A stretch of 63,975 bases of DNA from a virus. Shown here piece after piece: positions 1 to 63,975 of the stretch (positions are counted from its first letter, which is position 1; every line of letters starts with the position of its first letter). Below the pieces are notes generated by a model. The model had not been told where the DNA came from. It searched no databases and saw only the letters and a list, made by a program, of their open reading frames with translations. The position numbers were made by a program, and so were the translations under genes. Location of the stretch: IMG/VR virus record IMGVR_UViG_3300043411_000844, positions 1 through 63,975 of that record; one strand, 5' to 3'.

Positions 1-789
1 AGTCAAGACGCTTCACCCCCCCAGTCAAGCCCGTTGACCCCCCCAGTCAAGCCCGTTGACCCCCCCAGTCAATTCGTCTTGACCCCCCCAGTCATTGAGC
101 AAAGACCCCCCCAGTCCCGCGATGCGGCGGCCAATAAAATCAAGGCTTTAGCTGAAGCGGCCGACCACAAAACTGTGCCCTCGCGCGCGCCAGAAATAGA
201 TAGAGATATAGAAAAAGAGAGAGACACGAAAAAATCGAACCGCCCGAAAAAGACCTCGGAAACGAACAAAATTCTGGCAGCTAGGCCGTACACGCCAGAC
301 TTTCAGGAGTTCTGGGCTGGATACCCGGATACCGAGACCTTCATGTCGAAGAAGGATGCTTGGGTTGCATGGCAAAGACTAACTATCGAGCAGCAGCAGC
401 AGGCGACTTCGGTCCTGCCCATGTGGCGGTCGGTTGTGGCTGATCGCAAACGCCGGTCGTCGGACTACGTTTGCTTGCATGCGCAAGGCTTCCTGAACCA
501 GCGTCGGTTTGAAGCGCTGGCCGAGATCAAGGCCAAGTCCCAACAACACCGGTACTGGTGGCAGGACAAACAGAAGCTGGCCAGCATGACCCCCGAGGAA
601 TGGGAAGCCTTGGTTCGCGAGCATGCGAATGGGATCTGGCCAGTCGAGCACCTCGGATACCCGCCAGCAAGTGGCAACCGGGTGATCCCCGACCCGGTCA
701 TCGAGAAGATGAACCTGAAGCGGTTCTACGACATCACGGGCGATCCAATACCGGGGATGTCTCCGCCGTGGATGAGAGGCTCCCACTGA
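1..789 (+). CDS. Replication initiator, C-terminal part (gene spans the contig ends; N-terminal part at 63374-63975)
   Basis: This is the 3' part of a 447-residue replication protein that starts at 63374; the frame is continuous through the 47-base terminal overlap. The first ~40 residues here form a Pro/Ser/Gln-rich linker produced by the DNA iterons. A charged Lys/Arg/Glu linker follows, then a folded C-terminal domain beginning near YTPDFQEFWAGYP and running through KKDAWVAWQRL, a pattern typical of the C-terminal domain of phage replisome organisers. The N-terminal half resembles the DUF1376 (YdaU-like) family. Together the order is N-domain, iteron-coded linker, C-domain, as in lambda O. 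It probably binds its own gene and loads the DnaB encoded just upstream. The family role is inferred from pattern and context; no catalytic residue is expected. Confidence 0.75.
   Translation, partial: SQDASPPQSSPLTPPVKPVDPPSQFVLTPPVIEQRPPQSRDAAANKIKALAEAADHKTVPSRAPEIDRDIEKERDTKKSNRPKKTSETNKILAARPYTPDFQEFWAGYPDTETFMSKKDAWVAWQRLTIEQQQQATSVLPMWRSVVADRKRRSSDYVCLHAQGFLNQRRFEALAEIKAKSQQHRYWWQDKQKLASMTPEEWEALVREHANGIWPVEHLGYPPASGNRVIPDPVIEKMNLKRFYDITGDPIPGMSPPWMRGSH
16..116. repeat. Origin iterons, copies 2-6 of C7-AGTC repeats
   Basis: Direct repeats of CCCCCCCAGTC begin at 16, 38, 60, 83 and 106, with copy 1 at 63922 across the junction. Spacing is 22, 22, 22, 23 and 23 bp, close to two helical turns, so all copies face the same side of the helix. 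Copies 1-4 share CAAG or CAA after the core, and the spacer of copies 2 and 3 is identical (AAGCCCGTTGA). Because 22 is not a multiple of three, successive copies are read in different frames (DPPSQ, SPPQS, LTPPV), so selection acts on the DNA and not on the peptide. An A-rich stretch lies just downstream. This is the arrangement of a lambda-type origin inside an initiator gene. Confidence 0.75.
192..273. other. A-rich purine tract next to iterons, candidate DNA-unwinding element
   Basis: In a GC-rich genome this stretch is strikingly A-rich on the + strand, with AGATATAGAAAAAGAGAGAG and further runs of five to six A. It lies about 75 bp downstream of the last iteron and inside the initiator gene, where it codes a charged linker (Lys, Arg, Glu, Asp). 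In lambda an A/T-rich region next to the iterons is where strands first open. The role here is inferred from position and composition. Confidence 0.5.
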
Positions 790-950
790 TGGCCCTGATC
801 AACCGCGGCTACAGCTTCACCAAGGACGGCAAGATCAAGAAATCTGCTCCGAAGTCGAACGTCTCCAAACGGAGAAAGATCGCGCGATCGACGAAGAAGC
901 GGTTCGCTTCGCGCGCCAAGGCCGCAGCTACACGGGGGTTCAAGCCATGA
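789..950 (+). CDS. Small basic protein, unknown function
   Basis: The 53-residue product starts at an ATG that overlaps the stop of the initiator gene (TGATG), so it is probably translationally coupled. It is very basic, with clusters such as SKRRKIARSTKKRF, and has no acidic patch. A nucleic-acid-binding role is possible. The next gene starts four bases before its stop. I do not recognise a family; the tight overlaps on both sides are the main reason to call it real. Confidence 0.6.
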   Translation: MALINRGYSFTKDGKIKKSAPKSNVSKRRKIARSTKKRFASRAKAAATRGFKP

Positions 951-1390
951 TGGTTCTGGTGATGCGGGGGAAGGTGGGAGAGCTGCGCGAGGTCGCGGCT
1001 GGTAGCTGGGAGCCGACCCCTCCCGAGATCGTGCAGGAGGTCGTGGCCGCTGCGAAGCCGGCGCGCGTGCCGGTGCCGCTCGACGGTGTCATCGGCCTCT
1101 ATCGGCTGGTCGCAGACTACTGCGGGATCGAGTTCGAGGCGTTCGCCGGACCGAACCGGTTCAAGGACCAGGTTCGAGCTCGTCAACTGGCGGTGCTGCT
1201 GGCGCGCGAGGTGTTCCCCTCAGCCTCGCTGGTGCGGCTGGGTACAGCGCTGAACCGAGATCACACGACGGTCCTGCACAACCTCGAGGCCGGCAGCCGG
1301 CGGCTGACGACGGACCCTGAGTTCCGGGCTGATCTCGAAGCCCTGCGGGAGAAGATCGAGGAGATCGGCGTGCGGAGGGTGGCCGAATGA
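947..1390 (+). CDS. DnaA domain IV-like DNA-binding protein (no ATPase)
   Basis: The 147-residue product resembles the C-terminal DNA-binding domain of the initiator DnaA and nothing else of it. Residues ~45-125 read as domain IV: a first helix (LYRLVADYCGIEFEAF), a basic connection (RARQLAVLLARE) and the signature LNRDHTTVLHNL, matching the bacterial GRDHTTVLHA motif that reads the DnaA box. There is no Walker A, Walker B or sensor motif, so it cannot hydrolyse ATP. It sits between the initiator and the methyltransferases and overlaps both neighbours by four bases. It may bind host or phage DnaA boxes, as helper or competitor for replication. Family assignment is strong; the role is inference. 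Confidence 0.85.
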   Translation: MMVLVMRGKVGELREVAAGSWEPTPPEIVQEVVAAAKPARVPVPLDGVIGLYRLVADYCGIEFEAFAGPNRFKDQVRARQLAVLLAREVFPSASLVRLGTALNRDHTTVLHNLEAGSRRLTTDPEFRADLEALREKIEEIGVRRVAE

Positions 1391-2490
1391 CCATCCGCAT
1401 CATCAACGCCGACGTTCTGGACGGGCTCAAGGGGCTCCCCGATGAGAGCGTGAACGCTGTTGTCACCTCGCCCCCTTACTTCGGGCTCCGCAACTATGGC
1501 GTTGACGGACAGATTGGACTTGAGCCAACCCCGTCTGAGTTTGTCGATCGGCTCGTGGATGTCTTCCGTGAGGTTAAGCGCGTGCTCCGCAGCGACGGCA
1601 GCTGCTGGATTAATATGGGCGATACCTACGCAGCGAACTCCAAGGGTAGCGGGGGCACGCAGAGCAGCGGCTTGATGAGGGACGGCAGAGACGAAACGCA
1701 GCGGCGCAAGACGGCGGCGGGAAGCATCGAGCACCAGATGCTCGGCGACGTGAGGCAGTTCGACCTGAGAGCGGCTGGCGTGAAGGCCAAAGATCTGATC
1801 GGCGTGCCGTGGATGATGGCTTTCGCCATCCGCGCAGACGGGTGGTGGCTGCGATCGGCTAACGTGTGGGCCAAGCCCAACGGAATGCCGGAGAGCACCC
1901 GTGATAGGCCTACTGTGGGCCACGAGTACGTCTTCCAGTTCACGAAGTCATCCGACTACTACTACGGCTACGACGATGTTCGGCTTCCGCCTGTGCCGGA
2001 GAGCGTCGCGCGGCTGGCGCGGGCCATGCGGCATGATCTTGACAGCGAAGGCTTTGTCATCAGCGGCGGCGGCTATGCACCTCCTGGACAGCCGCCCCAT
2101 CAAGGCGCTCGCAAGACGGACAAGCAACGCGGGCACTCTCGCAGGCATGCGGGTTTCAACGATCGCTGGGACGCCAAGCAGAAAGCAGAGCAGCAGTCGG
2201 ACGGGGCCGCGCTCCGCTCCGTGTGGTGGATCGCGCCGGGCGGGTTTGCTGACGCTCACTTCGCCACGATGCCGGAGGAATTGGCGGCACTGCTCGTGCT
2301 CGCCGGGTGCCCCAAAGGAGGCACGGTATTGGATCCGTTCGGTGGCGCGGGTACGACGGCCCTTGTCGCAGATCGGCTGCAGCGCAACGCCATCCTCATC
2401 GAGTTGAACCCCGAGTATGCTGCCATGGCCGAGTCCCGCATCAATGGCGATCGCGGTGGTCTCCTCGATCTCATGGAGGCAGCACAGTGA
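1387..2490 (+). CDS. DNA amino-methyltransferase, beta class (N6-adenine or N4-cytosine)
   Basis: The 367-residue enzyme transfers a methyl group from S-adenosylmethionine to an exocyclic amino group of a DNA base. The catalytic motif IV, TSPPYFGLRNYG, lies near residue 29, and the cofactor motif I, DPFGGAGTTALVA, near residue 316, followed by IELNPEYAAMAESRI. This IV-before-I order defines the beta class. The middle (residues ~95-270) should be the target-recognition region. SPPY occurs in both N4-cytosine and N6-adenine enzymes, so the base is open. No restriction endonuclease lies beside it, so it is an orphan, probably protecting phage DNA or marking it. It overlaps neighbours on both sides by four bases. 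A CcrM-like GANTC specificity would be interesting given the GcrA gene, but the sequence does not show it. Confidence 0.9.
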   Translation: MTIRIINADVLDGLKGLPDESVNAVVTSPPYFGLRNYGVDGQIGLEPTPSEFVDRLVDVFREVKRVLRSDGSCWINMGDTYAANSKGSGGTQSSGLMRDGRDETQRRKTAAGSIEHQMLGDVRQFDLRAAGVKAKDLIGVPWMMAFAIRADGWWLRSANVWAKPNGMPESTRDRPTVGHEYVFQFTKSSDYYYGYDDVRLPPVPESVARLARAMRHDLDSEGFVISGGGYAPPGQPPHQGARKTDKQRGHSRRHAGFNDRWDAKQKAEQQSDGAALRSVWWIAPGGFADAHFATMPEELAALLVLAGCPKGGTVLDPFGGAGTTALVADRLQRNAILIELNPEYAAMAESRINGDRGGLLDLMEAAQ

Positions 2491-2675
2491 TCCCCTTCCC
2501 CCGGAAGAAGCAGATCAAACCAAACAACGTCTTCCCCGCTGTCCAGCACGTGCATCCTCTGATCCGCTGCGAGAAGTGCAAGGGGTACTACCGGCAGGGG
2601 AGGGCGCTGTTCCATGTGTGCCCTTCGGAGCAGCAGAGGCGGGCGATGAAGCAGGAGATGCGCCGGGATGTCTGA
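2487..2675 (+). CDS. Small zinc-finger-like protein
   Basis: A 62-residue product from a GTG start that overlaps the methyltransferase stop (GTGA). It carries CEKC at residues ~27-30 and a later FHVCPSEQ, so one Cys pair plus a His/Cys could hold a metal. The N-terminus and C-terminus are basic (RKKQIK, RRAMKQEMRRD). It is squeezed between two DNA methyltransferases, overlapping the next by eight bases. No family recognised; an accessory to DNA binding is possible. Confidence 0.6.
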   Translation: MIPFPRKKQIKPNNVFPAVQHVHPLIRCEKCKGYYRQGRALFHVCPSEQQRRAMKQEMRRDV

Positions 2676-3666
2676 GCTTCGTGTCCTGGATTTGTTCAGC
2701 GGAATCGGAGGGTTCTCACTTGGCCTTGAAAGAGCAGGCATGCGCACCGTCGCCTTCTGCGAGATCGATCCGTTCTGCCGGCGAGTGCTCGCCAAGCACT
2801 GGCCAGGCGTCCCCTGCTACGAGGACGTCAGAACCCTTACAGCCGACGCTCTTTCCCGAGACGGAATTGCCGTCGATGTCATCTGCGGCGGCTTCCCCTG
2901 CCAAGACATCAGCTTCGCTGGCAAGCGCGCTGGCCTCGAAGGTGCGCGATCTGGTTTGTGGGGAGAGTATGCCCGACTCATTGGCGAGCTACGACCCCGC
3001 TTCGTCATCGTGGAGAACGTCCCAGGCTTGCTTTCTCTCGGGATGGGTCGAGTTCTCGGAGACCTTTCCGCGCTCGGGTACGATGCGACGTGGGATTGTG
3101 TCCCAGCTTGCGCCGTCGGCGCCCCTCACAGACGCGATCGGGTCTGGGTCGTTGCCCACTCCCAGAGCGGAGGGGTTCGACGCCGGCGGAGCGGACCCGA
3201 GACGCAGCCTGCATTCCTACGTCAAGAAATCATTGCTCCCGACTCCATCGGCGACGAGCTACGGCAGCAACCAAGGCGGAGCCGCCGGACGGGTCGGCAA
3301 GGTGAGGCCGTCGCTCGAGACGATGGCCAAGCACGGGCTCTGGCCGACGCCGACAAGTTCGCTAGGCACGAAGGGCGGACGGGTCACGCCGCAGAAAAGC
3401 CGGGAAGGCGGAACGCTGATCGAGGCCGTGAGTGCGAGGACCTGGTGGCCAACGCCAGACGCGAGCCCACACAAGTTTCGGCTTCAAGGCGACAGCCAGC
3501 AATCGAAGTCCCTACGGGGACAGATCGGTGGGAGTTTGAACCCGACGTGGGTCGAGTGGCTCATGGGGTTCCCGCTCGGGTGGACCGTCTGCGAGCCCTC
3601 GGCAACAGCGTCGTCCCGCAGATCCCGGAAATGATCGGCCGCGCCATTCTGGAGTCCGTTCAATGA
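2668..3666 (+). CDS. C5-cytosine DNA methyltransferase (Dcm family)
   Basis: The 332-residue enzyme methylates carbon 5 of cytosine in DNA. Motif I is LDLFSGIGGFSLGLE near residue 6, motif IV GGFPCQDISFAG near residue 75 with the catalytic Cys, motif VI VENVPG near 115, motif VIII RRDRVWVV near 156 and motif X RALGNSVVPQIPE near 309. The stretch between VIII and X (residues ~165-300) is Arg-rich and does not show a normal motif IX. In the +1 frame the same DNA encodes SLNPTWVEWLMGFPLGWT, which looks like motif IX. The locus is therefore either dual-coding or joined by frameshifting (see the overlapping frame at 2876). No cognate endonuclease is present. It overlaps the next gene by four bases. 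Confidence 0.9.
   Translation: MSELRVLDLFSGIGGFSLGLERAGMRTVAFCEIDPFCRRVLAKHWPGVPCYEDVRTLTADALSRDGIAVDVICGGFPCQDISFAGKRAGLEGARSGLWGEYARLIGELRPRFVIVENVPGLLSLGMGRVLGDLSALGYDATWDCVPACAVGAPHRRDRVWVVAHSQSGGVRRRRSGPETQPAFLRQEIIAPDSIGDELRQQPRRSRRTGRQGEAVARDDGQARALADADKFARHEGRTGHAAEKPGRRNADRGRECEDLVANARREPTQVSASRRQPAIEVPTGTDRWEFEPDVGRVAHGVPARVDRLRALGNSVVPQIPEMIGRAILESVQ
2876..3634 (+). CDS. Overlapping second-frame ORF inside the cytosine methyltransferase gene
   Basis: A frame shifted relative to the methyltransferase is open for 252 codons from this ATG, and further upstream. It has protein-like regularity: four copies of an LPTP/WPTP motif (LPTPRAEG, LLPTPSAT, LWPTPTSS, WWPTPDAS), the string SWRTSQACFLSGWVEFSETF, and a C-terminus SLNPTWVEWLMGFPLGW. 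From memory, near-identical motifs occur in separately annotated phage proteins beside dcm genes. The end matches the expected motif IX of C5 methyltransferases, while motif X is in the other frame. It may be a separate accessory protein or part of a frameshift product. The start at 2876 is the last ATG before the conserved part and is a guess. Confidence 0.5.
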   Translation: MSSAAASPAKTSASLASALASKVRDLVCGESMPDSLASYDPASSSWRTSQACFLSGWVEFSETFPRSGTMRRGIVSQLAPSAPLTDAIGSGSLPTPRAEGFDAGGADPRRSLHSYVKKSLLPTPSATSYGSNQGGAAGRVGKVRPSLETMAKHGLWPTPTSSLGTKGGRVTPQKSREGGTLIEAVSARTWWPTPDASPHKFRLQGDSQQSKSLRGQIGGSLNPTWVEWLMGFPLGWTVCEPSATASSRRSRK

Positions 3667-4466
3667 CCGCCTGGTATCCGATCGCCACCATGCGAGAAGC
3701 TCACACCCCCGTCCGCATCTCAGGCGGTGGCTATGAGCTGCTCGCCGAGATCAGGCGGCACCCCCGCCTCTCTCAGGTGGGCAAGCCCGTCTGGTGGTGG
3801 TACGAGATCACGAAAGCCGGAAAGCTCGTACCGCTCTCAGCGGTGGGCCTACAGGGCCATCCGTCTCTGCACCTATGGAGACCGCTAGAACCGGAGAAAT
3901 GGCCTGTAGCGCTTCCTGATGCGGTTTCAGGGGCTATTCCAGCACCACCCGATGATCATCCGCTTCCGCCAGAGCCAGATGACGGTACAACGCAAGGCGA
4001 CGGCTGGCCCTATCCGGGGCTGCGGCTCGGGGCACTCGTCCCACCGGTGAGCCTCGAGGAGTGCGAGGCCCGGCTGCTGCGCGCCATCCGCACCATGCGC
4101 TCGCCGGCGGTGGCTGGCATCGGCGGCTCGTCCGGCTATGCAGGCGACATTCCCCGCGAGATGATCAAGATCGGGCTTCGCTTCGCCGAGCTCGAGCGCG
4201 TGGCCGAGGAGGGGGACAACGAGCTGCGCGCCGTGCGCTCGGCCTGGGCCCCGACGCGGCGGGACATGACCGATTGGCTCTATGCGATGGACTGGCTCAA
4301 GGGCGTCAACCAGCGCTCGCGATCGATCCTCTACCTCCGCTCGGACGATCCGCCCCCGAGCTATACCGCGATCACGCGGCATCTGGGCGGCACGCCCCAG
4401 GGCATCCATCAGCGCTACACGACGACGATCAAGCAGGTCTTCGGGAGGGTCAAGGATGCGCGGTAG
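3663..4466 (+). CDS. Two-domain regulator-like protein: DUF551-like N-terminus, DUF6362-like HTH C-terminus
   Basis: A 267-residue protein. The first ~75 residues (WYPIATMREAHTPV, then VWWWYEITKAGK) resemble short phage DUF551-type domains. A Pro-rich linker follows. Residues ~195-267 (RRDMTDWLYAMDWL, YTAITRHLGGTPQGIHQR) look like the DUF6362 / sigma-region-4-like helix-turn-helix found in many phages of alphaproteobacteria. It overlaps the methyltransferase by four bases and ends the replication operon with the next gene. A role in transcription is a reasonable inference, but no partner can be named. Confidence 0.6.
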   Translation: MTAWYPIATMREAHTPVRISGGGYELLAEIRRHPRLSQVGKPVWWWYEITKAGKLVPLSAVGLQGHPSLHLWRPLEPEKWPVALPDAVSGAIPAPPDDHPLPPEPDDGTTQGDGWPYPGLRLGALVPPVSLEECEARLLRAIRTMRSPAVAGIGGSSGYAGDIPREMIKIGLRFAELERVAEEGDNELRAVRSAWAPTRRDMTDWLYAMDWLKGVNQRSRSILYLRSDDPPPSYTAITRHLGGTPQGIHQRYTTTIKQVFGRVKDAR

Positions 4467-4938
4467 GCAAGCCCAACAGATCGCGCGGGAGGCCCGCGCC
4501 GAGCTCGACTACTGCGCCCTGTTCATCGTCGGGCCGGTCGAGCCATTGCCACTGTTCTCAGGTCGGAACAGGCCGCTGCTCCCCGTGACCTTCGGGGTGA
4601 GCTCCAATCCTCGATCGCAGGTGACGGTGGCGCGGCGGTGGAATTTCGCGCATGTCGAAATCCGGCATGAGTGGTGGACCGTCGGCCGTCCTCTTGCGGA
4701 GCGGCTCGAGCGGCGGGTTCTGGCGTTCTGTGAGTCCGGGGGGTTTCGTCTGGCGCTGCCGGGGCTCGACGGGGGGGATCGCTGGTTCGATATGGACTGG
4801 CCAGGGATCGAGCAGGCCGTCGCCTGGTGCTCGTGTGTGGAAGGCATCGAGACCATGAGCGCAGCGGAGCGGGACGAGCGGCACGCGCGGGTCGCGCGGC
4901 ATGTGGTGGCGCGGCGGGAAATGGGGTTCATGCGGTAG
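4456..4938 (+). CDS. Hypothetical protein, last gene before terminator
   Basis: A 160-residue product. The ATG at 4456 follows GGGAGGGTCAAGG and overlaps the previous gene by 11 bases. The middle carries a stretch (FGVSSNPRSQVTVARRWN) faintly like the start of GIY-YIG or T5orf172 folds, with aromatic residues after it (HEWWTVGRPLAERLERRV), but the catalytic pattern is not complete, so I do not assign it. The C-terminus is Arg/His-rich. The gene is closed by the hairpin at 4948. Confidence 0.6.
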   Translation: MRGRQAQQIAREARAELDYCALFIVGPVEPLPLFSGRNRPLLPVTFGVSSNPRSQVTVARRWNFAHVEIRHEWWTVGRPLAERLERRVLAFCESGGFRLALPGLDGGDRWFDMDWPGIEQAVAWCSCVEGIETMSAAERDERHARVARHVVARREMGFMR

Positions 4939-4947
4939 AAACAAAAA

Positions 4948-4980
4948 AGCCCGGCTCGGGGTGTGATCCCCGGCCGGGCT
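4948..4980. terminator. Bidirectional intrinsic terminator between convergent genes
   Basis: AGCCCGGC (4948-4955) pairs with GCCGGGCT at the 3' end, and the inner CGGGG pairs with CCCCG, around a short loop. On the minus strand the stem is followed by a run of T (AAAAAA on the plus strand just upstream). It lies between the convergent genes ending at 4938 (+) and 4985 (-). Confidence 0.85.
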
Positions 4981-4984
4981 CTGG

Positions 4985-5866
4985 TCAGGCGACGCGAACG
5001 AGACGGACCTTGCGGCCGTCTCTGTGCTTGTGGATCGCTCCAGCGTCCTCGGCAGCAGAAGCCCATTTCGAGGCCGTGCCTTTGGGAACGCCAAGCCTCC
5101 GAGCGAGCTCGTCATTGGATGCCTCCCCCTTCTCAAGCGCGGCGAGCACGCGGCGGACAACCTCAGTCACCGCAGCGTCTTCAGAGGCGGCTGCCGGCCG
5201 CTCCGTAGCCAATGCCTCCCTGCCATGGCCGAACATCGGCAGGAGGATCGAGAAGGCGAGGAGGGCGTAAGCCCCCAGTAGCGTCGGCGCTGCCTCCGCT
5301 ACCACCTCCGGGACATTGAGCGTCGCCGCCACAATGTTCTCGGCCCGGATTGTGCCGGCCTTCCGCGCGGCTTCCGCCTTCGCTTGCGCGTCGACCTTGG
5401 CCGCTTCGAGCTGCTCTTTCAGACCGCGGCAAATGGATTTGCACCCTTTGTCTTTGGTCTCGCGCGTCACCTCCTGAGAGAGGCGGACAACCTCGGCATT
5501 GGCCGTGTTCTCAGCAGCCTGGGCGGCTGCCACGCTCGCGTTGTGCGTCCTCGTGGCCTCTGCCCGGATCTCGCGACCGTGCAGAAGTCCCTCGAACGTG
5601 TTGTAGAAACCGGTGGCTTCAGACGCGACCACTGCCAGCAGCAGCAGCGCGGCGTATCTCCCCCGGCCTTGGGCGCGCGCCCGGATCGCTGCGGCGATTG
5701 CCACGGCTCCCAGTGCGGCCAGAGCTCCGGCTGTGATGACGGCTGGCTTTTGCCAGTCGAGACCCCCATCAAGCAGTTTGTCGACGTTGGCATAGCCCAC
5801 AAGGGCCATGCTCAACGCTCCGCCCCCGGTTGCGATGTGGCGGAGTTTGGGATAGTAATTCCCCAT
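4985..5866 (-). CDS. Multi-pass membrane protein with coiled coil and winged-helix-like tail
   Basis: The 293-residue product starts at the ATG at 5866, preceded by GAGGAGA. An upstream in-frame ATG at 5926 lacks a comparable site. Hydrophobic segments occur near residues 13-25, 38-60, 70-85 (AALLLLAVVAS) and ~195-215 (GAYALLAFSILLPMFG). Between segments 3 and 4 lies an Ala/Glu-rich coiled coil with a Cys pair (GCKSICRGL). The tail (EKGEASNDELARRLGVPKGTASKWASAAEDAGAI) resembles a small winged helix. It is transcribed against the replication operon, closed by its own terminator, and is probably expressed in the lysogen (a moron). The family is not recognised. Confidence 0.7.
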   Translation of the reverse strand: MGNYYPKLRHIATGGGALSMALVGYANVDKLLDGGLDWQKPAVITAGALAALGAVAIAAAIRARAQGRGRYAALLLLAVVASEATGFYNTFEGLLHGREIRAEATRTHNASVAAAQAAENTANAEVVRLSQEVTRETKDKGCKSICRGLKEQLEAAKVDAQAKAEAARKAGTIRAENIVAATLNVPEVVAEAAPTLLGAYALLAFSILLPMFGHGREALATERPAAASEDAAVTEVVRRVLAALEKGEASNDELARRLGVPKGTASKWASAAEDAGAIHKHRDGRKVRLVRVA

Positions 5867-5950
5867 TGCGATTCTTCTCCTCGGAAGGGTTGGACTCGCA
5901 CCGGGGCCCGCCGTGGTGTCAGCCAAAGCGGGCCCCTATAAAACGCAAAA

Positions 5951-5979
5951 GGCCCCGCACTCCTTTCGGAGCCGGGGCC
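5951..5979 (-). terminator. Intrinsic terminator for the minus-strand gene 5987-6358
   Basis: GGCCCCG at 5951 pairs with CGGGGCC ending at 5979, with extra pairs inside (CTCC with GGAG). Read on the minus strand the stem is followed by TTTTGCGTTTT, a good terminator tail. Some transcripts may read through into the membrane-protein gene. Confidence 0.75.
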
Positions 5980-5986
5980 CTTGTCG

Positions 5987-6358
5987 TCAGACTTCCATGT
6001 AGACGCGGCAGTTGACAGACGTTGAGACTTTCGGGTTGCTCGGCTGGCGCTCGTCTTGATGGTAAAGCCAGCATGCACCCTTGCGCGCGAATGGTAGTCG
6101 CGTAAGGGTGGCTTTCGGGATGGCCTTGTCGACCTCCCCCGAAAAGCTCATATAACCCGTGCCGAGATAGAACTCGTACTCATCGGATTTGCCATTCGAT
6201 GCAGTCTGAATGACATCGCCGTTGATATGGGCAACTCGCCTCAGGGCCCCGTTTTTAAGTTGGAGAAAGTCCCCAACCCGTGGCCCGTCTCTCATCTCCC
6301 ATAGCCTGCAACGCTCGGCTACTATCCTCGCGTCACGGTCGTCAAAACGTGGTCTCAT
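5987..6358 (-). CDS. Hypothetical protein, beta-rich
   Basis: A 123-residue product from the ATG at 6358, preceded by GAGGAGA nine bases upstream. The same CCGAGGAG leader precedes the minus-strand genes at 5866 and 9123. The sequence (VGDFLQLKNGALRRVAHI, then DEYEFYLGTGYMSFSGEV) alternates like a small beta barrel, as in SH3-like domains, with no catalytic motif. It is the first gene downstream of the structured leader and promoter at 6609. Function unknown. Confidence 0.65.
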   Translation of the reverse strand: MRPRFDDRDARIVAERCRLWEMRDGPRVGDFLQLKNGALRRVAHINGDVIQTASNGKSDEYEFYLGTGYMSFSGEVDKAIPKATLTRLPFARKGACWLYHQDERQPSNPKVSTSVNCRVYMEV

Positions 6359-6608
6359 GTAATGGTCTCCTCGGATGCAATAGACCAAAGAGGGCGGCCT
6401 TGTGAGCCGCCCTTGCAATGTCCCTGCGCTCTGTGGTGCAGGCCCCGAAGGGCCTGACCAGGTCTCCTATCGTGTTGCGGCACGATTGGACCCGCAAGAG
6501 TTCAAGCCGGGTGCCGGTTATCTCCGGTCCTCTGGGCCCGTCTCGGCTCCGGTGGAAGTCCCAGCTCGTCACTGGGGCCAACGGGGCGTCGATGTCGTCT
6601 ACCATCTA
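6359..6608 (-). other. Structured 5' region or leader with three perfect hairpins
   Basis: This ~250-base stretch upstream of the minus-strand gene has no convincing ORF; a minus frame from 6605 is Arg-rich and looks non-coding. Read on the minus strand it contains a hairpin ATCGTG/CACGAT (6469-6486), CAGGCCC-TTCG-GGGCCTG (6439-6456) closed by a stable UUCG tetraloop, and GGGCGGC/GCCGCCC (6392-6412) followed by CTCTTTGG. The last could act as an attenuator just before the gene at 6358. It may be a long regulatory leader or a small RNA. Confidence 0.45.
6392..6412 (-). terminator. Hairpin, possible attenuator
   Basis: GGGCGGC (6392-6398) and GCCGCCC (6406-6412) form a perfect seven-base stem with a seven-base loop. 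On the minus strand the next bases are TCTTTGG, a weak T-tract. It lies about 35 bases before the start codon at 6358, where it could control expression. Confidence 0.45.
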
Positions 6609-6635
6609 AGTATACCACAAACGCAAAACGTTCAA
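6609..6635 (-). promoter_or_regulatory. Promoter for leftward accessory genes, extended -10
   Basis: On the minus strand TTGAAC (6635-6630) is followed after 15 bases by TGG-TATACT (-10 at 6614-6609), a consensus extended -10. The predicted start is about 6602. It diverges from the promoter at 6710, and the AACGTT repeats that may bind the ribbon-helix-helix protein overlap its -35. Confidence 0.6.
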
Positions 6636-6711
6636 CGTTGTTTTTCGATCAACTTTCCGTGAACAAGCGGAACATGACTAGAACAAACGCTCATTTTCAG
6701 GTAAAACGTTT
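6627..6711. promoter_or_regulatory. AACGTT operator-like repeats between divergent promoters
   Basis: The palindromic hexamer AACGTT occurs twice in tandem at 6627-6632 and 6634-6639, separated by one C, and again within AAACGTTT at 6704-6711. The first pair overlaps the leftward -35 and the last overlaps the rightward -35. Closely spaced palindromic half-sites suit a ribbon-helix-helix (Arc-like) repressor such as the one encoded at 6745. The link between protein and sites is inference. Confidence 0.5.
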
Positions 6712-6738
6712 GACATTGCGTCGCAGGGCCAATATGTG
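6710..6738 (+). promoter_or_regulatory. Promoter for the ribbon-helix-helix gene, possibly leaderless
   Basis: TTGACA at 6710-6715 matches the -35 consensus exactly and TATGTG at 6733-6738 follows after 17 bases. The predicted start falls at about 6745, which is the A of the ATG, so the transcript may begin at the start codon, as lambda cI does from PRM. Confidence 0.7.
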
Positions 6739-6744
6739 AGGGGC

Positions 6745-7032
6745 ATGGCCAGACCCCGCAAAGACAAAGAAATCAACGCCGATGACTTCCTCGGCATTCG
6801 AATCACTGAGGCCATGAAGAAGGCCATCAAGGTTCGAGCTCGAAAGCACCGGCGCACACTAGCGGCTGAAGTCCGGGCCATGCTCGAGACCGCGATCAGC
6901 CAGGCGGAGGGGCATGGGCAGGCTCTCGATGAATTGGGATCTGGGGGACTCTCCGGAGGAGAGCCTTGCGAGGCTCAAACGCAAGCTACGGGGGCAGCAT
7001 CCGGAGGCGGACCGAATCATTCGGGAGATTGA
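6745..7032 (+). CDS. Ribbon-helix-helix (Arc-like) transcription regulator
   Basis: A 95-residue protein. Residues ~10-55 (DDFLGIRITEAMKKAI, then HRRTLAAEVRAMLETAI) have the short strand plus two helices typical of Arc/CopG proteins; these bind DNA as dimers through the strand. The last ~35 residues are Gly/Ala-rich and overlap the next gene in another frame. The ATG at 6745 is preferred over the GTG at 6736 because the promoter predicts transcription starting there. It probably represses both divergent promoters through the AACGTT sites. Confidence 0.7.
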   Translation: MARPRKDKEINADDFLGIRITEAMKKAIKVRARKHRRTLAAEVRAMLETAISQAEGHGQALDELGSGGLSGGEPCEAQTQATGAASGGGPNHSGD

Positions 7033-7738
7033 GCAGCGAATTGACGGCCTGGAAGGGAAGGAGTGGCGCGCTAAGCCGGAACCGAAGTCGAGGCTGGTCT
7101 ATCGGATCTTCGATCCCGCGCGTCGACTGATGTATGTGGGTCTGACGTTCAATTTGACCAACCGCCTGACAAATCACAGGCGGCGGGGAACTGTCGGAGT
7201 GAAGGCGCTGCTTGCCGGCGCGCATTCTGTTGAGGTGATGTCGCCTCAAATGCTCCCAGAAGCCGAAGCGCAAGCGCTGGAAACGTCTCTCATCCGGCGA
7301 TATCGACTCGAGGGCTGGGAAGTTCTGAACTTAAATCCGGGTGGCGGTTTGGGTGGGGCAATCCATTGCTGCCCTGGGGACCTGCTTGTGGCCGCGCAAC
7401 ACTGCACTAACAGGCGGCAATTCCAGCAATTTTACCCTACTCTGTACGACGCAGCGATCCGTAGCGGGCTTATCGAGGATGCGTTCGCGCTGCATCGTCT
7501 TTGGGGCTGGTCCCATCAGCCGCTTCGGGCATGGCCTCATATCGTGGCCGCCGCTCGCGCCTTCCCTGACTATCTGACGTTCGTGCAGCAATGCCCTGAT
7601 CTGGATGATTGCGTGCGATCGCTCCTCCGAATTGGGAAGCTGAGGCGCGAAGTCTGGCCTGGGGTGGCGCGGGAGCGTGGTGAACAGGCCAAGTTGGCCG
7701 CCATTCGCAAGGCTAGGTCTTTGAATCGAAGGGAATAA
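6914..7738 (+). CDS. GIY-YIG nuclease with homing-type DNA-binding repeat
   Basis: A 274-residue protein. Residues ~57-145 form a GIY-YIG fold: LVYRIFDPARRLMYVGLT holds the two core motifs, then HRRRG, the catalytic Glu in EAEAQALETSLIRRY, and LNLNPGGG. Residues ~155-185 (CTNRRQFQQFYPTLYDAAI) match the short repeat seen in phage homing endonucleases that helps read DNA. It cuts one strand or both at a specific site. The gene overlaps the regulator by 119 bases. The start at 6914 follows GGAGGGGC; an internal ATG at 6929 is an alternative. It may be a free-standing homing nuclease. Confidence 0.8.
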   Translation: MGRLSMNWDLGDSPEESLARLKRKLRGQHPEADRIIREIEQRIDGLEGKEWRAKPEPKSRLVYRIFDPARRLMYVGLTFNLTNRLTNHRRRGTVGVKALLAGAHSVEVMSPQMLPEAEAQALETSLIRRYRLEGWEVLNLNPGGGLGGAIHCCPGDLLVAAQHCTNRRQFQQFYPTLYDAAIRSGLIEDAFALHRLWGWSHQPLRAWPHIVAAARAFPDYLTFVQQCPDLDDCVRSLLRIGKLRREVWPGVARERGEQAKLAAIRKARSLNRRE

Positions 7739-7828
7739 ACGCAGCGCCATGCGTCGGAATGTCGCAGATACCCTCTATTGATGATCTCCGCCGATCGTGT
7801 TACGGTTTTTGGGTAATCTCGGGAGTAA

Positions 7829-7921
7829 ATGCGTCACCCGAGCCAATTCCCCACACAATCCGGCCTCGAAACCCTGGAGCAAAGCGCGATCCGCGCCTCC
7901 GGGCTCTTTGCGTTGCGCTGA
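7829..7921 (+). CDS. Possible 30-residue peptide
   Basis: ATG at 7829 follows CGGGAG and gives a 30-residue peptide ending at TGA 7919-7921, directly before another ATG (TGAATG). The sequence has no hydrophobic segment and no known motif. Support is only the ribosome site and coupling to the next small gene. Confidence 0.35.
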   Translation: MRHPSQFPTQSGLETLEQSAIRASGLFALR

Positions 7922-7960
7922 ATGCCGTGGGGCTCTGATTCGCAATCCTCGAGGTGCCAC

Positions 7961-8086
7961 ATGGCCGCCTTTGCTTCGCGTGTCGCGGCCGGTGAGCTGC
8001 CGGCGCTGCTGTCGCTCGGGCTGCTCTTGGGTGGCCTCGGGGTGATTGCCTGCTTGTGCCTGGCGCTGGCCGGCCATGGCGATTAA
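7961..8086 (+). CDS. Small single-pass membrane protein (41 residues)
   Basis: The product is almost entirely a membrane segment: residues ~13-37 include LPALLSLGLLLGGLG followed by VIACLCLALA. GAGG lies seven bases before the ATG; an in-frame ATG at 7922 would add 13 polar residues. It overlaps the next gene by 11 bases. Small membrane proteins like this in phages often affect lysis timing or the host envelope; the role is not shown here. Confidence 0.5.
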   Translation: MAAFASRVAAGELPALLSLGLLLGGLGVIACLCLALAGHGD

Positions 8087-8300
8087 CCGGGCTGTGGGGC
8101 CGGCGCGACCGGGCACGACCTTTGAATACGCCAAGGGCTGCCACGCGGTCGTGACTCATCTGATGGACAAACGCGGCTGCGATGTCCAGGACCCGGCTCG
8201 GGCCGTGACTGCGGTGATTTACACGGTCGACGGCTCGTTCTGCATAGCGCTGCGAGCTCAAGATCGCAAGCTCATCAAGCTAGCTGCGGGGAGTGCCTGA
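8076..8300 (+). CDS. Hypothetical 74-residue protein
   Basis: Starts at the ATG inside the end of the small membrane gene and stops directly before the next ATG (TGAATG at 8298-8303), so it sits in a coupled mini-operon. It has three Cys residues and alternates like a small alpha/beta fold (HAVVTHLMDKRGCDVQ, AVIYTVDGSFCIAL). No family recognised. Confidence 0.6.
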   Translation: MAINRAVGPARPGTTFEYAKGCHAVVTHLMDKRGCDVQDPARAVTAVIYTVDGSFCIALRAQDRKLIKLAAGSA

Positions 8301-8390
8301 ATGCAAGCGCTCAACTACCTGGCCGCCGCTGCTCTGTGCTTCGCAGTCGCTTGGATATTCGTGATCCTCGCCACTGCGGCCGGCTACTGA
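8301..8390 (+). CDS. Tiny membrane peptide (29 residues)
   Basis: ATG immediately after the previous stop. The 29 residues are one hydrophobic helix (LAAAALCFAVAWIFVILATA) with no charged residue. Too short for standard gene finders, but the exact coupling TGA-ATG supports it. Confidence 0.45.
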   Translation: MQALNYLAAAALCFAVAWIFVILATAAGY

Positions 8391-8462
8391 CTGCCTAGCC
8401 TCTGTACTGCCGCTCCATAGCGGTATGGTGTCCCTGTCCCCGCCACAACAACCGATGGTGTC

Positions 8463-8795
8463 ATGACGAAACGCAACCGCAAGACCTCCGCTCGTGCCAA
8501 TGGCAAGCGCCTGGCCGCTCCGAAGCCGGCCGAAACCGCCCCGCAGACAAACCCGATCGCCGATCGCCTGCGAGCTCTGGCCGATGAAATCGACAAGGGC
8601 GGGGTCGATAGCTGGGTGGTGTGCGCTGTCCGCCCCGATGGCCGCTTCTCGGCGGAGAGCAACTTCGGTACCCATCACCTGACCGCGCTCGGCTTCATGC
8701 AGGCGCTATGCTCGAAGATGGCCGTATGGTCCGCCGCAGCTCTGTTCGGGGTCTCGAGCCTCACGCCGGCCGCACAAGGCCAGATCCAGCGCTAG
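8463..8795 (+). CDS. Hypothetical 110-residue protein
   Basis: Basic N-terminus (KRNRKTSARANGKR), then a helix (NPIADRLRALADEIDK) and a strand-rich part ending in a weakly hydrophobic segment (MAVWSAAALFGVSSL). The pattern 'VDSWVVCAVRPDGRFSAES' resembles small phage proteins of unknown function. It ends about 100 bases before the terminator at 8893. Confidence 0.55.
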   Translation: MTKRNRKTSARANGKRLAAPKPAETAPQTNPIADRLRALADEIDKGGVDSWVVCAVRPDGRFSAESNFGTHHLTALGFMQALCSKMAVWSAAALFGVSSLTPAAQGQIQR

Positions 8796-8892
8796 GCAAG
8801 CGGGAGCGCAACGGCAACCGATTAGCGGTCGTCATCAGAGGGGAAATCGCGTGTGGGCGTGTATAGCGCATGACGCGCGCGCGTGAAACGAA

Positions 8893-8924
8893 AAAACCCC
8901 GCCAGCCTAAGCCGACGGGGTTTT
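8893..8924. terminator. Bidirectional intrinsic terminator
   Basis: AAAACCCCG pairs with CGGGGTTTT around a 14-base loop; the A and T runs make it work in both directions. It separates the + strand gene ending at 8795 from the minus-strand gene ending at 8929. Confidence 0.85.
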
Positions 8925-8928
8925 CACG

Positions 8929-9123
8929 TTACAGGCGACCGCGGAGCCAATCCCGGAAGGCCAGACCCGCGAAGATCAGGCCGGACCCGACTGCGCCGAC
9001 GATGACGAACCATGACGGCATGTCACCGGATGCGGCCGCGACAGAGCCCCAGAAACCGCCCCAGGCCATAGCGAGAGCCAGGAAGCCGGCGAACGACACG
9101 ACCGAGAATGCCTTAGCAAGCAT
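8929..9123 (-). CDS. Small two-pass membrane protein (isolated inverted gene)
   Basis: A 64-residue protein from the ATG at 9123, preceded by CCGAGGAGA. It has two membrane segments, FAGFLALAMAWGGFWGSVA and WFVIVGAVGSGLIFAGLAF, with a short polar loop between them and a basic C-terminus (RDWLRGRL). It has its own promoter and terminator and points against its neighbours, the pattern of a moron gene expressed from the prophage. Function unknown; superinfection exclusion is one guess. Confidence 0.65.
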   Translation of the reverse strand: MLAKAFSVVSFAGFLALAMAWGGFWGSVAAASGDMPSWFVIVGAVGSGLIFAGLAFRDWLRGRL

Positions 9124-9179
9124 GCGGATTCTCCTCGGATTGTGGGAAGCAGTCGACCTCAAATGGATCGACTAAACCC

Positions 9180-9188
9180 ATTGTACCA
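9180..9188 (-). promoter_or_regulatory. Extended -10 promoter element for gene 8929-9123
   Basis: On the minus strand TTGTGG-TACAAT places an extended -10 with TG one base before the hexamer. The same TTGTGGTA string precedes the -10 at 6614. No good -35 is visible, which is acceptable for extended -10 promoters. Confidence 0.5.
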
Positions 9189-9224
9189 CAACTCTAACTG
9201 CGACATAGTGACGCACCATAGGCC

Positions 9225-9998
9225 ATGGCATTGACATCTCCGGGGAAGCCCGCAAAGCCCAGCCGCTCACCTCGCAAGCGCGTGCAAGCCTGGGTACTAG
9301 ACGCCGCAGACCGGGCTGAAGGCAAGGCCGCTAAGGAGCCCATCCTCGACCGCGAGGACAAGGAAGCAGGCGAACGCTACGGCCTCCCCCTGAAAACAGT
9401 CACCCGCGCCGCTCGCAAACGTGGCAAGGCTGTAGACCTCATCGGCACCGGACTGCCAGTCCTAAGCCCCAAACACCTCAAATTCGTTGAAGCGCTCGTT
9501 ACTGGAGCAGCTAGCAACGCCATAGAAGCCTACAGGATAGCTTACGGTAACGACCACGCCAGCAGACAAAGCCTGTGGAAGAAGTCGTCCGACCTCAAGT
9601 CCGACCCTAGAACACAAGCATGGCTCCAAGCCTACAGCCTCGCTGCCCTAGACGACATGATGACGACAGCAGACAGGCATGTGGCCCAACTCGCTCGCAT
9701 CCGGGAAGCAGCGCTCGCAAGCGGGGATTTCAAGGCCGCAAGCATGGCTGAGCTCTCGAGGGGTAAGGTTGCAGGGCTTTACCAATCAACCCTTGTCGTG
9801 GAGCATCGCGCGAACGATTCGGCGCTCGTCGACGCTCTCACGCGGGCCTTAGGCGCTGATACTGCTCAGCAATTAGCCTCGCAGCTCGGCATCAAGGCGC
9901 TACCTGGCGACAACGCCCGGCAGATCGTGGTTGACGCTGCAATCGGTGACGCCTCGGTGACTGTGACCGCAGGCGAAGACGACAAAGACGAGGATTGA
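9225..9998 (+). CDS. Terminase small subunit
   Basis: A 257-residue protein that should recognise phage DNA for packaging and pass it to the large subunit at 20156. Residues ~80-140 (LSPKHLKFVEALVTGAAS, NAIEAYRIAYG, then SDLKSDPRTQAWLQ) match the small-terminase pattern of an HTH followed by the conserved Lys-x-Pro-x-V-like step. The N-terminus is basic and the C-terminus acidic (EDDKDED). It is unusual that about ten kilobases of other genes separate it from the large subunit. A GC-rich, G-run-rich spacer follows and could be the packaging site. Confidence 0.75.
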   Translation: MALTSPGKPAKPSRSPRKRVQAWVLDAADRAEGKAAKEPILDREDKEAGERYGLPLKTVTRAARKRGKAVDLIGTGLPVLSPKHLKFVEALVTGAASNAIEAYRIAYGNDHASRQSLWKKSSDLKSDPRTQAWLQAYSLAALDDMMTTADRHVAQLARIREAALASGDFKAASMAELSRGKVAGLYQSTLVVEHRANDSALVDALTRALGADTAQQLASQLGIKALPGDNARQIVVDAAIGDASVTVTAGEDDKDED

Positions 9999-10245
9999 CA
10001 GGGGCTTAGCCCCATGCCTGCCGATATGTAAGAGTTAACAGACACCCCCTCGAGCCCATGCTGTGACCCTGTCGCGCGTCACGAGGCTGTGCTTGCGGTG
10101 CTGGTGGCCGTCGTCGTCAGGGTGGGGTGGCGCGGGGTGGCGCGGGCAGGGTGAGGCACGCGGGAGGGGTGGGGAGGCCGGGGGGCGGCACCCCCCAGGG
10201 GTGGCCTACTTCAACTCAGTTCCCCTTCCTACATCCAGCCGCTCT
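9999..10245. other. Non-coding G-rich spacer, candidate packaging (pac) or regulatory region
   Basis: About 245 bases without a convincing gene. GGGGCT-T-AGCCCC at 10002-10014 is a perfect short hairpin. From ~10120 to 10185 there are many runs of three to six G on the + strand (GGGTGGGGTGGCGCGGGG and others), enough for G-quadruplexes, ending in a GGGG/CCCC fold near 10178-10200. A frame is open here but codes a Gly/Arg-rich sequence with no protein-like features. Lying directly after the small terminase, it is a reasonable pac candidate. Confidence 0.4.
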
Positions 10246-10506
10246 ATGGCCCTCAACATTTTGCGCAGGCCGTATCCGAATTATGTCGAGGCATTCCACA
10301 AGATGTTGACGAAATCGCCTGGAATTGACCGGTTGATCGACATTGTGGGGTCTGGTCAGTCTGTGGCGAGGGCGTTGGGGATGTCGCCGACGCAGGTGTC
10401 ACGGGTGAGGTTGGGACAGAGTGGGGAGCGGGAGTATTTCGCAGCGTTGGCGGAGTTGCTGGAGTTGGTTCCGATCAAGGACTGGCCGGAGCGGTGGAAC
10501 CGATGA
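10246..10506 (+). CDS. Small HTH protein
   Basis: An 86-residue product. Residues ~30-60 (LIDIVGSGQSVARALGMSPTQV) have the spacing of a helix-turn-helix: helix, Gly turn, recognition helix (SPTQVSRVRLG). The ATG at 10246 is chosen because upstream codons are low-complexity; an ATG at 10303 is possible. It overlaps the next gene as ATGA. It may regulate the sugar island that follows. Confidence 0.5.
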   Translation: MALNILRRPYPNYVEAFHKMLTKSPGIDRLIDIVGSGQSVARALGMSPTQVSRVRLGQSGEREYFAALAELLELVPIKDWPERWNR

Positions 10507-10754
10507 GCGACAAGATCGTGCCGCTTCGGGTGATCCCGGCTGAGGAGATGCGTGGGGCGGCGAACGGCGAAGCGATTGAGATGCTGGAGCGGGCGCTGGT
10601 GCGGGTCCGGCTGGGCGAGATGCAGTCTGTGGCGCTGGTGATGGCCTACGCGGACGGCAGCGTCGAGACGGCGTGGGCACAGCGGTCGCAGATACACCAT
10701 TTGACGTCGGGGGCGGCGTCGCTTTTGCAGCGGCTGGCGAGCGGCAAGGAATGA
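10503..10754 (+). CDS. Hypothetical 83-residue protein
   Basis: Starts at ATGA overlapping the previous stop and ends in another ATGA overlap. The pattern (NGEAIEMLERALVRVRLGE, then VALVMAYADGSVETAW) resembles small phage proteins of one helix followed by two strands. No known function; its position makes it part of the operon that enters the sugar island. Confidence 0.55.
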   Translation: MSDKIVPLRVIPAEEMRGAANGEAIEMLERALVRVRLGEMQSVALVMAYADGSVETAWAQRSQIHHLTSGAASLLQRLASGKE

Positions 10755-11398
10755 GCATCCTGATCGGGACACCCTGCTACGGCGGGATGGTGACGGAGGG
10801 GTATCTGCTCTCGTGTCTGGCGCTTCGCAAGGAGATGCTGGCGGTGGGGCTGGGGCACGACTGGCTGACGCTCAGGAATGAGAGCCTGATCCAGCGGGGC
10901 CGGAACGTGATCGCGGCGAGCTTTTTGCGCGAGACGGAGTTCCAGGCGCTGCTGTTCATCGACGCCGACATCGAGTTCGAGCCCGAAGGGGTGGCTCGGC
11001 TGTGGAATTTGATCGCCGACGGGGCTGATGTGGCGGTCGGGGCCTACCGGATGAAGCGTCCGGGGGCTGGGTTGGCGGCCTGGCGGGGCGGCAAGCTCGT
11101 CGAGATCGGGGAAAAGGACGTTCTGCCCTTCGAGGTCGACTACGCCGGCACCGGTTTCATGATGATTTCGCGGAAAACGCTGGAGATCATCGCGGAAAAA
11201 CACCCGGAGATCGAGCACGAGGAAGGCCAGGTCGGGAAATGCTGGGCGTTCTTCGATACGCGGGTCGTAAATGACGGGGCGGGGCCGTTCTACTGCTCTG
11301 AAGACTACTTTTTCTGCCGGATGGTGCGCCATCTGGGCATGCGGGTCGTCATGGACCCGCAAATTTCGCTGAAACACCACGGACAGGCGGTTTACTGA
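10751..11398 (+). CDS. Glycosyltransferase-like protein, GT-A fold (family 2-like)
   Basis: A 215-residue protein. It opens with a strand (MSILIGTPCYGG) and residues ~50-75 give NVIAASFLRETEFQALLFIDADIEFE, where DAD is the metal- and nucleotide-sugar-binding DxD motif of GT-A enzymes. GAYRMKRPG and FCRMVRHLG follow the usual order. It would move a sugar from a nucleotide donor to an acceptor in the cytoplasm. It is the first gene of the island; start and stop overlap the neighbours by four and one bases. Confidence 0.7.
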   Translation: MSILIGTPCYGGMVTEGYLLSCLALRKEMLAVGLGHDWLTLRNESLIQRGRNVIAASFLRETEFQALLFIDADIEFEPEGVARLWNLIADGADVAVGAYRMKRPGAGLAAWRGGKLVEIGEKDVLPFEVDYAGTGFMMISRKTLEIIAEKHPEIEHEEGQVGKCWAFFDTRVVNDGAGPFYCSEDYFFCRMVRHLGMRVVMDPQISLKHHGQAVY

Positions 11399-12009
11399 TG
11401 GCAAAACCAAAGAAACCCACACCGGCTCCCGCCGAGCCAGTGGAGAAAACGGTGATCGCTGCGGGCTACGTCGCGACCGTGCCGTTCGAGGAGGCACTGA
11501 AGGCGACCTCCGTCGTGATCCCGGTCAAAGCGACGGTTGCCGACACCCCGCCCCCGGTTTCCGGCCCGCGCAAGAACGCGCCGAGCGGAGCCAAGCGGCT
11601 GGTGCATAACGGCGTCGTCGTCGACATCCCCGACACCGTCAAACGCAGGGCTCAGATGTCCTACGACGAGACGAGCGTCGATGTCGAGTGCCCGAAGGAC
11701 ATGGATGCCGAGTCCTTCCGCGCCTACGTCGAGCACGCGGCCTCCGAGATGGCGATGCTCCTCGACGAGCGCAACCGCCGCTCGAAGCAGTCGAAGGCCG
11801 CCGAGCGCAATCTGACTGAGATGCGCGCCTCGATCGCCGCCCTCACCATCGAGAGCGCCGGCGGGGCCGAGCTCTACGCCCGCATGTTCGAGCAGAAAGC
11901 CGTCGATGTGGCACAGGCCACGCGCCGCGCCGCCGATGCCTCCTTCCTGCTCAAGGCTCAGGACGCCCTCCTCGAGGACGCCAAGCGCCGTTGGCTCAGC
12001 GCGGAGTAG
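11398..12009 (+). CDS. Hypothetical protein with C-terminal coiled coil
   Basis: A 203-residue protein with a Lys/Pro/Ala-rich start (KPKKPTPAPAEP), a middle domain and a long charged helix from residue ~100 on (ERNRRSKQSKAAERNLTEM, later EDAKRRWLSAE). The ATG overlaps the previous stop by one base. No family recognised. It may hold a complex together; nothing in it suggests an enzyme. Confidence 0.6.
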   Translation: MAKPKKPTPAPAEPVEKTVIAAGYVATVPFEEALKATSVVIPVKATVADTPPPVSGPRKNAPSGAKRLVHNGVVVDIPDTVKRRAQMSYDETSVDVECPKDMDAESFRAYVEHAASEMAMLLDERNRRSKQSKAAERNLTEMRASIAALTIESAGGAELYARMFEQKAVDVAQATRRAADASFLLKAQDALLEDAKRRWLSAE

Positions 12010-12605
12010 GCCCGGCCGAGCTGTTCGGTCACTTCGGCATGAGCCGGGACATCTTCCCGGCTGAGTTCTTAGGCAAAGAGAAGGGCGACGTTCTCATCGT
12101 CGGCGGTGGCCGCTCGGTCTGGGACGATGTCGCTAAGCTCTGGCCTCTGCCCGAGGCCGTCATCGCCGTCAATGACATCGGCATGTACTGGCCGGGCTAC
12201 CTCAAAGGCTGGTACTCGAACGACGCCGTGCAACTGAAGGCGTGGCACGCTGGCCGGCGGCACTGGTGGGAGCAAATCTACAAGCAGACGATCCCGCTGC
12301 ATTCCTGCTTCGCAGAGAAAGCCGGAGGTGGCGTCCACAACTGGCCGTTCCCCGCTCACGGGAGCTCTGGCCTGGTGGTGACACTGATGGCGCTCGCCAT
12401 GGGCTATGAGCGCCTCTGGATGGCGGGCATCCCGCTCGACGACACCGGACATTTCTACGATCCGCCGACCGGACACCCGCTCGTGCGCGGCCGCAAGCTC
12501 TCGAACTTCGAGAACGAAACAAGGGACAGGACGCTCGAGAACCTGAAGCCGCTCCTCAAGGGGCGGATCAAGGCCGCCTCGGGCCGGCTCCTGGAATTTG
12601 CATGA
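11991..12605 (+). CDS. DUF115/sugar-transferase-like Rossmann protein
   Basis: A 204-residue protein. GDVLIVGGGRSVWDDV near residue 32 is a nucleotide-binding strand-loop-helix and VIAVNDIGMYWPGYLKGWYSND follows. This order resembles the 6-hydroxymethylpterin-kinase-like DUF115 proteins that sit in surface-glycan and flagellin-glycosylation loci. LVVTLMALAMGYERLWMAGI fits that fold. The TTG at 11991 has GAGGA upstream; the ATG at 12039 is an alternative. Specific substrate unknown. Confidence 0.55.
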   Translation: MAQRGVGPAELFGHFGMSRDIFPAEFLGKEKGDVLIVGGGRSVWDDVAKLWPLPEAVIAVNDIGMYWPGYLKGWYSNDAVQLKAWHAGRRHWWEQIYKQTIPLHSCFAEKAGGGVHNWPFPAHGSSGLVVTLMALAMGYERLWMAGIPLDDTGHFYDPPTGHPLVRGRKLSNFENETRDRTLENLKPLLKGRIKAASGRLLEFA

Positions 12606-13339
12606 GACTGCCGGAGTTCATGATCGTCTACATCGGCTTCGATCCGCGCGAGGCGCAAGCCTATGCGGTCGCGCGCAACTCGATCCTGCGCAAGACGAAC
12701 ATGCCGATCCCCGTCCGTGGCCTCGTGCTCGACGATCTGAGGGAGCAGGGGCTCTACTCACGGCCGACATCGCGCCGCAAGACGCGCGGCGGCTCGCAAC
12801 TCTGGGACGACATCTCGGATGCGCCGATGGCGACCGAGTTCTCCTGCTCGCGCTTCCTGACGCCGCTGCTCGCCAAGCGCGGCTGGGCCCTGTTCATGGA
12901 TTGCGACATGATGGTGCGCGAGCCCATCGCAAACCTTTTCGCCCTCGCCGATCCCAAATACGCCGTCATGTGCGTCAAGCACAATCACGAGCCGGCGAAT
13001 GCGAAGAAGATGGACGATCAGATCCAGACGCGCTACGCGCGCAAGAACTGGTCCTCCGTTATGCTGTTCAACTGCGATCATCCGGCGAACAAGAAGCTGA
13101 CGCTCGAGATGGTCAACTCGGTGCCCGGCCGCGATCTGCACCGTTTCTGCTGGCTGAAGGATCGCCACATCGGCGAGCTCCCGGCGCGCTGGAACTACCT
13201 CGTCGGGCACACCAAGCTCAAGGACGGCGACGAGCCGGCGATCGTCCACTGGACCGACGGAATCCCGTCGATGGTGGGCTATGAGAACGCCGAGTTCGCC
13301 GGCGAGTATTGGGATCACCTGCTCCGGTGGGCGGCCTAG
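12602..13339 (+). CDS. Glycosyltransferase-like protein (GT8-like DxD)
   Basis: A 245-residue protein. It begins with IVYIGFDPREAQAYAVARNS, a common start of GT8-like proteins. LFMDCDMMVREPI near residue 100 holds the DxD metal motif. AIVHWTDGIPSM near the end supplies the conserved His/Trp segment. It should use a nucleotide-sugar donor. It overlaps the gene before it by four bases. Confidence 0.7.
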   Translation: MRLPEFMIVYIGFDPREAQAYAVARNSILRKTNMPIPVRGLVLDDLREQGLYSRPTSRRKTRGGSQLWDDISDAPMATEFSCSRFLTPLLAKRGWALFMDCDMMVREPIANLFALADPKYAVMCVKHNHEPANAKKMDDQIQTRYARKNWSSVMLFNCDHPANKKLTLEMVNSVPGRDLHRFCWLKDRHIGELPARWNYLVGHTKLKDGDEPAIVHWTDGIPSMVGYENAEFAGEYWDHLLRWAA

Positions 13340-13345
13340 TTCCAC

Positions 13346-14287
13346 GTGAAACTCGCCTGCCTCATGCTCTCCAGAGGTCCGAGATACAACCGGCACCTGT
13401 GGGAGAAGGGGCTCGCGCGACACGGTTGGACGGCGGTTGACACGCCACTGAATGAGCCCGGCCCCGGCGATCTCCTGATCGTCTGGAACCGCATCGGCGC
13501 AGTCGACAAGATCGCTTCGCGGTATCAGGCCGGCGGGGCCAAGGTCATCGTCGTCGAGAACGGCTGGTGCGGCCGCGACAAGGAGGGGGCCGTCCCCTAC
13601 TCGGTGGCCCTCGACTATCACAACGGCGTCGGCAAGTGGCCGGTCGGCAAGGCCGGGCGCTGGAAACGCTGGAAGCTCGACATCAAACCCTGGCGAACCC
13701 AGGGCGACGTGCTCCTGACGCTGCCGCAACGCGGCATCGGCGAGAAGCCCGTCGGCATGACACGCGGCTGGGAGGTGAGCGCCGCTCACCGGCTGGCGCG
13801 GCTCACTGAGCGACCGGTGAGAAACCGGCCTCATCCCGGCGGGCCCGTCAACGACCGGCCCGAGATCGACTGGACAGGCATCTACGCAGCGGTCACATGG
13901 GGCTCCGCAGCCGCTGTGAAGGCGCTGCTCGCCGGTGTGCCCGTCTTCTACGAGCTCGAGAACTGGATCGGCGCGCCGGCCGCCAAGTTCGGTCTGGGAG
14001 ACTCCCGGCGCTGGATTGATACGCCCCACTTGGGGGACCGCGAAGCGATGCTCGATCGCCTCGCCTGGGCCCAATGGGACGCCGAAGAAATCGAGAGAGG
14101 CGAACCTGTCGAATGGCTGGTCAACTCGTCCACGTCTATTTCGTCCAATCGACCCGCTCCCGCGGCATCGCCGAAGCCTTCGCCCAAGGGCTCAAGCTGG
14201 CCGGCGATCGCTCCCGGCTCATCCCCGAGCACGAATATCGCGGTGACATTGAGAAAGAGCCCCAAGTCGCCGCCTTCTACGGACTGA
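13346..14287 (+). CDS. Glycosyltransferase-like paralogue 1 of 4 (GT-B-like)
   Basis: A 313-residue ORF from GTG. It shares four landmarks, in order, with the genes at 14113, 15488 and 16441: VVENGWCGR (others DKGY), NRPHPGG (others RPKPSW), AVTWGSAAAVKALLAGVPVF (others VTHxxN...AGVPVF) and AQWDAEEIERGEPVEW (others CQWSxDEI). The Ser/Thr-Ala-Gly-Val-Pro segment resembles the donor-binding end of GT-B enzymes. The last ~50 residues are Ser/Pro-rich and lie over the next gene in another frame, so the ancestral stop was probably near 14130. It is the most divergent copy. Confidence 0.6.
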   Translation: MKLACLMLSRGPRYNRHLWEKGLARHGWTAVDTPLNEPGPGDLLIVWNRIGAVDKIASRYQAGGAKVIVVENGWCGRDKEGAVPYSVALDYHNGVGKWPVGKAGRWKRWKLDIKPWRTQGDVLLTLPQRGIGEKPVGMTRGWEVSAAHRLARLTERPVRNRPHPGGPVNDRPEIDWTGIYAAVTWGSAAAVKALLAGVPVFYELENWIGAPAAKFGLGDSRRWIDTPHLGDREAMLDRLAWAQWDAEEIERGEPVEWLVNSSTSISSNRPAPAASPKPSPKGSSWPAIAPGSSPSTNIAVTLRKSPKSPPSTD

Positions 14288-14976
14288 ACGGCCGCCTCGC
14301 GACGATCTTCAACGACTACCGGCGCACCGGGCGCACGGTCGTCTTCGCCGATCTCGGCTACTGGGGCCGGCGCATGGGCGGCCGCTACACCGGCTACCAC
14401 AAGGTCACGGTCAACGACCGGCACCCGACGGCTTACTTCCAGCGGGTCAAGCACGATCGCGCGCGCCGCGTCTTCGGAGTGTCTCCGCAGCCGTGGCAGA
14501 GCGGTGGTGAAGCGGTGCTGCTCGCTGGCATGGGCGACAAGGCGGCGCAAGCCGTCGGCCTCGAGCCCGCGCACTGGGAACAGAACATGATCCGCCAAAT
14601 CCAGGCGGTGACGAAGCGACCGATCATCTATCGCCCCAAACCCTCCTGGGACGGGGCCGAGCCCCTCAACGGGGCCGAGTTCAGCCACAAGTCCGAGGAC
14701 ATCGGGCGCGTGTTGCAACGGGCTCACTGTGTTGTCACGCATCATTCCAACGTCGGAATCGATGCGCTGATCGCTGGCGTGCCGGTGTTTACCTGGGAAG
14801 GCGCGGCGATGCCGCTCTCTCTGCAGGACATCGCCAAGATCGAAACGCCGCTCAGGCCCGACGATCACGCCCGCGAGCAGTGGCTCAATGATCTCCACTA
14901 CTGCCAGTGGAGCGTCGACGAGATTGCGAACGGCTTGACATGGCGACACCTGAAAACCGAGGGGCTCATCCCATGA
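14113..14976 (+). CDS. Glycosyltransferase-like paralogue 2 of 4
   Basis: A 287-residue protein, start ATG 14113 (MAGQLVHVYF). Landmarks: VFADLGYWGR, VTVNDRHPTAYFQ, IIYRPKPSWDG, CVVTHHSNVGIDALIAGVPV and CQWSVDEIANG. The VTHHSN...AGVP block is the type seen in GT-B sugar transferases, where it contacts the nucleotide-sugar. The gene overlaps paralogue 1 by 175 bases and is followed by an HNH nuclease gene that splits the tandem array. Confidence 0.65.
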   Translation: MAGQLVHVYFVQSTRSRGIAEAFAQGLKLAGDRSRLIPEHEYRGDIEKEPQVAAFYGLNGRLATIFNDYRRTGRTVVFADLGYWGRRMGGRYTGYHKVTVNDRHPTAYFQRVKHDRARRVFGVSPQPWQSGGEAVLLAGMGDKAAQAVGLEPAHWEQNMIRQIQAVTKRPIIYRPKPSWDGAEPLNGAEFSHKSEDIGRVLQRAHCVVTHHSNVGIDALIAGVPVFTWEGAAMPLSLQDIAKIETPLRPDDHAREQWLNDLHYCQWSVDEIANGLTWRHLKTEGLIP

Positions 14977-15491
14977 ACGACATGGAGATTTGGAAGCCCG
15001 TTCCCGGTTTTGAGGGATTGTATGACGTAAGCGACCACGGCCGTGTGCGCAGCTTGAGAGACTCGCATCAACAGCGGCGCGAGTTAGTGCTGAGCCCCGG
15101 CAACGTTGACGGCTATCGAATGGTCGCATTGATGGCTGGTAAGCGACACCAGCTTCGAGTGCATCGGTTAGTGCTTCTAGCCTTTGTAGGGCCTCCCACA
15201 AATGAGCAGAAGCACACGCGGCATTTGAACGGCGATCGAGCGGATAACCGACTTTGCAATCTTGCTTGGGGGACTCCCAAGGAGAACGGTGCCGATCTCA
15301 CAAAGCACGGGACCATTCGCGGTGCGAAGAACCCGAAGGCTCGGCTCACCGAATATCAGGTAATCGAGATACGTCGCAGATACGCCAGCGGTTGCGGCAA
15401 GGGCATGAAAGCGTTGGCAGACGAGTACGGTGTTCACAAAACCTGCATCTGCTTCCTCTTGACGAGGCGATCTTGGACACATCTTCCGTGA
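14973..15491 (+). CDS. HNH homing endonuclease with NUMOD4 and HTH
   Basis: A 172-residue protein. Residues ~4-45 are a NUMOD4 DNA-binding motif (IWKPVPGFEGLYDVSDHGRV). An HNH_3 nuclease core follows (HRLVLLAFVGPP, TRHLNGDRADNRLCNLAWG) with His, Asn and Asn in place. The end (MKALADEYGVHKTCICFLL) is a recognition helix-turn-helix. Such genes move by cutting alleles that lack them. It is wedged between paralogues 2 and 3, overlapping each by four bases, so it was inserted without breaking either. Confidence 0.9.
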   Translation: MNDMEIWKPVPGFEGLYDVSDHGRVRSLRDSHQQRRELVLSPGNVDGYRMVALMAGKRHQLRVHRLVLLAFVGPPTNEQKHTRHLNGDRADNRLCNLAWGTPKENGADLTKHGTIRGAKNPKARLTEYQVIEIRRRYASGCGKGMKALADEYGVHKTCICFLLTRRSWTHLP

Positions 15492-16444
15492 AGAAAAATG
15501 CGCCCGTCGCCCCAACGCTCAAGATTGCCTTCCTAGTTTCCGACAAACCTCGCGAGATCATGCTCGCAGATGCCCTGGCCAAGGGTGCTAAGGTCCATGG
15601 CGACCGGCTCGAGGTCAGACGCACTGCCGACTACGGCGAGGACGAGAACGGAGACGAGTTGAAGTGGAGCGGCCCGCATCCTGAGGATGACGTCGCTTGC
15701 TTCTTTGGCGTCAAGGGCAAGTCCCGCCGCATCATGGACGACTACCTGGCGGTCGGTAAGGCCACCCTGTTCCTCGACAAGGGCTACACCCGGTCGAAGG
15801 GCAAGAACGGCCACACCGAGTTCACGCGGGTTTCTGTCAATGGCGGGGATCCGCTCGCCTACATGATGGAGCAGAAGCGGCCGAGCACCCGCTGGGAACG
15901 TCTCGGCATCGAGTTGAAGGAACGGCAGGAGAACGGCGGGCACATCCTGCTCTGCTGCTCGTCCGCCAAGTTCCACGAGTTCCATGGCATCAAAGAGCCG
16001 ACCCGCTGGGCAAATCAGACGGTGCGCGAGATCAGGGACTTCTCTGAGCGCACGGTGATCTACCGGCCCAAGCCCTCCTGGCGGGCCGCGGTGCCGGTTG
16101 AAGGCGCGCTGTTCACGTCCGGCAACACGCCAATCGCGGACGCTCTGCGCGGCTGCCACTGTGTCGTCACGCACGGCACGACGGCGGCGGCGGATGCGAT
16201 CTTCGCTGGTGTGCCGGCGATGGTGTTCGGCAATGCGATCGCCCGGCCGGTGGCCGAGACGCGCATCCAGAGCATCGAGACGCCCTACTGGGGCTCCGCC
16301 GACAAGCGCCTGCGCTGGGCTTCCGCCATGGCCTACTGCCAGTGGTCGATGGCCGAGCTCGAAAGCGGCGAAGCCTGGGCCGAGTTGAAGGCCGAGATAT
16401 TGCGACAGCGCGAGCCGATCATGCCGGTGGCGTCACCGAAATGA
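15488..16444 (+). CDS. Glycosyltransferase-like paralogue 3 of 4
   Basis: A 318-residue protein from a GTG that overlaps the nuclease stop. Landmarks: LFLDKGYTRSKG, TRVSVNGGDPLAYM, VIYRPKPSWRAAVPVEGALF, CVVTHGTTAAADAIFAGVP and CQWSMAELESGEAW. These align in order with the other three copies. The first strand (LKIAFLVSDKPREIM) starts a Rossmann-like half. It stops as ATGA on the next copy. Confidence 0.65.
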   Translation: MKKNAPVAPTLKIAFLVSDKPREIMLADALAKGAKVHGDRLEVRRTADYGEDENGDELKWSGPHPEDDVACFFGVKGKSRRIMDDYLAVGKATLFLDKGYTRSKGKNGHTEFTRVSVNGGDPLAYMMEQKRPSTRWERLGIELKERQENGGHILLCCSSAKFHEFHGIKEPTRWANQTVREIRDFSERTVIYRPKPSWRAAVPVEGALFTSGNTPIADALRGCHCVVTHGTTAAADAIFAGVPAMVFGNAIARPVAETRIQSIETPYWGSADKRLRWASAMAYCQWSMAELESGEAWAELKAEILRQREPIMPVASPK

Positions 16445-17235
16445 TCGTTGCCTTCCACTATCGGCAGCCGTTCACGCGGCAGCTTGCCATGGCCGAGGCG
16501 CTGTCAAAGGGCCTGGGCAGCGACCAACTCGCGATTAGTCAAGGCGACCCAAGACACGCACTGGCCGACGCTCTTGTCCTTTACGGCATAGGTGGCATGA
16601 GCCGGGAAATCTGGGACGCCTACGATGATAAGCCCCGAATCCTGATCGACAAGGGGTACGCCCGCAAGGGCTTCATGCGCGTGACGGTGAACGAGTTTCA
16701 CTCGCTGAACTGGCTGCAAATGGCCGACCCGCCTGCGGATCGGCTGGAGATGACCGGCTGGCAAACAAAGCCCTACAGCCTGGACGGCACGCACATTCTG
16801 CTCGACGGCCTGTCGGGGAAGTACTGCCGGTGGTTCGGGTTCGATCGGGACGAGTGGGTACGTCAGGCGGTCGAGGCCATAAGGATGGCCTCCGATCTTC
16901 CGATTTTGGTCCGGCCGCGGCCATCGCACAATCCGCCTCCACCGGTGCCGAAGGGAACAATCCTCGACGTGGGGCCGCTGGCGGACTCGCTGGCCAAGGC
17001 CCGCGTCGTGGTTAGTCACGGCGGCAATCTCGGTTGCGATGCGGTGATCAACGGTCGAGCACATTGCGCGTTCGGACCATCGCCGGCACGGCCAATCTCC
17101 GGCCCTATCGATCCGCCGCGTGTGCCGACTGACGCGCAGCGCCACCGCTGGATGAAGGCGCTCGCCTACTGCCAGTACAGCATGGACGAGATCGCCGACG
17201 GCACGATGTGGAAATGGGTGAGGGCTCAGCTTTGA
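16441..17235 (+). CDS. Glycosyltransferase-like paralogue 4 of 4
   Basis: A 264-residue protein, the shortest clean copy. Landmarks: ILIDKGYARKGF, MRVTVNEFHSLNWLQ, ILVRPRPSHNPPPP, VVVSHGGNLGCDAVINGRA and CQYSMDEIADG. The AGVP segment has become NGRAHCAF, so the donor site may differ. It starts at ATGA on copy 3 and its stop overlaps the methyltransferase start. Confidence 0.65.
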   Translation: MIVAFHYRQPFTRQLAMAEALSKGLGSDQLAISQGDPRHALADALVLYGIGGMSREIWDAYDDKPRILIDKGYARKGFMRVTVNEFHSLNWLQMADPPADRLEMTGWQTKPYSLDGTHILLDGLSGKYCRWFGFDRDEWVRQAVEAIRMASDLPILVRPRPSHNPPPPVPKGTILDVGPLADSLAKARVVVSHGGNLGCDAVINGRAHCAFGPSPARPISGPIDPPRVPTDAQRHRWMKALAYCQYSMDEIADGTMWKWVRAQL

Positions 17236-17834
17236 TCGTCAACGGCTTCACCATCCCGGAAGACACGATCAACTACACGGGAGCCGATGACGCCGCGCGC
17301 TTCGGGCATCGGTTGCCCTACTATACCCAGCGCGTGCGCGAGGAAGCGGAGCAACTTCGCCCCTGGCTCGTGCCGGTCATGAGCTGCCTCGACATCGGCT
17401 GCGGTCTCGGGCTGATCGACGCTCTGATCGCCAAGATCACCGGCGCCAATCACGTTCACATGATGGACGGACAGGGCGCGATCGACAACCGCGTCATGGG
17501 ATACAACGACGGTACGAAAGCCTGGGCTGACGTTCGTGTCGGCCGCCGGCTCGTTGCGGCGAACACCGATGCGGACGTGACGGCGCACGTTGCCGACCCG
17601 ACGGTCACGATCCCGGTAGATCTGATCGTCTCTTTCAAAAGCTGGGGCCACCATTACAATATCGACGAGTACCTCCCGCTCGCTCTCCGCAGCTTGAAGC
17701 CGGGCGGCCGCGTCATCGTCGATCTTCGCAACGGCAAGGGCGGCCGTGAGGTGCTCGAGCAGAACGGCTTCAAAGTCGTCGGCTCCTTCATCGCCTCGCC
17801 CAAATGCGTCCGCACCATCCTGGAGAGAACCTGA
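17232..17834 (+). CDS. SAM-dependent class I methyltransferase
   Basis: A 200-residue protein. CLDIGCGLGLIDALI is motif I for S-adenosylmethionine; VHMMDGQ is motif II, and LALRSLKPGGRVIVDLRNG is the conserved post-motif region. TTG at 17232 overlaps the previous stop and has GAGGG seven bases upstream, so it is preferred over GTG 17208 and ATG 17214. In this island it may methylate a sugar or another small molecule; nothing points to DNA. Confidence 0.75.
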   Translation: MIVNGFTIPEDTINYTGADDAARFGHRLPYYTQRVREEAEQLRPWLVPVMSCLDIGCGLGLIDALIAKITGANHVHMMDGQGAIDNRVMGYNDGTKAWADVRVGRRLVAANTDADVTAHVADPTVTIPVDLIVSFKSWGHHYNIDEYLPLALRSLKPGGRVIVDLRNGKGGREVLEQNGFKVVGSFIASPKCVRTILERT

Positions 17835-18913
17835 TGAAGATCCGCGTGCTCGGTGGTGGTTTCTATGGCAGCCATCTGGCTCTGTCACTCCACCACGACG
17901 GGCACGAGGTCGAGCTTCACGAGATCGCTTCCCGACTGTTCAACGGGGCCTCGGGATCAAACCCGGCCCGTCTCCATCAAGGCGCACACTACCCGCGCTC
18001 CCGCCTGACGCGCACGCACTCACAGGAGAACTTCTCCGCGTTCATGGGCGCCTACGGTTTCCTGACGCGGCCGGTGCCCGTCAACCTCTACGCGGTCGCT
18101 CAGGACGAAAGCCACGTCGACTTCGGCAACTACGTCCAGATCCTCAAGGGCGAGATCGACATGATCCCGGTCCATGACCCGCGCGAGTGGGGCCTGGCCA
18201 ATGTCGAGGGCGCGATCATGACCGGCGAGCGCCACATCGTCATCGACAAGGCGCGCGAGTGGTTCACCGCGGCGCTGCGCGGCATCGCTCAGTTCGAGAT
18301 GCCGCCCGGCCCCGTCGATAGCCCCGACTACGACCTGACGATCGACTGCACGTTCTGCGCCAACGATCACGTCAACATCGATCGCTACGAGCCCTGCATC
18401 ACGGCGCTCCTCGATGGGCCGACGTCGCGGGCGGTGACGATCATGGATGGCCCGTTCCCGAGCATCTATCCCTGGGACGAGGATCGCGGGCTCTGCTCGC
18501 TGTCGTCCGCCAAGTTCACGCCGCTTGCCAAGTGCGGCACGCACGAGGCCGCGCGCGAGGTGCTCGCCACGATCTCGAAGGGTGAGATACAGCAGCGCGG
18601 CGCGGCCATGTTGCAGCAGATCGGACACTACTGGCCTGAGGCCAAATGGCTGTTTCGCATCGCCGACTATCGGTTCGGTGTGCGCGCCATGCCGCTCTCG
18701 GGCGCGGCCGCGCGTCTCGTCGATGTCGTCCGCGTGGGTGAGCGCGCGGTGCGCGTGCGCGCCGGCAAGATCGACGCGGTATTCCACGCCGAGGCCATCG
18801 TCAAGGAGCTGATTGACAAATGGAGCTCGGCGTCACCGGCTACCGCAGCCAGATCGTCCAGGAAATATCCGAGTACGACGGCATCAAAGTCCAACGGCTC
18901 TCACCCCGCATAG
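17834..18913 (+). CDS. FAD-dependent oxidoreductase (DAO-like)
   Basis: A 359-residue protein. It opens with a dinucleotide-binding motif, IRVLGGGFYGSHLALSL, then HEVELHEIASRLFNGASGSN. ARLHQGAHYPRS near residue 48 is a segment I know from FAD enzymes of surface-polysaccharide loci. It would oxidise or reduce a sugar or amino-sugar. The last ~30 residues are Ser/Ala-rich and overlap the next gene by 94 bases in another frame, so the original end was probably near 18820. Confidence 0.7.
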   Translation: MKIRVLGGGFYGSHLALSLHHDGHEVELHEIASRLFNGASGSNPARLHQGAHYPRSRLTRTHSQENFSAFMGAYGFLTRPVPVNLYAVAQDESHVDFGNYVQILKGEIDMIPVHDPREWGLANVEGAIMTGERHIVIDKAREWFTAALRGIAQFEMPPGPVDSPDYDLTIDCTFCANDHVNIDRYEPCITALLDGPTSRAVTIMDGPFPSIYPWDEDRGLCSLSSAKFTPLAKCGTHEAAREVLATISKGEIQQRGAAMLQQIGHYWPEAKWLFRIADYRFGVRAMPLSGAAARLVDVVRVGERAVRVRAGKIDAVFHAEAIVKELIDKWSSASPATAARSSRKYPSTTASKSNGSHPA

Positions 18914-19413
18914 ACCTGACGAGGATCGATCGCTACCTGCTCTGTGCCGGCGTTCTGCACTCGTCTCACATCGTCGACCAGTCCTACGAGGATCAGCACA
19001 TGAGCCTCGAGGTCAACCTACTCGACCCGGTGAACCTCTGCGAAAAAATCTTCGCCCTAAATTCGCGCGCCCGGATCTGCGTCATCGGTTCGGAGAGCGG
19101 TTTCTCCTGGTCCTACGATGGGGTCTATGCCGCGTCGAAAGCCGCGCTGCACAGATACGTCGAGACGAGGCCGCTACAACCCGATCAGCAACTCGTCTGC
19201 ATCGCGCCCGGCATCATCGGTGACGCTGGCATGACGACGCGGCGCAAGGACAAGGACCGGCTCGCCGAGCGCGAGAAGGCGCATCCGAAGGGCCGGTTCC
19301 TGATGGCGCATGAAGTGGCGGCGATGGCGCATCACCTGCTGTTCGTCGACGACGGTTACACGTCTGGCGTTGTCATCCGCATGAATGGGGGCGAGCACAC
19401 ATGCAGACGGTAG
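18820..19413 (+). CDS. Short-chain dehydrogenase/reductase
   Basis: A 197-residue NAD(P)-dependent enzyme. The start MELGVTGYRSQI replaces the longer usual TGxxxGIG loop. LLCAGVLHSS matches the NAG strand, VIGSESGFSWS the catalytic Ser, and YAASKAAL the YxxxK pair. CIAPGIIGDAGM is the usual PG segment after the active site. At under 200 residues it is shorter than the typical ~250. The substrate is probably a sugar intermediate made by the neighbouring enzymes. Confidence 0.75.
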   Translation: MELGVTGYRSQIVQEISEYDGIKVQRLSPRIDLTRIDRYLLCAGVLHSSHIVDQSYEDQHMSLEVNLLDPVNLCEKIFALNSRARICVIGSESGFSWSYDGVYAASKAALHRYVETRPLQPDQQLVCIAPGIIGDAGMTTRRKDKDRLAEREKAHPKGRFLMAHEVAAMAHHLLFVDDGYTSGVVIRMNGGEHTCRR

Positions 19414-20159
19414 TCGTGACCGGATGGCATGCGAAAGGGTTCAAAGAGTTCGCGCACCGTTTCGTCGACAGTTTCGACCGTTTCTGGCCCGGAAACATTC
19501 CGCTCGCCTGCTACGTCGAAGTCTTCGTGCCGATCCCGCGCGGCGAGATGCATCACCGCGACGAGTGCGCCGGCCTCAAGGATTTCCTCGCCGAGAACTC
19601 TGGAAACTATCTCCTCAACGGCCGCGAGCCGAACGACAGTTGGAAACCTCGCGACCGTGAGAGCGGATACAACTGGCGCTTCGATGCCGTCCGCTTCTGC
19701 AAGCAACTCTGCTACCCGGCCGCGATCGCTTCGACGTTTCCGGCTACGAGCGACATTGCGCTCGCCTGGTTCGATGCCGACGTCGTCACCTACAAGCCGG
19801 TGCCTGAGGACATGATCGAGCGCTTCCTCGGCGATCATGATCTCGTCTACCTCGGCCGGCCGGGCAAGCATTCCGAGATCGGCTTCTGGGCAGTTCGGCT
19901 CAATTCCCGGACGCGGGCCTTCCTCAAGGACTTGGCGTCAGCCTATCCGAGCGGCCGGTTCCGCGAGTTCAAGGAATGGCATTCGGCCTATGTCTTCGAT
20001 CGCATCCGTGAGGAGCACGAAGCCAATGGCTTGAAGGCGCACAACTTGACGCCGAACGGCCGCGGTCACGTCTGGTTCCAGCACGAGATCGGCCTCTACA
20101 CCGATCACTGCAAGGGCAACCGCAAGGTCGCCGGCATCTCCCCGGAGCGGCCGCGGTGA
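19401..20159 (+). CDS. Glycosyltransferase-like protein with DxD motif
   Basis: A 252-residue protein. A central segment, IALAWFDADVVTYKPVP near residue 115, has the DxD of GT-A transferases. The first strand is VVVTGWHAKGFKEFAHRF. RFCKQLCYPAAIAS precedes the DxD. HVWFQHEIGLYTDH near the end could supply the acidic/His residues. It closes the island and overlaps the large terminase start by four bases. Confidence 0.65.
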   Translation: MQTVVVTGWHAKGFKEFAHRFVDSFDRFWPGNIPLACYVEVFVPIPRGEMHHRDECAGLKDFLAENSGNYLLNGREPNDSWKPRDRESGYNWRFDAVRFCKQLCYPAAIASTFPATSDIALAWFDADVVTYKPVPEDMIERFLGDHDLVYLGRPGKHSEIGFWAVRLNSRTRAFLKDLASAYPSGRFREFKEWHSAYVFDRIREEHEANGLKAHNLTPNGRGHVWFQHEIGLYTDHCKGNRKVAGISPERPR

Positions 20160-21655
20160 ACCTCGACAATCTGCCGGTCGAAAAGCTCCTCGCGGAAGCG
20201 CTCAGGCGCATCGAGCGGAGGAAGGTCTACTCCTATCTGCCCTTTGGCCATCCCGACACGCTCTGCCCCACCGGCAAGGTGTGGAAGCGCAGGCGCGACG
20301 AGGGCAAGTGGTTCGAGTGGTCGAACGATCCGTGGCAGTTGGATTTCCATCAAGCCGGCCGGTACGCCAGCGAGCGGATGCTCCGGTGCGCGAACCGCGT
20401 CGGCAAGACGTTGTCTGCCGCGGCCGAAGTCGCCTATCACCTGACGGGCGACTATCCCGACTGGTGGGAGGGGCATCGCTTCAAGCACCACATTCTCTGC
20501 TGGGCTGGCGCGATCACGAACGAGACGAACCGCGACATCGTCCAGAAGGAATTGCTCGGCGGCACCGGTGAGTCCTTCGGCACCGGCATGATCCCCGGCC
20601 ACCTGATGAAGCCGCCCCAGATGCGGCAGGCCGGCGTCTCCGATGTCGTCGACACCGTCAAGGTCCAGCACGTCAACGGCAAGCATTCGACCCTGATCTT
20701 CAAGACCTACGATCAGGGCTGGCTCAAGTGGCAGGGCGCGGCTCCCGATCTCGTCTGGCTCGACGAGGAGCCGGACGACATGAAGATCTTCACGGAAGCC
20801 CGCACGCGCTTGCTCACCACGCGCGGCCGGCTGATCGTCACGTTTACTCCGTTGCAAGGCCAGACCGAGCTCGTCGATCACTTCCAGAACGCGACCTCGA
20901 CGTCGATCTGGATGCGTACGGCAACCTGGAACGATGTTCCGCACCTGTCGCCGGACGACAAGCGGGACATTCTCGAAAGCTATCCCGACTACGAACGGGA
21001 GGCGCGCTCGCAAGGCGTGCCGATGATGGGCGAGGGCCGCATCTTCACGACCGGCGAGGACGACATCAAGGTCCAGCCGTTCGCGATCCCCGGCTCGTGG
21101 GCGAGGATCAAGGGTATCGACTTCGGCGTCGATCATCCGGCGACCTGTGCCGACATCGCCTGGGACCGCGACAAGGACGTGCTCTACGTCACGCGCACCT
21201 GGCGCAAGTCGGGGTCGGACGTGACCGAGCACTCGAGCGCCATCGAAGACACGTCGCCCTGGGTGCCGGTCGCCTGGCCCCATGACGGCACGAACCGGGA
21301 GAAGTCCAACGGCCGGATGCTGAAGGACCACTACATCGAGAAGCGCCTTCGGATGCTCTCGCTCTCGGCCCGCTACGACAACAAGAAGGGCGGCGGCCAG
21401 CCGGTCGAGCCGATCCTGGTCGAAGTGCAGAAGCGCATGGCCGACGGCCGCTTCAAGGTGTTCGCTTCCTGCACCGAGTTTTTTGACGAGATGCGCACCT
21501 ATCACCGCAAGGAAGGCAAGATCGTCGCCAAGCGTGACGATGTTCTGAAGGCGGTGTTCTACGGCGTCATGATGCGCCGCTTCGCCATCTCTGAGTTTGC
21601 AGCGCGCATCCGGCGCGCGGGTCCATCCAGCGCCTACGACAAGGCAATCGTATGA
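20156..21655 (+). CDS. Terminase large subunit
   Basis: A 499-residue packaging motor. Walker A RCANRVGKTLSA lies near residue 78, Walker B LVWLDEEPDD near 199 with the catalytic Glu, and LIVTFTPLQG is the coupling motif. The nuclease domain starts with IKGIDFGVDHP near 318, with further acids downstream. It drives DNA into the capsid and cuts it. Start GTG 20156 overlaps the previous stop. The small subunit is about ten kilobases upstream, which is unusual. Confidence 0.95.
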   Translation: MNLDNLPVEKLLAEALRRIERRKVYSYLPFGHPDTLCPTGKVWKRRRDEGKWFEWSNDPWQLDFHQAGRYASERMLRCANRVGKTLSAAAEVAYHLTGDYPDWWEGHRFKHHILCWAGAITNETNRDIVQKELLGGTGESFGTGMIPGHLMKPPQMRQAGVSDVVDTVKVQHVNGKHSTLIFKTYDQGWLKWQGAAPDLVWLDEEPDDMKIFTEARTRLLTTRGRLIVTFTPLQGQTELVDHFQNATSTSIWMRTATWNDVPHLSPDDKRDILESYPDYEREARSQGVPMMGEGRIFTTGEDDIKVQPFAIPGSWARIKGIDFGVDHPATCADIAWDRDKDVLYVTRTWRKSGSDVTEHSSAIEDTSPWVPVAWPHDGTNREKSNGRMLKDHYIEKRLRMLSLSARYDNKKGGGQPVEPILVEVQKRMADGRFKVFASCTEFFDEMRTYHRKEGKIVAKRDDVLKAVFYGVMMRRFAISEFAARIRRAGPSSAYDKAIV

Positions 21656-21951
21656 AACGACAGGGCTTCGAGCGCATCGTGCGCGACAGCAGGCTTTCTC
21701 CGGTCCACCGCGAGGAGCGCTCCAATCACCTGATCCTCGTCGCCGACGGCTGGCTCCAGGATCATCCCGAGCACCGCGGGCCCCACTACAAGACGGTCTG
21801 GGGCGTCGGCAAGAACGAGAACGATATGCGGGTCGGACGGGCCCTCTACTTCACTGGCGGCGTCGGCTCCTCGACGCGCCAGGACAGATTGGCAGCGGCG
21901 TTGAAAGACGCGCGCGAGATGGCGGATGGGCTCAATGGCCGGCGACTCTGA
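21652..21951 (+). CDS. Hypothetical 99-residue protein
   Basis: Overlaps the large terminase stop (ATGA) and the portal start by 26 bases. The sequence (FERIVRDSRLSPVHREERSNHLI, later WGVGKNENDMRVGRALYF) is basic and mixed alpha/beta. No family recognised. Its place between terminase and portal is held in several podoviruses by small unknown proteins. Confidence 0.6.
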   Translation: MKRQGFERIVRDSRLSPVHREERSNHLILVADGWLQDHPEHRGPHYKTVWGVGKNENDMRVGRALYFTGGVGSSTRQDRLAAALKDAREMADGLNGRRL

Positions 21952-23845
21952 GACACTGAAGGTCGAGCAGAACCCGCCCAAGAAGGGCAAGAAGTTTTCG
22001 CAGAAGGACTTCGACCTGATCGCTGAGTTCGTGCGCGAGGAGCTCGGCCGCCGGCAGAACAACCGCAAGGATGCCGAGCGCGACTGGAAGGAGATCGACC
22101 GCCAGCTTCGCATGGAGCCGGACGTCTCCTACAAGTTCGACGCACAGGGGCGCAAGAAGCCCGGCATGGCCTGGATGCCCGAGATCGAGCTGCCGTTGCA
22201 AGCGCAGACGCTGGAGACGCTGACGGCCGATAGCCGCCGTCTGATGGCGCCTGACACCGGCTCCTGGTTCCGCGCGCACGCGCTGACGACAGACGAGTAT
22301 TTCGCTAAGGCCGAGGCCGAGATCAAGGTCTCCGGCGTCGATCAGACCGCGCCGATCAAGCTGCGGCAGGACGATGTCGACCGTGTGGTCGAGAGCGTCA
22401 TCCGCGATCTGCATTCCCAGCAGGGCGGCTGGTGGGACCAGTGGGACCAGTTCAACGCCGAAGCCTTCTCCTATGGCACCGGAATCGGCCGCGTGCGCAT
22501 GGCCGAGCGGTTGGTCTATGTCGAGACGGCGCGCGGCATGGCGCGACGCAAGAGCCTGATCCCGGTCTTCTTTGCCCGCTCGATCAAGGAGACCTACCTC
22601 GACGACACGCCGCATCGGGTCATGAACGAGGGGCAGCTCATCGGCCCCGGCGTCATCCACACGAAGCGCCAGCTTCTGGCCGACATCGTCATGGCGGCTG
22701 GCAAGGGCTCGAATGAGCCGACGGACGAGAACGGCGGCTGGATGTCGAAGGCCCTGAAGGGTGTCGAGGGTGACGCTCAGGGCCTCGTCGATGTCATCGA
22801 GTGGGAAGGCGATCTACTGGTGCCGCGCACCGGGCGCTCGTCGATCTTCATTCCGGGCTCGATCGTCACCGTGCTCGTCGGCAAGGGCGCGCCCAAGGTC
22901 TTCCGCTTCCGCTTCAGGAAGTACGAGTTTTCGAGCTACGTCTCGCAGCCCTATCACATCGAAAGCCTTGGCAGCCCCTACGGCGTCGGGCCGCTGCAGA
23001 AGGGCCGGCCGCTGCAATCGGGCGCGACGCACACCTTCTGCCGGTTGCTGCAGTCGGCGATCCTCAATGTCGAGCCGCCGGTCTCCTATCCGTCGGATGA
23101 CGCGGCGTTCTCCTCCACCGGCGGGCCGATCATCGAGCCGCGCGCGCTGTGGCCGACTACGGGTGAGGTCAAGCCGCACCTGATCGGCAACCCGACGGCG
23201 CTGCTCTCGGTCTATCAGGCGATCCTGACGCACTACTCCGACGTCACCGGCGTGAATGCGCCGCGGCTCGGCGCACAGGGGCTCTCGCACACGACCGCCT
23301 ACTCGAAAGAGCAGGAGCTTCAGCGCGGCCAGATCAGGACCGTCGACTACGTGCGCTCGGTCATGGACAACCCATTGCAGGCCGTCATCGACCGGCAGAT
23401 GCGGATGGCGCGCGGGGCCTGGACCGGCGAGCGCGCGGTCTGGGTCGCCGACTACGGCGGCTACGCCACGCTGACGAAGAACTGCATCCCCGAGGATGCG
23501 ATCTTCGAGGTGTTCGGCGCGGCGGGCCCGGCGGAAGCCAAGGCCAAGACGAGCGAGCAGATCCAAGCGATCCAGGTCGTGGCCCAGATGGAGGCTGCGA
23601 AGATGCAGCTTCAGCAGGGTCCGGCGCTCGACTTCGCCGCACTGCAAAAGCGCATCCTCGAGAAGGGCGGCTTCACCGATGTCGAACAATTCTTTGCCAG
23701 CGCACCTGCTGGTGCGCCTCAACCTCCTCCGGGGGGACCCGGAGTTCCGGCAAATGCTGGAGGCGCTCAAGGCGGACCCCAAATCCAAGGCGCCGTTTCA
23801 GCGCTACAGCCCATCAGCAACGGGCAGCTCGCAGAAGCAGCTTAA
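21926..23845 (+). CDS. Portal (head-tail connector) protein
   Basis: A 639-residue protein, the size of podovirus portals. The first ~100 residues include KDAERDWKEIDRQLRMEP and a hydrophobic patch IELPLQAQTLETLTADSRR, and the middle has KETYLDDTPHRVMNEG. Its position after the terminase and before scaffold and capsid is the standard one. It should form the dodecameric ring at the capsid vertex through which DNA passes. The C-terminal ~60 residues (PPPGGPGVPANAGGAQGG) are flexible and overlap the next gene. Confidence 0.85.
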   Translation: MGSMAGDSETLKVEQNPPKKGKKFSQKDFDLIAEFVREELGRRQNNRKDAERDWKEIDRQLRMEPDVSYKFDAQGRKKPGMAWMPEIELPLQAQTLETLTADSRRLMAPDTGSWFRAHALTTDEYFAKAEAEIKVSGVDQTAPIKLRQDDVDRVVESVIRDLHSQQGGWWDQWDQFNAEAFSYGTGIGRVRMAERLVYVETARGMARRKSLIPVFFARSIKETYLDDTPHRVMNEGQLIGPGVIHTKRQLLADIVMAAGKGSNEPTDENGGWMSKALKGVEGDAQGLVDVIEWEGDLLVPRTGRSSIFIPGSIVTVLVGKGAPKVFRFRFRKYEFSSYVSQPYHIESLGSPYGVGPLQKGRPLQSGATHTFCRLLQSAILNVEPPVSYPSDDAAFSSTGGPIIEPRALWPTTGEVKPHLIGNPTALLSVYQAILTHYSDVTGVNAPRLGAQGLSHTTAYSKEQELQRGQIRTVDYVRSVMDNPLQAVIDRQMRMARGAWTGERAVWVADYGGYATLTKNCIPEDAIFEVFGAAGPAEAKAKTSEQIQAIQVVAQMEAAKMQLQQGPALDFAALQKRILEKGGFTDVEQFFASAPAGAPQPPPGGPGVPANAGGAQGGPQIQGAVSALQPISNGQLAEAA

Positions 23846-23930
23846 TCGGTTCGTCTACCAGTCCGGCTATCACGACGGCTGGGAGATGTTGTTCCGCGTC
23901 CTCACCTCTCCTGAAAGGGAAACACAGTGA
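23679..23930 (+). CDS. Small head protein, Bbp19-like
   Basis: An 83-residue product from ATG 23679, lying over the portal C-terminus by 167 bases. HLLVRLNLLRGDPEFRQM and FVYQSGYHDGWEMLFRVL resemble the short Bbp19-type proteins encoded between portal and scaffold in BPP-1-like podoviruses. The role in those phages is unknown. Overlap with the Pro/Gly-rich portal tail suggests the tail was extended later. Confidence 0.55.
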   Translation: MSNNSLPAHLLVRLNLLRGDPEFRQMLEALKADPKSKAPFQRYSPSATGSSQKQLNRFVYQSGYHDGWEMLFRVLTSPERETQ

Positions 23931-24568
23931 CCATCGAGACCACGCAACCCGTGACCAGCAACGCCTCCGCTCAGGTTCAGCCTGACGCCTCGGCTCAGAA
24001 CGCTGGTGGCACGCAGACGCAAAGCCTGGAAGACATTCTGGCGGAGTTCTCCTCACCCGAGGAGACGCCGGCAGAGGTTTCCAAACCCGAGACCAAGCCG
24101 ACCGAGACCTCAGCGTCAAAGCCGGCCGCCTCGATCGCAGACCCAGACATCAAGGCAATGAAGGACAAGCTCGACGCCTTGGAGCGCACGGAGAGCCGCA
24201 AGCAGCTCGAGACCGTCATCGGCCGCATCAAGGGGGATGCCCAAGTGGACCCCGATATGGTCGAGGCGTATCTCAATCTGCAGGCGCGCAAGAACCCCGC
24301 GCTTTCCACGGCATACGTCAACCGGGACAAGAACCCGGCGGCGTGGGCGAAGGTAGAGTCCCAGCTTGCCAAGGACATCCGCGCCAAATTCGGCGGCGGT
24401 GGGCAGACGATCGACACGGCGGTTACGGAGTCGCGAGAGGCCATGGCGGCAGCGGTGCGGGGATCCTCAACCGCAGCGAAGCAGGGCGAGATTTCCGACA
24501 AGGACGTGATGAACATGTCCACGGCGGATTTCAACGCGCTCCAGCGAAAGATGGGCGTTCGCCCCTGA
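23927..24568 (+). CDS. Scaffolding protein
   Basis: A 213-residue protein with a disordered, Thr/Gln/Ser/Pro-rich first ~80 residues (TQSLEDILAEFSSPEE), an acidic helix (IKAMKDKLDALERTESRKQLE) and a small helical C-terminus (DVMNMSTADFNALQRKMG). This build and its place directly before the capsid gene fit a scaffold that shapes the procapsid and then leaves. It overlaps the gene before it by four bases. Confidence 0.7.
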   Translation: MTIETTQPVTSNASAQVQPDASAQNAGGTQTQSLEDILAEFSSPEETPAEVSKPETKPTETSASKPAASIADPDIKAMKDKLDALERTESRKQLETVIGRIKGDAQVDPDMVEAYLNLQARKNPALSTAYVNRDKNPAAWAKVESQLAKDIRAKFGGGGQTIDTAVTESREAMAAAVRGSSTAAKQGEISDKDVMNMSTADFNALQRKMGVRP

Positions 24569-24597
24569 CGCTGCTCTTTTAGAGAAAGAGCACGACA

Positions 24598-25653
24598 ATG
24601 TCTCTCACGACCACGACACAGATCACCCGCGCGGTGAATGTGATGTTCATGCGCCGGTTCCTCGAGCGCGCGAACTACCGGACGCACTACTTCAACGGTA
24701 CGGCGCCCGGCAATCTGTCTCGCAATGGCGGCACCGTCACGGCTATGTGGCGCCGCATCGAGCATCTGACGCCGTCGACCACGACGCTGTCGGAGATCTC
24801 GGCCGAGACCTATCCGACCCGCAACGGCGTCCAGCCGAGCGTGACGGACGTGACGAAGGCCGTCGCGAAGTATGGCACCCACATCCTCTTGACCGAGGAA
24901 GCGGACATCCAGAACTTCAACGGCACCACCGCCGAGTTGCTCGACATCCTGGCCGCCAACGCCGGGCGCTCGATCAACATGGTCGTCCGCAACGAGATGG
25001 AAGACAACGCCACCCTCGTCTACGCGGCCGGCAACTGCGACGGTGAGAACGGTGCGATCATCACCACGGCTGCGCTGGAGAGTGTCATCAACACGCTCAA
25101 CCGCAACGTCGCGGAGCCCTTCTTGGCGATGACCACCGGCTCGACCAATGTCGGCACCTCGCCGATCCTGCCGGCGTACTACGCCATCTGCCACCCTGAC
25201 GTGGCGCATGACGTGGCTGGCCTCACCGGCTTCAAGTCGGTCGAGACCTATGCCGGCCAGGTGCAGGTGCTGCCGGGTGAGTTCGGCTACTACGGCCGCG
25301 GCGGCTACGGCATTCGCTTCATGGCGACGCCGGATGCCTCCATCGATCTCGCCTCGGGCGGCACGAACTCGGGCAAGCGTGGCTCGGACGCCAACGCCGA
25401 TCTCTACACGACCGTGGTCTTCGGCAAGAACGCCGTCGGCACGATCGGCTTCGGCAACGCTCTCCCCGACTCCGTCATGGATGCGGACGAGAAGATGTCG
25501 ATGATCGAGATCATCAACAAGCCGCGCGGTTCTGCCGGTACGGCCGATCCGCTCAACGAGCTGTCGACCATGGGCTGGAAAGCCTGGGCTGGCGCAAAGG
25601 TGTTGAATTCCGGCTGGATCCGCGGCATTCGCTCCGCGGCCACCGAGCTCTGA
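24598..25653 (+). CDS. Major capsid protein (N4-gp56 family)
   Basis: A 351-residue protein. The N-terminus (QITRAVNVMFMRRFLERAN) and blocks such as RNGGTVTAMWRRI, VTKAVAKYGTHILLTEEAD, AYYAICHPDVAHDVAGL and TVVFGKNAVGTIGF match the N4-gp56 capsid family with an HK97-like fold. AGAGAAAG lies before the ATG. It is followed at once by a strong terminator, so capsid transcript is set apart from downstream genes. Confidence 0.9.
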   Translation: MSLTTTTQITRAVNVMFMRRFLERANYRTHYFNGTAPGNLSRNGGTVTAMWRRIEHLTPSTTTLSEISAETYPTRNGVQPSVTDVTKAVAKYGTHILLTEEADIQNFNGTTAELLDILAANAGRSINMVVRNEMEDNATLVYAAGNCDGENGAIITTAALESVINTLNRNVAEPFLAMTTGSTNVGTSPILPAYYAICHPDVAHDVAGLTGFKSVETYAGQVQVLPGEFGYYGRGGYGIRFMATPDASIDLASGGTNSGKRGSDANADLYTTVVFGKNAVGTIGFGNALPDSVMDADEKMSMIEIINKPRGSAGTADPLNELSTMGWKAWAGAKVLNSGWIRGIRSAATEL

Positions 25654-25681
25654 TCGGGCTAGCAGCGTAACAGACGATAGG

Positions 25682-25708
25682 GCCGGGGGCTTGTTGCTCC
25701 CGGCTTTT
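25682..25708 (+). terminator. Intrinsic terminator after the capsid gene
   Basis: GCCGGG at 25682 pairs with CCCGGC at 25699, with GGC/GCT inside, followed by TTTT. The sequence is nearly the same as the terminator after the GcrA gene (61072-61100), GCCGGGGGCTT...GCTCCCGGC. Confidence 0.85.
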
Positions 25709-25731
25709 CCATTTCAAACCATGAGGCCACG

Positions 25732-26232
25732 ATGGGAATCGCAAGTCAGCCAGATAGCCCAGAGAATATCGCGCACCGAGCCGGGCGCGACATCTACGGC
25801 TCGATGGTGGGCGGCTTCCGCCGCACCGAGATCGCTCGCATCTGCAACGCCTGGAATGTGCCGGTTGCCGCCGGTGCGACCAAGGAGGAGATGCTCGCCG
25901 CTCTGAAGCCGCTCGAGGCGAAGGGCGTCGATCTGCTGCGGCCTCCGGTCAAAATGCCTGAGCGCGCCAGCTATCAAGGCGAATCCAAAGCCGAGACGAT
26001 CACCGAGGCCGAGCGCGCGCGCGCCGCCAAGGCAGACGCCGAGATCAAGCAGGCCGAGCTTCGCGCCAAGTTCCCGGCGCTGCGCAAGCAGCTCGCCGAC
26101 CTGCAGATTGGCAAGCTCCGCGCCTTCGCCAAGACGATCGGCATTCCCGGCCGGCCGACCGACAAGCGCGACGACATCATCGACAAGATCATCGAGCTCA
26201 AGGCCGATGAAGCCGAGGCAGCGCTCGCATGA
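25732..26232 (+). CDS. Hypothetical head protein with SAP-like C-terminus
   Basis: A 166-residue protein. A first helix-rich part contains RRTEIARICNAWNVPVAAG and a last part contains LQIGKLRAFAKTIGIPG followed by RDDIIDKIIEL. Both halves read like short SAP or Rho-N-type helix-extension-helix motifs, which bind nucleic acid. Between them is an Ala/Glu/Lys coiled coil. Its position after the capsid suggests a head completion or genome-contact protein. Confidence 0.55.
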   Translation: MGIASQPDSPENIAHRAGRDIYGSMVGGFRRTEIARICNAWNVPVAAGATKEEMLAALKPLEAKGVDLLRPPVKMPERASYQGESKAETITEAERARAAKADAEIKQAELRAKFPALRKQLADLQIGKLRAFAKTIGIPGRPTDKRDDIIDKIIELKADEAEAALA

Positions 26233-26885
26233 CCACCTTCCTCACGGGCGTTAACGACGTTCTCAACCGGGTCCACATCACGTCGGTCAACGGCCCGATC
26301 ACGTCGTTCACCGACTCTGGGCGCCAGGTTCATATCGATCTCGCCATCCAGCTTTGGAACGAGGCGATCGATACTCTCTACGACATCACGAACACGCCGC
26401 GCGTCCAGGAGACGGCGGTGACGAACATCACTCTCGTCTCGGGCACGCGCGAGTACGATCTCCCGTCGGGCTTCGTGCAAATCCGCTGGCCGCTCGTCAA
26501 CGAGGCGAACGGCTACGAGATCATGGAGTATCCGGGCGGCTACGTGCAGATGCGGCGCGATCAGTTGCAGCCCTCGCAGTGGACGGGCTTGCCGATGTAT
26601 GCGGCGATCAACCCGACCACGGCCGATCTCAGGATGGACCGGGCACCGGATGACGACTCCGACGGTCTCGTGTTCGTTCTGCTCTACGACAAGAACAACG
26701 GCATGTCGGCGATCGCCGATGTGATCCCGGTTCCCAATGATCCCTGCTATCGCGCGCTGGTGGCGGCGATCGCGGAGGTGTGGGAGTTGAAGAAGCGCAA
26801 TGATCTCGAACCCGGCATGTTCCGCTCGAGCCTCGCGCGCGCCGCTTCCTTCATGTCGCAAGCGCCGCGGAGGTCGCATTGGTAG
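26229..26885 (+). CDS. Head-tail adaptor protein
   Basis: A 218-residue protein. It starts with a long helix (VLNRVHITSVNGPI, DLAIQLWNEAIDTLYDIT) and a beta domain (VSGTREYDLPSGFVQIRWP), and ends in a helix (ALVAAIAEVWELKKRND). This resembles adaptors that stack below the portal in podoviruses (T7 gp11 / P22 gp4-like). It starts as ATGA on the previous gene. Confidence 0.6.
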   Translation: MTTFLTGVNDVLNRVHITSVNGPITSFTDSGRQVHIDLAIQLWNEAIDTLYDITNTPRVQETAVTNITLVSGTREYDLPSGFVQIRWPLVNEANGYEIMEYPGGYVQMRRDQLQPSQWTGLPMYAAINPTTADLRMDRAPDDDSDGLVFVLLYDKNNGMSAIADVIPVPNDPCYRALVAAIAEVWELKKRNDLEPGMFRSSLARAASFMSQAPRRSHW

Positions 26886-28480
26886 GCAAGATCGGGGCGA
26901 AGAAGACAACCCTCGCGCAGAACGATCTCGGCAATCGCATCCGCTTCGGCGGCGGCCTGTCGACGCGCGCTTCGCCGGACGAGGTGAACGAGCGCGACTG
27001 CACGTTGGGCGAGAACTTCTCGCTCGACTACCGCAATTCCGAGTTCCGCAAGCGGAAGCAGTTCGATCTTGCTGGCACCGCGCCCAACGGCGAGCAGATC
27101 CAAGGCTTCGCCCAGCTTATCAAACGCGACGGCACGCGCACGCTGCTCGTGCAGGCGGGCCCGACCGTCTACTCGACCGACTTCACGACATGGACGAGCG
27201 TCGGCACGGTCGACGAGACGGCCAAGCTGCGCGGTCCCCGCACGCATATCTTCGAACTCGACGACGTCGTCATCATCACTGATCTTGCGGGTATCGAGCC
27301 GGTCTACACCTGGAACGGCACGACGTTCGCGGCCATGACGCACAATCTGGCGGGCACCTTCAAGGCGCGCTACTGCATTGTTGCTGACGAACGCGCCTTC
27401 TATACCAACGTCGAAAGCAACTCAGTCGACACCGAGCACCTGATCGTCGGGTCCAAGCGCTCCGACTATGCGACGCTCTCGGTTTCCAATCGGCCGTCCT
27501 CCTCGCTAGGTGCGGCCGATCCGTTCTTTCTGCTCTCGCCTGACACGAAGCAGATCAACGGTTTCGTCGCCGCCTTCGGCCTGATCGCTTTCTCGACCAA
27601 GCGCGGGCAGATGTGGAAGCTCTCGGGCAGCAACGCCACGGACTTCTCGATCGATCCTCTCTACGCGGGCTCGGCCGCCGACGGTGATGAAGCGGTTGCC
27701 TATGTCGGCAACGACGTGCATTTCGGCCGCGCGGGCCGGCTTGAAAGCCTTGCCGCCACCGATCGTTTCGGCGATGTCGAGACCGATGACCTTTCGGTCG
27801 GCATCTCGGAAGACATCACCGATCTGGATGATTGGACGATCGTCTACAACTCGCGCGAGCAGAAGGTCTACTACCACGCCGACGGCGACGAGGCGCTGTG
27901 GGTCTTCCACAAGGCGCTCGCCGGCTCCGATCTCTCGCCCTGGTCGAAGTGGACGACGCGCCACTCGATGGCCTTCAACCCAAACTGCATGATGTCGATG
28001 GTCGATCCGACCGACGGCCTCGAATACGTCTTCTGCGGCGATGACAGCGGCAACGTCTATCGGCTCGACGGGTCGGGCTCTGGCGGCGATGGCGGCACCG
28101 CCTCGATCCGCGCCTTCCGCCGCTCGGCGCTGTTCTCGAGCCCCGGCTTCTCCGAGACCTACGACATGGAGGGGATGCTCAAGTACCGCGCGGGTCTCGC
28201 CGCGTCGGTGACGGTGCGCATTCTCTGGCAGGGCCAGCGGGTCTTCAACACGGTTCTGGACCTCTCGATTCCAGCCGTTACCGACTACGAGTTCTATGGG
28301 GGCAGCAGCTACTATGGCGACGGATCAGTCTACGGCAGCGCGACCGACGGAAAGATCATCCACGAACGGTTCACTGTCCCCGGACAGTCCGCCGACTATC
28401 AGGTCGAAGTCGAGATCGACGGCACCAGTGAGTTCGCCATCACCGAGCTCGCCCTCGCCTTCTCCGTCGCTGGGGGCTAG
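26879..28480 (+). CDS. Tail tube / beta-propeller tail stabilisation protein
   Basis: A 533-residue protein from TTG 26879. It is built of short repeated strands typical of a propeller (VYSTDFTTWTSVGTVD, VVIITDLAGIEPVYTWNG, FSTKRGQMWKLSGSNATDF, VFCGDDSGNVYRLDG). Proteins of this type form the short tail tube or plug of podoviruses (T7 gp12-like or P22 gp10-like). The C-terminal ~110 residues form a separate beta domain. It overlaps the adaptor gene by seven bases. Confidence 0.7.
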   Translation: MVGKIGAKKTTLAQNDLGNRIRFGGGLSTRASPDEVNERDCTLGENFSLDYRNSEFRKRKQFDLAGTAPNGEQIQGFAQLIKRDGTRTLLVQAGPTVYSTDFTTWTSVGTVDETAKLRGPRTHIFELDDVVIITDLAGIEPVYTWNGTTFAAMTHNLAGTFKARYCIVADERAFYTNVESNSVDTEHLIVGSKRSDYATLSVSNRPSSSLGAADPFFLLSPDTKQINGFVAAFGLIAFSTKRGQMWKLSGSNATDFSIDPLYAGSAADGDEAVAYVGNDVHFGRAGRLESLAATDRFGDVETDDLSVGISEDITDLDDWTIVYNSREQKVYYHADGDEALWVFHKALAGSDLSPWSKWTTRHSMAFNPNCMMSMVDPTDGLEYVFCGDDSGNVYRLDGSGSGGDGGTASIRAFRRSALFSSPGFSETYDMEGMLKYRAGLAASVTVRILWQGQRVFNTVLDLSIPAVTDYEFYGGSSYYGDGSVYGSATDGKIIHERFTVPGQSADYQVEVEIDGTSEFAITELALAFSVAGG

Positions 28481-29003
28481 GCGGCCGCGCCGGTCGCAGC
28501 TTTTCAAGGGGCGCTACGTCGAATACCGCGTCACGACGCGCGACGATCTCCGCTTTGCCTATGCGGCCTGGCGGCTCGGCAGCAAGATCGACATGCTGCA
28601 CTTCGAGCCGGACGCCGACATGGCGGGCCCCGAGTGGGTCGAGTACACGGCCGAGTTCCTGATCGCCCACTACGCGCATGCCTTCACGCTGTTTGCCAAG
28701 ACGCACGAGGGCAAGCGGCCGGCGGGAATTGCGCTCCTGCACCAGCCCGACAAGCGCGCGGGCGTGCTGTGGATGGCGGACGTCATCTGGTTCCCGTGGG
28801 CATCCTCGCGCAACAAGCTCGAAAGCATCGTCAACTTCATGAACTCGATGCGCAAGCAGTGGCTGATCTTCGAGTTCGCGATCCCGGCCGAGACTCCCTT
28901 CTTCGATCATGTCTGCCGCTACGGCGTGATGCGACGGGCGGGGACGGTCTTTGATCTTTACGCCGAACCTGCATCGGTCTTTCAGACCCGCAAACTGAGG
29001 TAG
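28428..29003 (+). CDS. Virion-cluster protein, GNAT-like
   Basis: The conserved part starts near 28505 (FKGRYVEYRVTTRDDLRFAY) and ends at 29003. The alternation VLWMADVIWFPWASSRNKL and WLIFEFAIPAE resembles small acetyltransferase-like proteins common in this slot of alphaproteobacterial and BPP-1-like podoviruses; no catalytic proof is visible. Start is uncertain: no ATG is near, and the GTG at 28428 inside the propeller gene is the closest normal start. Upstream ATGs give only Ser/Pro-rich shadow sequence. Confidence 0.5.
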   Translation: MSSPSPSSPSPSPSLGARRPRRSQLFKGRYVEYRVTTRDDLRFAYAAWRLGSKIDMLHFEPDADMAGPEWVEYTAEFLIAHYAHAFTLFAKTHEGKRPAGIALLHQPDKRAGVLWMADVIWFPWASSRNKLESIVNFMNSMRKQWLIFEFAIPAETPFFDHVCRYGVMRRAGTVFDLYAEPASVFQTRKLR

Positions 29004-29008
29004 ACGAA

Positions 29009-30001
29009 ATGCCGACATCCGTAATTGCCGCAGCTCTGCCGGCGCTCGTCTCCACGGGCGTCGGCCTAGCGGCCGATAGCCTGATGGGTGGCGGTGGCGC
29101 CGAAAGCGTTGGCTCGAGCTTCAGCGAACTCAAGAAGCAGGCGACGCCCGGCTTCAAGACGCTCAACATCGGTCAGGTTGCCTCCCCGTTCGACGCCGCT
29201 GCGAAGACGCTCAAGAATACGAGCTATGCGCAGACGATGCGCTCCCCCGGCCTCAACATCGGGGTCAACAAGAAGGGCCAGGTGACGACCGGGCGCACCG
29301 GTTACGCGCAGTCCCTGATCGATCAGTTGCGCACGGCGGGCGGCGACGCGGTCGGCGGCATCAACGCGCTGCTCGGCGAGGTCAATCCCGGTTTCGGCAG
29401 GCTCACCGATGCGCGCGTCGGGGCCATCACAAGCGCGCGCGAGCGCACGACGAGCGATCTGAGGGACAGCCTCGCGCGTCGGCGCATTGCCGGCTCCTCC
29501 TTCGCCAATGACTCGATCGCGCGCACGGAGGCTGAGTTCGGCCAGGCCGAAGCCACGGCGCGCGCGGAGAGCTTCCTCGAGGAGCTCGACACGACCGCCA
29601 AGCTCCTCGATCAGCGCTTCAAAGTGCAGGAGGACGTGGTCACGAAGGAACTCACGCAGACAAACTTCGAGACCGAGCAGGGCGCGAAGGTGATGGCCGA
29701 CGTGCGCCAGTCGATGCGGCAGACGCAGGCGCTGATGTCGGAGATCATGCTGGCCAAGGCACAGACGCTGGCAAGGTCGCGCGAGTTCAACGCCGGCGCC
29801 TACAACAATGCGCAGGTCGCCGGCACGAATGCGGCTGCCAACCTGACGGGGCAGGCGACCGAAGTCGATCAGGGCGTCGGCTCGACGATCGGCCAGTTGT
29901 TCCAGCCGGTCGGCAAGGCTGTGGGGGATGCGGCGGGATCGTACTTCGGCAAAGAGGCCGGGCTCGGATCGGCCGACTGGACAGCAACGATAGGGGCCTA
30001 A
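29009..30001 (+). CDS. Internal virion (DNA ejection) protein
   Basis: A 330-residue protein. It starts with a hydrophobic, Ala-rich helix (VIAAALPALVSTGVGLAAD), then has long amphipathic helices (FGQAEATARAESFLEELDTTAKLLDQRF) and Gly-rich ends. Proteins like this (P22 gp7 / T7 gp14 type) leave the capsid ahead of the genome and line the channel across the host envelope. Its place before the giant polyvalent protein supports this. Confidence 0.6.
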   Translation: MPTSVIAAALPALVSTGVGLAADSLMGGGGAESVGSSFSELKKQATPGFKTLNIGQVASPFDAAAKTLKNTSYAQTMRSPGLNIGVNKKGQVTTGRTGYAQSLIDQLRTAGGDAVGGINALLGEVNPGFGRLTDARVGAITSARERTTSDLRDSLARRRIAGSSFANDSIARTEAEFGQAEATARAESFLEELDTTAKLLDQRFKVQEDVVTKELTQTNFETEQGAKVMADVRQSMRQTQALMSEIMLAKAQTLARSREFNAGAYNNAQVAGTNAAANLTGQATEVDQGVGSTIGQLFQPVGKAVGDAAGSYFGKEAGLGSADWTATIGA

Positions 30002-30005
30002 GATC

Positions 30006-30767
30006 ATGGCTGGAGCGGTATTCGCAGGATTCGGCAAGGGCCTCTCTGAGGGGCACCGCCAGGGCATCGCCGATCGTCAGCAGGGGCTCCAGGAGCGCAA
30101 GCAGACGTTCGATGAAGGCGAGTCCCTCTGGGACAAGGCGATCAAGACGGTCGATGGTTTGGCGGCAAACGCCGTGCAGCTCGTCGCCAATGCGCCGTCG
30201 CCGGACAAAATCCCGCGTCAGACATTGATGACGATTGAACAGAACGTGAACGACATTGCTGCTGGTTTGGCTGAACTGCCGGGCGGTGAGACGATCGGGC
30301 CGGCGCTGGTCAAGGGCTTCCAGGCCAAGGTGAAGGGCGGCCTCACGCAAGCGCAGGCGGCCGAGCAAGCCGCGAATGCGGAGATCGCCGGTGCGCGCGT
30401 AAAGGAGGAGGCCGGCATGGAGTCCGGCATGCGTAAGCCCAAGTCGGCGCGCGAACAGGGCGACGAGATCGAGCTTTCGATCAAGCGCAAGATCGCGACC
30501 GGTGGCATCTCAAGCCTGACTCCCGGCGAGCAGGACTACGTCAACAGGTTCATGACGAAGCAGTCGGGCGGCGGTGGTGGGGTTGACGATCTCCTGTCGC
30601 AGTTCGGCGGCGGCGCGGCGGCGGCACCGGCTGCCTCTGGCGCGACGCTACGCCCCCCCGCCAGCAGCGAGATCGCAGCGGCTCGTGCCGCGATCGCCAA
30701 TGGCAAAGACCCGAACGCTGTTCGCCAGCGCCTTATCGACAATGGCATTGACCCGAGCGGGCTGTAA
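30006..30767 (+). CDS. Internal virion protein, helical
   Basis: A 253-residue protein. It opens with MAGAVFAGFGKGLSEGHRQG, a membrane-active-looking start, followed by Gln/Lys-rich helices (RQQGLQERKQTFDEGESLWD) and a Gly-rich linker. The last 30 residues (SSEIAAARAAIANGKDPNAVRQRLI) form a short helical repeat often found at the end of phage structural or lytic proteins. Ejection or assembly role inferred from position. Confidence 0.55.
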   Translation: MAGAVFAGFGKGLSEGHRQGIADRQQGLQERKQTFDEGESLWDKAIKTVDGLAANAVQLVANAPSPDKIPRQTLMTIEQNVNDIAAGLAELPGGETIGPALVKGFQAKVKGGLTQAQAAEQAANAEIAGARVKEEAGMESGMRKPKSAREQGDEIELSIKRKIATGGISSLTPGEQDYVNRFMTKQSGGGGGVDDLLSQFGGGAAAAPAASGATLRPPASSEIAAARAAIANGKDPNAVRQRLIDNGIDPSGL

Positions 30768-30770
30768 TAC

Positions 30771-33700
30771 ATGGCAGGCTTGACGTTTGACGATCTCCCG
30801 ACTGTTGGACAGTCGGGGGCCGGAGGCTTGTCGTTCGATGATCTGCCGGATGCGAAGGCATCTGCGCAGCCTCAGCAAAGCGCGGGGCTGACGTTCGACG
30901 ACTTGCCGGATGCTAAGGAGGACAAGCTTGGGGCCATGGGCTCCTCATGGGGAATGATGACCCCTGAGGAGCAGAAAGCGTGGAGCGCGGAGCGAGAGAC
31001 GAAGCTTGCGGACTTTGCGCGCGTGCAAGACACGACCGCGACTGGTCTTCGCCAGGAAGCGGCCTCGCCGAAAGCCGATAACTCTGATCCGCTGTTCAAC
31101 TATTTTTCGCAGGCACTCGACACAGCTCGCGTCAAGGACGCGGATCAGTTTGAACAAGGCGCACAGAAAAGCCGCGACGAGCTGAGATCCATCCAGAAGG
31201 GCACGGCTGATCCCGTTCGCAAAACGGCGACACGCTCTGCGGTTGAAAATCTCGTTCGCGGTGTCGGCGCTGATGTGGGCGCGGGGTTGGTCGAGACCAT
31301 TGGCATCGCGGCTGGGTACGCCACGCGCGCGGTCTCTGGCGACAAGATCGACCCTGCCGACAACGCTCTCTACAAGGTCGGACAATCGATCCGCGAGTAT
31401 GTCGAGAAAAGGTTCCCCGGCGACGAGCGGCGGCAGGACGAGCTAGCGCAGCAACTTGCCCGGGGTGCTGGACAGGTTGCCGCTCTCTATGGGCCGAACG
31501 CAGCGCTGCGTATTGTCGGTGCCGGCACGAAGACGATGGTCGGTGTTTCGACGGCCACTGGTGCGGGCATGGAAGGCTCGTCGCTGTTCAATGAAGCGAC
31601 AGCCGCCATGAGGGAGCAGGAAAAGAAAGCCTCCTCCAAGCGACAGACGGCAGCACGTGGTCCGGTTGACCCGATTACCGAGCAGGACCGCTTCATCAAC
31701 TTCATGGGTGGCATCGGGCTCGGTGCGACTGAAGCCATACCGCTCGCCACCGACTTCGCCGGCAGTATGCGTGGATGGCGTCGAGTGCTCGCGAAGGGCG
31801 CCGAGCAGGGGCTTGAGGAGGGCGCTCAGGAAGCTGGGCAGACGATGGGCGAGAACATCCTGGCCCAGAACACGTTCGACCCCGAGCGCCGGACTATGGA
31901 AGGTGTTGGCAATGCCATCGCCGTTGGTGGCATCCTCGGCATATTGGGTGGGGCTGGTAGCGAAGCCATCACGGAGATGGTGCGACCCAAGTCTGAGTTC
32001 GAGGAAGCCCTTGATCTCGACACCCCCGCAGGAGCCGCTCCCGAGGCCGCTGGCGGCCTTCCCACTCCCGAAGGTCTCGTTCCCGCTCAAGATGCCCCCC
32101 CGCCTCCACCGGCCCCCGTAAGCTCTCCTGAGCCACAGAGCGGATATGAGCGGCTGCATGGGGAGACTGGCGCATCTGCAAGTCGGCCTACACCAAAGGT
32201 AGGTGACTTCGTTCAATGGACGTCTGGCGGTGCGGATCAGTTCAAGTCTCCGCAGCGGGTTGTGTGGGTCTCCGACGATGGAAGCTACGTTCGCGTCGAA
32301 GGTAGCATGACGGGCTTGCCCGCCGGAGAGACGACCGTTGTTGGCCCAGTCCCGCCATCGACTGCTACGTCGACCGTCCTCGAGGAACTCACTCAGCGCG
32401 AAGGTGGCAAGAAGTCTCCCCTCGGCAAGGCGGACGTGAAGGCCGAGGATGCGGCATCCTTCTACGGGAAGGGGGCCACGCCCTATCCTAAGACCGGCGA
32501 TGGGTATGGCGACAGCCCGGCGCCATCGGCAACTTCTACCGTGCTTGACGAGATTTCCAAGCGCGAAGGCGGCAAGAAGTCTCCCCTCGGTAAGGGTCTC
32601 TCTGAGATCACGGCTGGGCAAAAGGGTGGACAGGCGGCTGTCGATCGCGTGGCGGGAACCGTTGCGGCGGTCCCCGTTGGCGAGCCCGTCAAGATCACCA
32701 CGCCGGATTCCTCCGCCGAGATCGAGGCCCGTCCCGTCCTGGTCGAACTCGACACGCTGAAGCCAGCCTCGGGCAAGCTCCAGCCCCGCGACCGCGGCCG
32801 TGTCGAGATGGTGCAGGAGGCCAAGGAGCGCGCTGTCAGGCTCGATCCCGCGCGCCTGATGCCCGATCGCGTCTCCGACGCCGGCGCTCCCATTGTCACG
32901 GCCGACGGCACCGTCATCTCCGGCAACGGTCGAGTGCTCTCGATTGCCGAGGTCTACAACAGCCCTGCCCTGAAAGCCCAAGCCAACGCCTACAAGGCGG
33001 CGCTGCCGGCCGAAGCGCAAGGCATGAAGAAGCCCGTGCTGGTGATGCAGAGCCAGCTTTCCGGGCTTGATGCCGAGCGCTTCGCCCAGCAGTCGAACCG
33101 TCCCCGCATCGCGACCATGAGCGCGACCGAGCAGGCGAACACCGACGCCGCGGTCATGGGTGACATCCTCGATCTCTATCAGGGGGGCGACTTCGAGTCG
33201 GCTCCGAATGCGCCGTTCCTCAAAGCGTTTGCCACGAACGTAGTCGCTTCATCCGAGCGCAACTCCTTCTCCAAGGACGGGCAACTCTCGGCCGAGGGCA
33301 TGCGCCGCATGCAGGGGGCGATCCTTGCCCGCGCCTATGGCGAGACCGGTTTGCTCTCCCGCATGCTTGAGTCCACGGACGACAACGTCCGCGCGATCGT
33401 CGGCGCGCTCCAGGATGCGGCACCGCAGATGGCGGCGCTGCGCAAGGCGGTGCAGGCCGGCCAAGTCATGGAAGGGCTCGATCCGCTCCCCGACATCTCG
33501 GCCGCCGTGTCTCTGGTGTCCGACATGCGGAAGAAGCGGCTATCGCCGGCCAAGTTCTTCCGCCAGATGGACGCCTTCACCGAGGTCAACCCGGATGTGG
33601 CCGGCTGGGTGCTTTCGCTGTACAATCCGGCCGATCCGAAGACGGGAGCCGAAGCCGGCGAGCACGCGCTGTCGCGTCCGCAGATGGCCGCTGTCTTCAA

Positions 33701-36700
33701 AGCGTTCGCCAACGAGGCGATGCAGCACAAGACGGGAGGCTTCTTTGACGATGAAACTACCCGATCCGCAATCCTCTCTGCCGTCGGCCGCAACGCCGCC
33801 GGAGCCGTCGTGGGAGAAGCTCCAGGTAATGGCCCGAGCGATGGAAGCAGTGGGTCAGCAAACGGGCAAGCGCCGGTTGGTGGAAGGGGCCCGCAAGCTT
33901 CGCTCAGTGATGCGCAAGCGCCAGCTTCGTCAGGAACTGAGCAAGGCGAAGTAGAGCCGCGCGCACGCCGCGAAGCCTTCAAGCGCCTCAAGAGCGGGGC
34001 TGACTATGAAGTCCCGCTCGACACCATCTCGACCATCTACGAGGCGGTTGCCGATGACATCGGCATGGTGCCTGCCGACACGCATTTCGGCGTTGTCGAG
34101 CGAATCGAGAACTCGAGCGACCCGAAGGCAAAGGTCGGCGAGGAAGTCGTCAAGGTCTACATCCGCTTGGCGAATGGCAAGCTCGGCACGCGCAAATACC
34201 TCCGCAACTTCATCACGAAGGCCGGCGCGTTCTACGATCCCGATGTGAATGCTCTAGTCTTTGTCCGGCTCGGCCAAGTGCCGCGGCTCGGCCGCGAGGG
34301 GGCCGCCTTCGCTAAGAGCCTCCGGGGTGAGCTGCGGCACGAGCTTCTTCATCTGCTCCGCCGTAAGGGCGTTCTCACCGGGGCCCAATGGAACGATCTC
34401 GTCCGCCATGCTCGTCGTCTCCAGGTGTTGCGCTATGCGCAGTCTTCGTTCACGCAACTGACGGGCAAGCCGCTTCCGGCGAACCCCGAGCAACGCACGC
34501 TCGAGACACTCTACACGCTTCTATATAGGTCGAACGACAACACCGACAAGGAAATTGAGGAGAATCTCGATCAGGAGTTTGTCGCGCACGCGCTGGAGCT
34601 CGCCTACCACGGCAAGCTGAACGAGAAGGAAGCAGCCCCGCTCCAGGGTCTCATCGACAAAATGGAACTCCGCATGTACGGGCGGGGGGCCACGGCAGCG
34701 CCGGTCAATGGGCGGCCGTCGGCTTCTCTGTCCCCCAACTCCCGTCCTCCTCTGGACATGAGCCCAGAGGCAAGGAAAGCAAGAGCAGAGGAGATGGGGT
34801 TTGATACGAGCTTTGTTGCGTATCGCGGGATGAAGGGTGAATACTCCGACAGCGTTGCTGGCTCACTTGACTACCAATTCTTTGCCCGCGATCCTTCAGT
34901 GGCCAGCGAATATGCTGAAAACGGCGTCGTTGTTCCGGTTTGGCTTCGCTTGGGGAGAGGCTTGACTATCAATGCCAGAGGACAGCCGTTCTACGGAATA
35001 GATCCTCGCAGTCTGCCACTTGATATCCACCGGACGGCCAGAGAAATCGCCGACGAGATCGCCAAGAAAAGCAGAAGTCAACCAACCATTGATGCAGAGG
35101 TTCTGGCGCGGGCCGCCAAAGCCTCTGGCTACGAATCTCTGACGATCAGGAATGTCATCGACAATTTTGATCTGAACAATGAGAAACGCTCGACAATTCA
35201 TGTCGTCTTCTCCCCCTCCAACATCCGCTCCACCTCTGCTGCTTTTGATCCGAAAGAAGGAACCAGCACGAAGCTGTTGGCTTCACTAGCTCCCTCAAGC
35301 GCTCCTTCTCTCGACCCAGATGCAGCAGGGCCGCTGCGCAAGGCCCGCGACTCCGCTCTGGAGTTCCTCCAGGACGCGCAACTCCGCGTGCGCCGCCTAG
35401 TCGAGCGCGCCGACGAGCCGCTTCCCGACGACGCCGATCCCTACATGGCGATGACGCTCTACCACGGCCGCCTCGGAGGCCGGGCAGAGGCGGCAACTGA
35501 GAAGGCGAAGGTGATCCTCCAGGGGACCAACGCCATCGCCAAGGCAACGAACTCGCCGCTCGAGAACGTGAAGCGCCTGATCGATCTCTACCTCGTCGCC
35601 AAGCACGCGCCGGAGCGCAACGCCGTCCACGGCGACGGCTCGGCCGGCCTGACGAATGCGGAAGCGACGGCCGCGCTCGCGCGGGTCTCGGCACTTCCGC
35701 AAGGGGCCGACATCATCCGCGTCGCCGGCCTCGTCCAGGAGATGAATCGGCAGACGCTGCAGACGCTCCTCGATGGCAAGGTGATCTCTCAGGAGACCTT
35801 CGATCTCCTCTCGGCCACCTATGCGAACCATGTCCCGCTCAACCGCATCCTTCCCGAGGGTGACGAGGAGATCGGGGCGATCCTCGCCGGCGGCGGCTTT
35901 GATGTCCGCGGCACCGGCCTCAAGCGCGCGCAAGGCTCCAAGCTCCCAATCGCGCCAATCCTTGAGAACGTCCTGCTCAATCATGAGCAGGCGATCGTGC
36001 GCGCCGAGAAGAACACGGTCGATCTCGCGACCCTCGCCTTCGTTCGCCGCTTCGAGGACGATCTCAAAGGGCAGATCACGATCCTCGGCGGCAAGAAGCC
36101 GGCGCGCACCATCGACGCGGCCGAGCGCGGCATTCGCGATCAGATCACGGCGCTGAAGAAGATGCTGCCGAAAGACGACCGGCCGCATCACATGGATCGC
36201 ATGCCCGCGACGTCGATCAACGATCCGCGCGTGCTCGAGCTTCGCGAGGACGGGGAACGAGTCTTGATCCGCTTCCGTGATCCAAAGCTCGCGGCCGCTT
36301 TCAAGGCGACGAACTCCGAGAAGATGCCGCGCGTGCTCTACCCGCTCATGGTCTACACGCGGGTCATGTCGCAGTTGGCGACGCGCTTCAATCCCGAGTT
36401 CACCGCACCGAACAAGATCCGCGACATCCAGGAGACGGCCATCTACATCGCCGCTCAAAAGGAGCTCGGGGCCAAGGGTGCCGCGAAGTTCCTGCTGCGC
36501 GAGATGAAGGGCGAGAACTACAAGGCCATTCTCGATTGGATGATGGGGCGCGATACACCTGGCGCGCGTCTCTATCAGGAGATGATCGACGAGGGCGGCA
36601 CCACGGGGGGCCTTGCGCTCTCATCGCGCGATCGCGTCAAGGAGAGTATCGCTGAGATCGAGAAGCTCGTCACGGCAAGCCCCGCGAACCTTCGCAAGCT

Positions 36701-38126
36701 TCTGAAGTCCACTGCCAATGCCTTCGATCATCTGAACAAGGTGTTCGAGGACTCGACCCGCCTCTCGGCCTACCGCTCCGCCAAGGGGCGCGGGCTCACG
36801 AAGAAGCGGGCCGCCGTCCACGCCAAAGAGGCGAGCATCAACTTCAATCGCATGGGCACGGCAGGCCCCGTCATCAACGGGCTCTGGATGTTCTCGAACG
36901 CCTCGATCCAGGGCACGACGAAGATGGTTCGGGCGATGAAGAACCCGAAGGTCGCCGGCGTCGTCGTTCTCAGCATGGCGGCGGCCGTCACCGCGCTCGG
37001 TGAATGGAATGATCAGTGGGACGAGAAGTGGCGCGAGAAGGTGACGAAGTGGGACCGTCTCAACTCCCTCGTCGTCGTCCTGCCGAGCACGACGGCCAAT
37101 CAGTTCAACTATGTCGTGATCCCGGTGTCGTGGGGCCTGAAGCCGATCCTGAACCTCGCGAACTACGCCTACGATGCAGAGCAGGGGATCGAGTGGGCGT
37201 GGGGAGACTTCCTGCGCGACATGACGACGGCGACGCTTGAGGCCGCCAATCCGGTCGGCGGCACGACGCTGACACAGGCACTGGTGCCGACGGCGCTCGA
37301 TCTTCCCGTGGACATCGCCTCGAACACCTCCTGGTCAGGCTCCAAGATCAAGCCGGACCCGCAGCGGGGCGTGCCCGAAGACGTGCGCTACTTCTCCTCG
37401 CTCAAGGACAAGACGTCGGGGCAAGTCTCGATCGCCGCGACCGAGGCGCTTGTCGATAGCACGGGGATCGCAGTCTCTCCGGCCGATGTCAACTACGCCT
37501 TCGAGCAGACGGTCGGCGGCGTCGGCCGCTCGGCTGGCCGCGTGCTGACGACGGCTCAGGCCGTGATTGAGGGCAAGGTTCCCGACAAAGATCAGTTCCC
37601 CTTCCTTGCCCGCTTTTACCGCCGGCGCGAGGGCGAGGAGATCGGCGCGGGGCAAAGCCTCGGCACCGAGACCCGCGAAGTCCGACGCATCGTCGATCAG
37701 CAGGGCCGCGAGCGCGTGCGGCGGAAGTATCAGATCGAAGGCATCTTCGAGGAGATCAAGAAGCTTCCGAAGGACGAGATCAAGCAGCGCATCGCGGCGG
37801 AAGTGAAGAAGGATCCGGCCGTTTTTGACATCTTCAAGGGCCTCATCGAATCCGAGGCCAAGGGTCTCACCGGTCTCGACAAGCAGATCACTCTGCTCGG
37901 TGTCGAGAACGGCGAGCGCGCCCGCTACTACTTCGACCGACTGAAAGAGGCCAGCCCTGACGAACGCCGTTCGATTGTCGAGGACGGCGTCAAGAAGGGC
38001 CTCATCTCGCGTGGCGTGATCGAGCAGATCGGCGTGCTCAATCAGCTCGAGCGCTTATCACCTGATCAGCGCAGACAAGTCCGCACTCTCGCCAGCGAGA
38101 ACGGGCTCCGACTGCCTCCCGAATAG
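30771..38126 (+). CDS. Giant polyvalent virion protein: ParB-like nuclease, zincin, ADP-ribosyltransferase and LPD38 domains
   Basis: A 2451-residue protein. Residues 1-50 repeat GLTFDDLPDAK three times. Residues ~636-795 match the DdrB-type ParB-like nuclease domain (ISGNGRVLSIAEVY, MSATEQANTDAAV). Near residue 1187, GELRHELLHLLRRKG holds a HExxH zinc-peptidase motif. Residues ~1340-1495 look like an ADP-ribosyltransferase (FVAYRGMKGEYSD, DYQFFARDPSVASEYAEN, VVFSPSNIRST). Residues ~1540-2110 fit the LPD38 domain (NFNRMGTAGPVINGLWMFSN). Polyvalent proteins are packaged and injected to act on the host early. Each domain call is by motif; activity is inferred. It probably also serves as a channel or core protein. 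Confidence 0.8.
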   Translation: MAGLTFDDLPTVGQSGAGGLSFDDLPDAKASAQPQQSAGLTFDDLPDAKEDKLGAMGSSWGMMTPEEQKAWSAERETKLADFARVQDTTATGLRQEAASPKADNSDPLFNYFSQALDTARVKDADQFEQGAQKSRDELRSIQKGTADPVRKTATRSAVENLVRGVGADVGAGLVETIGIAAGYATRAVSGDKIDPADNALYKVGQSIREYVEKRFPGDERRQDELAQQLARGAGQVAALYGPNAALRIVGAGTKTMVGVSTATGAGMEGSSLFNEATAAMREQEKKASSKRQTAARGPVDPITEQDRFINFMGGIGLGATEAIPLATDFAGSMRGWRRVLAKGAEQGLEEGAQEAGQTMGENILAQNTFDPERRTMEGVGNAIAVGGILGILGGAGSEAITEMVRPKSEFEEALDLDTPAGAAPEAAGGLPTPEGLVPAQDAPPPPPAPVSSPEPQSGYERLHGETGASASRPTPKVGDFVQWTSGGADQFKSPQRVVWVSDDGSYVRVEGSMTGLPAGETTVVGPVPPSTATSTVLEELTQREGGKKSPLGKADVKAEDAASFYGKGATPYPKTGDGYGDSPAPSATSTVLDEISKREGGKKSPLGKGLSEITAGQKGGQAAVDRVAGTVAAVPVGEPVKITTPDSSAEIEARPVLVELDTLKPASGKLQPRDRGRVEMVQEAKERAVRLDPARLMPDRVSDAGAPIVTADGTVISGNGRVLSIAEVYNSPALKAQANAYKAALPAEAQGMKKPVLVMQSQLSGLDAERFAQQSNRPRIATMSATEQANTDAAVMGDILDLYQGGDFESAPNAPFLKAFATNVVASSERNSFSKDGQLSAEGMRRMQGAILARAYGETGLLSRMLESTDDNVRAIVGALQDAAPQMAALRKAVQAGQVMEGLDPLPDISAAVSLVSDMRKKRLSPAKFFRQMDAFTEVNPDVAGWVLSLYNPADPKTGAEAGEHALSRPQMAAVFKAFANEAMQHKTGGFFDDETTRSAILSAVGRNAAGAVVGEAPGNGPSDGSSGSANGQAPVGGRGPQASLSDAQAPASSGTEQGEVEPRARREAFKRLKSGADYEVPLDTISTIYEAVADDIGMVPADTHFGVVERIENSSDPKAKVGEEVVKVYIRLANGKLGTRKYLRNFITKAGAFYDPDVNALVFVRLGQVPRLGREGAAFAKSLRGELRHELLHLLRRKGVLTGAQWNDLVRHARRLQVLRYAQSSFTQLTGKPLPANPEQRTLETLYTLLYRSNDNTDKEIEENLDQEFVAHALELAYHGKLNEKEAAPLQGLIDKMELRMYGRGATAAPVNGRPSASLSPNSRPPLDMSPEARKARAEEMGFDTSFVAYRGMKGEYSDSVAGSLDYQFFARDPSVASEYAENGVVVPVWLRLGRGLTINARGQPFYGIDPRSLPLDIHRTAREIADEIAKKSRSQPTIDAEVLARAAKASGYESLTIRNVIDNFDLNNEKRSTIHVVFSPSNIRSTSAAFDPKEGTSTKLLASLAPSSAPSLDPDAAGPLRKARDSALEFLQDAQLRVRRLVERADEPLPDDADPYMAMTLYHGRLGGRAEAATEKAKVILQGTNAIAKATNSPLENVKRLIDLYLVAKHAPERNAVHGDGSAGLTNAEATAALARVSALPQGADIIRVAGLVQEMNRQTLQTLLDGKVISQETFDLLSATYANHVPLNRILPEGDEEIGAILAGGGFDVRGTGLKRAQGSKLPIAPILENVLLNHEQAIVRAEKNTVDLATLAFVRRFEDDLKGQITILGGKKPARTIDAAERGIRDQITALKKMLPKDDRPHHMDRMPATSINDPRVLELREDGERVLIRFRDPKLAAAFKATNSEKMPRVLYPLMVYTRVMSQLATRFNPEFTAPNKIRDIQETAIYIAAQKELGAKGAAKFLLREMKGENYKAILDWMMGRDTPGARLYQEMIDEGGTTGGLALSSRDRVKESIAEIEKLVTASPANLRKLLKSTANAFDHLNKVFEDSTRLSAYRSAKGRGLTKKRAAVHAKEASINFNRMGTAGPVINGLWMFSNASIQGTTKMVRAMKNPKVAGVVVLSMAAAVTALGEWNDQWDEKWREKVTKWDRLNSLVVVLPSTTANQFNYVVIPVSWGLKPILNLANYAYDAEQGIEWAWGDFLRDMTTATLEAANPVGGTTLTQALVPTALDLPVDIASNTSWSGSKIKPDPQRGVPEDVRYFSSLKDKTSGQVSIAATEALVDSTGIAVSPADVNYAFEQTVGGVGRSAGRVLTTAQAVIEGKVPDKDQFPFLARFYRRREGEEIGAGQSLGTETREVRRIVDQQGRERVRRKYQIEGIFEEIKKLPKDEIKQRIAAEVKKDPAVFDIFKGLIESEAKGLTGLDKQITLLGVENGERARYYFDRLKEASPDERRSIVEDGVKKGLISRGVIEQIGVLNQLERLSPDQRRQVRTLASENGLRLPPE
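33751..33954 (+). CDS. Possible 67-residue protein embedded in the polyvalent gene
   Basis: In the frame shifted from the giant gene, ATG 33751 opens a 67-codon ORF that reads as one charged helix (SWEKLQVMARAMEAVGQQ, then RLVEGARKLRSVMRKRQLRQ). In the same DNA the giant protein is a Gly/Ser/Pro low-complexity linker (GNGPSDGSSGSANGQAPVGG). That contrast suggests the second frame could be the constrained one. GGGAGG lies 12 bases before the ATG. Unproven. Confidence 0.3.
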   Translation: MKLPDPQSSLPSAATPPEPSWEKLQVMARAMEAVGQQTGKRRLVEGARKLRSVMRKRQLRQELSKAK

Positions 38127-38139
38127 GGCCTCTCAATCC

Positions 38140-39219
38140 ATGTCCTACAATCCCTTCACCCAGGTGTCCGTCACCGGGTACAATAGCAATCCGCCTTCTG
38201 ACGACGGTGCTCAGAACGCGGCCAATCAGATCACGTGGTCAAAACACAAGACGAAGATCGGCGATCCGCTGAAGACGGCGGTCGAGGACCTCAACACGAA
38301 CGTCTATGCCGCGTTCGCGAAACGGTTCCTCGCCTCGAAAACCGTGCTGTCCGCCGACTACACGCCGGTCTCTGCCGACTACGGCAAGATGCTGGCGGTT
38401 TCCGGGTCGCGCACGCTCACGCTGACGGATTCATCCACCCTCGGCGAAGGCTGGCATGTGACGGTCGTCAACGTCGGATCGGGCATCGTCACGCTCTCGG
38501 GCACGATCAACGGGCAGAGCTTCATCGAGCTTCCGAACCTGAACGATAGCGCCGTCATCATGTCGGACGGGGCCGACTTCGTCGCGGTGATCAACCGCAC
38601 GCAGGATGGCCCGCTCGGTCAAATGACGTCGATCGCCGGGACGACAGTGCCGAACGGCTGGCTGAAAGCCGACGGCCTGACCATCGGCTCGACCGGCTCC
38701 TCCGCCACCTACAAGGGCGAGAAGTATCGGGCGCTGTTCAACTACCTGAAAACCTCCTGGGGCAATCTCGGCACCGAGAGCTTCGATGCCAATCAGACGG
38801 TGCTGCTGCCGTCCCTCCGCGGCAAGGTGCTGGTGGGCGAGGATGCGAGCCATCCGATCGGCACCACGGGCGGCTCGCTCACACAGACGCCGGCAGGGTC
38901 GATCTCGGTTTCATCGAACGCACTGACGGAAGCGCAACTGCCGGCGCACAATCACACGGCGACCACGGCGACCGAGCCGAACCACCAGCACACGATCCCG
39001 AACTCCGGCAACACGGTTGCCGACGTCCGAACGGACGGCTCGAACTCGGCCGCGGGTCTCAACAGCGACACGACCGGCAACGCCGGCACGCACAATCACA
39101 CGGTAACGGTGCAGAACACCGGCTCCGGCTCCACTCACACCCATACCGCGACCCTGACTGGAACCTCCATGTCGGTCGAGCAGCCTTGGGCTGCCGGTAT
39201 GTGGATCATTCGCTACTGA
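38140..39219 (+). CDS. Tail fibre with collar domain
   Basis: A 359-residue protein. Residues 1-48 (NPFTQVSVTGYNSNPPSDDG... NQITWSKHKTKIGDPL) match the start of the next gene and probably fix both to the tail. From residue ~165 a tail-collar domain begins (IAGTTVPNGWLKADG, FNYLKTSWGN, LPSLRGKVLVGED). The end is rich in His-Asn-His (PAHNHTATT, THNHTVTV, HTHTATL), which in related fibres holds iron. Acts in host recognition. Confidence 0.8.
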   Translation: MSYNPFTQVSVTGYNSNPPSDDGAQNAANQITWSKHKTKIGDPLKTAVEDLNTNVYAAFAKRFLASKTVLSADYTPVSADYGKMLAVSGSRTLTLTDSSTLGEGWHVTVVNVGSGIVTLSGTINGQSFIELPNLNDSAVIMSDGADFVAVINRTQDGPLGQMTSIAGTTVPNGWLKADGLTIGSTGSSATYKGEKYRALFNYLKTSWGNLGTESFDANQTVLLPSLRGKVLVGEDASHPIGTTGGSLTQTPAGSISVSSNALTEAQLPAHNHTATTATEPNHQHTIPNSGNTVADVRTDGSNSAAGLNSDTTGNAGTHNHTVTVQNTGSGSTHTHTATLTGTSMSVEQPWAAGMWIIRY

Positions 39220-39234
39220 GGCGAGACAAGATAG

Positions 39235-42200
39235 ATGGCAAGCAATCCCTATGTGAACGTCTCGATCTCGGGCTACAACTCTGATGCCCCGACGGATGAC
39301 GGCGCTCAAACCTCAAACAACCGCATCACCTGGGCGAAGCAGAAGACGAAGCTCGCCGATCCGCTGAAGGTCGCCATCGAGGCGATGGACGCGGCAAACG
39401 ACGATGCCTTCAACACGATCGCCAACATCCTCGTCGACTTCACGGGGGACTTCGGCTCGGGCGGCATCACCGGACTTGTGCCGGCTCCCGGCGCTGGTGA
39501 CGCGGCGAACAATCGCTTCCTGCGCGCCGACGGCACTTGGACGACGCCAGCCGGCGCGGGCTCGGTCACGAGTGTCGCGACCGGCTCCGGCCTCACCGGT
39601 GGCCCGATCACCGGCTCGGGCACGATCAGCCTTGCCAGCATCGCAAACAATACCGTTCTCGGCAACCTCTCGGGCGTGACGGCTGCGCCTGGCGCGGTGC
39701 TGCTGCCTGCCTTGCTGAATGCACTGGATGTCTTCCAGGGCGATCTCGGTTCGGGTGGCGTCAAGGGTTTGGTGCCGGCACCTGCGGCAGATGACTATGC
39801 CAAGTTCCTGCGCGGTGATGGCACCTGGGCGGCGACCGTCGACAACTACTCGGGCACCGTCACGAGCATCGCCACGGGCTCCGGCCTCACTGGCGGTACG
39901 ATCACCTCGAGCGGGACGATTTCTCTCGCCGCGATCTCGGACCAGACTCTGCTCGTCAATCTGAGCGGCGGAAGCGCCGCGCCGACGGAACACAACATCT
40001 CCGAGCTGACGCCCTACCTGAACGCCTTCGGCGGCGACTTCGGCTCTGGCGGTTCTCGCGGCCTGGTGCCGGCTCCGCTCGCCGGGGACAGCGGCAAGTA
40101 TCTTCGCGGCGACGGCACCTGGGTCACGGTCTCGGGCACGGGCACGGTCACGAGCGTCAACATCACCGCACCGGCTGCGGGCATCACGGCCTCCGGCGGG
40201 CCGGTCACGACGAGCGGCTCGATCACGCTGGCGCTGGCCGATGATCTGGCGGCGCTCGAGGGGCTTGGCTCGACGGGCTTGGCGGCGCGCACCGCGTCCA
40301 ATACCTGGGCGCAACGCACGATCACAGGCACCTCGGGCCAGATCACCGTCTCGAACGGCGACGGCGTGTCGGGCAACCCGACGCTCTCGCTGCCGGCCGA
40401 CGTGATCATTCCGACGATCATCACGGCCCCGAACAGCGGCTTGCACATCCTCGACACGGATGCGAGTCACGATCTCATCATTACGCCCGGCTCGAACCTG
40501 ACGGCCGATCGCGTGCTGACGATCACGACTGGGGATGCTCCTCGCACGCTGACGGTCACGGCTGACGCCACGATCACCCAGGATTACTCGACGAGCGGCA
40601 GCCCGCAGTTCGCCGCGATCAATCTCAACCATGCGACCGCCAACACCCTGACGGCCTCTGGCGGCCACATGACCATCGAAGGCGCGACGGTCTGGGATAG
40701 CGGCAACGACGGCGCGGCCTCTGGGCTTGATGCCGATCTGCTTGACGGCAAGAATACCGGCACGAGCGGCAACGCGGTGCCGCTGCTCGACGGCACTAAC
40801 ACTTGGAGCGGGCAGCAGACAATCTCCGTCGGCTCGGCGGCCACCACTGAGCCGCTCCGCTTGGTCAACACGACCGACAACGCCTCGGTGCAGGTCTTCC
40901 AGTTTGAAGGCGACCGCGCGACGATGGCGGCGAACGACGAGCTCTATGGTTCGTGGCTGCTCTCCGATAGCGCCGGTACTCAGACCGAGTTCGCACGCAT
41001 CACGGTCAAGGCCACGACGGTCACGGATGCGTCGGAGACAGGCCGTTTGCAGTTCGGCGTGATGACGAGCGGTTCGCTCGCCGACAAACTCTACCTAACG
41101 GACACGGCGCTCACTCCAGCGGCTAACGATGGCACGGCGCTCGGCACCACGTCGCTCGGCTTCTCCGATCTCCATCTCGCATCTGGTGGCGTGATCAATT
41201 GGGTGAACGGCGAGATCACGCTCACCGAGACCGATGCCAATACCCTGACGCTGGCGGGTGCCACGCTCGTACTCCCCGCCTCCTCTGGTCTTACAATCGG
41301 CGCGTCCAATCCGTTCTCGGACTCGGCTGGCACCTTGACGCTGCAGAACGTCGACGCGATCGACTCCTTCACCGAGTCGACGATCGAGGCGGCGATCGAC
41401 ACGCTACCGAACCTTACCTCAATCCAAGGCCGGACGGTGACGCTTGCTGATGCCGGCGCGGATCGCATCTTCGGCTGGGATGACTCGGCCGATGCCTATG
41501 TCAATCTGAGCGTGGCCGACGCGACGGCCGTGCTCAACGAGTACGTCGGCGCTTCGGCTGGAACTCCCGGCACAAAGGGTCTCGTCAACGCTGCGGCTGC
41601 CGGCGACCATGGCAAGTTCTTCCGTGGTGACGGCACGTGGCAGACGATTGGCGGCGGCGGCGACATGCTCGCCGCGAACAACCTGTCTGATCTGACGGAC
41701 GTCCCGACCGCGCGATCAAACCTTGGGCTCGGCTCCATCCTCGATACCTTCATCGGCGATGCTGGTTCGGGCGGCGGCAAGGGTCTCGTTCCTGCACCGG
41801 CCGCGGGCGATGATGGAAAGTTCCTCAAGGGCGATGGCACGTGGTCGAACCTCGCGCCGACGCTGGACATCGGAAGCACGGACACGACTCTCTCGCGTGC
41901 TTCCGCGGGTCGCCTTGCTGTGGAAGGCGCGACGCTGGGACCGACTCTTGGGACACCTGTTACCACCACATCGGGGACGACCGTCGATTTCACGAACATT
42001 CCAAGCTGGGCACGACGCATTACCATCATGTTCGTAGGCGTCAGCACGAGCGGCACATCAAACCCGCTGATCCAGATCGGCGATTCAGGCGGCATCGAAG
42101 CCACAGGCTATCTCGGCGGTGGCGGCTTCAACCAGCCGGCGAACGTGTGTTCGGCAGCGCTGTTCACGACCGGCTGGGGTATTGGCTATGGCATTGCCGC

Positions 42201-42414
42201 TAACCTCATCCACGGAGCCCTGACGCTCTATTGCGTGGACCCGTCAACATTCACATGGGTGATCTCTGGCGTGATTGCCCCGTCGAACACGGCGAGCGTC
42301 GGCATGATCGCGGGCTCCAAGAGCTTGTCCGCTGCTCTCGATCGTATTCGCATCACGTCGGTCGGCGGGACCGACACGTTCGACGCCGGCACCATCAACA
42401 TCATGTACGAATGA
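39235..42414 (+). CDS. Long tail fibre or spike with repeated modules
   Basis: A 1059-residue protein. The first ~48 residues are the shared attachment domain. The module GDFGSGGxxGLVPAP-x-AGD-xx-KFLRGDGTW occurs five times, and T-S-V/I-ATGSGLTGG-x-I-T-x-SGTISLA at least twice. These are typical shaft repeats of trimeric fibres. The C-terminal ~170 residues (after TSGTTVDFTNIPSWARRIT) form a distinct beta domain that likely contacts the host surface. The module copies also make this a recombination-prone gene. Confidence 0.8.
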   Translation: MASNPYVNVSISGYNSDAPTDDGAQTSNNRITWAKQKTKLADPLKVAIEAMDAANDDAFNTIANILVDFTGDFGSGGITGLVPAPGAGDAANNRFLRADGTWTTPAGAGSVTSVATGSGLTGGPITGSGTISLASIANNTVLGNLSGVTAAPGAVLLPALLNALDVFQGDLGSGGVKGLVPAPAADDYAKFLRGDGTWAATVDNYSGTVTSIATGSGLTGGTITSSGTISLAAISDQTLLVNLSGGSAAPTEHNISELTPYLNAFGGDFGSGGSRGLVPAPLAGDSGKYLRGDGTWVTVSGTGTVTSVNITAPAAGITASGGPVTTSGSITLALADDLAALEGLGSTGLAARTASNTWAQRTITGTSGQITVSNGDGVSGNPTLSLPADVIIPTIITAPNSGLHILDTDASHDLIITPGSNLTADRVLTITTGDAPRTLTVTADATITQDYSTSGSPQFAAINLNHATANTLTASGGHMTIEGATVWDSGNDGAASGLDADLLDGKNTGTSGNAVPLLDGTNTWSGQQTISVGSAATTEPLRLVNTTDNASVQVFQFEGDRATMAANDELYGSWLLSDSAGTQTEFARITVKATTVTDASETGRLQFGVMTSGSLADKLYLTDTALTPAANDGTALGTTSLGFSDLHLASGGVINWVNGEITLTETDANTLTLAGATLVLPASSGLTIGASNPFSDSAGTLTLQNVDAIDSFTESTIEAAIDTLPNLTSIQGRTVTLADAGADRIFGWDDSADAYVNLSVADATAVLNEYVGASAGTPGTKGLVNAAAAGDHGKFFRGDGTWQTIGGGGDMLAANNLSDLTDVPTARSNLGLGSILDTFIGDAGSGGGKGLVPAPAAGDDGKFLKGDGTWSNLAPTLDIGSTDTTLSRASAGRLAVEGATLGPTLGTPVTTTSGTTVDFTNIPSWARRITIMFVGVSTSGTSNPLIQIGDSGGIEATGYLGGGGFNQPANVCSAALFTTGWGIGYGIAANLIHGALTLYCVDPSTFTWVISGVIAPSNTASVGMIAGSKSLSAALDRIRITSVGGTDTFDAGTINIMYE

Positions 42415-42422
42415 GGCGCACT

Positions 42423-43217
42423 ATGAAATTCTTCTATGACATCTGGTCCTGGCTCTGCTCTCTGATCCTCATCCGCGAGGAGCCTGAGACGAAGCCAGTC
42501 GAGAAGCCCAAGGCCGAGCCCAAGGTCTCGGTCCCGAGCGTGCCGAAAGAGCCGAAGTGGCTGGCGCTTGCCCGTGCCGAGCTCGGCGTCAAGGAAGGCG
42601 CCGGCACGAAGAACAACCCGCGCGTGCTGAAGTATTACGCTGACGCTGGGCATCCTGAGATCGCCCATGACGACATCGCCTGGTGCGCGGCCTTCGTCGG
42701 GGCGATGCTCGAGCGCTCGGGCGTGCCTTCCAGCAAGGGCCTCGCTGCCCGCGGCTATCTCACCTGGGGCAAGGAGGTAACGAAGCCCTATCCCGGCTGT
42801 GTCGCCGTGTTCAAGCGCGGCACCGGCTGGCAGGGGCATGTCGGCTTCTACGTCGGGGAAGGCGAGAAGGGCATCAAGCTCCTCGGCGGCAATCAGGGCG
42901 ATGCGGTCTCCGTCATCACCATGAAGAAGACGGATCTGCTCGGCTATTGCGAGCCGGTGACGATCGCGAACAGTCGCACCATGCGCGCCGGCGGGGCCGC
43001 CATCGGCCTCACCGGAGCCGTGGCGCTGGCCGAGCCCGTCTCCAAGGGCGTCGAGTGGCTAGGTGGCGTGCCGATCGCGCTTGAGTGGCTTGGCAAGGTG
43101 CCGTGGTTGTTGGACGCCGCACCCTATCTCAAGTCGGTCGCGGGAATCCTCGGGCTTTTCATGATCGGCTCGATCCTGATCTGGCGCACGCAGGACTGGA
43201 AGGAGAAGGGGAAATGA
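42423..43217 (+). CDS. Endolysin: NlpC/CHAP-type peptidase (TIGR02594-like) with C-terminal membrane segments
   Basis: A 264-residue protein that should cut host peptidoglycan. Residues ~44-175 form the enzyme: WLALARAELGVKEGAG, DDIAWCAAFVGAMLERSG with the catalytic Cys, GWQGHVGFYVGEGEKG with the catalytic His, and LLGGNQGDAVSV. The first ~20 residues (FFYDIWSWLCSLILI) and the last ~80 residues (AAIGLTGAVALAEP, GILGLFMIGSILIW) are hydrophobic, so it may be membrane-anchored or pass the membrane without a holin. It starts the lysis cassette. Confidence 0.8.
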   Translation: MKFFYDIWSWLCSLILIREEPETKPVEKPKAEPKVSVPSVPKEPKWLALARAELGVKEGAGTKNNPRVLKYYADAGHPEIAHDDIAWCAAFVGAMLERSGVPSSKGLAARGYLTWGKEVTKPYPGCVAVFKRGTGWQGHVGFYVGEGEKGIKLLGGNQGDAVSVITMKKTDLLGYCEPVTIANSRTMRAGGAAIGLTGAVALAEPVSKGVEWLGGVPIALEWLGKVPWLLDAAPYLKSVAGILGLFMIGSILIWRTQDWKEKGK

Positions 43218-43702
43218 TGAAGCTCCTCCTCCTCATCGCGAGTGCCGTCGGCATGATCTCCCGATTCCTGCCAGGCGGCCTGATCGCACGGCTGGCACTC
43301 GGGCTCGTAAACCATTGGCGAGTTGCTCTGCTCGTCGTCGCCGTTATTGGCATCTTCGGGCTTGGCGCTCGCGCCGGCTACCTCGGCGGCTACACGCGCG
43401 GGGTCAACGCGGGGTTTGAACAGGGAGTCGCACATCATGAAAGACTCGTTGCAGAGGAGAACGCCAAGCGAGCGGCGCTCGCTGTGGAAGCCGAGAAAGT
43501 CGTCGAGGCTGAGACTAATGCAGCTCGCAAGGCTGAGCCCACTGTTCGCGCTGCTAAGCTACGGCTGTGTCGGGTCGATGCCAATTGCCGGGACCGCTTG
43601 CGGAAGCCTCGGAAAGCAAGAAAGCTGGTCCCCAAACGACAGTTGGCAGACGATCAAGGAAGTGAGAGCGGGGAACGCGCGCCGGTCGGGCTACTGCGGT
43701 AA
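43214..43702 (+). CDS. Inner-membrane spanin (Rz-like)
   Basis: A 162-residue protein. A N-terminal membrane region (VALLVVAVIGIFGLGARAGYLGG) is followed by a long helix (EENAKRAALAVEAEKVVEAETNAARK) and a basic tail. It overlaps the endolysin as ATGA. A second, shorter gene in another frame (43518-43709) codes a lipoprotein. This nested pair is the classical Rz/Rz1 layout that fuses inner and outer membranes at lysis. Confidence 0.75.
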   Translation: MMKLLLLIASAVGMISRFLPGGLIARLALGLVNHWRVALLVVAVIGIFGLGARAGYLGGYTRGVNAGFEQGVAHHERLVAEENAKRAALAVEAEKVVEAETNAARKAEPTVRAAKLRLCRVDANCRDRLRKPRKARKLVPKRQLADDQGSESGERAPVGLLR

Positions 43703-43709
43703 GGGATGA
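43518..43709 (+). CDS. Outer-membrane spanin lipoprotein (Rz1-like), nested in Rz
   Basis: A 63-residue protein in a shifted frame inside the Rz-like gene. MQLARLSPLFALLSYGC has a short signal and lipobox, with Cys17 as lipid site. The tail SWSPNDSWQTIKEVRAGNAR, ending in Cys, resembles o-spanins of alphaproteobacterial phages. It would sit in the outer membrane and bind the Rz-like partner. The start codon at 43518 is inferred from the signal peptide. Confidence 0.75.
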   Translation: MQLARLSPLFALLSYGCVGSMPIAGTACGSLGKQESWSPNDSWQTIKEVRAGNARRSGYCGKG

Positions 43710-43746
43710 ACGGCAATGATCGACGACGATATTCTGGAGCCAGACT

Positions 43747-44091
43747 ATGGACCGACTTGGCGAGCGGGTCGCCGCGATAGAGCAGGAACTGCGCATGCGT
43801 GGCCCGAAGCACGAGGAGATCGAGCGGACGATGCACAGTCTCACTCGGCAAATGGATCGAGTGCTGCTGTTGGGTACGCAAGCCTTGCAAGAGATCGGCA
43901 CGCTTTCGGAGGGCCTCGAGACGTTGCGATTGGATTTCACGAAACACGCCGGCCGGTCGATCATCCAGATCGTGCGCGAGCGGTGGCTCGAACTGCTTCC
44001 CTGGATCGGATCGGCCGGGATCGTGCTCGTGCTCTACCCGGATCTGGCCTTCAACATCGGCGTGAAGCTCATCGGGGGCCTGGCCGACTAG
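43747..44091 (+). CDS. Small coiled-coil membrane protein, lysis cassette (holin candidate)
   Basis: A 114-residue protein with a helical N-terminal part (RVAAIEQELRMRGPKHEEIER, MHSLTRQMDRVLLL) and one C-terminal membrane segment (LLPWIGSAGIVLVLYPDLAFNIG). Directly after its stop, in the -1 frame, lies a second hydrophobic stretch (LIGASWGLFTALLLFALID) that ends at 44162 overlapping the next start. A frameshift would give a two-pass protein. Position in the lysis cassette fits a holin. Confidence 0.5.
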   Translation: MDRLGERVAAIEQELRMRGPKHEEIERTMHSLTRQMDRVLLLGTQALQEIGTLSEGLETLRLDFTKHAGRSIIQIVRERWLELLPWIGSAGIVLVLYPDLAFNIGVKLIGGLAD

Positions 44092-44161
44092 CCCTGATCG
44101 GGGCGTCCTGGGGCCTGTTCACGGCGCTATTGCTGTTCGCCCTGATCGACAAGTTCACCTG

Positions 44162-45070
44162 ATGCCGAAGCTCTGGCAACAAGCTCCTATGCCAGTGTCA
44201 GGCATGAAGGCGGATGCCGTCTCTCCCTATCGCGGCTCGGACTTTGTGACCTTCAATGAGGAGGCGATTTGGCCAGTCGCCTCGCGCGAGCTTGGGCAGT
44301 GGCATTTCCTGTGGGCAAACCGGGCGATGGGTGGCTGGAATGACAAGCCCAACAGTCCCTACGTGACGGTCAATGGCCGGCGCTATGGATGGTCCTACAC
44401 GACGGTCACGCTTGCAAACATCGCAACGCTCGTCCAGGCTCGAGCAGCCTATGTGAGCATGATTGCAGCGCGAGACCTAGCCGCCCGGTACGGGCTTCGC
44501 GTGGTGGCGCACGGCGACACGGCGGAACTCTCTCGGCTCGCCTCTGCGGCAATCGTCGTCGACGGCATGCTCTCCTATCGCAACGTCGTCTACTGTCCTC
44601 CGTATATCGGTTATCATATCGACGGCGTTATCGTCGACTACGAATGCCAGGATGGCCGGACGACAGCGGCGACGAGAAACTTTCTCGCGCGGCTTTGCAA
44701 TGACGTTCCTACTTCTCAGGTCTATCTCTACACCAATCCGATCGACTCACGTGGTTACAAAGAGTCCGGCCTCTCCGGCAACGAGCGCTATCACTACGAT
44801 CTGTTTGCCGGGGTGCCGATCCATGCCTTTGCTGCAGACCGGCCGAAGGTCGCAGCATCACTGCTTGACTCTGTTCGGGCCTGGGGTGGAAACCGCAAGT
44901 GCTACGTGATCTACGAGCTTGGTGTGAATCGGCCTGCCGATGCGGGAGCGGTTCGGAAGTTCGTAGGTGACAGGGGATTGCTCGGAGTTCACATCTGGCG
45001 GAACGGCGCGGATGTGGACACGGTTGAGAACTTGAGAGAGGTCGGGATCTTCGCGAACGCCTGGCTTTGA
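44162..45070 (+). CDS. Putative glycoside-hydrolase-like (TIM-barrel) protein
   Basis: A 302-residue protein. It starts with a strand pair (RGSDFVTFNEEAIWPVASREL) and has IDGVIVDYECQDGRTTAATRN and VYLYTNPIDSRGY, an order like TIM-barrel hydrolases with acids on strand ends (DYE, D). It could be a second cell-wall or capsule hydrolase. No known family was matched. It is the last gene before the promoter at 45127. Confidence 0.45.
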   Translation: MPKLWQQAPMPVSGMKADAVSPYRGSDFVTFNEEAIWPVASRELGQWHFLWANRAMGGWNDKPNSPYVTVNGRRYGWSYTTVTLANIATLVQARAAYVSMIAARDLAARYGLRVVAHGDTAELSRLASAAIVVDGMLSYRNVVYCPPYIGYHIDGVIVDYECQDGRTTAATRNFLARLCNDVPTSQVYLYTNPIDSRGYKESGLSGNERYHYDLFAGVPIHAFAADRPKVAASLLDSVRAWGGNRKCYVIYELGVNRPADAGAVRKFVGDRGLLGVHIWRNGADVDTVENLREVGIFANAWL

Positions 45071-45126
45071 CCGGTCTTTCCCTGAGAAAATTCTGCGTCG
45101 TTGTCACCATATCTAAACCTTTGCGC

Positions 45127-45155
45127 TTGCGCTGTCAAGAAACCCATGCTAGATT
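45127..45155 (+). promoter_or_regulatory. Promoter for the small-gene block
   Basis: TTGCGC (45127-45132) and TAGATT (45150-45155) are 17 bases apart, with TGC just before the -10. The predicted start is near 45162, after the ATG at 45146 and before the ATGs at 45173 and 45188, so it helps choose the start of the next gene. The 30-base region is more A/T-rich than its surroundings. Confidence 0.55.
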
Positions 45156-45187
45156 TCCGGAAATTTTTGCAGATGGGTTTATTGGAA

Positions 45188-45694
45188 ATGCGCCGCCGGG
45201 CGTTCGCCAGAACAGCAAGCCAAGCTGACGAGCTAAGGCAACGAGGCTACGACGTGATCTATGAGGCGACAGAGCTTCGCGACTTCCTCAAGGCCATGCG
45301 GCCGGGCGAAGTCTACGGCGTGGACACGCTCGCGGCCTTCGCCGACGCCAAGATCAAATCGACGCCCAAACGGCGGCGATCCCTTTGGGAAGCTCTCAAC
45401 GCCGTTCCGGCCGGTGCCGTGATTGAGGACGGCAAGGGCCGCCGCTCTGATAGAGACTGCGTGGCGATGATCTCCGAAGCGGTCGAGGATGTCACTCAGT
45501 CGCGCAAGGCCGACGCTGCTCGCCGCAATGGCGAAAAGAGCAAGGGCCGTCCCAAGTCGAAGTTGCGCAAGCAGATCGAGGCGGTGCGGCCGATATGGGA
45601 GTCGCGCAAGTACACGCCAGAGGAAGCAGTCAAGCGAATGCCCGAGGGCTGGACGGTGCGCAAGGCGTACTGGCTGCTCGGGCCTAGAGGATGA
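45188..45694 (+). CDS. Serine-recombinase-like protein lacking the catalytic N-terminus
   Basis: A 168-residue protein from ATG 45188 (45173 and TTG 45101 are alternatives). The part TELRDFLKAMRPGEVYGVDTLAAFAD, then SLWEALNAVPAGAVIEDG, follows the strand-helix order of the serine-resolvase catalytic domain after the active Ser, but the Y-x-R-x-S motif itself is absent. The C-terminus is basic and ends in an HTH-like part (YTPEEAVKRMPEGWTVRKAYWLL). I infer a recombinase-derived DNA-binding protein, not an active recombinase. Confidence 0.45.
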   Translation: MRRRAFARTASQADELRQRGYDVIYEATELRDFLKAMRPGEVYGVDTLAAFADAKIKSTPKRRRSLWEALNAVPAGAVIEDGKGRRSDRDCVAMISEAVEDVTQSRKADAARRNGEKSKGRPKSKLRKQIEAVRPIWESRKYTPEEAVKRMPEGWTVRKAYWLLGPRG

Positions 45695-45705
45695 GGAGAC
45701 GTTAG

Positions 45706-45924
45706 ATGTGTGGGCCTGTCGGCTACGTCGTGAATTTTCCCCCGCGCCAAGCTCTGCCGGACGGCTACGAGGTTTGGGGCGAGTGGGGCGAGATCAGGAA
45801 TGGTGAGACCGGCATCGGCGCTTATTGTTGGGTGCGCGGTAACTACGAGGTCATCAGCGATCCGTTCGCTACTCGATGGGAAGCGCGACGCGATGCCATC
45901 CGGCACGCTGCGGCTCAAAACTGA
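45706..45924 (+). CDS. Hypothetical 72-residue protein
   Basis: AGGAGACG lies before the ATG. The product is mixed alpha/beta (YEVWGEWGEIRNGETGIGAY, then helical RWEARRDAIRHAAA). A short helical end of this type is common in small phage proteins. Starts the run of small tightly packed genes. Confidence 0.6.
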   Translation: MCGPVGYVVNFPPRQALPDGYEVWGEWGEIRNGETGIGAYCWVRGNYEVISDPFATRWEARRDAIRHAAAQN

Positions 45925-45935
45925 GGAGACGGATA

Positions 45936-46358
45936 TTGGCCATCGAGACCTACGCCAAAGGCACAAAGGTTCCGGTCCAGAAGACCCGGATGGAAATCGA
46001 GCAAACCCTGATTCGCTACAAGGCGAAGGCCACCGCATTCTTCAACAAGGAGACGGAGGCCGCTGTCGCTTTCGAGATGGCTGAGAGGCGCATCATGTTT
46101 CGCATCATCTTGCCCGGAGGCGACAGCGCGAAGGCCGAGCGTGGGCGTCGTGAGAGGTGGCGCGCGCTGCTACTGTCGATCAAGGCGAAGCTGGTTAGTG
46201 TAGAGAGCGGCATTGAGACTTTCGAGGATGCGTTCATGGCACACGTTGTTATGCCAGACGGTTCGACAGTGGCAGATCACGTTCGGCCCAGGATCGCATC
46301 GGCGTACAAAGAGGGCAAAATGCTTCCACTTCTGCCGGGACCGGCGACTAAGCAATAA
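45936..46358 (+). CDS. Conserved phage hypothetical protein (140 residues)
   Basis: Start TTG 45936 has GAGGAGACG upstream. AIETYAKGTKVPVQKTRMEIEQTLIRYKA, then FEMAERRIMFRIILP, is a pattern I have seen in many small phage proteins of unknown function. It has a helix in the middle (RERWRALLLSIKAKLVSVESG) and acidic and basic patches. No enzymatic motif. Confidence 0.65.
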   Translation: MAIETYAKGTKVPVQKTRMEIEQTLIRYKAKATAFFNKETEAAVAFEMAERRIMFRIILPGGDSAKAERGRRERWRALLLSIKAKLVSVESGIETFEDAFMAHVVMPDGSTVADHVRPRIASAYKEGKMLPLLPGPATKQ

Positions 46359-46372
46359 AAGGATTGTCGACG

Positions 46373-46630
46373 ATGCGGATCGCAATCAAATTCGATGAGG
46401 ACGGCACATTCGAGGTTGCGACCGATGAGCCGTGCGAGGTCTACACGATCAGCGACCACACTCCCGGAGATCGGGTCTATCAGCTCGGGCCCGCGCATCA
46501 GGTTGGCTCGCATGTTGTCGACGAGTGGCTTGGTGATGATGCGATCGGTCACGCAGGCGATGACAAACATGCATCCGCGATCGAGGCGATAGACATCGAC
46601 GAACCGACTGCGCGGCAGACGAAGCACTAG
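46373..46630 (+). CDS. Hypothetical 85-residue acidic protein
   Basis: AAAGGA lies nine bases before the ATG. The product is acidic (FDEDGTFEVATDEPCEVYTI), with His and Asp near the end. Small acidic proteins can mimic DNA, but charge here is only moderate. Function unknown. Confidence 0.55.
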   Translation: MRIAIKFDEDGTFEVATDEPCEVYTISDHTPGDRVYQLGPAHQVGSHVVDEWLGDDAIGHAGDDKHASAIEAIDIDEPTARQTKH

Positions 46631-46640
46631 GAGCCCCACG

Positions 46641-46871
46641 ATGCGGATGAATATGCTCTACCGTCAGTTGCGCAAACAGCATAGAGATCAAGGTATCACT
46701 CCGGCGTTGCTGGCGGCGTATCGCTCCTACATTGAGATAATGCAGGAAGCTGAGCAATGGCATGAGACGTTCGACGGTGAGTGGTATCTGAACGGGCTAC
46801 GTCACCCGCCCGGCGAATACGTCATAACGAGAGTTGGTCCGGCGGTCGAAAAATCCGACCCGCAATTCTAG
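46641..46871 (+). CDS. Hypothetical 76-residue protein
   Basis: AGGAGCC precedes the ATG. Helical N-terminus (MRMNMLYRQLRKQHRDQG, ALLAAYRSYIEIMQEAEQW) then a strand part (EWYLNGLRHPPGEYVITRV). No family recognised. Confidence 0.55.
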   Translation: MRMNMLYRQLRKQHRDQGITPALLAAYRSYIEIMQEAEQWHETFDGEWYLNGLRHPPGEYVITRVGPAVEKSDPQF

Positions 46872-46889
46872 AAGGAAGGGAGAACAACG

Positions 46890-47342
46890 TTGATCTTGAG
46901 CGGACAGTCCATTCGGAAGCGTTGCATCATCACGCCATTCCACGAACGCACGCGCCAGCTAGGCATGACGTATGGTCTTGGCCCGGCAGGCTATGACGTG
47001 AGGATCGCCGAGGAGATCGTGATCCCGCGCGGTGGAGCCCGGCTAGCCTCGACGCTTGAACATTTTGACATGCCCAACGATCTGCTGGCGCGCGTTGCTG
47101 ACAAGAGCACATGGGCGCGCAGGTTTGTCGCCGTGCAGAACACAATCATCGAGCCGGGCTGGCGGGGCTATCTCACGCTCGAAATCTCCAACCACAGCGA
47201 CAGCCACGTCCGCATTGTGGAGGGGTCTCCGATCGCTCAGATCATCTTCGATCTTTTGGACGAGCCCGCCGAGCGGCCCTACGACGGAAAGTATCAGGAT
47301 CAGCCGCGCGGGGCTGTGGCCGCGATCCACGAAGAAGCATAG
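46890..47342 (+). CDS. dCTP deaminase / dUTPase-fold enzyme
   Basis: A 150-residue protein from TTG 46890 with GAAGGAAGGG upstream. YGLGPAGYDVRIAEEI, LLARVADKSTWARRF and IEPGWRGYLTLEISNHS are the signature blocks of the dCTP deaminase family (the last holds the catalytic Glu). It would convert dCTP to dUTP, or bind/hydrolyse dUTP, adjusting nucleotide pools for phage replication. At 150 residues it is shorter than the ~190 of bacterial Dcd but normal for phage versions. Confidence 0.8.
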   Translation: MILSGQSIRKRCIITPFHERTRQLGMTYGLGPAGYDVRIAEEIVIPRGGARLASTLEHFDMPNDLLARVADKSTWARRFVAVQNTIIEPGWRGYLTLEISNHSDSHVRIVEGSPIAQIIFDLLDEPAERPYDGKYQDQPRGAVAAIHEEA

Positions 47343-47353
47343 GGAGGCGCATC

Positions 47354-47707
47354 GTGAAGGAGCCATGGGAGCCCGCCGAAGTGTTCTGCCTCGCCGAACA
47401 CCTCTACGAGGAGATGCAGTCGCGCGGGTGGACGACTGAGGATGTCGCGGTGCGGATGCAGACTCCGAACGGTGCGGCGATGGACCTGTTCTGCCTTGAT
47501 CTGCTGATGGCAGTGCAGGACGACGGGTTGATTGTCGACAACGAAATGTTCGATGGGCTCAGCCGTGCTTTCGGCGCAAGCCCGCAGATGTTCCGCAACA
47601 TTCACGAGGGTTGGGTAAAGCGTCCTGAGCGCCGCTCGCCGTTCGAGTGTCCTGATGATGCGTTCGGGCCAACGAGCAGGCGCGGCATGATTCGTGTCGT
47701 TAAATAG
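47354..47707 (+). CDS. HigA-like small HTH protein
   Basis: A 117-residue protein from GTG 47354 (AGGGAGG upstream). Residues ~10-85 (LAEHLYEEMQSRGWTTEDVAVRM, then FGASPQMFRNIHEGWVK) resemble the antitoxin-type XRE helix-turn-helix of phages. No toxin lies next to it. A role in gene control is plausible. Confidence 0.55.
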   Translation: MKEPWEPAEVFCLAEHLYEEMQSRGWTTEDVAVRMQTPNGAAMDLFCLDLLMAVQDDGLIVDNEMFDGLSRAFGASPQMFRNIHEGWVKRPERRSPFECPDDAFGPTSRRGMIRVVK

Positions 47708-47719
47708 GGGAGCAGTCAG

Positions 47720-47974
47720 ATGAAAATGACGCATGACGAAATGTTGCGAGTGCTCGACGACTACATCGCTCCGCGCCTCGATCAGATTGGCGCAGTGTTC
47801 CTCGACCCGGAAGCGAAGGTGACGCTGATCGTCCGAACGCCATCAGCGCCTAACGGCGAGCTGATGGTGACGAGCGATGAGATCTCGGAGATCCGCAACG
47901 TGCTCGACCGGCGCGAAGCCGCTGGTGAAACGCGCAAGCGGGGCGACGCGATCGACATTCGGCATGTGATCTGA
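47720..47974 (+). CDS. Hypothetical 84-residue protein
   Basis: A small acid/base mixed protein. MTHDEMLRVLDDYIAPRLDQ is a helix; VFLDPEAKVTLIVRTPS gives two strands; the end is helical (ISEIRNVLDRREAAGE). Compact single-domain look, no motif recognised. Confidence 0.55.
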   Translation: MKMTHDEMLRVLDDYIAPRLDQIGAVFLDPEAKVTLIVRTPSAPNGELMVTSDEISEIRNVLDRREAAGETRKRGDAIDIRHVI

Positions 47975-47991
47975 AGGAACGGAGGCCGACG

Positions 47992-48141
47992 TTGAAGAAG
48001 TCGGAGCGATCACAGAAGGAAGCTGCGGCCCGCGCGATCGATCCTGCGGCGTGGTGTCCGCCTGATACGTCGGAGAAGCAGGCGCGGAGACTGGCTGCCC
48101 GAGACGAAGCCGTGAAGCGGCGCTCAGTCAAATCGAAATAG
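47992..48141 (+). CDS. Tiny basic protein (49 residues)
   Basis: TTG 47992 lies seven bases after GGAGG. The product is charged and basic (MKKSERSQKEAAARAI, WCPPDTSEKQARRLAARD, RRSVKSK), with one Cys. Too short for the usual ORF finders but well placed between neighbours. Confidence 0.5.
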   Translation: MKKSERSQKEAAARAIDPAAWCPPDTSEKQARRLAARDEAVKRRSVKSK

Positions 48142-48153
48142 AGGAGGCGCATC

Positions 48154-48417
48154 ATGAAGCTGTTCAAGTTCGCGTCTAGCGAAAGCGACTGGATCGCGGC
48201 AGACACGCAAGAGCATGCAGTCGAGATCTATATGCGCGACTACGGACTAGCCGCGAGTGACATGCAGGACGTCGAAGTCTCTGAGGTGGACCCGAACGAA
48301 GTCGAGGTCTTCCCCGATGGATGGGACTACGAGGACGACGAAGCCGAGCCACCGTCTGCCGCTGAGATCATGGAGACGATGAAGTGCCCCGGTCTCGTCT
48401 GCTCGACTAACAACTGA
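48154..48417 (+). CDS. Hypothetical 87-residue acidic protein
   Basis: GAGGAGG lies nine bases before the ATG. The product is strongly acidic (VSEVDPNEVEVFPDGWDYEDDE) after a strand-helix start (KLFKFASSESDWIAADTQEH). Proteins with this start are common in phages and of unknown function. Acidic charge would allow DNA mimicry, but this is only a suggestion. Confidence 0.6.
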   Translation: MKLFKFASSESDWIAADTQEHAVEIYMRDYGLAASDMQDVEVSEVDPNEVEVFPDGWDYEDDEAEPPSAAEIMETMKCPGLVCSTNN

Positions 48418-48432
48418 AGGAGGCATTTGTGA

Positions 48433-48672
48433 ATGGGGCAGGGCTGGCGGATTGGAGCCATTGAGCGGTTCGAGCTTCGGGAGCAAGTGCTGCTCCGAGA
48501 CGGCCCGTGGTGCCATTGGTGCGGCAGGATCACATCGGAGGCTAGAGTGAGGGGAAACGAAGATCCGAACTCGATGACGCTGGATCACTTGCTACGCCGT
48601 CGCGACGGCGGGTCTGACGACATATGCAATTTGGTGATCAGTTGTTGGGGCTGCAATCACGGAAGAAACTAA
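48433..48672 (+). CDS. Small HNH endonuclease
   Basis: A 79-residue protein. Two Cys pairs (CHWCGR and CWGCNH) frame a HNH motif: SMTLDHLLRRRDGGSDDICNLVIS holds DH and the Asn, ending in CNHGRN. GAAGGAGG is upstream. It would cut DNA; in a phage this size it may be free-standing and used in packaging or in DNA competition. Confidence 0.8.
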   Translation: MGQGWRIGAIERFELREQVLLRDGPWCHWCGRITSEARVRGNEDPNSMTLDHLLRRRDGGSDDICNLVISCWGCNHGRN

Positions 48673-48684
48673 AGGAGTGCAAAG

Positions 48685-48858
48685 ATGAAAGAGATCAGCA
48701 TCCGCGAGCGTCTGGTCTATGAATTGGTCGCGTTCGAGCAACTTGAAAGCAGCGACGGTCAAGTCTCAGCGTCGATGAGCACAGTCGGTCAATACGACAC
48801 GCTCGACAAGGCGCGGCAGGTCAAGGCGGCTTTGGAGAAATCCGATGACAAGCTTTGA
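48685..48858 (+). CDS. Hypothetical 57-residue protein
   Basis: AAAGGAG is seven bases upstream of the ATG. The product is helical and charged (IRERLVYELVAFEQLESS, TLDKARQVKAALEKSDD). It overlaps the next gene by 14 bases. No family. Confidence 0.5.
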   Translation: MKEISIRERLVYELVAFEQLESSDGQVSASMSTVGQYDTLDKARQVKAALEKSDDKL

Positions 48859-49048
48859 CGACATCGACCCTGCCAAGGTCGCGGCCTACATCGAAGGCAT
48901 GCAGAGAGACCTGGCCGAGGGCCGTTGCATATGTCCCGGCTGTGGCGATGCTGTTCCGTTGTCGATCCATGGCAAGGAATGGACGGCCGAGTGCAAATGC
49001 GGGTGGTCGGCGTGCGGGACCGGATATGTCCCGCCACGGTTCAATTGA
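48845..49048 (+). CDS. Zinc-ribbon protein (67 residues)
   Basis: CICPGCG and CKCGWSACG provide two Cys pairs typical of a short zinc ribbon. The first part is helical (DIDPAKVAAYIEGMQRDLAEG). It may bind DNA or protein. Small phage proteins with such ribbons are common. Confidence 0.6.
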   Translation: MTSFDDIDPAKVAAYIEGMQRDLAEGRCICPGCGDAVPLSIHGKEWTAECKCGWSACGTGYVPPRFN

Positions 49049-49060
49049 GGAAGTGCAATC

Positions 49061-49303
49061 GTGGGTTTGCCGGATCGCCTGCTGACGATCGAGGCGCGTG
49101 AGATGCTGTTCATGGGCGATGACCGCTACGTTCTTGTCAATTGCCTGCGCGACTTGAGATTGGAGGCAGAAGGACTGCCTGAGGGAAGCGAGGAGCGCAT
49201 CAAATTGCAGCGGGCGGTCGAATCGCTCCGTACGGTGCTCGCGCTGCCGTCCAGAGGACGGTGCCCGCACTGCGGGCAGGTGATGCCGCGAAGTAAGTGT
49301 TGA
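49061..49303 (+). CDS. Hypothetical 80-residue protein with C-terminal CxxC
   Basis: GTG 49061. The product has a helical first part (REMLFMGDDRYVLVNCLRDLRLEAEG), then ends CPHCGQVMPRSKC, a half-zinc-ribbon. It is the last gene of the + strand run; the strand then changes. Confidence 0.55.
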   Translation: MGLPDRLLTIEAREMLFMGDDRYVLVNCLRDLRLEAEGLPEGSEERIKLQRAVESLRTVLALPSRGRCPHCGQVMPRSKC

Positions 49304-49352
49304 CCTACAATTGCTCAATGCAGGTCAACGCTATCATACGATCTGGAAAGGT

Positions 49353-49380
49353 ATGGTACCGAAGTCGACTTCGGTACCAT
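49353..49380. repeat. 28-bp perfect palindrome
   Basis: The sequence reads the same on both strands (GGTACCGAAGTCGACTTCGG at its centre). It can form a cruciform or an RNA hairpin with no loop spare; it lies 50 bases after the last + gene and could end that operon. Confidence 0.85.
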
Positions 49381-49468
49381 TGGACAAACGCGGAACGGCG
49401 GACTCACCAAAGAGTCACCGTCGTCACCGGAATTGGATGCGAGTTCTGCGGGCGTTCCAACCCAAATG

Positions 49469-49491
49469 AAAGGTAGGATTATCCTACCTTT
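49469..49491. terminator. Inverted repeat, possible bidirectional terminator
   Basis: AAAGGTAGGA and TCCTACCTTT are ten-base arms around TTA. A/T runs at both ends would let it work as terminator in either direction, between the convergent genes ending at 49303 and 49570. Confidence 0.65.
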
Positions 49492-49569
49492 GACAGTTTT
49501 GTCTAACGGTTTCAGCCACATACCGTCTCGGAAACCGTTCGCCTGCTGCGCTTAGTCCATAACACAAGG

Positions 49570-50709
49570 TTAAGATTGACGACTTTGTGGGCGGTTCGCT
49601 ATCGCCTTGAAATCACTCACTGTTTCTGGAATTTCCAAGTTTCGGTTAACAGTTTCCACTCCCCGAACAGTCCCCACGGCCGCGTGCAGATCGTCGACCC
49701 GGAGGAAAGCGTAAGTCGATTCGGTGATGACGGTTGACGAGTGTCCGAGCCAGGCGGAAACCGCGTGCATCGGCAACTTGTGCTGCTGCAACAGTCGGCA
49801 CCCGCACGTCCGCCTGAGATCATGCCAGCTCGCCGTCTCGATCCCGGCCAGCTCGATCAGCCGGCGCATCTGCATCTTCATGTGGTGGTAGCGCGCGCCG
49901 CTCTTGGTGTGCAGGACGTAGGGGCTGGCGTAGTGGCGGCGGAGACCGCGGAGCACCTTCTCGGCGCGCGGCAGGATCGGCACTCGCCGCTCGTGGCCGC
50001 TCTTGGCACGATCGGCCTTGATGGTGATCTCCTTGCGGATCAGATCGACATCCGACCACGGCAGCCCCATGAGCTCGCTCGAGCGCAGGCCCGTGTCGAT
50101 CGCCAGGATCAGCGCCGCGAGCAGCATGTCGCGCGCCGGGTATTGGGCCGGGTCCAGATTGCGCGCCGTCTCGAGCAGCCGCTTCTCCTCCTCGACCGAC
50201 AGATAGCGGGTCTTGGGATCCGACCGCGTCAGGCCCTTCTTCTTGCGGGACTGCAGGTAGGGGCGGACGGGATTGTTCTCGACCCACTCGGCCTCGATCG
50301 CTGAGCCGAAGACAGCACTCAAGACGTGGAGCTCGGCGATGATCGTGCTCGGCTTCATGCCTGCCTGCCGGCGCGCGTGCTCGTAGGCACTGAGGTCCGC
50401 GCGGGAAATGTCGGAGAGGAGCCGACCCTGGAAGTGCGGCGTCAGGGTCAGCAGGTGGCGGGCGTAGGCGCGGACTGAGTTCGGCCGGAGGAGAGGGAGG
50501 TGCTCGGCTCCCATCTTGCGGACGGCTTCGTCATAGGTGTGCTGGATCTCCTTCCACTTGTCGCCGCCGTTCTCGCCTAGCCAGGTGCGATACCGCCCTT
50601 CAGCCACTGCCTTATCTCGAGTGCCAAGGGACTGGACGACGTCCCGGCCGCCGCGGCGGTCGCGGACCTTGTAGAGCCCCGTGTTGGCGTCTTTGACGAG
50701 CGTCGGCAT
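49570..50709 (-). CDS. int: Tyrosine integrase
   Basis: A 379-residue site-specific recombinase that inserts the phage into the chromosome and helps excise it. The N-terminal ~60 residues are an arm-binding-like domain, then a SAM-like core-binding part (PNSVRAYARHLLTLTPHF). The catalytic part has Arg near 208 (DTGLRSSELMGL), HDLRR near 294 (WHDLRRTCG), GHSS near 318 and Tyr near 332 (TESTYAFL). All key residues are present. CCGAGGAGAGACGCC precedes the start. It overlaps the excisionase-like gene by 133 bases. Confidence 0.95.
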   Translation of the reverse strand: MPTLVKDANTGLYKVRDRRGGRDVVQSLGTRDKAVAEGRYRTWLGENGGDKWKEIQHTYDEAVRKMGAEHLPLLRPNSVRAYARHLLTLTPHFQGRLLSDISRADLSAYEHARRQAGMKPSTIIAELHVLSAVFGSAIEAEWVENNPVRPYLQSRKKKGLTRSDPKTRYLSVEEEKRLLETARNLDPAQYPARDMLLAALILAIDTGLRSSELMGLPWSDVDLIRKEITIKADRAKSGHERRVPILPRAEKVLRGLRRHYASPYVLHTKSGARYHHMKMQMRRLIELAGIETASWHDLRRTCGCRLLQQHKLPMHAVSAWLGHSSTVITESTYAFLRVDDLHAAVGTVRGVETVNRNLEIPETVSDFKAIANRPQSRQS

Positions 50710-50894
50710 GGCGTCTCTCCTCGGAGCCAGGCCAGGAACGGCGCTGTCTCAATCACCCATCTGGAACCGGGGCCGTCCGGCTGCCGGGCGAAGGGGCAGC
50801 CGGGGCGCTTGGCGATCGCGAGCAGCTTGGACTGAGAGAGCGAGCTCAGTCGAGCGGCCTCGGAAATCTTCATGAACTGCGGCAAGTCTGTCAT
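50577..50894 (-). CDS. Excisionase / AlpA-like HTH protein
   Basis: A 105-residue ORF; the first ~65 residues (FMKISEAARLSSLSQSKLLAIAK, then RWVIETAPFLAWLRG) form the winged HTH of the excisionase/AlpA type. After CRRSSK the sequence is a Thr/Ala-rich shadow of the integrase start. Excisionases bend DNA at att sites and steer the integrase. Adjacent place before int supports the call. Confidence 0.65.
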   Translation of the reverse strand: MTDLPQFMKISEAARLSSLSQSKLLAIAKRPGCPFARQPDGPGSRWVIETAPFLAWLRGETPCRRSSKTPTRGSTRSATAAAAGTSSSPLALEIRQWLKGGIAPG

Positions 50895-51073
50895 CGTCGC
50901 CCCTTTGCCGGCTGCGGTCGCGTGCTGGCCTTCTTTAGTGCCTGCGCCGCCCGCCAGCCTTTGAGCCACTCCGGCCCGAGCTCAGCGCCGGCCGACTTCG
51001 GCCGATGCTCCCGTCCCGCCTTGAACCCCTTCAGCAATGCCCACTCGTCTTTCACCCGCAGCTTCAGACGCAT
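50891..51073 (-). CDS. Small basic protein (60 residues)
   Basis: MRLKLRVKDEWALLKGFKAG, then GPEWLKGWRAAQALKKAS, ends in PAKGRR. Very Lys/Arg-rich. It overlaps the excisionase-like gene by four bases. No family. Confidence 0.5.
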   Translation of the reverse strand: MRLKLRVKDEWALLKGFKAGREHRPKSAGAELGPEWLKGWRAAQALKKASTRPQPAKGRR

Positions 51074-51076
51074 GAC

Positions 51077-51316
51077 TTACTCCCTCCGCAACGCAACCAC
51101 CTCACTGTCTGGAAAATGCTTCCGAGCGTCCCGCATGATCTGGGTCTGCTCGGCCGTCCTGATGTCCCTGACGAGTTGCCGGATCGGTTCGGCCCATTTG
51201 AGGAGGAACTCGAGGTTGGCCCGAGCTCCTGCCGCGATCGCCGCATCCTCGGCCGACAGGAGGCGCTCGGCGAGGAGCCGACTGTGCAAGTCGATCTGTT
51301 GCTCGAGCGGGCTCAT
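51077..51316 (-). CDS. Hypothetical 79-residue helical protein
   Basis: All-helical look (LEQQIDLHSRLLAERLLSAEDA, LEFLLKWAEPIRQLVRDIRTAEQ). GTG/ATG region overlaps the previous (upstream) gene by four bases. No motif known. Confidence 0.55.
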   Translation of the reverse strand: MSPLEQQIDLHSRLLAERLLSAEDAAIAAGARANLEFLLKWAEPIRQLVRDIRTAEQTQIMRDARKHFPDSEVVALRRE

Positions 51317-51504
51317 TGTCTGAGGACGGCCGCCAGTTGGCTGATCGTTGCCGCAAGCGACGCCTCGTCCCAGGCCGCATTCCGCTTGGCTTGCACCCCG
51401 CGCTCATTCTTCAGGAGCACGCGGACGTGCTCCGGGCCCGGCTCGAGCAGAACCGTTATGCCGGTGAGCGCGAGATCGCTGATGGCGGCCTGGAGAAGCA
51501 TCAT
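51313..51504 (-). CDS. Hypothetical 63-residue protein directly downstream of the IS end
   Basis: ATGATG at 51504/51501 lies inside the 8-bp target duplication of the IS element, so the coding sequence is intact. Helical and hydrophobic in part (LLQAAISDLALTGITVLLEP). The IS end leaves TATATAAT seven bases before the ATG, a -10-like box that may drive it as a leaderless message. Before the insertion the gene was coupled to 53774-53983 through TGATG. Confidence 0.55.
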   Translation of the reverse strand: MMLLQAAISDLALTGITVLLEPGPEHVRVLLKNERGVQAKRNAAWDEASLAATISQLAAVLRQ

Positions 51505-51506
51505 TG
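51499..51506. repeat. Target-site duplication, left copy (CATCATTG)
   Basis: CATCATTG here and at 53772-53779 flank the IS1595-type element. Eight bases is the duplication length known for the IS1595 family. Reading it on the minus strand gives CAATGATG, the former stop/start overlap of two phage genes. Confidence 0.85.
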
Positions 51507-51528
51507 GGGAATTATATAGTTCACTCCC
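51507..51528 (+). repeat. IS1595 left terminal inverted repeat
   Basis: GGGAATTATATAGTTCACTCCC. The right end read inward is GGGAATTATATATTTTAGTCCC. Read outward from the left end, it gives a TATATAAT box directly before the phage gene at 51504. Confidence 0.85.
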
Positions 51529-51667
51529 GCGCATCCTTTTTCTTCTCGCGTATGAGCTTGGCCTTGCGAAGCTTTCTCGCTTTCGCGGGCCCCGATTTCG
51601 GCTTGGGCCGGAACGCCAAAACCTTGTCCGCAGCGGCGTCCAGCGCCTTCTTGTGATCGGGTTTCAT
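51521..51667 (-). CDS. Small basic IS1595 passenger protein (48 residues)
   Basis: ATG 51667 with AGGAG upstream. The product is Lys/Arg-rich (FRPKPKSGPAKARKLRKAKL), a type I recall next to IS1595 transposases. Ends inside the left inverted repeat. Likely nucleic-acid binding; function unproven. Confidence 0.55.
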   Translation of the reverse strand: MKPDHKKALDAAADKVLAFRPKPKSGPAKARKLRKAKLIREKKKDARE

Positions 51668-51675
51668 GGGTGCTC

Positions 51676-52593
51676 CTAATGCGTGAGAGCTTTGTAAGTC
51701 AGGCGCTTGCCTGCAACGCCGTCAATGAAGCTATCAAGCCTCTGTAGCGTGTGGCGCTTTACGTCGCCTTCGTTCAGGCGGAAGGAAAATTCGTCGACGT
51801 AGCGGCCTAGATGCTTCTTGCTGGTATGGTGATAGACGCCAATGATCCCGCGCTTCATGACCGCAAAGACGCTCTCGACGCCGTTCGTGGTCACGTTGTC
51901 GCGGACGTATTCGCCGTCGCTGTGGTTGACGGTTTCGTGGTCGAAAAACAGGCCGTTAAGGCCGCGATAGACAGCCGCTTCGTCAGTGTGGAGCGTCGAG
52001 CCGACTTCCACATTCTGATAAATTTTAGTGTGGAGCGTCGCCATATCCGCGTCTTCGATCGGCATAGCCTTCATGCGTCCGCCGCGCTCACGCATTGCGA
52101 CAACAGCAGTTTTTCCTACTACGCCGCGTCCCGCTTTGAGCTTTTTATGCTCATGCTTGTTAGCTTCTTTTCCGCCAACATAGGTTTCGTCAATTTCGAC
52201 AATGCCTTGGAGCTTTTCGATATCGCTCCCACAAGCCTCTCTGAGGCGGTGCAGCACAAACCATGCGGACTTTTGCGTGGTCCCGATTTCCTTCGCGAGT
52301 TGCATTGACGAAATGCCCTTGCGCGCCGTGACGAGCAAATACATCGCGTAGACCCACTTGTGCAGCGGAACATGGCTGCGCTCGAAAATCGTTCCGGTGC
52401 GGACAGTGAAGTCTTCCTTGCACTGGTTGCAGCGGTAGAAGCCGCCCTTACGGGTAGTGATCCGCTCGCCAAGGCCGCAGACAGGACATCTCGGACCATT
52501 CGGCCAAAGCCGCCCCTCCAAATATGCGCGGGCGGCCTCTTGGTCGGGAAACATAGCAAAAAGCTCAAACGTCGAAATGGTGGATTTACTCAT
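51676..52593 (-). CDS. IS1595-family transposase (ISXO2-like DDE)
   Basis: A 305-residue transposase. N-terminal zinc ribbon (CPVCGLGE ... RCNQCKEDF) for DNA binding; HTH-like helix (SSMQLAKEIGTTQKSAWFVL); catalytic DDE/N core: EIDETYVGGKEAN, STLHTDEAAVYRG, and TTNGVESVFAVMKRGIIGVYHH. RYVDEFSFRLNEGD is the usual C-terminal block. All catalytic residues are present, so it may be active. Start ATG 52593 with GGTGGAGA upstream; a longer frame to 52803 exists. Confidence 0.95.
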   Translation of the reverse strand: MSKSTISTFELFAMFPDQEAARAYLEGRLWPNGPRCPVCGLGERITTRKGGFYRCNQCKEDFTVRTGTIFERSHVPLHKWVYAMYLLVTARKGISSMQLAKEIGTTQKSAWFVLHRLREACGSDIEKLQGIVEIDETYVGGKEANKHEHKKLKAGRGVVGKTAVVAMRERGGRMKAMPIEDADMATLHTKIYQNVEVGSTLHTDEAAVYRGLNGLFFDHETVNHSDGEYVRDNVTTNGVESVFAVMKRGIIGVYHHTSKKHLGRYVDEFSFRLNEGDVKRHTLQRLDSFIDGVAGKRLTYKALTH

Positions 52594-52609
52594 GATTCTA
52601 TGTCTCCAC

Positions 52610-52828
52610 CTAAAGAGAAATCGCGGGATTACATGTGGCGCAAAACCAAACGCCACCGAGAAAAACCGGCTTATCGCCAACGGGATAGCCGCAATCGGCG
52701 CATTGCCTGTTGTCCCATTGGTCCAGCGCCGCCGAATATGCGTCAGCTCCAGGTCTGCCATCGCAATCCTGTGGGCATACGGGCCAATTGCAGAGATGGC
52801 CACCTCGATGGCACGGGATAGTGCTCAT
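52610..52828 (-). CDS. IS cargo: Cys-rich zinc-finger protein
   Basis: A 72-residue protein with many Cys (NWPVCPQDCDGRPG, QCADCGYPVGDKP, FCATCNPAISL) that could hold one or two zinc ions. It lies next to the transposase in the same direction. No family recognised. Confidence 0.55.
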   Translation of the reverse strand: MSTIPCHRGGHLCNWPVCPQDCDGRPGADAYSAALDQWDNRQCADCGYPVGDKPVFLGGVWFCATCNPAISL

Positions 52829-52841
52829 GGCTTATTTCCCT

Positions 52842-53078
52842 TCAGAACTTAGATGATTGATCTAGGGCGTAGGCGGCGTGAACAACCCGCAGCGCCGCTT
52901 GCATCATTTGTCGGAGTTCGTAAGCCTCCTTGCGCATCAATGCGCTTTCCCGACACGCCCAAGTCAGAGCGGCGGGTCTGCCTGGATTGGCGTTCCACCC
53001 TGCTTCCGCCATACGTTCAACTAGTTCCAAATCATGAGACTGACGCAAAATACTCATAGCCTTTGGGTCCTTACTCAT
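52842..53078 (-). CDS. IS cargo: hypothetical 78-residue protein
   Basis: Helical protein (SHDLELVERMAEAGWNANPG, YELRQMMQAALRVVHAAYAL). It overlaps the gene upstream by four bases. No recognised family. Confidence 0.55.
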   Translation of the reverse strand: MSKDPKAMSILRQSHDLELVERMAEAGWNANPGRPAALTWACRESALMRKEAYELRQMMQAALRVVHAAYALDQSSKF

Positions 53079-53332
53079 CGTTTTCGCCTTTCAAGATGGG
53101 AGGCCACCCAGCGTTCGGCTTGAGCCCTCAGCGCCAACCTCAGGCGCGCGTCATCGTTTTCGTGGTAGTAGTAGGTCACATAGCGATCAGGCACTCGCGC
53201 GATAATAACGCGCCATGCTCCCGTCATTGCTTCGTCGCTAACCCCTATCGGAGCCCGCGCTACAGCCGCTTGTTCCGCCGTTGGAGTTGCCGCAACTGTC
53301 AGAAATTTGCCGTCATTTACCAATGTGCTCAT
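53075..53332 (-). CDS. IS cargo: hypothetical 85-residue protein
   Basis: Sequence with AWRVIIARVPDRYVTYYYHEND, mostly strands, then a helix (LRLALRAQAERWVASHLER). It overlaps its neighbours by four bases on both sides, so it is translationally coupled. Unknown. Confidence 0.55.
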   Translation of the reverse strand: MSTLVNDGKFLTVAATPTAEQAAVARAPIGVSDEAMTGAWRVIIARVPDRYVTYYYHENDDARLRLALRAQAERWVASHLERRKR

Positions 53333-53523
53333 GGCGCATTCCTCCTGCTAAATTCTTCCAAAAGGCGGACTGCCGCGAGCAAATTATCGACAGTCGTTGC
53401 CACATTGTAATCTAGCGGGCCTAGATGCAGGGTATTAAGGCCGCCTAAGGCTCTATCTATCTGAGCGCGACATTCTATTAGAGCGGGATCATCATAGAAT
53501 GTGTTATCCGCATCTATCTTCAT
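53329..53523 (-). CDS. IS cargo: hypothetical 64-residue protein
   Basis: Starts at ATG 53523, which overlaps the stop of the gene before it (ATGA). An in-frame ATG at 53535 lacks a better site. The product is helical (LIECRAQIDRALGGLNTL, DNLLAAVRLLEEFSRRN). Unknown. Confidence 0.5.
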   Translation of the reverse strand: MKIDADNTFYDDPALIECRAQIDRALGGLNTLHLGPLDYNVATTVDNLLAAVRLLEEFSRRNAP

Positions 53524-53693
53524 GCCTTCACCCATACCGGCTTGCGGTTGCCACCCGTGAAGAAACGCTCGCCAAGCCGGATTAGACCGGCATTGCGGAG
53601 TTCGCAGGCTTCATTCCAGTAGCACTCGGCAGTGAACCAGCCGCGAGAAGCGATGGCGGAGAGAATTTTCTCTTTCTTTTTCTCGACAGTCAT
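53520..53693 (-). CDS. IS cargo: small winged-helix-like protein (57 residues)
   Basis: ATG 53693 follows GGGAGATACGCAA. The product (EKILSAIASRGWFTAECYWNEACELRN, then GLIRLGERFF) resembles a minimal winged helix with two helices and a hairpin. First gene after the IS promoter; possibly a regulator of the element. Confidence 0.5.
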   Translation of the reverse strand: MTVEKKKEKILSAIASRGWFTAECYWNEACELRNAGLIRLGERFFTGGNRKPVWVKA

Positions 53694-53720
53694 TTGCGTA
53701 TCTCCCTTGTTGATGGAAAC

Positions 53721-53749
53721 AAGGTATCTGACTCCCCCGCGATTGTCAA
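53721..53749 (-). promoter_or_regulatory. IS1595 internal promoter
   Basis: On the minus strand TTGACA (53749-53744) and TACCTT (53726-53721) are 17 bases apart, close to consensus. It starts just inside the right inverted repeat and would drive the five cargo genes and the transposase. Confidence 0.75.
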
Positions 53750-53771
53750 GGGACTAAAATATATAATTCCC
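53750..53771 (-). repeat. IS1595 right terminal inverted repeat
   Basis: Read inward it gives GGGAATTATATATTTTAGTCCC; 19 of 22 bases agree with the left end. The 8-bp duplication CATCATTG follows at 53772-53779. Confidence 0.85.
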
Positions 53772-53779
53772 CATCATTG
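53772..53779. repeat. Target-site duplication, right copy (CATCATTG)
   Basis: Second copy of the 8-bp duplication. It holds the stop codon of the gene ending at 53774, which is therefore undamaged. Confidence 0.85.
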
Positions 53780-53983
53780 CGGCGTGTCCGTGATCTCCAT
53801 CCCCGTGTAGTCGAGCTCGTTCACATCGGCGGCATCGTCCGTCGAGTAGATCACGCCCTGACCGTTGGGATAGCGAAACACGAGCGACACGTCGGCGGCA
53901 CCGGACTCCTCTTTGAGCTCATTGAGGGTCTCGATCCACTTGGCGATCTCGAAGGCACCGGGTCTCGTTTTGATGTCGGTCAT
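53774..53983 (-). CDS. Hypothetical 69-residue protein at the IS insertion edge
   Basis: A small acidic protein ([36 protein letters not shown]). Its stop TGA lies in the IS target duplication. Before insertion, this stop overlapped the start of the gene now ending at 51313 (TGATG). It overlaps the upstream HNH gene by four bases. Confidence 0.6.
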
Positions 53984-54726
53984 CTCGGCACTACCTCTGT
54001 ATTCATCTTGCGAAATCGTTTTGTCACTGGGTCTCTGAGTGCGTTAGGTCGTGGCGGTTTCTTCTTTCCGATATTGTGACGCCCCCACAAACGGTCAGCG
54101 ATAAGCGCCTCTCCTCGGTGCCCTTTCCGGTAACGATAGAGAACCGTTGAGACATTGAGACCGTAGGTGCGCGCTATATCTGCAAGGGCGACCCCGTCCT
54201 CTGTCCGAAGCAATCTCCCTGGCTTCTTAGTGGGCGGTCTATTCAGCGCTTGCTCGGATGCCGTAGCCCAGCGGCAATTGTTTGGTTCATAGTTCCCGTC
54301 GTTGTCGATACGGTCTATGCTGTGTTTCTTGGATGGTCGCGGACCCATGTCCTCAAGAAACCGTGCAAACGATTCACGCCATCCCGAACAAATGGTGATG
54401 CCGCGACCGCCGTATCGATGCCAATGCCGGTTGTTCGGGTTGAAGCAGCGATCCTTCATGCTGCTCCAAGCAGCATACAACTCGTGTGGAGCGTTTTTCC
54501 GCGCGAACCCATGCGTACGGGCGGGTCGGTCCACAACGAGGCAGCCGCAAGATTTCGTATCCTCTGAGAGTAGCTCCCTCGCCGAAACGATCACAGCGGT
54601 TCCGCACTCGCATAAACAATGCCAGCGTCTGACACTTCGGCCTGACGCGCGCCTGCGGTATGGTGCCAAACGAACCACCGTCAAGCGTCCAAATATGTGG
54701 CCTGTCAGATCCCTCCCGGCGGCCAT
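53980..54726 (-). CDS. HNH endonuclease with zinc-ribbon and HTH
   Basis: A 248-residue protein. [18 protein letters not shown], then a CxCG..SCGC ribbon (HCLCECGTA ... KSCGCLV), then the nuclease core ([46 protein letters not shown]) with all conserved Asp/Asn. A C-terminal HTH ([21 protein letters not shown]) reads DNA. Typical phage homing-type HNH protein. Confidence 0.9.
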
Positions 54727-55080
54727 TTAATCATCCCTCCTGGCACGCACGATGTCGCCATTGAACTTTTTCCAACCGCGAAACTTGCGTGAAGATTTCT
54801 TGATGCCGTAGTGCTTCGCCGCCACCCGCTTGCCCTTGGCAACCTCGCTCGCATCCTTCCTCGACTTGGCCGCATGGCACGCCTCATGCGCGGGCCATAG
54901 GTTCTCGGTCGACTCCTCCCCGCCTTCCGCGTGACGCTTGATATGATCGGCTTCCCATGGGTCTCGGCCTGGGCTGATGCGCTGCTTGCAGAGATGGCAG
55001 AGCATGTAGATGCCCATGGCATCCTGCTTCTTGTGCGTATCAAAGCAGATGCGACGGGCCTTGGTCGAGTTGCGATTCAT
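54727..55080 (-). CDS. HNH endonuclease (117 residues)
   Basis: YMLCHLCKQRISPGRDPWEADHIKRHAEGG, then STENLWPAHEACHAAKSRKD, is the HNH core with two Cys and the catalytic His. The C-terminus is basic (RKFRGWKKFNGDIVRARRDD). The ATG at 55080 overlaps the small gene upstream by four bases. Many phages hold such a nuclease; one may help packaging. Confidence 0.85.
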   Translation of the reverse strand: MNRNSTKARRICFDTHKKQDAMGIYMLCHLCKQRISPGRDPWEADHIKRHAEGGEESTENLWPAHEACHAAKSRKDASEVAKGKRVAAKHYGIKKSSRKFRGWKKFNGDIVRARRDD

Positions 55081-55223
55081 TCGTCGCGCTCCAGGAGCGG
55101 AGGATCGCCGGGCCCGGCATCGTCGAAGCGGCGGCCAAGCAGGAAGCCGAGGCCCATGCCGACAATGAAGCCGCCGATGACAACGCTCGCAAGGGCAGCC
55201 AGTGCAAACGAGAGATAGCTCAT
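55077..55223 (-). CDS. Small membrane protein (48 residues)
   Basis: One membrane segment (FALAALASVVIGGFIVGMGLG) and a charged C-terminus (GRRFDDAGPGDPPLLERDE). GAGG is seven bases before the ATG at 55223; a frame from 55268 adds residues without support. It overlaps both neighbours. Confidence 0.5.
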   Translation of the reverse strand: MSYLSFALAALASVVIGGFIVGMGLGFLLGRRFDDAGPGDPPLLERDE

Positions 55224-55591
55224 CACAACCTCGCTGCGGCTCTGATCGACGACTGCTGTGTGCGCCACATATCGATGCGCGTCTGAGCGGCATCGCGTGC
55301 GGCGAGAAGCTTTTGGTGCTCGCCGGCGGCAATGGCCGCCTTAGTGGCGTACTCCTTGAACTTCTCGGATGCTCTGGCGATGGCCTCGCGAGTGTTGGCT
55401 GGCCCGTCAGCTTTGAGATACTCGATGGCGGTGTAGTGCTTTAGGAGATGCTCAGCCTCGACGCGATCGCGCAGGGCTGTTCCGACCTTCGCCGCAGTCG
55501 AGATGAGGTAATGCAGAGCCGCGTCCGCTTCATCGTCGGATATGAACGATGGCCCCTTGGCGGCGCGCGGCTCTGCTCCCTCGGGTTTCAC
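55223..55591 (-). CDS. Hypothetical 122-residue helical protein
   Basis: GTG 55591. A helical protein with FISDDEADAALHYLISTAAKV and AREAIARASEKFKEYATKAAI-like repeats ending in charged residues. It overlaps the next gene upstream by four bases. It lies in the recombination operon but has no recognised domain. Confidence 0.6.
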   Translation of the reverse strand: MKPEGAEPRAAKGPSFISDDEADAALHYLISTAAKVGTALRDRVEAEHLLKHYTAIEYLKADGPANTREAIARASEKFKEYATKAAIAAGEHQKLLAARDAAQTRIDMWRTQQSSIRAAARL

Positions 55592-55773
55592 TCGGCAGCC
55601 TCCAGGATGCGCTCGCGTTTGGCGAGCTTCTGCGACTGCACGTAGATGAGACCGATCAGGGCATCGCGCGGCATGCTCTCGAGGGAGACGCCTTCATAGC
55701 GGTACGTGGCGCGCCATGCCGGCGGCGCGGCGCGGAGAAGCCAGGCAAGGATTTCTTGGGCGCGGTCGCTCAT
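55588..55773 (-). CDS. Hypothetical 61-residue protein
   Basis: Helical, with DRAQEILAWLLRAAPPAWRAT and LIGLIYVQSQKLAKRERILE. Overlaps the recombinase gene by four bases, so made with it. Possibly a partner of the recombination system. Confidence 0.55.
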   Translation of the reverse strand: MSDRAQEILAWLLRAAPPAWRATYRYEGVSLESMPRDALIGLIYVQSQKLAKRERILEAAE

Positions 55774-56699
55774 GCGGCTTGCTCCTGCTTCAGGAGTTCT
55801 GCCGTTCGAGCGGCAACGTGTTTCTTCAATTCGAGGGCGTCGCTCTTACGCAAAGCCCAGAAGCTATTCAGTCCGTGCTTATTGCGGTCTTCCCAGACCT
55901 TGATCTCGGTCGACGTCCGGTCTTTGGCCTTGACCCATTCCAGAACGCGATCAGCAAACTGGCCTGGGGAGACCGGCGCAAGCGGACCGCCGTCGCACCA
56001 ATCGACAAGGATGGCGTTGGCTCCGCCGACGCGACGTTGCCGCTCCTCCTTCTCGACCTCGTCGACGATCTCGGTAGCCGTCAGGTCGAGCGTTTTTTCC
56101 TTCTCGATCTCTTCCTCGGTGTAGATGCCGGCGAGCGTGTCGGGCCAGCCGCGCCGCAGCGCTTGGCTCTCGGCCACCTTGGCGAGCATCACCCTGGGCA
56201 TCTTCGCCCAGTTGTCGGCGAGCTTCTTCTTGCCCGACGGACGGCGCTTGCCATCCTCGCCTTCAACCCATTCCTGCTCGACCGGCGCGAACTCTGCCCA
56301 ATAGGCGGTCGCTGAATACTCGTGCCATTGCCCGTGCGCAAACTTCTTCACGTAGATGGTGCAAGAGACGAGGCCAGCAGGGTTGAGGTCGTCCTTCTCT
56401 CCCATGCCCCACACCGGCTGAATAGACGATGGGCAGTAGGTTCCGGTGCGGTCGGCCATGGCTCTGTAGCCATCGATGCCGATGACGAAGGCGACTCGTC
56501 GTTTGCTGCGGTCCTTCGCGTTCTTGCCAAAGACGATGGCCGATAGCTGTCGGCGAAAGGGGCTGAGCCCCGTGGCGCGGCAAAGCTCGATGAAGGAATT
56601 GAACTCGTTCGGCTCAAGGTCCGGGTTGTTCGCCTGGATGATCTTCAATTGAGAGCCGGAGTAATCCGGGAGTGCGGGTAGCCTGCTGACGTCGCCCAT
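55770..56699 (-). CDS. bet: RecT/Bet-type single-strand annealing recombinase
   Basis: A 309-residue protein. NNPDLEPNEFNSFIELCRATGLSPFRRQ and VIGIDGYRAMADRTGTYCPSS, then WAKMPRVMLAKVAESQALRRGWP, are the conserved blocks of the Bet/RecT family. It pairs complementary single strands in the cytoplasm after resection. No exonuclease of the lambda Exo type is recognised beside it; the neighbouring Gp157-like protein is the usual companion. Start ATG 56699; 15 bases before it lies the upstream gene stop. Confidence 0.9.
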   Translation of the reverse strand: MGDVSRLPALPDYSGSQLKIIQANNPDLEPNEFNSFIELCRATGLSPFRRQLSAIVFGKNAKDRSKRRVAFVIGIDGYRAMADRTGTYCPSSIQPVWGMGEKDDLNPAGLVSCTIYVKKFAHGQWHEYSATAYWAEFAPVEQEWVEGEDGKRRPSGKKKLADNWAKMPRVMLAKVAESQALRRGWPDTLAGIYTEEEIEKEKTLDLTATEIVDEVEKEERQRRVGGANAILVDWCDGGPLAPVSPGQFADRVLEWVKAKDRTSTEIKVWEDRNKHGLNSFWALRKSDALELKKHVAARTAELLKQEQAA

Positions 56700-56700
56700 G

Positions 56701-57207
56701 TTACGCTTTCCGAATGGTGAGAGAGGGGGCTGCATTCGAGAGTTGTGCGCCGGGAATGTTCTGTTTGTCGCGGAGCGCGGAAAGCACGGCCTTCTTATCG
56801 AGCTTGGGCTCTCCCACGATCCAGAACTCAGGTGGGATGTCGGCCTCGTTCACGACGCGAAGTTGCGGCACGCCCTTGGTCAGAGACACAGTACCGATGT
56901 CGAGCTCGCGCTTCTTCCACTCGGCCAGTTCCATCGCCTGAGCGATAAGCGCGCGCTTGGCGTCAACACGCGCCTCAAACCGAGACTTTCGATCTTTGAG
57001 TTCATCGATCCGGTTCGTACAGCCGTCGATGAGAATCTTGTCCTCGTCGATGGATATGACGAGAGCACGAATAATGGCGTCGAGATTGGTCTCGCCTTCG
57101 AGCGTGTCGCGGATCGCGTCGGCGTCATCCGTCAGCGCGGCAATGCCCTGCTTGATGGCAGTCGCCGCATTGATCTCCTTGATGGCGTCGACACGAACAT
57201 CCTGCAT
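56701..57207 (-). CDS. Siphovirus Gp157-like recombination accessory protein
   Basis: A 168-residue protein. Long helical coil (ETNLDAIIRALVISIDEDKI, IDELKDRKSRFEARVDAKRAL) then a beta part (RELDIGTVSLTKGVPQLRVV, PPEFWIVGEPKLDK). This matches the phage Gp157 family, found next to RecT/Bet genes. Exact task is not known; it is thought to help recombination or host avoidance. ATG 57207. Confidence 0.75.
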   Translation of the reverse strand: MQDVRVDAIKEINAATAIKQGIAALTDDADAIRDTLEGETNLDAIIRALVISIDEDKILIDGCTNRIDELKDRKSRFEARVDAKRALIAQAMELAEWKKRELDIGTVSLTKGVPQLRVVNEADIPPEFWIVGEPKLDKKAVLSALRDKQNIPGAQLSNAAPSLTIRKA

Positions 57208-57293
57208 GTCAGTTCCTTTGATGAGTGGAGCCGGGGAGGCGGGAGGAGAGCGCCTCCCCGGTCGCGTGCGCAGCCGATTGGGGATAAGCAGCG

Positions 57294-57518
57294 CTACGTT
57301 CGGCAGAGCTCGCGGAGGGTCGCCTCGCAAACTCGTTTCGTCTGGTCCTCGCCGAGGACAGGCAGCGCCTCCTTGATGGCGCGCACAACGGCCTCGGCCC
57401 GGTTGAATCCGACAGTCGTCTTGAGGGGAACCACGGCGGCTCCCTCGCGTTCTAAGCGGTTGAGGCCCGTGAGTAAGCGTTGGGCTCTTGCATGCTCGAT
57501 CGGGACAACTTTCGTCAT
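57294..57518 (-). CDS. Hypothetical 74-residue protein
   Basis: ATG 57518 with AAGGGGA upstream. VVPIEHARAQRLLTGLNRLE is a helix, followed by RAEAVVRAIKEALPVLGEDQ. Possibly a small regulator or helper of the Gp157-like gene downstream. No family. Confidence 0.5.
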   Translation of the reverse strand: MTKVVPIEHARAQRLLTGLNRLEREGAAVVPLKTTVGFNRAEAVVRAIKEALPVLGEDQTKRVCEATLRELCRT

Positions 57519-57542
57519 GTCGTGCGTTCCCCTTGCTTGACC

Positions 57543-57570
57543 CCGCCGGAGGGCGTAACTCCTCCGGCGG
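57543..57570 (-). terminator. Hairpin upstream of gene 57294-57518
   Basis: CCGCCGGAGG pairs with CCTCCGGCGG, a perfect ten-base stem with an eight-base loop. No T-tract follows on the minus strand (GGTCAAG), so it may be a leader structure or a site for antitermination instead of a true terminator. Confidence 0.45.
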
Positions 57571-57749
57571 TTCTCACCCACGCCACACCCAGCCAGTTCG
57601 CACATTGTTGCGGGTAGCTAGCCCACCGGGCTTCCGCCCAGCCATCCATCGGGCCCGCATGTGCGTCGCGTCTCGGGCTTGCCAGCCCTACCCCGCTCCG
57701 AGGTCGCCAAGAACTCACCCCGTCAGGAGATCCCCAATGGATGGTCAAC

Positions 57750-58160
57750 TCATGCGGCGTCGAACACTCGTGATCGTTCATGCCGATGCCGTCGCCAGAG
57801 GTCGTCGATCGTGTCCTGGCTCCGGTGCAGATGCTGCTTCAGACGGTGCTGGATCGCGTCGTCGAGCGGGTCCATGCCGCGCGTCTTGAAGGCATGGGTC
57901 TCGAGCCGCGGATGCGGCCGCTCGTGATGGTAGACCGAGCCCTGATAGCTCCAACTCTCGAGCGCCCACCCCTTGCCGGGGCCGGGCCCGATGTGGGCGA
58001 TCACCTCGATCTCGCCGAGAAACCAATCCTTGCCGGTTGCCGGGTCTTGCCGGGAAATCTCGAGCGTCACCGGATAGTCCATGGTCTCGTCCACGCGCCG
58101 ACCCTTCAGCCGGATCAGGAGACGCCGATGCGCCCACTGATCGATTGCCAGTGAATCCAT
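57750..58160 (-). CDS. Hypothetical 136-residue protein, first leftward early gene
   Basis: ATG 58160 with GGAGACG upstream. LEISRQDPATGKDWFLGEIEVIAHI gives two strands; YHHERPHPRLETHAFKTRG is His-rich; the end is basic. It is the first gene after the leftward promoter at 58287, so it should be made early in infection. No recognised domain. Confidence 0.6.
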   Translation of the reverse strand: MDSLAIDQWAHRRLLIRLKGRRVDETMDYPVTLEISRQDPATGKDWFLGEIEVIAHIGPGPGKGWALESWSYQGSVYHHERPHPRLETHAFKTRGMDPLDDAIQHRLKQHLHRSQDTIDDLWRRHRHERSRVFDAA

Positions 58161-58286
58161 AGTTGCGTCTCCAACGGTTGAGACGCCCGTCCTGTTGCTT
58201 TGCGAAGGCTCGCCGGGGCGCTGAGGGATAATCGCGCCCCGCACTTTATCTGCCCGCTTACCCCAAACCGCCCCAGCGATGGAGTA

Positions 58287-58315
58287 TAATTAAAGCGGTG
58301 CTTGGAAAATGTCAA
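58287..58315 (-). promoter_or_regulatory. Leftward early promoter (PL-like) with repressor operator
   Basis: On the minus strand TTGACA (58315-58310) is followed after 17 bases by TAATTA (58292-58287). The inverted repeat AAGC-GGT-GCTT (58293-58303) lies between the two boxes. The rightward promoter at 59947 has the same layout and shares TCCAAGC-x-x-CGCTTTAATT. It should be silenced by the CI-like repressor and, when free, drive the recombination genes. Confidence 0.75.
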
Positions 58316-58345
58316 GCATGTGAAAGCGCTTTTAGTAGAAAATTT

Positions 58346-58735
58346 CTAGGCCCGTGAAAGTCGGCCCCGCCGCGTGTGCTCGGTCATGACCCCGCAGATT
58401 TCAAGGTCGTTGGCGGTCGAGTAGGTGAGCGTCGGCCAGTCTGGATTGAGGGGCGCAAGCTCGATCAGCATCGCGTTGTCGTTGCCGCTGGGCTTTAATT
58501 TGTAGCGGCGGAAGACGTAGGTGTGACTCGCTTTGATGCAGGCGCACACATAGTCGCCCGGCAGCGGCTCGATGTCGGGATCAACGACGACGATGTCGCC
58601 GGCGCGGAACTCGGGCTCCATCGACGAATCATTGAGGATGACGGCCTGGGCGTTCGCGCCCGTTGCGAATTGAGTCTCGATGTACTCTGCTGACGGCATT
58701 GGCAAACCCAGCTTTTCAATCGATGTCAATGCCAC
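58346..58735 (-). CDS. S24 peptidase (CI/LexA C-terminal domain) without its HTH
   Basis: A 129-residue protein from GTG 58735. AQAVILNDSSMEPEFRAGDIVVVDPDIEP has the S24 Ser; DYVCACI and YVFRRYKLKPSG the following strands with the Lys. This is the self-cleaving, dimer-forming half of CI and LexA repressors. The DNA-binding half is missing here; a matching XRE domain is encoded 930 bases upstream, beyond a dead transposase. It may still act in trans with that protein or be a relic. Confidence 0.75.
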   Translation of the reverse strand: MALTSIEKLGLPMPSAEYIETQFATGANAQAVILNDSSMEPEFRAGDIVVVDPDIEPLPGDYVCACIKASHTYVFRRYKLKPSGNDNAMLIELAPLNPDWPTLTYSTANDLEICGVMTEHTRRGRLSRA

Positions 58736-58761
58736 GCGTCGCCCCCTGGTGATTTCCCTGA

Positions 58762-59361
58762 CGATCGCTCCGCTCCATAGAGTTAGCCCGAGAGCAGGGT
58801 GCGCTCAAAGGTGACGTCGAGATCGACGGCGCTTACTTCGGCGGCTACGTCAAGCCAGCAAACAAAGCTGAGGACCGGAAAGACCGCCGCAAAGCAGCGA
58901 ACCAGTCGGGCAAGCGTCAGTCGGTGATTGTCGTGCGCGAGCGGAATGGCCGGACGGTGGCTCAAGCCGTGAAGCGCGAAGCCGATGGCGTTGCGGTTGC
59001 TCGCCAGACCATTGCCACGGGCGCCACCGTGCACGCTGACGAAGCCTCACATTGGGATCAACTCGCCGCGAACTTCCCGATAAAGCGGGTCAACCATCAA
59101 ATCGCGTACACGGGCCCAGAGGGGGCTTCGACAAATCAAGCAGAGGCATTCTTTAGTCGCCTCCGCAGATCCGAGATTGGCATTCATCACCATATCGCCG
59201 GCAAGTACCTCCAAGCCTACGCTACGGAGAGTGCTTGGCGCGAGGATATGCGTCGCCAGTCGAACGGTATTCAGTTTGCCGTGCTCCTAAGCGCAGGTGC
59301 GACCGCACCGAAATCGCAAGCATGGGCTGGCTACTGGCAGCGCTCGAAGCTCCGCACCTAG
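58762..59361 (+). pseudogene. IS1595-type transposase remnant (5' truncated)
   Basis: The frame open from 58762 codes EIDGAYFGGYVKPANKAEDRKD, VHADEASHWDQLAANF and TNQAEAFFSRLRRSEIGIHHHI, which are the three catalytic blocks of ISXO2-like DDE transposases. The zinc ribbon and start are gone, with stops at 58750 and 58759. It is a different element from the intact one at 51676. It lies between the two repressor halves. No clear inverted repeats remain. Confidence 0.85.
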
Positions 59362-59624
59362 CTTCCACTTGTATCGTGCGGAGCGGCTTTTGCTGGCTCA
59401 ACCGCTTGCCCGCGGCGAGCAGCAGCCAATTCTTTGCGACGCAACTCAACCAAGGTCTCGATCATGTCGAGAGCTCTTTCTGTCTCCACGTTCGGTGAAG
59501 CCGTCAACTCGACGAATTCCCCGTCTTCAAAATCCCAACGCCCTAGGCGCCTTCCCACAGATTGCGGCGATTGCATCAGCATCTCAGATCCCTCAACCTT
59601 TTGTTTGAGTTGAGGTTCTTCCAT
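59358..59624 (-). CDS. Hypothetical protein in the split repressor locus
   Basis: An 88-residue ORF from ATG 59624 (frame open to 59720). It has RRLGRWDFEDGEFVELTASP, then ALDMIETLVELRRKELAAARRG, a strand pair and a helix. It may be the linker part of the old repressor locus or a small regulator. It starts after the HTH gene in a different frame and ends at the IS remnant. Confidence 0.45.
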   Translation of the reverse strand: MEEPQLKQKVEGSEMLMQSPQSVGRRLGRWDFEDGEFVELTASPNVETERALDMIETLVELRRKELAAARRGQAVEPAKAAPHDTSGS

Positions 59625-59667
59625 TTTTGATTCAGGCCGTAAATGACTTTCGCTTCCTCCCTCATTC

Positions 59668-59898
59668 TCAATGAGGGCGAACAGTGCCCGTCCCCGTGCC
59701 CTTGGCGAGCCAGTCGACATTGGTGTTCAAGATCCTGGCGAGATCAGTGAGCCTCTCGATCCCCGGCAAATGCTCATCGCGCTCCCATTGCGAGATGGCT
59801 TGCGATGACACGCCGAGTTGTTGGGCCACGGCCACTTGCGTAAGCCGGGCTTGCTGTCGTGCGGAGCGTATGCGGCGACCGATAGTGCTGAATGGCAT
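59668..59898 (-). CDS. XRE-type HTH repressor N-terminal domain (CI-like)
   Basis: A 76-residue protein. GRRIRSARQQARLTQVAVAQQLGVSSQAIS, then ERDEHLPGIERLTDLARILNTNVDWLAKG, is a full XRE DNA-binding domain, the usual start of CI repressors. It stops after VRPH without an S24 domain. With the S24 gene at 58346 it likely once made one protein. It diverges from the Cro-like gene and should bind the AAGC-N3-GCTT operators. Confidence 0.8.
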   Translation of the reverse strand: MPFSTIGRRIRSARQQARLTQVAVAQQLGVSSQAISQWERDEHLPGIERLTDLARILNTNVDWLAKGTGTGTVRPH

Positions 59899-59981
59899 GC
59901 ACTAGAAATCGCATATTGCTCCGCTTGATTCATGCTAGCATTTCGCTTGACTTCATCCAAGCCGCGCTTTAATTTCTCCAC
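59899..59981. promoter_or_regulatory. Immunity control region between repressor and cro
   Basis: 83 bases between divergent regulators. It holds AAGC-CGC-GCTT (59959-59969), a near copy around TTGCTCCGCTTGA (~59915), and the palindrome ATGCTAGCAT (~59933-59942). Several palindromes at about one to two helical-turn spacing fit a lambda-like operator set. Confidence 0.65.
59947..59975 (+). promoter_or_regulatory. Rightward early promoter (PR-like)
   Basis: TTGACT (59947-59952), 17 bases, TAATTT (59970-59975). The operator AAGC-CGC-GCTT lies exactly between the boxes, as at 58287. A start near 59982 would leave a very short leader before the Cro-like gene. Confidence 0.75.
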
Positions 59982-60212
59982 ATGATCGACATTCGTGCCG
60001 CAAGAGCTCTCAGGAGAGCCGTTAAAGTCGCGGGGAGCGCGACGAACCTTGCCAGGATGTGCGGGGTGACGTCGCAAGCCGTCGATCAGTGGCTGATGCG
60101 CGGGCGTGTGCCAGTGGCCCGTGTTCTCTGCATCGAGCAGTCGACGGGCGTTGCGCGTCACGAGCTCAGGCCGGACATCTACCCGCCGCCGGTTATGAGT
60201 CTCGCGTCCTGA
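59982..60212 (+). CDS. Cro/YdaS-like regulator
   Basis: A 76-residue protein. LRRAVKVAGSATNLARMCGVTSQAVDQWLMRGRVP is a Cro/YdaS-type HTH, followed by VARHELRPDIYPP, a typical family end. First gene of the rightward operon; it should lower repressor synthesis and favour lysis. Confidence 0.8.
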   Translation: MIDIRAARALRRAVKVAGSATNLARMCGVTSQAVDQWLMRGRVPVARVLCIEQSTGVARHELRPDIYPPPVMSLAS

Positions 60213-60471
60213 CGATGTGACCAGTAGTCGCATTCGTTCTACTGTACATAAGTAGAGTGTATACGCAAGCACATAGTTCTGCGTTTGTTCCTAGCATATC
60301 TATCGTGAGTTGAGCCGCAGACTAGGGCGAGGCGGAGAGCGCGGGGCGTCCCTTCTCAAGTGCCCGGATACTTTGCCGAAGCGGTAACAGTCCTGTGTCC
60401 TCCGCCTCGCTCTGCTCTGTAAGTCGCGTGCGTGTCCGGTGTTTCCCTTAAACTCCAACGCAGCGAATCCG
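60213..60471 (+). other. Intergenic region with long inverted repeat, candidate structured RNA
   Basis: 259 bases between cro and the GcrA gene without a clear ORF. GCGAGGCGGAG (60327-60337) pairs perfectly with CTCCGCCTCGC (60400-60410), closing a 62-base internal part. CTACT/AGTAG arms lie near 60239. It could be a small RNA, an antitermination site or an attenuator for the replication operon. Confidence 0.45.
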
Positions 60472-60969
60472 ATGGCCGCCAAACTTATCGACTTCAGATG
60501 GACGCCCTCGGTCGTCGAGAGGCTGCGGGCGATGTTTGCCGAGGGTCTGCCGTCAAGTATGATTGCTGAGCGGTTGGGTTGCAGCAGTCGCAGTGCTGTC
60601 ATCGGCAAACTGCATCGGTTGGGCCTTCGCCGCGACGCATTGGCGGTCACGCGCTCCAAGCGTCAGCAGGGGCGCAAGGCTTCCCGGAATATGCGGAAGA
60701 ATGCTCAGGTTCGGGCTGCTGTGAGCATCCCGCGGCGCGAATCCTCCCCTCTCATAAAGGCCGAGAGCTACGTCCCTCCGATCATGTCCGAGACGGCACC
60801 GCCGAATGCGACGTCGCTCGACGATCTCAGGCTTGATCAATGCCGCTGGCCCTACGGCGACACGGAGTTCGTGTTCTGCCCCGAGACCCAGGGCACCTGC
60901 TCGTCTTACTGCCCCGGTCACCATGCGCGCGTCTATACCGGCGTGCCTCCGCAGAGGAGGACGCATTGA
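60472..60969 (+). CDS. gcrA: GcrA-family cell-cycle regulator
   Basis: A 165-residue protein. DFRWTPSVVERLRAMFAEGLPSSMIAERLG, then SRSAVIGKLHRLGL, is the GcrA DNA-binding HTH. The C-terminus LDQCRWPYGDTEFVFCPE ... SYCPGHHARVYTGVP is the sigma-factor-binding part with its Cys/His pattern. In Caulobacter GcrA works with sigma-70 at promoters carrying the CcrM methyl mark. A phage copy can redirect host transcription. Start ATG 60472; GTG 60439 is also in frame. Confidence 0.9.
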   Translation: MAAKLIDFRWTPSVVERLRAMFAEGLPSSMIAERLGCSSRSAVIGKLHRLGLRRDALAVTRSKRQQGRKASRNMRKNAQVRAAVSIPRRESSPLIKAESYVPPIMSETAPPNATSLDDLRLDQCRWPYGDTEFVFCPETQGTCSSYCPGHHARVYTGVPPQRRTH

Positions 60970-61071
60970 CAGTGCGCGAGGCGATCTTCCCAGGATTGGA
61001 TGCTTCGCGCCGCCGGCATCGGCGCGCGAAGCTCCTCAACAGGCCCCAACGGGGCATTTCCTCCCTAGCCT

Positions 61072-61100
61072 GCCGGGGGCTTTGGCTCCCGGCTCTTTTC
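61072..61100 (+). terminator. Intrinsic terminator after gcrA
   Basis: GCCGGGGGC-TTTG-GCTCCCGGC followed by TCTTTTC. It is nearly identical to the terminator after the capsid gene. It lies before the next gene start at 61112, so antitermination or a second promoter is needed for dnaB. Confidence 0.85.
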
Positions 61101-61111
61101 GGAGGGGCGAC

Positions 61112-61498
61112 ATGGCATTGATCGCACTAGGGCGCGCGCCGGAGCCTAAGCCGGCTGCTGCCGCCCGAGACCCGCGCGGAGTGAGGGCTTCAGCCGCGCG
61201 GGTCGATCTTGATGCGCTCGCGGAAACCGTTTTCTCGACGCGCAACCCTGACGACAAGGCGCGCCTGTTCGTCGCCTATCTCCGTGCGCTGGGCCTCGTC
61301 GGCCACGTGCTGCTCACCGATGTCGAGGAGCGCTACTGGGAGATCGCCGGGGCCTCCTGCCGCACGCATGCGGACTGGCAGTCGGCCTGGCGCTCGATCT
61401 CTCGGGCGCTGGGAAAAATCTGTGTGAAGAAGCAGCGCTGGGACCGTGGCGAGCGGCGCTCGTATCTGACGGTCCCGCCGATCGCGAGCGTGCAGTAG
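61112..61498 (+). CDS. Hypothetical 128-residue protein before dnaB
   Basis: GGAGGGG is ten bases before the ATG at 61112. The sequence has DLDALAETVFSTRNPDDKARL, then YWEIAGASCRTHADWQSAWRSISRALGK, a helix-rich fold, and basic KKQRWDRGERRSYL. It may be a DNA-binding helper in replication; no name can be given. Confidence 0.55.
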   Translation: MALIALGRAPEPKPAAAARDPRGVRASAARVDLDALAETVFSTRNPDDKARLFVAYLRALGLVGHVLLTDVEERYWEIAGASCRTHADWQSAWRSISRALGKICVKKQRWDRGERRSYLTVPPIASVQ

Positions 61499-61507
61499 AA
61501 ACTATTT

Positions 61508-61531
61508 GGGCTCCGGTTGGCGCCGGAGCCC
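61508..61531 (+). terminator. Hairpin between genes, weak terminator
   Basis: GGGCTCCGG and CCGGAGCCC form a nine-base stem with a six-base loop, followed by TTGATCTT. The T-tract is weak, so it may pause or limit dnaB transcription. Confidence 0.6.
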
Positions 61532-61572
61532 TTGATCTTGGTGGCGTGACGATCTCCCGGCAAGGAGATCGG

Positions 61573-63108
61573 ATGTGTGAACGAAGGACTGGTCAGGTCG
61601 ATCTGCTCACTCGAACGCTCGGGTGGAGCGAAACATCAAGCCTCTCTGAAAGGCCCGATATGTACGCGCAAGATACCGGATTTGCACCGCCTGTCAACAG
61701 GCTCGGCGGCAGCGTCCCACACAATCTCCACGCCGAGCAGGCCCTCCTGGGGGCGATCCTCAACAACAATGAGGCGCTCGAGAAGGTCTCGGACTTTCTC
61801 AAGCCCGAGCATTTTTTCGAGCGGCTCCATGGTGTGATCTTCGACTCGATCGAGGCATATGTCCGGCAAGGGCGGACGGCCTCTCAAGTCACGATCGCTA
61901 CGGATTTCGAGGACTACCCGCCGGTCGAGGATGGCTTCGGCAAACCCTACTCCATCCCGCAATACCTTGGACACCTTGTCTACCAGCGCTGCATTGATTC
62001 ATCCGTTCGCGACTACGGCCAGACGGTATTCGATCTGTCGTTGCGTCGGCAGATGATGGACATCGCCGATGCGCTGAGCAGCGCTGCGCAGGAAGCGACG
62101 GCCGATACGCAACCGGCGAAGATCCTCGATCATATAGAGGCGCGCCTGTTCGCGCTGCGCCAATCGTCATCCAGCGTCTCTATCGATCTCGATATGGCGA
62201 CGGTTATTGACCAAGTGCTGGCTGCGGCCAAAGCGGCGGCAGAGTCCAATAGCAAGCTCGCGGGGTTGTCCACGGGCTTGCAAGACCTGGACAGCATGTT
62301 GGGGGGGCTTGCCCCCTCGGACCTGATCATCGTTGCCGGTCGCCCCGGAATGGGCAAGACGGCGATCGCCGCGAACATCGCGTTTTCGGTCGCTCGTTCC
62401 GGTGTGCATGTCGGAATCTTCTCAATGGAGATGAGTGCATCGCAGATCGGGATGCGTGTGCTTGGCGAGAAGGCCGGCGTTCAAAGCAACCGCATTCGCG
62501 TCGGCAGCGTCGAGCCCTCGGAGTGGCCGAAGATCGTCGAGGCGGCAGAAGGCTTGCGTGGGCAGCCGGTGCATATCGACCAGACCGGTGGACTGTCCGT
62601 CTCCCAATTGGGACTGCGAGCTCGGCGCATGCACCGCAGGCACAAGCTCGGGCTGATCGTCATCGACTACCTGCAACTGATGGCCGGCTCCGGCAACAAG
62701 GGGAACAGCCGCACAAACGATCTCACCGAGATCACGATGGGCATCAAAGCCCTGGCCAAGGAACTCGACATCCCGATCGTTGCGCTCTCGCAGCTCTCCC
62801 GTCAGGTCGAGCAACGCGACGACAAGCGGCCCATGCTGTCGGATCTCAGAGAGTCGGGTTCGATCGAGCAGGACGCCGACGTCGTGATGTTCGTGTTCCG
62901 TGAGGACTACTACCTCGAACGAGAGGAGCCTCCCTTCACGGAATATGACCGTCATGCCGATTGGGTCAATCGGATGAAGAATGTCCAAGGGATTGCCGAG
63001 GTGATCATCGGAAAGGCCCGGCACGGCCCGACCGGTAGGGTCAAGCTGGCATTCTCGAAAGAGTTCACGCGGTTTAGCGATCTCGCAAAGGGAGGGCAGG
63101 CGCAATGA
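61573..63108 (+). CDS. dnaB: Replicative DNA helicase DnaB
   Basis: A 511-residue hexameric helicase that unwinds DNA ahead of the fork. The N-terminal part (NLHAEQALLGAILNNNEALE) is the DnaB-N domain. Walker A AGRPGMGKTAIAA is near residue 255, Walker B LIVIDYLQLM near 362, and the family blocks SQLSRQVEQRDDKRPMLSDLRESG and ARHGPTGRVKL follow. ATG 61573 has AAGGAG five bases upstream; 61660 is an alternative. The initiator encoded 3' of it should load it at the iteron origin. Confidence 0.95.
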   Translation: MCERRTGQVDLLTRTLGWSETSSLSERPDMYAQDTGFAPPVNRLGGSVPHNLHAEQALLGAILNNNEALEKVSDFLKPEHFFERLHGVIFDSIEAYVRQGRTASQVTIATDFEDYPPVEDGFGKPYSIPQYLGHLVYQRCIDSSVRDYGQTVFDLSLRRQMMDIADALSSAAQEATADTQPAKILDHIEARLFALRQSSSSVSIDLDMATVIDQVLAAAKAAAESNSKLAGLSTGLQDLDSMLGGLAPSDLIIVAGRPGMGKTAIAANIAFSVARSGVHVGIFSMEMSASQIGMRVLGEKAGVQSNRIRVGSVEPSEWPKIVEAAEGLRGQPVHIDQTGGLSVSQLGLRARRMHRRHKLGLIVIDYLQLMAGSGNKGNSRTNDLTEITMGIKALAKELDIPIVALSQLSRQVEQRDDKRPMLSDLRESGSIEQDADVVMFVFREDYYLEREEPPFTEYDRHADWVNRMKNVQGIAEVIIGKARHGPTGRVKLAFSKEFTRFSDLAKGGQAQ

Positions 63109-63371
63109 TCGAGAACACCGAGGTCAATCTAGCGGCGCGCTTCTTCCTCGAGAGCGGCCTCGCTGTCGCCGAGGAGCAGGCCGAGCAGATGGCCGACATC
63201 CTCTATGCGCCGGAGCTTTCGGCAGATGCCGTGCTGTGCCTGCTCTGGCTCGGCGTGAAGAAGGGCGCGAGCTTCGACGTCGTCGCCCTGACGGACACCG
63301 AGATCAGCGAGGCGTGCGACGAGCTCGGCCACGTTCACCTGCTGTTCATGCCTTGCGCAGGGGAGGCATAG
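63105..63371 (+). CDS. Hypothetical 88-residue protein
   Basis: ATGA overlap with dnaB. Helical and acidic (ARFFLESGLAVAEEQAEQMADIL, then FDVVALTDTEISEACDEL). Being translated between helicase and initiator, it may help replication. No domain known. Confidence 0.6.
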   Translation: MIENTEVNLAARFFLESGLAVAEEQAEQMADILYAPELSADAVLCLLWLGVKKGASFDVVALTDTEISEACDELGHVHLLFMPCAGEA

Positions 63372-63373
63372 CC

Positions 63374-63975
63374 ATGCGTGAACCTATCGAGCGCTGGGTC
63401 GCCAAGCCGTTCATGAAGTTCTACCCCTCCGACCCGGTGGACTGGTGGAAGGGCTGCGTTGCCGGCCCTGACGACCGCCCCCGCACGTCTCGGCGGCTGT
63501 CCTACCTCACCCTCGACGAGGAGGGGCTGTATCATCGCATATGCAACTGGATGTACCTGACAGGTTACGACTTGCCCGGCGACAACATGGAAGCCGCCAA
63601 GGAGTTGCATGTCAACCACAACCAGTATGCGGTGGTGCTCGAGCGGCTGATCTACAAGGGCGCGCTCATCCGCTACCAAGGCACCGTGATCAGCAACCGG
63701 GTGCTGAAGGAACGGATCGCCTTCATCGACAAGAAGCAGCCCAAGACCAGCGCCAAGGCCGTGGCGGCTCGCGAACGCGAGACGAAGGCTCGCATCGTGA
63801 GGGATAGCCCGATCGGGGATACGCTCAGGGGTCTGCGCAAGGGGTTGGGAGCCCCGGAATTTGCCGATGTCATTGCACAGATCGAAGTCGTTTTGTCCGA
63901 GTACAAATCAAGGGAAAATGACCCCCCCAGTCAAGACGCTTCACCCCCCCAGTCAAGCCCGTTGACCCCCCCAGT
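63374..63975 (+). CDS. Replication initiator, N-terminal part (continues at base 1)
   Basis: ATG 63374, two bases after the previous stop. The first ~115 residues (FYPSDPVDWWKGCV, SYLTLDEEGLYHRICNWMYLTG, LVNHNQYAVVLERLIYKGALI-like) match the DUF1376 (YdaU) pattern of phage replication proteins. It continues into the iteron-coded linker and the C-terminal half at 1-789, giving 447 residues. The split at this point is an assembly cut, not a gene break. Confidence 0.8.
   Translation, partial: MREPIERWVAKPFMKFYPSDPVDWWKGCVAGPDDRPRTSRRLSYLTLDEEGLYHRICNWMYLTGYDLPGDNMEAAKELHVNHNQYAVVLERLIYKGALIRYQGTVISNRVLKERIAFIDKKQPKTSAKAVAARERETKARIVRDSPIGDTLRGLRKGLGAPEFADVIAQIEVVLSEYKSRENDPPSQDASPPQSSPLTPP
63929..63975 (+). 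repeat. Terminal 47-bp overlap, identical to bases 1-47
   Basis: Bases 63929-63975 equal bases 1-47 exactly. Joining the ends keeps the initiator reading frame and adds iteron copy 1 (63922) to copies 2-6. This is the signature of a circular assembly whose graph broke at the repeats, not of a biological terminal repeat. Confidence 0.9.

Follow-up and report, generated by a model that had tools for sequence, protein, structure and literature searches.

The DNA analysed here, which we call the window, is the whole stretch of 63,975 bases of the virus record IMGVR_UViG_3300043411_000844. On its forward strand, the gene of the small terminase subunit (9225-9998) forms the left border of a gene island and that of the large subunit, TerL (20156-21655; PF03237 5e-17, PF17289 1e-15), forms the right one. 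The small terminase of the window has no Pfam match on its own, but a profile built from five homologues matches the small terminase of Pam5 (3.8e-11), and one relative matches Terminase_2 (PF03592). Between the two terminase genes lie two small genes, an HTH-like one (10063-10506) and a phrog_796-type one (10494-10754), followed by 13 forward genes at 10751-20159. A first-pass annotation had proposed that about ten genes split the terminase pair; the split is real, and the re-derived ORFs bring the count to 13. Its gene list was right overall, having missed an endonuclease gene and a gene for a protein of 203 aa (both described below).

The island genes are tightly packed. From 10754/10751 to 20159/20156 there are 14 borders. 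Seven of them overlap by exactly 4 bases, including the one that the TerL start at 20156 shares with the end of the last island gene, so that the earlier description of almost all genes as coupled by 4-base overlaps was a mild overstatement. The other borders include two 1-base overlaps, one of 13 bases, one of 19 bases that involves a TTG start at 11991, and one 6-base gap. At the last two, the ORFs of the GT-B paralogue GTB1 and of an FAD-dependent oxidoreductase extend past the start of the following gene, by 175 and 94 bases (for GTB1, its final ~57 codons). Proteins related to both stop earlier, which suggests that these long 3' ends reflect lost stop codons or sequence errors. A sigma-70 scan found no forward promoter-like or terminator-like site inside the island, which says little for such a phage.

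Elsewhere in the window, 22-base repeats (ACCCCCCCAGTCAAG...) are found at both contig ends (15-91 and 63899-63975), suggesting that the map is circular or that the assembly broke within an array of repeats. Two adjacent genes near the left end encode an N6/N4 (1387-2490) and a C5 DNA methylase (2668-3666). A 2,451-aa protein (30771-38126) matches very large phage proteins, with a short match to a virion RNA polymerase family. An IS1595-family transposase gene (51676-52803, reverse strand) lies close to the integrase gene (49570-50709), where the G+C content is lower.

The first island gene, GTA1 (10751-11398), encodes a GT-A glycosyltransferase (PF00535, GT2, 3.5e-5; phrog_1574 1e-31) whose IDADIE-type (DxD-type) and SEDY motifs are kept in 12 homologues. 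Its profile matches the glycosyltransferase A197 of the Sulfolobus virus STIV (1e-6). GTA1 reaches only a chance-level match with GtrB (E 0.39). Then comes the 203-aa protein (11398-12009), with no family match and no relative in the cargo set. The next gene (11991-12605, TTG start) had been called DUF115-like. We found instead that it is nearer to the GT42 sialyltransferases: a profile of 13 homologues matches Cst-I/II at 5e-4 to 4e-3, the best match (Cst-I, 5e-4) extending mainly across about 40 residues. We therefore describe the product as a transferase-like protein of the GT42/MptE superfamily.

Four genes encode GT-B paralogues of a single family: GTB1 (13346-14287; family A4, 40-45% identical to GTB1 of other phages), GTB2 (14113-14976), GTB3 (15488-16444) and GTB4 (16441-17235). 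Other members are found in ct7QV12, CcrColossus, Pelagibacter phage Mosig and the contig L111, and GTB3 in particular has homologues in Caulobacter giant phages, Mosig and ct7QV12. Single-protein scans of IMG/VR with GTB3 and GTB4 returned no relatives, and GTB homologues occur in 9 of 385 bacterial genomes of one class. By fold search with a predicted model of GTB2 (pLDDT 76), the closest PDB structures are the beta-Kdo transferases KpsC and WbbB (E 1e-7 to 3e-6). The paralogues share with them the fold and an N-terminal stretch with an acid-x-Gly-aromatic end, but differ in that identity is only 10-16% and TM about 0.5. At the sequence level, similarity to KpsC falls short of significance (0.57), and an alignment of five members holds no invariant Asp. 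Between GTB2 and GTB3 sits the gene of a NUMOD4-HNH homing-type endonuclease (14973-15491; PF07463 4.5e-12, PF13392 2.8e-10), which is probably an inserted selfish gene.

The remaining enzymes complete the set. A GT8-like glycosyltransferase (12602-13339) matches PF01501 at 0.0015, below the curated cut-off, and phrog_28018 at 1e-52, and is 49-62% identical to homologues from six other cassettes. Since GT8 homologues are frequent in bacterial genomes (45/385), and 20 bacterial GT8 neighbourhoods gave no match to reference structural genes, we rejected GT8 as an indicator of the cassette in phages. Downstream of GTB4 lie a SAM-dependent methyltransferase (17232-17834; PF13489, Methyltransf_23, 8e-9), 36% identical to that of a set in prophage G151, and a DAO-like FAD-dependent oxidoreductase (17834-18913; PF01266 9e-5, below the curated cut-off), with 47-61% identity to its counterparts in other cassettes. 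They are followed by a short-chain dehydrogenase (SDR) with a YxxxK motif (18820-19413; PF13561 3e-11; 36-47% identity to cassette homologues) and by GTA3 (19401-20159), a GT-A-like transferase with 39-48% identity to its cassette homologues and an invariant DxD-type pair, D125/D127 (alignment A7). We also noticed a recurrent plasmid operon (L068-L072) encoding an epimerase, a sugar-phosphate isomerase, a glycosyltransferase, an FAD oxidoreductase, a GtrA-type protein, a GT2 and a large protein.

By using GTA3 as bait, we collected cassette loci from other phages. The order GTB1-GTB2-GTB3-(methyltransferase)-FAD-SDR-GTA3-GT8 is found in L198, L200, L201, L204 and L207, and partly in L199 and L206; in the window and in L202, a 63,912-base relative, GT8 stands ahead of GTB1. 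Cassette proteins are 36-62% identical to those of the window, and no phage was matched in a megablast with the island. This similar gene order in unrelated contigs indicates that the island is not a chance assembly, and bears out the earlier view of a pathway-like set rather than a single scattered enzyme: largely the same ordered set is present on other phage backbones. In L202, genes for Gfo/Idh/MocA and DegT enzymes lie before TerL (11592-14525), which suggests amino-sugar synthesis in this closest relative.

Where the flanks are readable, the cassette lies among virion genes, that is between the major capsid protein (MCP) and connector genes, beside the tail-tube gene or before TerL. First, it lies between MCP and head-tail connector in L204, directly 3' of MCP in L207 and L198, and near the portal gene in L201. 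Second, prophage G382 carries a shorter set (GT42-like, GTB1, GTB, GT9, GT8) between MCP and the connector region, the connector, which has no Pfam match, being named from its position and its similarity (34%) to that of L204. Third, the set of prophage G151, which includes a methyltransferase, ends in a GT8 gene that overlaps the tail-tube gene (PF06199) by 4 bases, and L205, L208 and L210-213 have a tail-tube homologue downstream.

The backbones that carry the cassette differ. L204 has a PF05065 capsid with Phage_connect_1, L207 a PF05065 capsid, L198 Phage_cap_E with a lambda-D-like decoration protein, L201 Terminase_6C with a Mu-type portal, and the window and L202 a podovirus set. Families contrast across them both for capsids (PF05065 versus PF03864) and for terminases (TerL_ATPase versus Terminase_6). 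From these unlike capsid and terminase genes, we infer that the cassette may have spread between backbones. A recent transfer between podoviruses and siphoviruses is not supported, as the concatenated cassette tree (unrooted, with low internal support) is compatible with the window and L202 being neighbours.

In podoviruses related to the window, the genes upstream of TerL were surveyed with TerL as the only bait, in non-redundant contigs with at least 2.5 kb upstream of it. At TerL identities of at least 48%, each of the 12 relatives has one or more module genes (10 of them have GTA1, 9 the GT42-like gene), against only 3 of 28 with more distant TerLs. As judged from these sequences, GTA1 and the GT42-like gene form a core that a clade of uncultivated podoviruses has conserved upstream of TerL. 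In one contig of 45,398 bases (L065), the GTA1 gene is split across both ends, so the map is probably circular. Further cargo in the relatives is mostly of glycan type, namely a third glycosyltransferase, FkbM and other methyltransferases, several sulfotransferases, a hexapeptide transferase and a radical SAM protein. Also, a beta-protein of 100-160 aa (alignment A6), with no homologue in the window, often lies directly before TerL. Its model resembles tail-fibre/tail-spike domains when compared with predicted viral structures (16 matches at E <= 0.001) and shows no significant likeness of this kind against the PDB; as a pointer to the glycosylation target, this predicted fold would be only a hint. 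In L111, a pectate-lyase/tail-spike-like gene is found near the place of the beta-protein.

Taken together, these observations are best explained if the island encodes a glycosylation pathway that is expressed late, works in the cytoplasm and adds sugars to a virion protein, a reading to which we give a probability of roughly 60%. By family, profile and fold matches, the island does encode glycosyltransferases, and its placement among virion genes, which is seen in phages of several types, makes a virion protein the favoured acceptor. Such placement supports virion glycosylation without strictly defining it, and because the genes of a late operon are transcribed together no matter what they act on, location is indirect evidence. 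The abundance of GT8 homologues in bacterial genomes, away from reference structural genes in the 20 neighbourhoods compared, also speaks against this reading. By hydropathy, all island proteins lack transmembrane segments, and none was recognised as a nucleotide-sugar synthase, which argues for action in the cytoplasm with donors from the host. For the same reason, the "near-complete" pathway proposed earlier holds as a coordinated set and not as a near-complete one.

In the mechanism that we propose, the cassette would be co-expressed with the late genes, and the GTA1/GT42-like core would prime a site on an abundant virion protein, be it the major capsid, a tail or a head-surface protein. 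The GT-B, GT8 and GT-A enzymes would then lengthen the chain, their donors perhaps being Kdo-like ulosonic acids that the host supplies in CMP-activated form, and the methyltransferase, FAD oxidoreductase and SDR would modify or cap the sugars. Enzymes with KpsC-like and with GT42-like folds take CMP-activated ulosonic acids as donors, and CMP-Kdo is produced by hosts with LPS. From this fold likeness, the island enzymes possibly use such donors; in a cyanophage with a GT8 homologue, KdsA- and KdsB-annotated genes lie nearby. The gain for the phage, speculatively, could be changed adsorption, particle stability or a shielded particle surface. More specifically, and at somewhat less than even odds, the ordered cassette may be widespread in phages with unrelated backbones that infect Gram-negative bacteria, and may serve, in the cytoplasm, to build on proteins of the head or tail a complex glycan that includes host CMP-ulosonic acids, as a dedicated system distinct from that of the mycobacteriophages.

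The first-pass annotation had left virion proteins, host surface and phage DNA as possible targets. The capsid, connector and tail-tube neighbours favour the first, and both DNA modification and Gtr-type surface conversion are weakened. An unlikely alternative, though the strongest of those considered, is that the cassette changes the glycans of the host surface, be they LPS core, capsule or S-layer, either at a late stage of infection or during lysogeny, and so blocks superinfection or the adsorption of progeny to debris. GT8 and KpsC/WbbB-like folds, as computed here, are indeed typical of LPS and capsule assembly. Moreover, plasmid homologues of the FAD protein lie in GtrA/GtrB surface-glycan clusters, but in the island neither GtrA, GtrB nor a membrane-bound Gtr, as used in O-antigen conversion, was found, and it likewise has no flippase, polyprenyl transferase or transmembrane protein. 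The island also overlaps TerL instead of being placed with lysogeny genes, and its homologues in other phages have capsid and connector genes on either side or a tail-tube gene as neighbour. Pelagimyophages carry similar GT8-rich sets in their host-recognition region, which have been interpreted as modifying the host O-chain (PMC7029224). These sets lie near tail-fibre genes but in a hypervariable region, unlike the ordered cassette.

It is more doubtful still that the island is miscellaneous cargo, without common function, at a tolerant site between the terminase genes. The inserted HNH endonuclease would fit such a site, and content does vary among the relatives (sulfotransferases, methyltransferases, hexapeptide transferase, radical SAM). 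However, the variable genes are themselves mostly glycan-modifying, gene order is kept across different backbones and the genes overlap one another. Hypermodification of the phage DNA, for example by a glycosylated hydroxymethylated base, is very improbable despite the two DNA methylase genes at the left end of the window and the precedent of phage glycosyltransferases that modify DNA (PMC12619734), as a thymidylate-synthase/hydroxymethylase homologue, needed for the 5hmU/5hmC routes, is absent from the window and from 11 of 12 relatives (a thymidylate-synthase-type homologue is present in one), and we dropped the hydroxymethylated-base route, other base modifications remaining compatible. A defence function had no support, the methyltransferase matching mad2 weakly (7e-6) in a scan that covered the island proteins other than GTA3, GTB4 and the HNH protein.

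Virion glycosylation as such is known. In the mycobacteriophages Che8 and Rita, phage glycosyltransferases have been linked to glycans on the major capsid and tail-tube proteins (Freeman et al. 2023, as described in PMC11256854 and PMC12619734). Like the island, this system relies on phage-encoded glycosyltransferases. However, its genes have been described near the 3' end of the genome of a mycobacteriophage and its glycans are demonstrated, whereas the cassette, known here from genes alone, is longer, lies inside runs of structural genes of other phages and has GT-B paralogues and FAD and SDR enzymes. Related sets are found in CcrColossus (gp126-gp131) and its relatives, where GT42-like, two GTB, GT8, methyltransferase and GT9 genes lie between tail and lysis genes; unlike in the cassette, no FAD or SDR gene was seen. 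The annotation of these genes goes no further than hypothetical protein or generic transferase, and the phiCbK genome paper does not treat them. Pelagibacter phage Mosig carries GTB, GTA3 and GT8 homologues. Our search of the open-access literature, with most subscription papers outside its scope, found no description of the cassette, in agreement with the first-pass annotation, which did not recognise the set as a described phage system. By gene content, a cassette with GT-B paralogues, FAD and SDR enzymes inside structural genes would be a new form of virion glycosylation.

Virion glycosylation is proven in few phages. If the cassette does glycosylate virions, many uncultivated phages would carry this modification, and a block of genes whose present annotation is hypothetical or host-surface auxiliary would acquire a testable role. 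Since related sets are carried by cultured phages (CcrColossus and its relatives, Mosig) and by prophages, a direct test is possible.

Follow-up and report, generated by a model that had tools for sequence, protein, structure and literature searches.

A cargo-carrying IS1595-type transposon in a phage genome, and a lineage of relatives with exchanged cargo

The window analysed here is the whole of the 63,975-nucleotide viral record IMGVR_UViG_3300043411_000844, and positions 51507-53771 are occupied by an intact IS1595-type transposon of 2265 bp, whose genes all lie on the minus strand. Read on that strand, the left terminal repeat, GGGAATTATATATTTTAGTCCC, is found at 53750-53771, and the right terminal repeat, GGGAATTATATAGTTCACTCCC when read inwards, at 51507-51528. 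These 22-bp ends match at 19 of 22 positions, and the right one contains the stop codon of the element's last gene. A perfect 8-bp duplication, CATCATTG, flanks the element at 51499-51506 and at 53772-53779, and eight base pairs is the length of the target duplication in the IS1595 family. The flanks joined without the element read CCGCAATGATGCTT, in which the TGA stop of one phage gene overlaps the ATG start of the next. The upstream gene (69 aa, 53774-53983, minus strand) has its TGA, and the downstream gene (63 aa, 51313-51504, minus strand) its ATG, within the duplication, and insertion at the former ATGA overlap leaves both genes whole. An earlier note on this DNA, made from the sequence alone, had described the matching ends, the duplication and the two undamaged genes at a stop/start overlap, and was right on each. 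An in-frame ATG inside the element, at 51534, would lengthen the product of the downstream phage gene by 10 residues.

Could such ends and duplications arise by chance? A rule requiring both gave 108 matches in 2.22 Mb of fetched loci, which were picked for containing relatives, and one in the window. Reversed and complement-only versions gave none, nor did five block-shuffled ones or 64 terminase control loci.

The transposase (305 aa, 51676-52593, minus strand) has the ISXO2-like DDE transposase domain and zinc ribbon of the IS1595 family, with matches to PF12762 (2.4e-46, 158 bits against a cut-off of 27) and PF12760 (41 bits, cut-off 25) in Pfam, and to NF033547 (7.4e-61, 206 bits, cut-off 75) in NCBIfam. 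Residues D135, D204, N237, E240 and K247 are at least 97% conserved among 69 aligned transposases, and fit the catalytic D, D, N or E, K motif of IS1595 enzymes; the earlier claim of an intact transposase is confirmed. Downstream lies a gene for a basic protein of 48 aa (51521-51667, minus strand), predicted to form two helices (pLDDT 87.8), a model for which a structure search gave no PDB match. Relatives of this gene are present in 68 of the 70 elements with a near-complete transposase, so that it is a core component of the element and not cargo. The earlier note had counted six small co-directional cargo genes; the six reading frames exist, but the cargo is the five upstream of the transposase.

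Those five genes, all on the minus strand, are cargo gene 1 (57 aa, 53520-53693), gene 2 (68 aa, 53329-53535), gene 3 (85 aa, 53075-53332), gene 4 (78 aa, 52842-53078) and gene 5 (72 aa, 52610-52828). None was recognised at useful scores in Pfam, NCBIfam or PHROGs, and the GC content of the cargo is 54%, versus 62% for the whole record, in keeping with the earlier description of the genes as unfamiliar and richer in A/T. By eye, the product of gene 1 looks winged-helix-like (its model, at pLDDT 69.6, had no significant PDB match), and that of gene 5, which has relatives in three other elements (L031, L032 and L034), is cysteine-rich and zinc-ribbon-like. Compared with their counterparts in L034, four of the five genes show purifying selection, with dN/dS values of 0.23, 0.12, 0.29 and 0.12 for genes 1, 2, 3 and 5; the value for gene 4 is 0.74. 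Gene 4 also occurs in two viral contigs (L276 and L277), gene 3 in two others (L347 and L348), and gene 2 in one (L344, 66% identity over a 47-residue stretch); in each case the stretch inspected, about 6 kb, has neither ends nor a transposase. Since three of the cargo genes thus occur singly in five other viral contigs with no transposon nearby, they are phage genes by origin, and to call them phage genes is as correct as to call them transposon cargo.

A promoter-like sequence, TTGACA-N17-TACCTT (53721-53749, minus strand), lies just inside the left end. As to the proposed single promoter, a standard promoter scan does not report this sequence, but a looser pattern, TTGACx-N15-19-TAnnnT, occurs within the first 80 nt of 37 of the 70 relatives, where shuffles give 0.4, and is missing from the other 33. 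A candidate operator palindrome, ACTCCC...GGGAGT, was discarded, being present in just 8/33 and 1/37.

The element belongs to a large lineage, of which we count 94 insertions that have both matching ends and a duplication; 76 of them come from viral-catalogue records (the window included) and 18 from genome collections. Four copies (L003, L036, L037 and L081) are 97.2-99.9% identical over 1561 bp, have four different duplications and have no flanking DNA in common; such near-identical copies at different sites indicate that the element moves. L036 interrupts a phage protein whose uninterrupted version is found in L113, which is thus an empty site for L036. The empty site that the earlier note had hoped for in a related phage was accordingly found for this relative, but not for the window: the flanking gene at 53774-53983 has no relative in viral contigs, and terminase relatives of the window phage are at most 55% identical, so that no close relative of that phage was found. 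Three further pairs considered as empty sites (L218/L216, L265/L016 and L071/L242) were not clean.

The identical set of five cargo genes is carried by L034, which resides in another phage, is 90% identical over the whole element, and has a different duplication and flanks that share no DNA with those of the window. The same cargo between ends at different targets suggests, by comparison, that element and cargo move as a unit. Other relatives have exchanged their cargo. L033, with a transposase 95% identical, has in common with the window the first 72 bp and the part from the transposase to the end, and no cargo, while L031, whose transposase is 98% identical, shares the last cargo gene and not the other four. 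The earlier note had advised a search for such elements with other cargo, and these were found many times; its description of a cargo-carrying IS1595 element is supported. Counted among the 94 is an outlier, L029, 5.2 kb long and with a transposase 44% identical.

Is the lineage confined to phages? In the transposase tree the 18 genome-collection copies are dispersed among the others (13 changes, against a shuffled mean of 14.5), and 123 neighbouring ORFs from 25 genome-collection loci gave few PHROGs matches, to 73 families in all. The best 25 of these 73 include an elongation factor, FabG, an ABC transporter and integrases, and no named terminase or portal. Few phage families near the copies and scattered tree positions rule out a phage-only lineage. 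As a phage marker phrog_2 was uninformative, and PF03354 and PF04860 each matched just 2 of 41 viral records. Nor does the lineage as a whole keep to stop/start overlaps, exact as the placement is in the window: of 86 insertions, 58 fall within crude ORFs, compared with 77% of A/T-matched and 87% of random positions (p 0.054 versus A/T-matched), so targeting of gene junctions is not a general habit. There is no strand bias relative to neighbouring genes, with the same strand in 36 of 66.

What do the relatives carry? Methyltransferase or Mom genes, that is, DNA-modification genes, are present in 16 of the 94 insertions, and none was recognised in the window. Seventeen of the 94 are transposase-less cassettes that keep the ends and the duplication, many of which consist of one DNA-modification gene flanked by the ends. 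DNA-modification genes occur in 9 of these 17 and in 7 of the 77 others (Fisher p 1.4e-4), with the caveats that the labels come in part from BLAST clusters and that the two groups were sampled differently. When 94 cargo proteins of relatives were compared with PADLOC, the best 25 of 127 families were methyltransferases and mads_2. The spread of DNA-modification cargo across the lineage makes anti-restriction a plausible role for the lineage, and such genes could shield the virus from bacterial defences. The suggestion of a defence, anti-defence or exclusion module is to this extent plausible for the lineage, but nothing was recognised in the window's own five genes.

How, then, is the window element to be read? 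We put at roughly four in five the probability that it is an autonomous IS1595-family cargo transposon, a phage-gene shuttle of the known tIS kind. Weighing against this are the absence of an empty site for the window, cargo that matched no profile at a useful score, the genome-collection copies with few phage families around them, the promoter's invisibility to the standard scan, the 33 relatives in which the looser pattern is missing, and the dN/dS of gene 4. The transposase would act on the GGGAATTATATA... ends and insert the element into A/T-rich 8-bp targets, and the left-end promoter, if used, would read the cargo, then the transposase, then the 48-aa protein, a putative helper. The cargo occupies a slot that has the left-end module on one side and the transposase on the other; its contents, captured phage accessory genes, are swapped between elements. 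In this manner the lineage would shuttle phage genes from one phage to another, unrelated one and, more rarely, into other replicons. The transposase-less cassettes, often no more than an end, a DNA methyltransferase and an end, are probably moved in trans, and the phage would presumably benefit through counter-defence or host takeover. We see even odds for the broader proposal that a transposon lineage largely in phages serves as a gene-exchange vehicle, with conserved left-end promoter, transposase and helper, a slot for counter-defence or takeover genes, and satellite cassettes carrying DNA modification only.

One might think instead that this is an ordinary IS1595 element which gained neighbouring DNA by chance, and that the cargo is a neutral hitchhiker from which the phage gains nothing. 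Passenger-carrying IS1595 elements are indeed described in passages of PMC5704250, cargo turnover is fast, and for much of the cargo no function is recognised, the 94 cargo proteins yielding a total of 19 Pfam families. Purifying selection on four of the five window genes speaks against mere hitchhiking, as does the enrichment of DNA modification in the transposase-less cassettes, with the reservations on labels and sampling given above, and we consider chance pickup rather unlikely, if still to be reckoned with. More doubtful is the idea that the window cargo works against other phages, as a module for defence or superinfection exclusion, for as long as its carrier remains a prophage. The carrier does have an integrase (phrog_1), and a TIR domain was found once among the 94 cargo proteins, but the best 25 of 127 PADLOC families in the relatives' cargo are methyltransferases and mads_2, and in the window cargo itself Pfam, NCBIfam and PHROGs recognised nothing at useful scores. 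That the five genes are native to the phage, with a transposon inserted beside them and ends that bracket them by coincidence, is scarcely credible. The earlier note would have taken cargo genes at this same place without the IS as proof of phage genes; three of the five do lack the IS in other viral contigs, but elsewhere, and the five sit between both ends, inside the duplication, and travel together inside the L034 element at a different target with unshared flanks.

To return to the reading as a cargo transposon, its parts have known counterparts. Mobile insertion cassettes and MITEs have ends and a duplication without a transposase, as do the 17 transposase-less members, which differ in that many enclose a single DNA-modification gene. 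Phage morons, and integron cassettes in phages, bring in accessory genes as ready-made units, promoter included, like the cargo of the window lineage; there the vehicle is homologous or attC recombination, whereas here a DDE transposon that makes 8-bp duplications does the carrying. The tIS elements tISCpe8 and MTnSag1/tISSag10 share with the lineage an IS1595 transposase, terminal repeats and passenger genes, and differ, in the passages of PMC5704250 that treat them, in carrying a resistance gene and being mobilised by conjugation. The window's five genes are passengers in the tIS sense, lying between the ends and missing from relatives such as L033. The lineage is set apart by its location mostly in phage records, its phage accessory cargo, its conserved 48-aa second gene and its transposase-less cassettes. 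We found no description of it in the literature, a comparison that lay outside ISfinder and the founding paper (Siguier 2009), and its ends may be those of an already described IS1595 subgroup.

The mosaicism of phage chromosomes is usually attributed to recombinases. Passages of PMC8136500 present insertion sequences as uncommon in phages and transposases as very rare among virulent ones. If our reading is true, counter-defence genes would have a direct path between unrelated phages in a widespread transposon lineage that bears phage genes, methyltransferases and a Mom-type modifier among them. Target duplications mark each transfer, and the shuttling of phage genes would be testable by ordinary phage genetics.

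The element in the window is a 2265-bp transposon of the IS1595 type (51507-53771, minus strand), with 22-bp terminal repeats matched at 19 of 22 positions and the 8-bp duplication CATCATTG on both sides (51499-51506 and 53772-53779). Profile matches identify its 305-aa transposase (51676-52593) as IS1595; D135, D204, N237, E240 and K247 are among the residues conserved across 69 aligned relatives. The earlier note described an intact IS1595 element placed exactly at a stop/start overlap, and both points are borne out: joining the flanks without the element gives CCGCAATGATGCTT, in which the TGA of the gene at 53774-53983 overlaps the ATG of the gene at 51313-51504, so that both phage genes remain whole. 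An in-frame ATG within the element, at 51534, would lengthen the downstream phage gene by 10 residues when read through the right terminal repeat (stretch 51504-51534). The proposed six-gene cargo stands in part. Six small genes co-directional with the transposase do exist, five upstream of it (genes 1 to 5: 53520-53693, 53329-53535, 53075-53332, 52842-53078 and 52610-52828) and one downstream (51521-51667), but the downstream gene, of 48 aa, is a core gene: 68 of the 70 elements having a near-complete transposase, and 7 of the other 24 insertions, contain a relative of it.

The record holds one copy of the element and is that of a phage, as it encodes an integrase (phrog_1), a terminase (phrog_5653), a head-tail adaptor (phrog_332) and a DnaB-like helicase. 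A 47-bp direct repeat joins the record's two ends (1-101 and 63921-63975); it is built from 22-bp iteron-like units (ACCCCCCCAGTCAAG...) and adjoins a replication-protein gene (34-789). Two more DNA methyltransferases, the phage's own, lie outside the element at 1387-2490 and 2417-3634.

How widespread is this lineage? Searches located transposase relatives at 29 genome_contigs loci, 28 of which bear titles of metagenome-assembled genomes, and at 60 viral_contigs loci; by a second rule, 59 of these 89 loci have matching ends and a duplication. A pattern scan for one form of the end found at least 120 stretches in viral_contigs. A single ends-plus-duplication rule, applied to all fetched loci, gave 106 pairs, resolved into 94 insertions, the window included; the rule gave no pairs in reversed, complement-only or block-shuffled sequence, nor in 64 control loci. 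These 94 are a sample defined by end pattern and peptide patterns, not a census, drawn from public contigs without annotation, with crude ORF calls, and at least one pair (loci L032 and L034) is probably one insertion in two assemblies. The transposase is near-complete in 70 and partial or absent in 24, including 17 with no detectable one. Viral-catalogue records (window included) supply 76 insertions and genome_contigs 18; L003, among the 18, and L035, a viral record, carry identical elements on contigs that are both 50118 bp. Among the 39 element-bearing viral records of at least 30 kb, a terminase matches at E <=0.001 in 18 (above the family cut-off in 15) and an integrase is present in 14; the others are phage by catalogue label only. 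Only three records of isolated phages (INPHARED) match, at no more than 37%. Of plasmids, 417 records match, none at 60% or more and the best at 46.8%. Across 385 genomes from the class to which one host belongs, the centre genome is the only one with the end pattern. The distribution suggests that the lineage is enriched in phages over cells. A divergent element (L029, 5910-11092; 5.2 kb, transposase 44%) carries several longer genes on the opposite strand.

Comparison of copies indicates that the lineage moves. Over 1561 bp those in L003, L036, L037 and L081 share 97.2-99.9% identity; each of the four has a duplication of its own, and their flanks have no DNA in common. The L036 insertion interrupts a phage protein; in L113 the homologue of that protein continues unbroken through the site, and 27 of the 40 residues spanning the junction are identical. 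Target sites are 82% A+T, versus 42% for the flanks.

Cargo precedes the transposase in 33 of the 70 elements; in the other 37 the transposase comes first. A promoter-like TTGACx-N15-19-TAnnnT stands at the left end of 37 of the 70, versus 0.4 in shuffles; a standard promoter scan did not report the window's left-end copy. Cargo is exchanged between the ends: the window matches L033 over an initial 72 bp and again from the transposase as far as the right end, and the cargo between these two stretches is replaced. In L031 the part shared with the window's element (95.7% over 1341 bp) comprises the last cargo gene and everything to its right, but not the other four cargo genes, and L034 has the same five in another phage at another target (90% over the element). 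Against L034, the 48-aa gene has a dN/dS of 0.07, indicating strong purifying selection. Scanning for this gene added 62 loci, of which 46 lie close to a transposase, 30 show ends with a duplication, seven have ends but no transposase, and nine have neither. Its product is basic, with two predicted helices (pLDDT 87.8) and no match in the PDB to the model; we infer a transposition helper or regulator.

What do the relatives carry? The 94 insertions hold 180 cargo ORFs, from which 94 of 95 listed representatives of at least 90 aa were scanned, leaving aside the window's genes. The 19 families recognised by Pfam include nine N6/N4 methyltransferases, three PAPS reductases and two C5 methyltransferases; D12, Dam, Mom, Nmad2, TIR, Beta protein and some others appear once each, along with the remnant of a transposase. 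MazG-type and nucleotide-modification matches may come from L029. The methyltransferases were agreed by PHROGs (first 25 of 62 families) and PADLOC (first 25 of 127). DNA-modification cargo was seen individually in L046 (Dam, just below its cut-off), L053, L057, L159, L195, L198, L218 and L225, and Mom in L191; L055, the L191 methyltransferase, L197, L203, L232, L241 and L265 were labelled by BLAST cluster or DNA identity, consistent with the Pfam count of nine. With labels of both kinds, 16 of 94 insertions carry such cargo: 9 of 17 transposase-less insertions versus 7 of 77 with any transposase match (p 1.4e-4), and 16 of 76 in viral records versus 0 of 18 others (p 0.036), both values being rough because the groups were sampled differently. 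Several cassettes are one DNA-modification gene alone between ends (736-805 bp). The viral contig of L191 has two transposase-less cassettes (1658-2462 and 11961-12588), one with a methyltransferase and one with a Mom-type gene; that of L076 has a transposase-bearing element (5003-6562) and a transposase-less one (9643-10378). L015, L039 and L048 share a cargo family whose members, about 250-275 aa long, probably have membrane helices, judged by eye; the L015 protein has no Pfam match.

Is any of this already known? IS1595 elements with passengers are, in tISCpe8 and MTnSag1 (PMC5704250), and insertion sequences are considered rare in phages, with transposases very rare in virulent ones (PMC8136500). 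The window's element is of this passenger-carrying kind. The lineage, the 48-aa gene and the cassettes are without a description in the open-access literature searched, mostly as listings; the lineage is possibly an already listed IS1595 subgroup.

The window's cargo has no match of note in Pfam, NCBIfam or PHROGs. Judged by eye, gene 5 looks like a zinc ribbon and gene 1 like a winged helix, though the model of gene 1 is of middling confidence and has no match in a fold search. Between the window and L034, dN/dS is 0.12-0.29 in four of the five genes and 0.74 in gene 4. They may be small regulators, or proteins for counter-defence or host takeover, a guess to which we give about one chance in three. 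Within the roughly 3 kb inspected on each side, copies free of ends and transposase occur for gene 4 (L276, 86% over 266 bp; L277, 94% over 169 bp), gene 3 (L347, 97% over 191 bp; L348, 89% over 212 bp) and gene 2 (a 66% identical stretch in L344). The L277 locus also encodes a cytosine methyltransferase that shares 67% identity, across 159 residues, with L053 cargo. Because genes 2-4 occur without the transposon, and because the L277 methyltransferase resembles L053 cargo, the cargo is taken to come from the ordinary accessory genes of phages.
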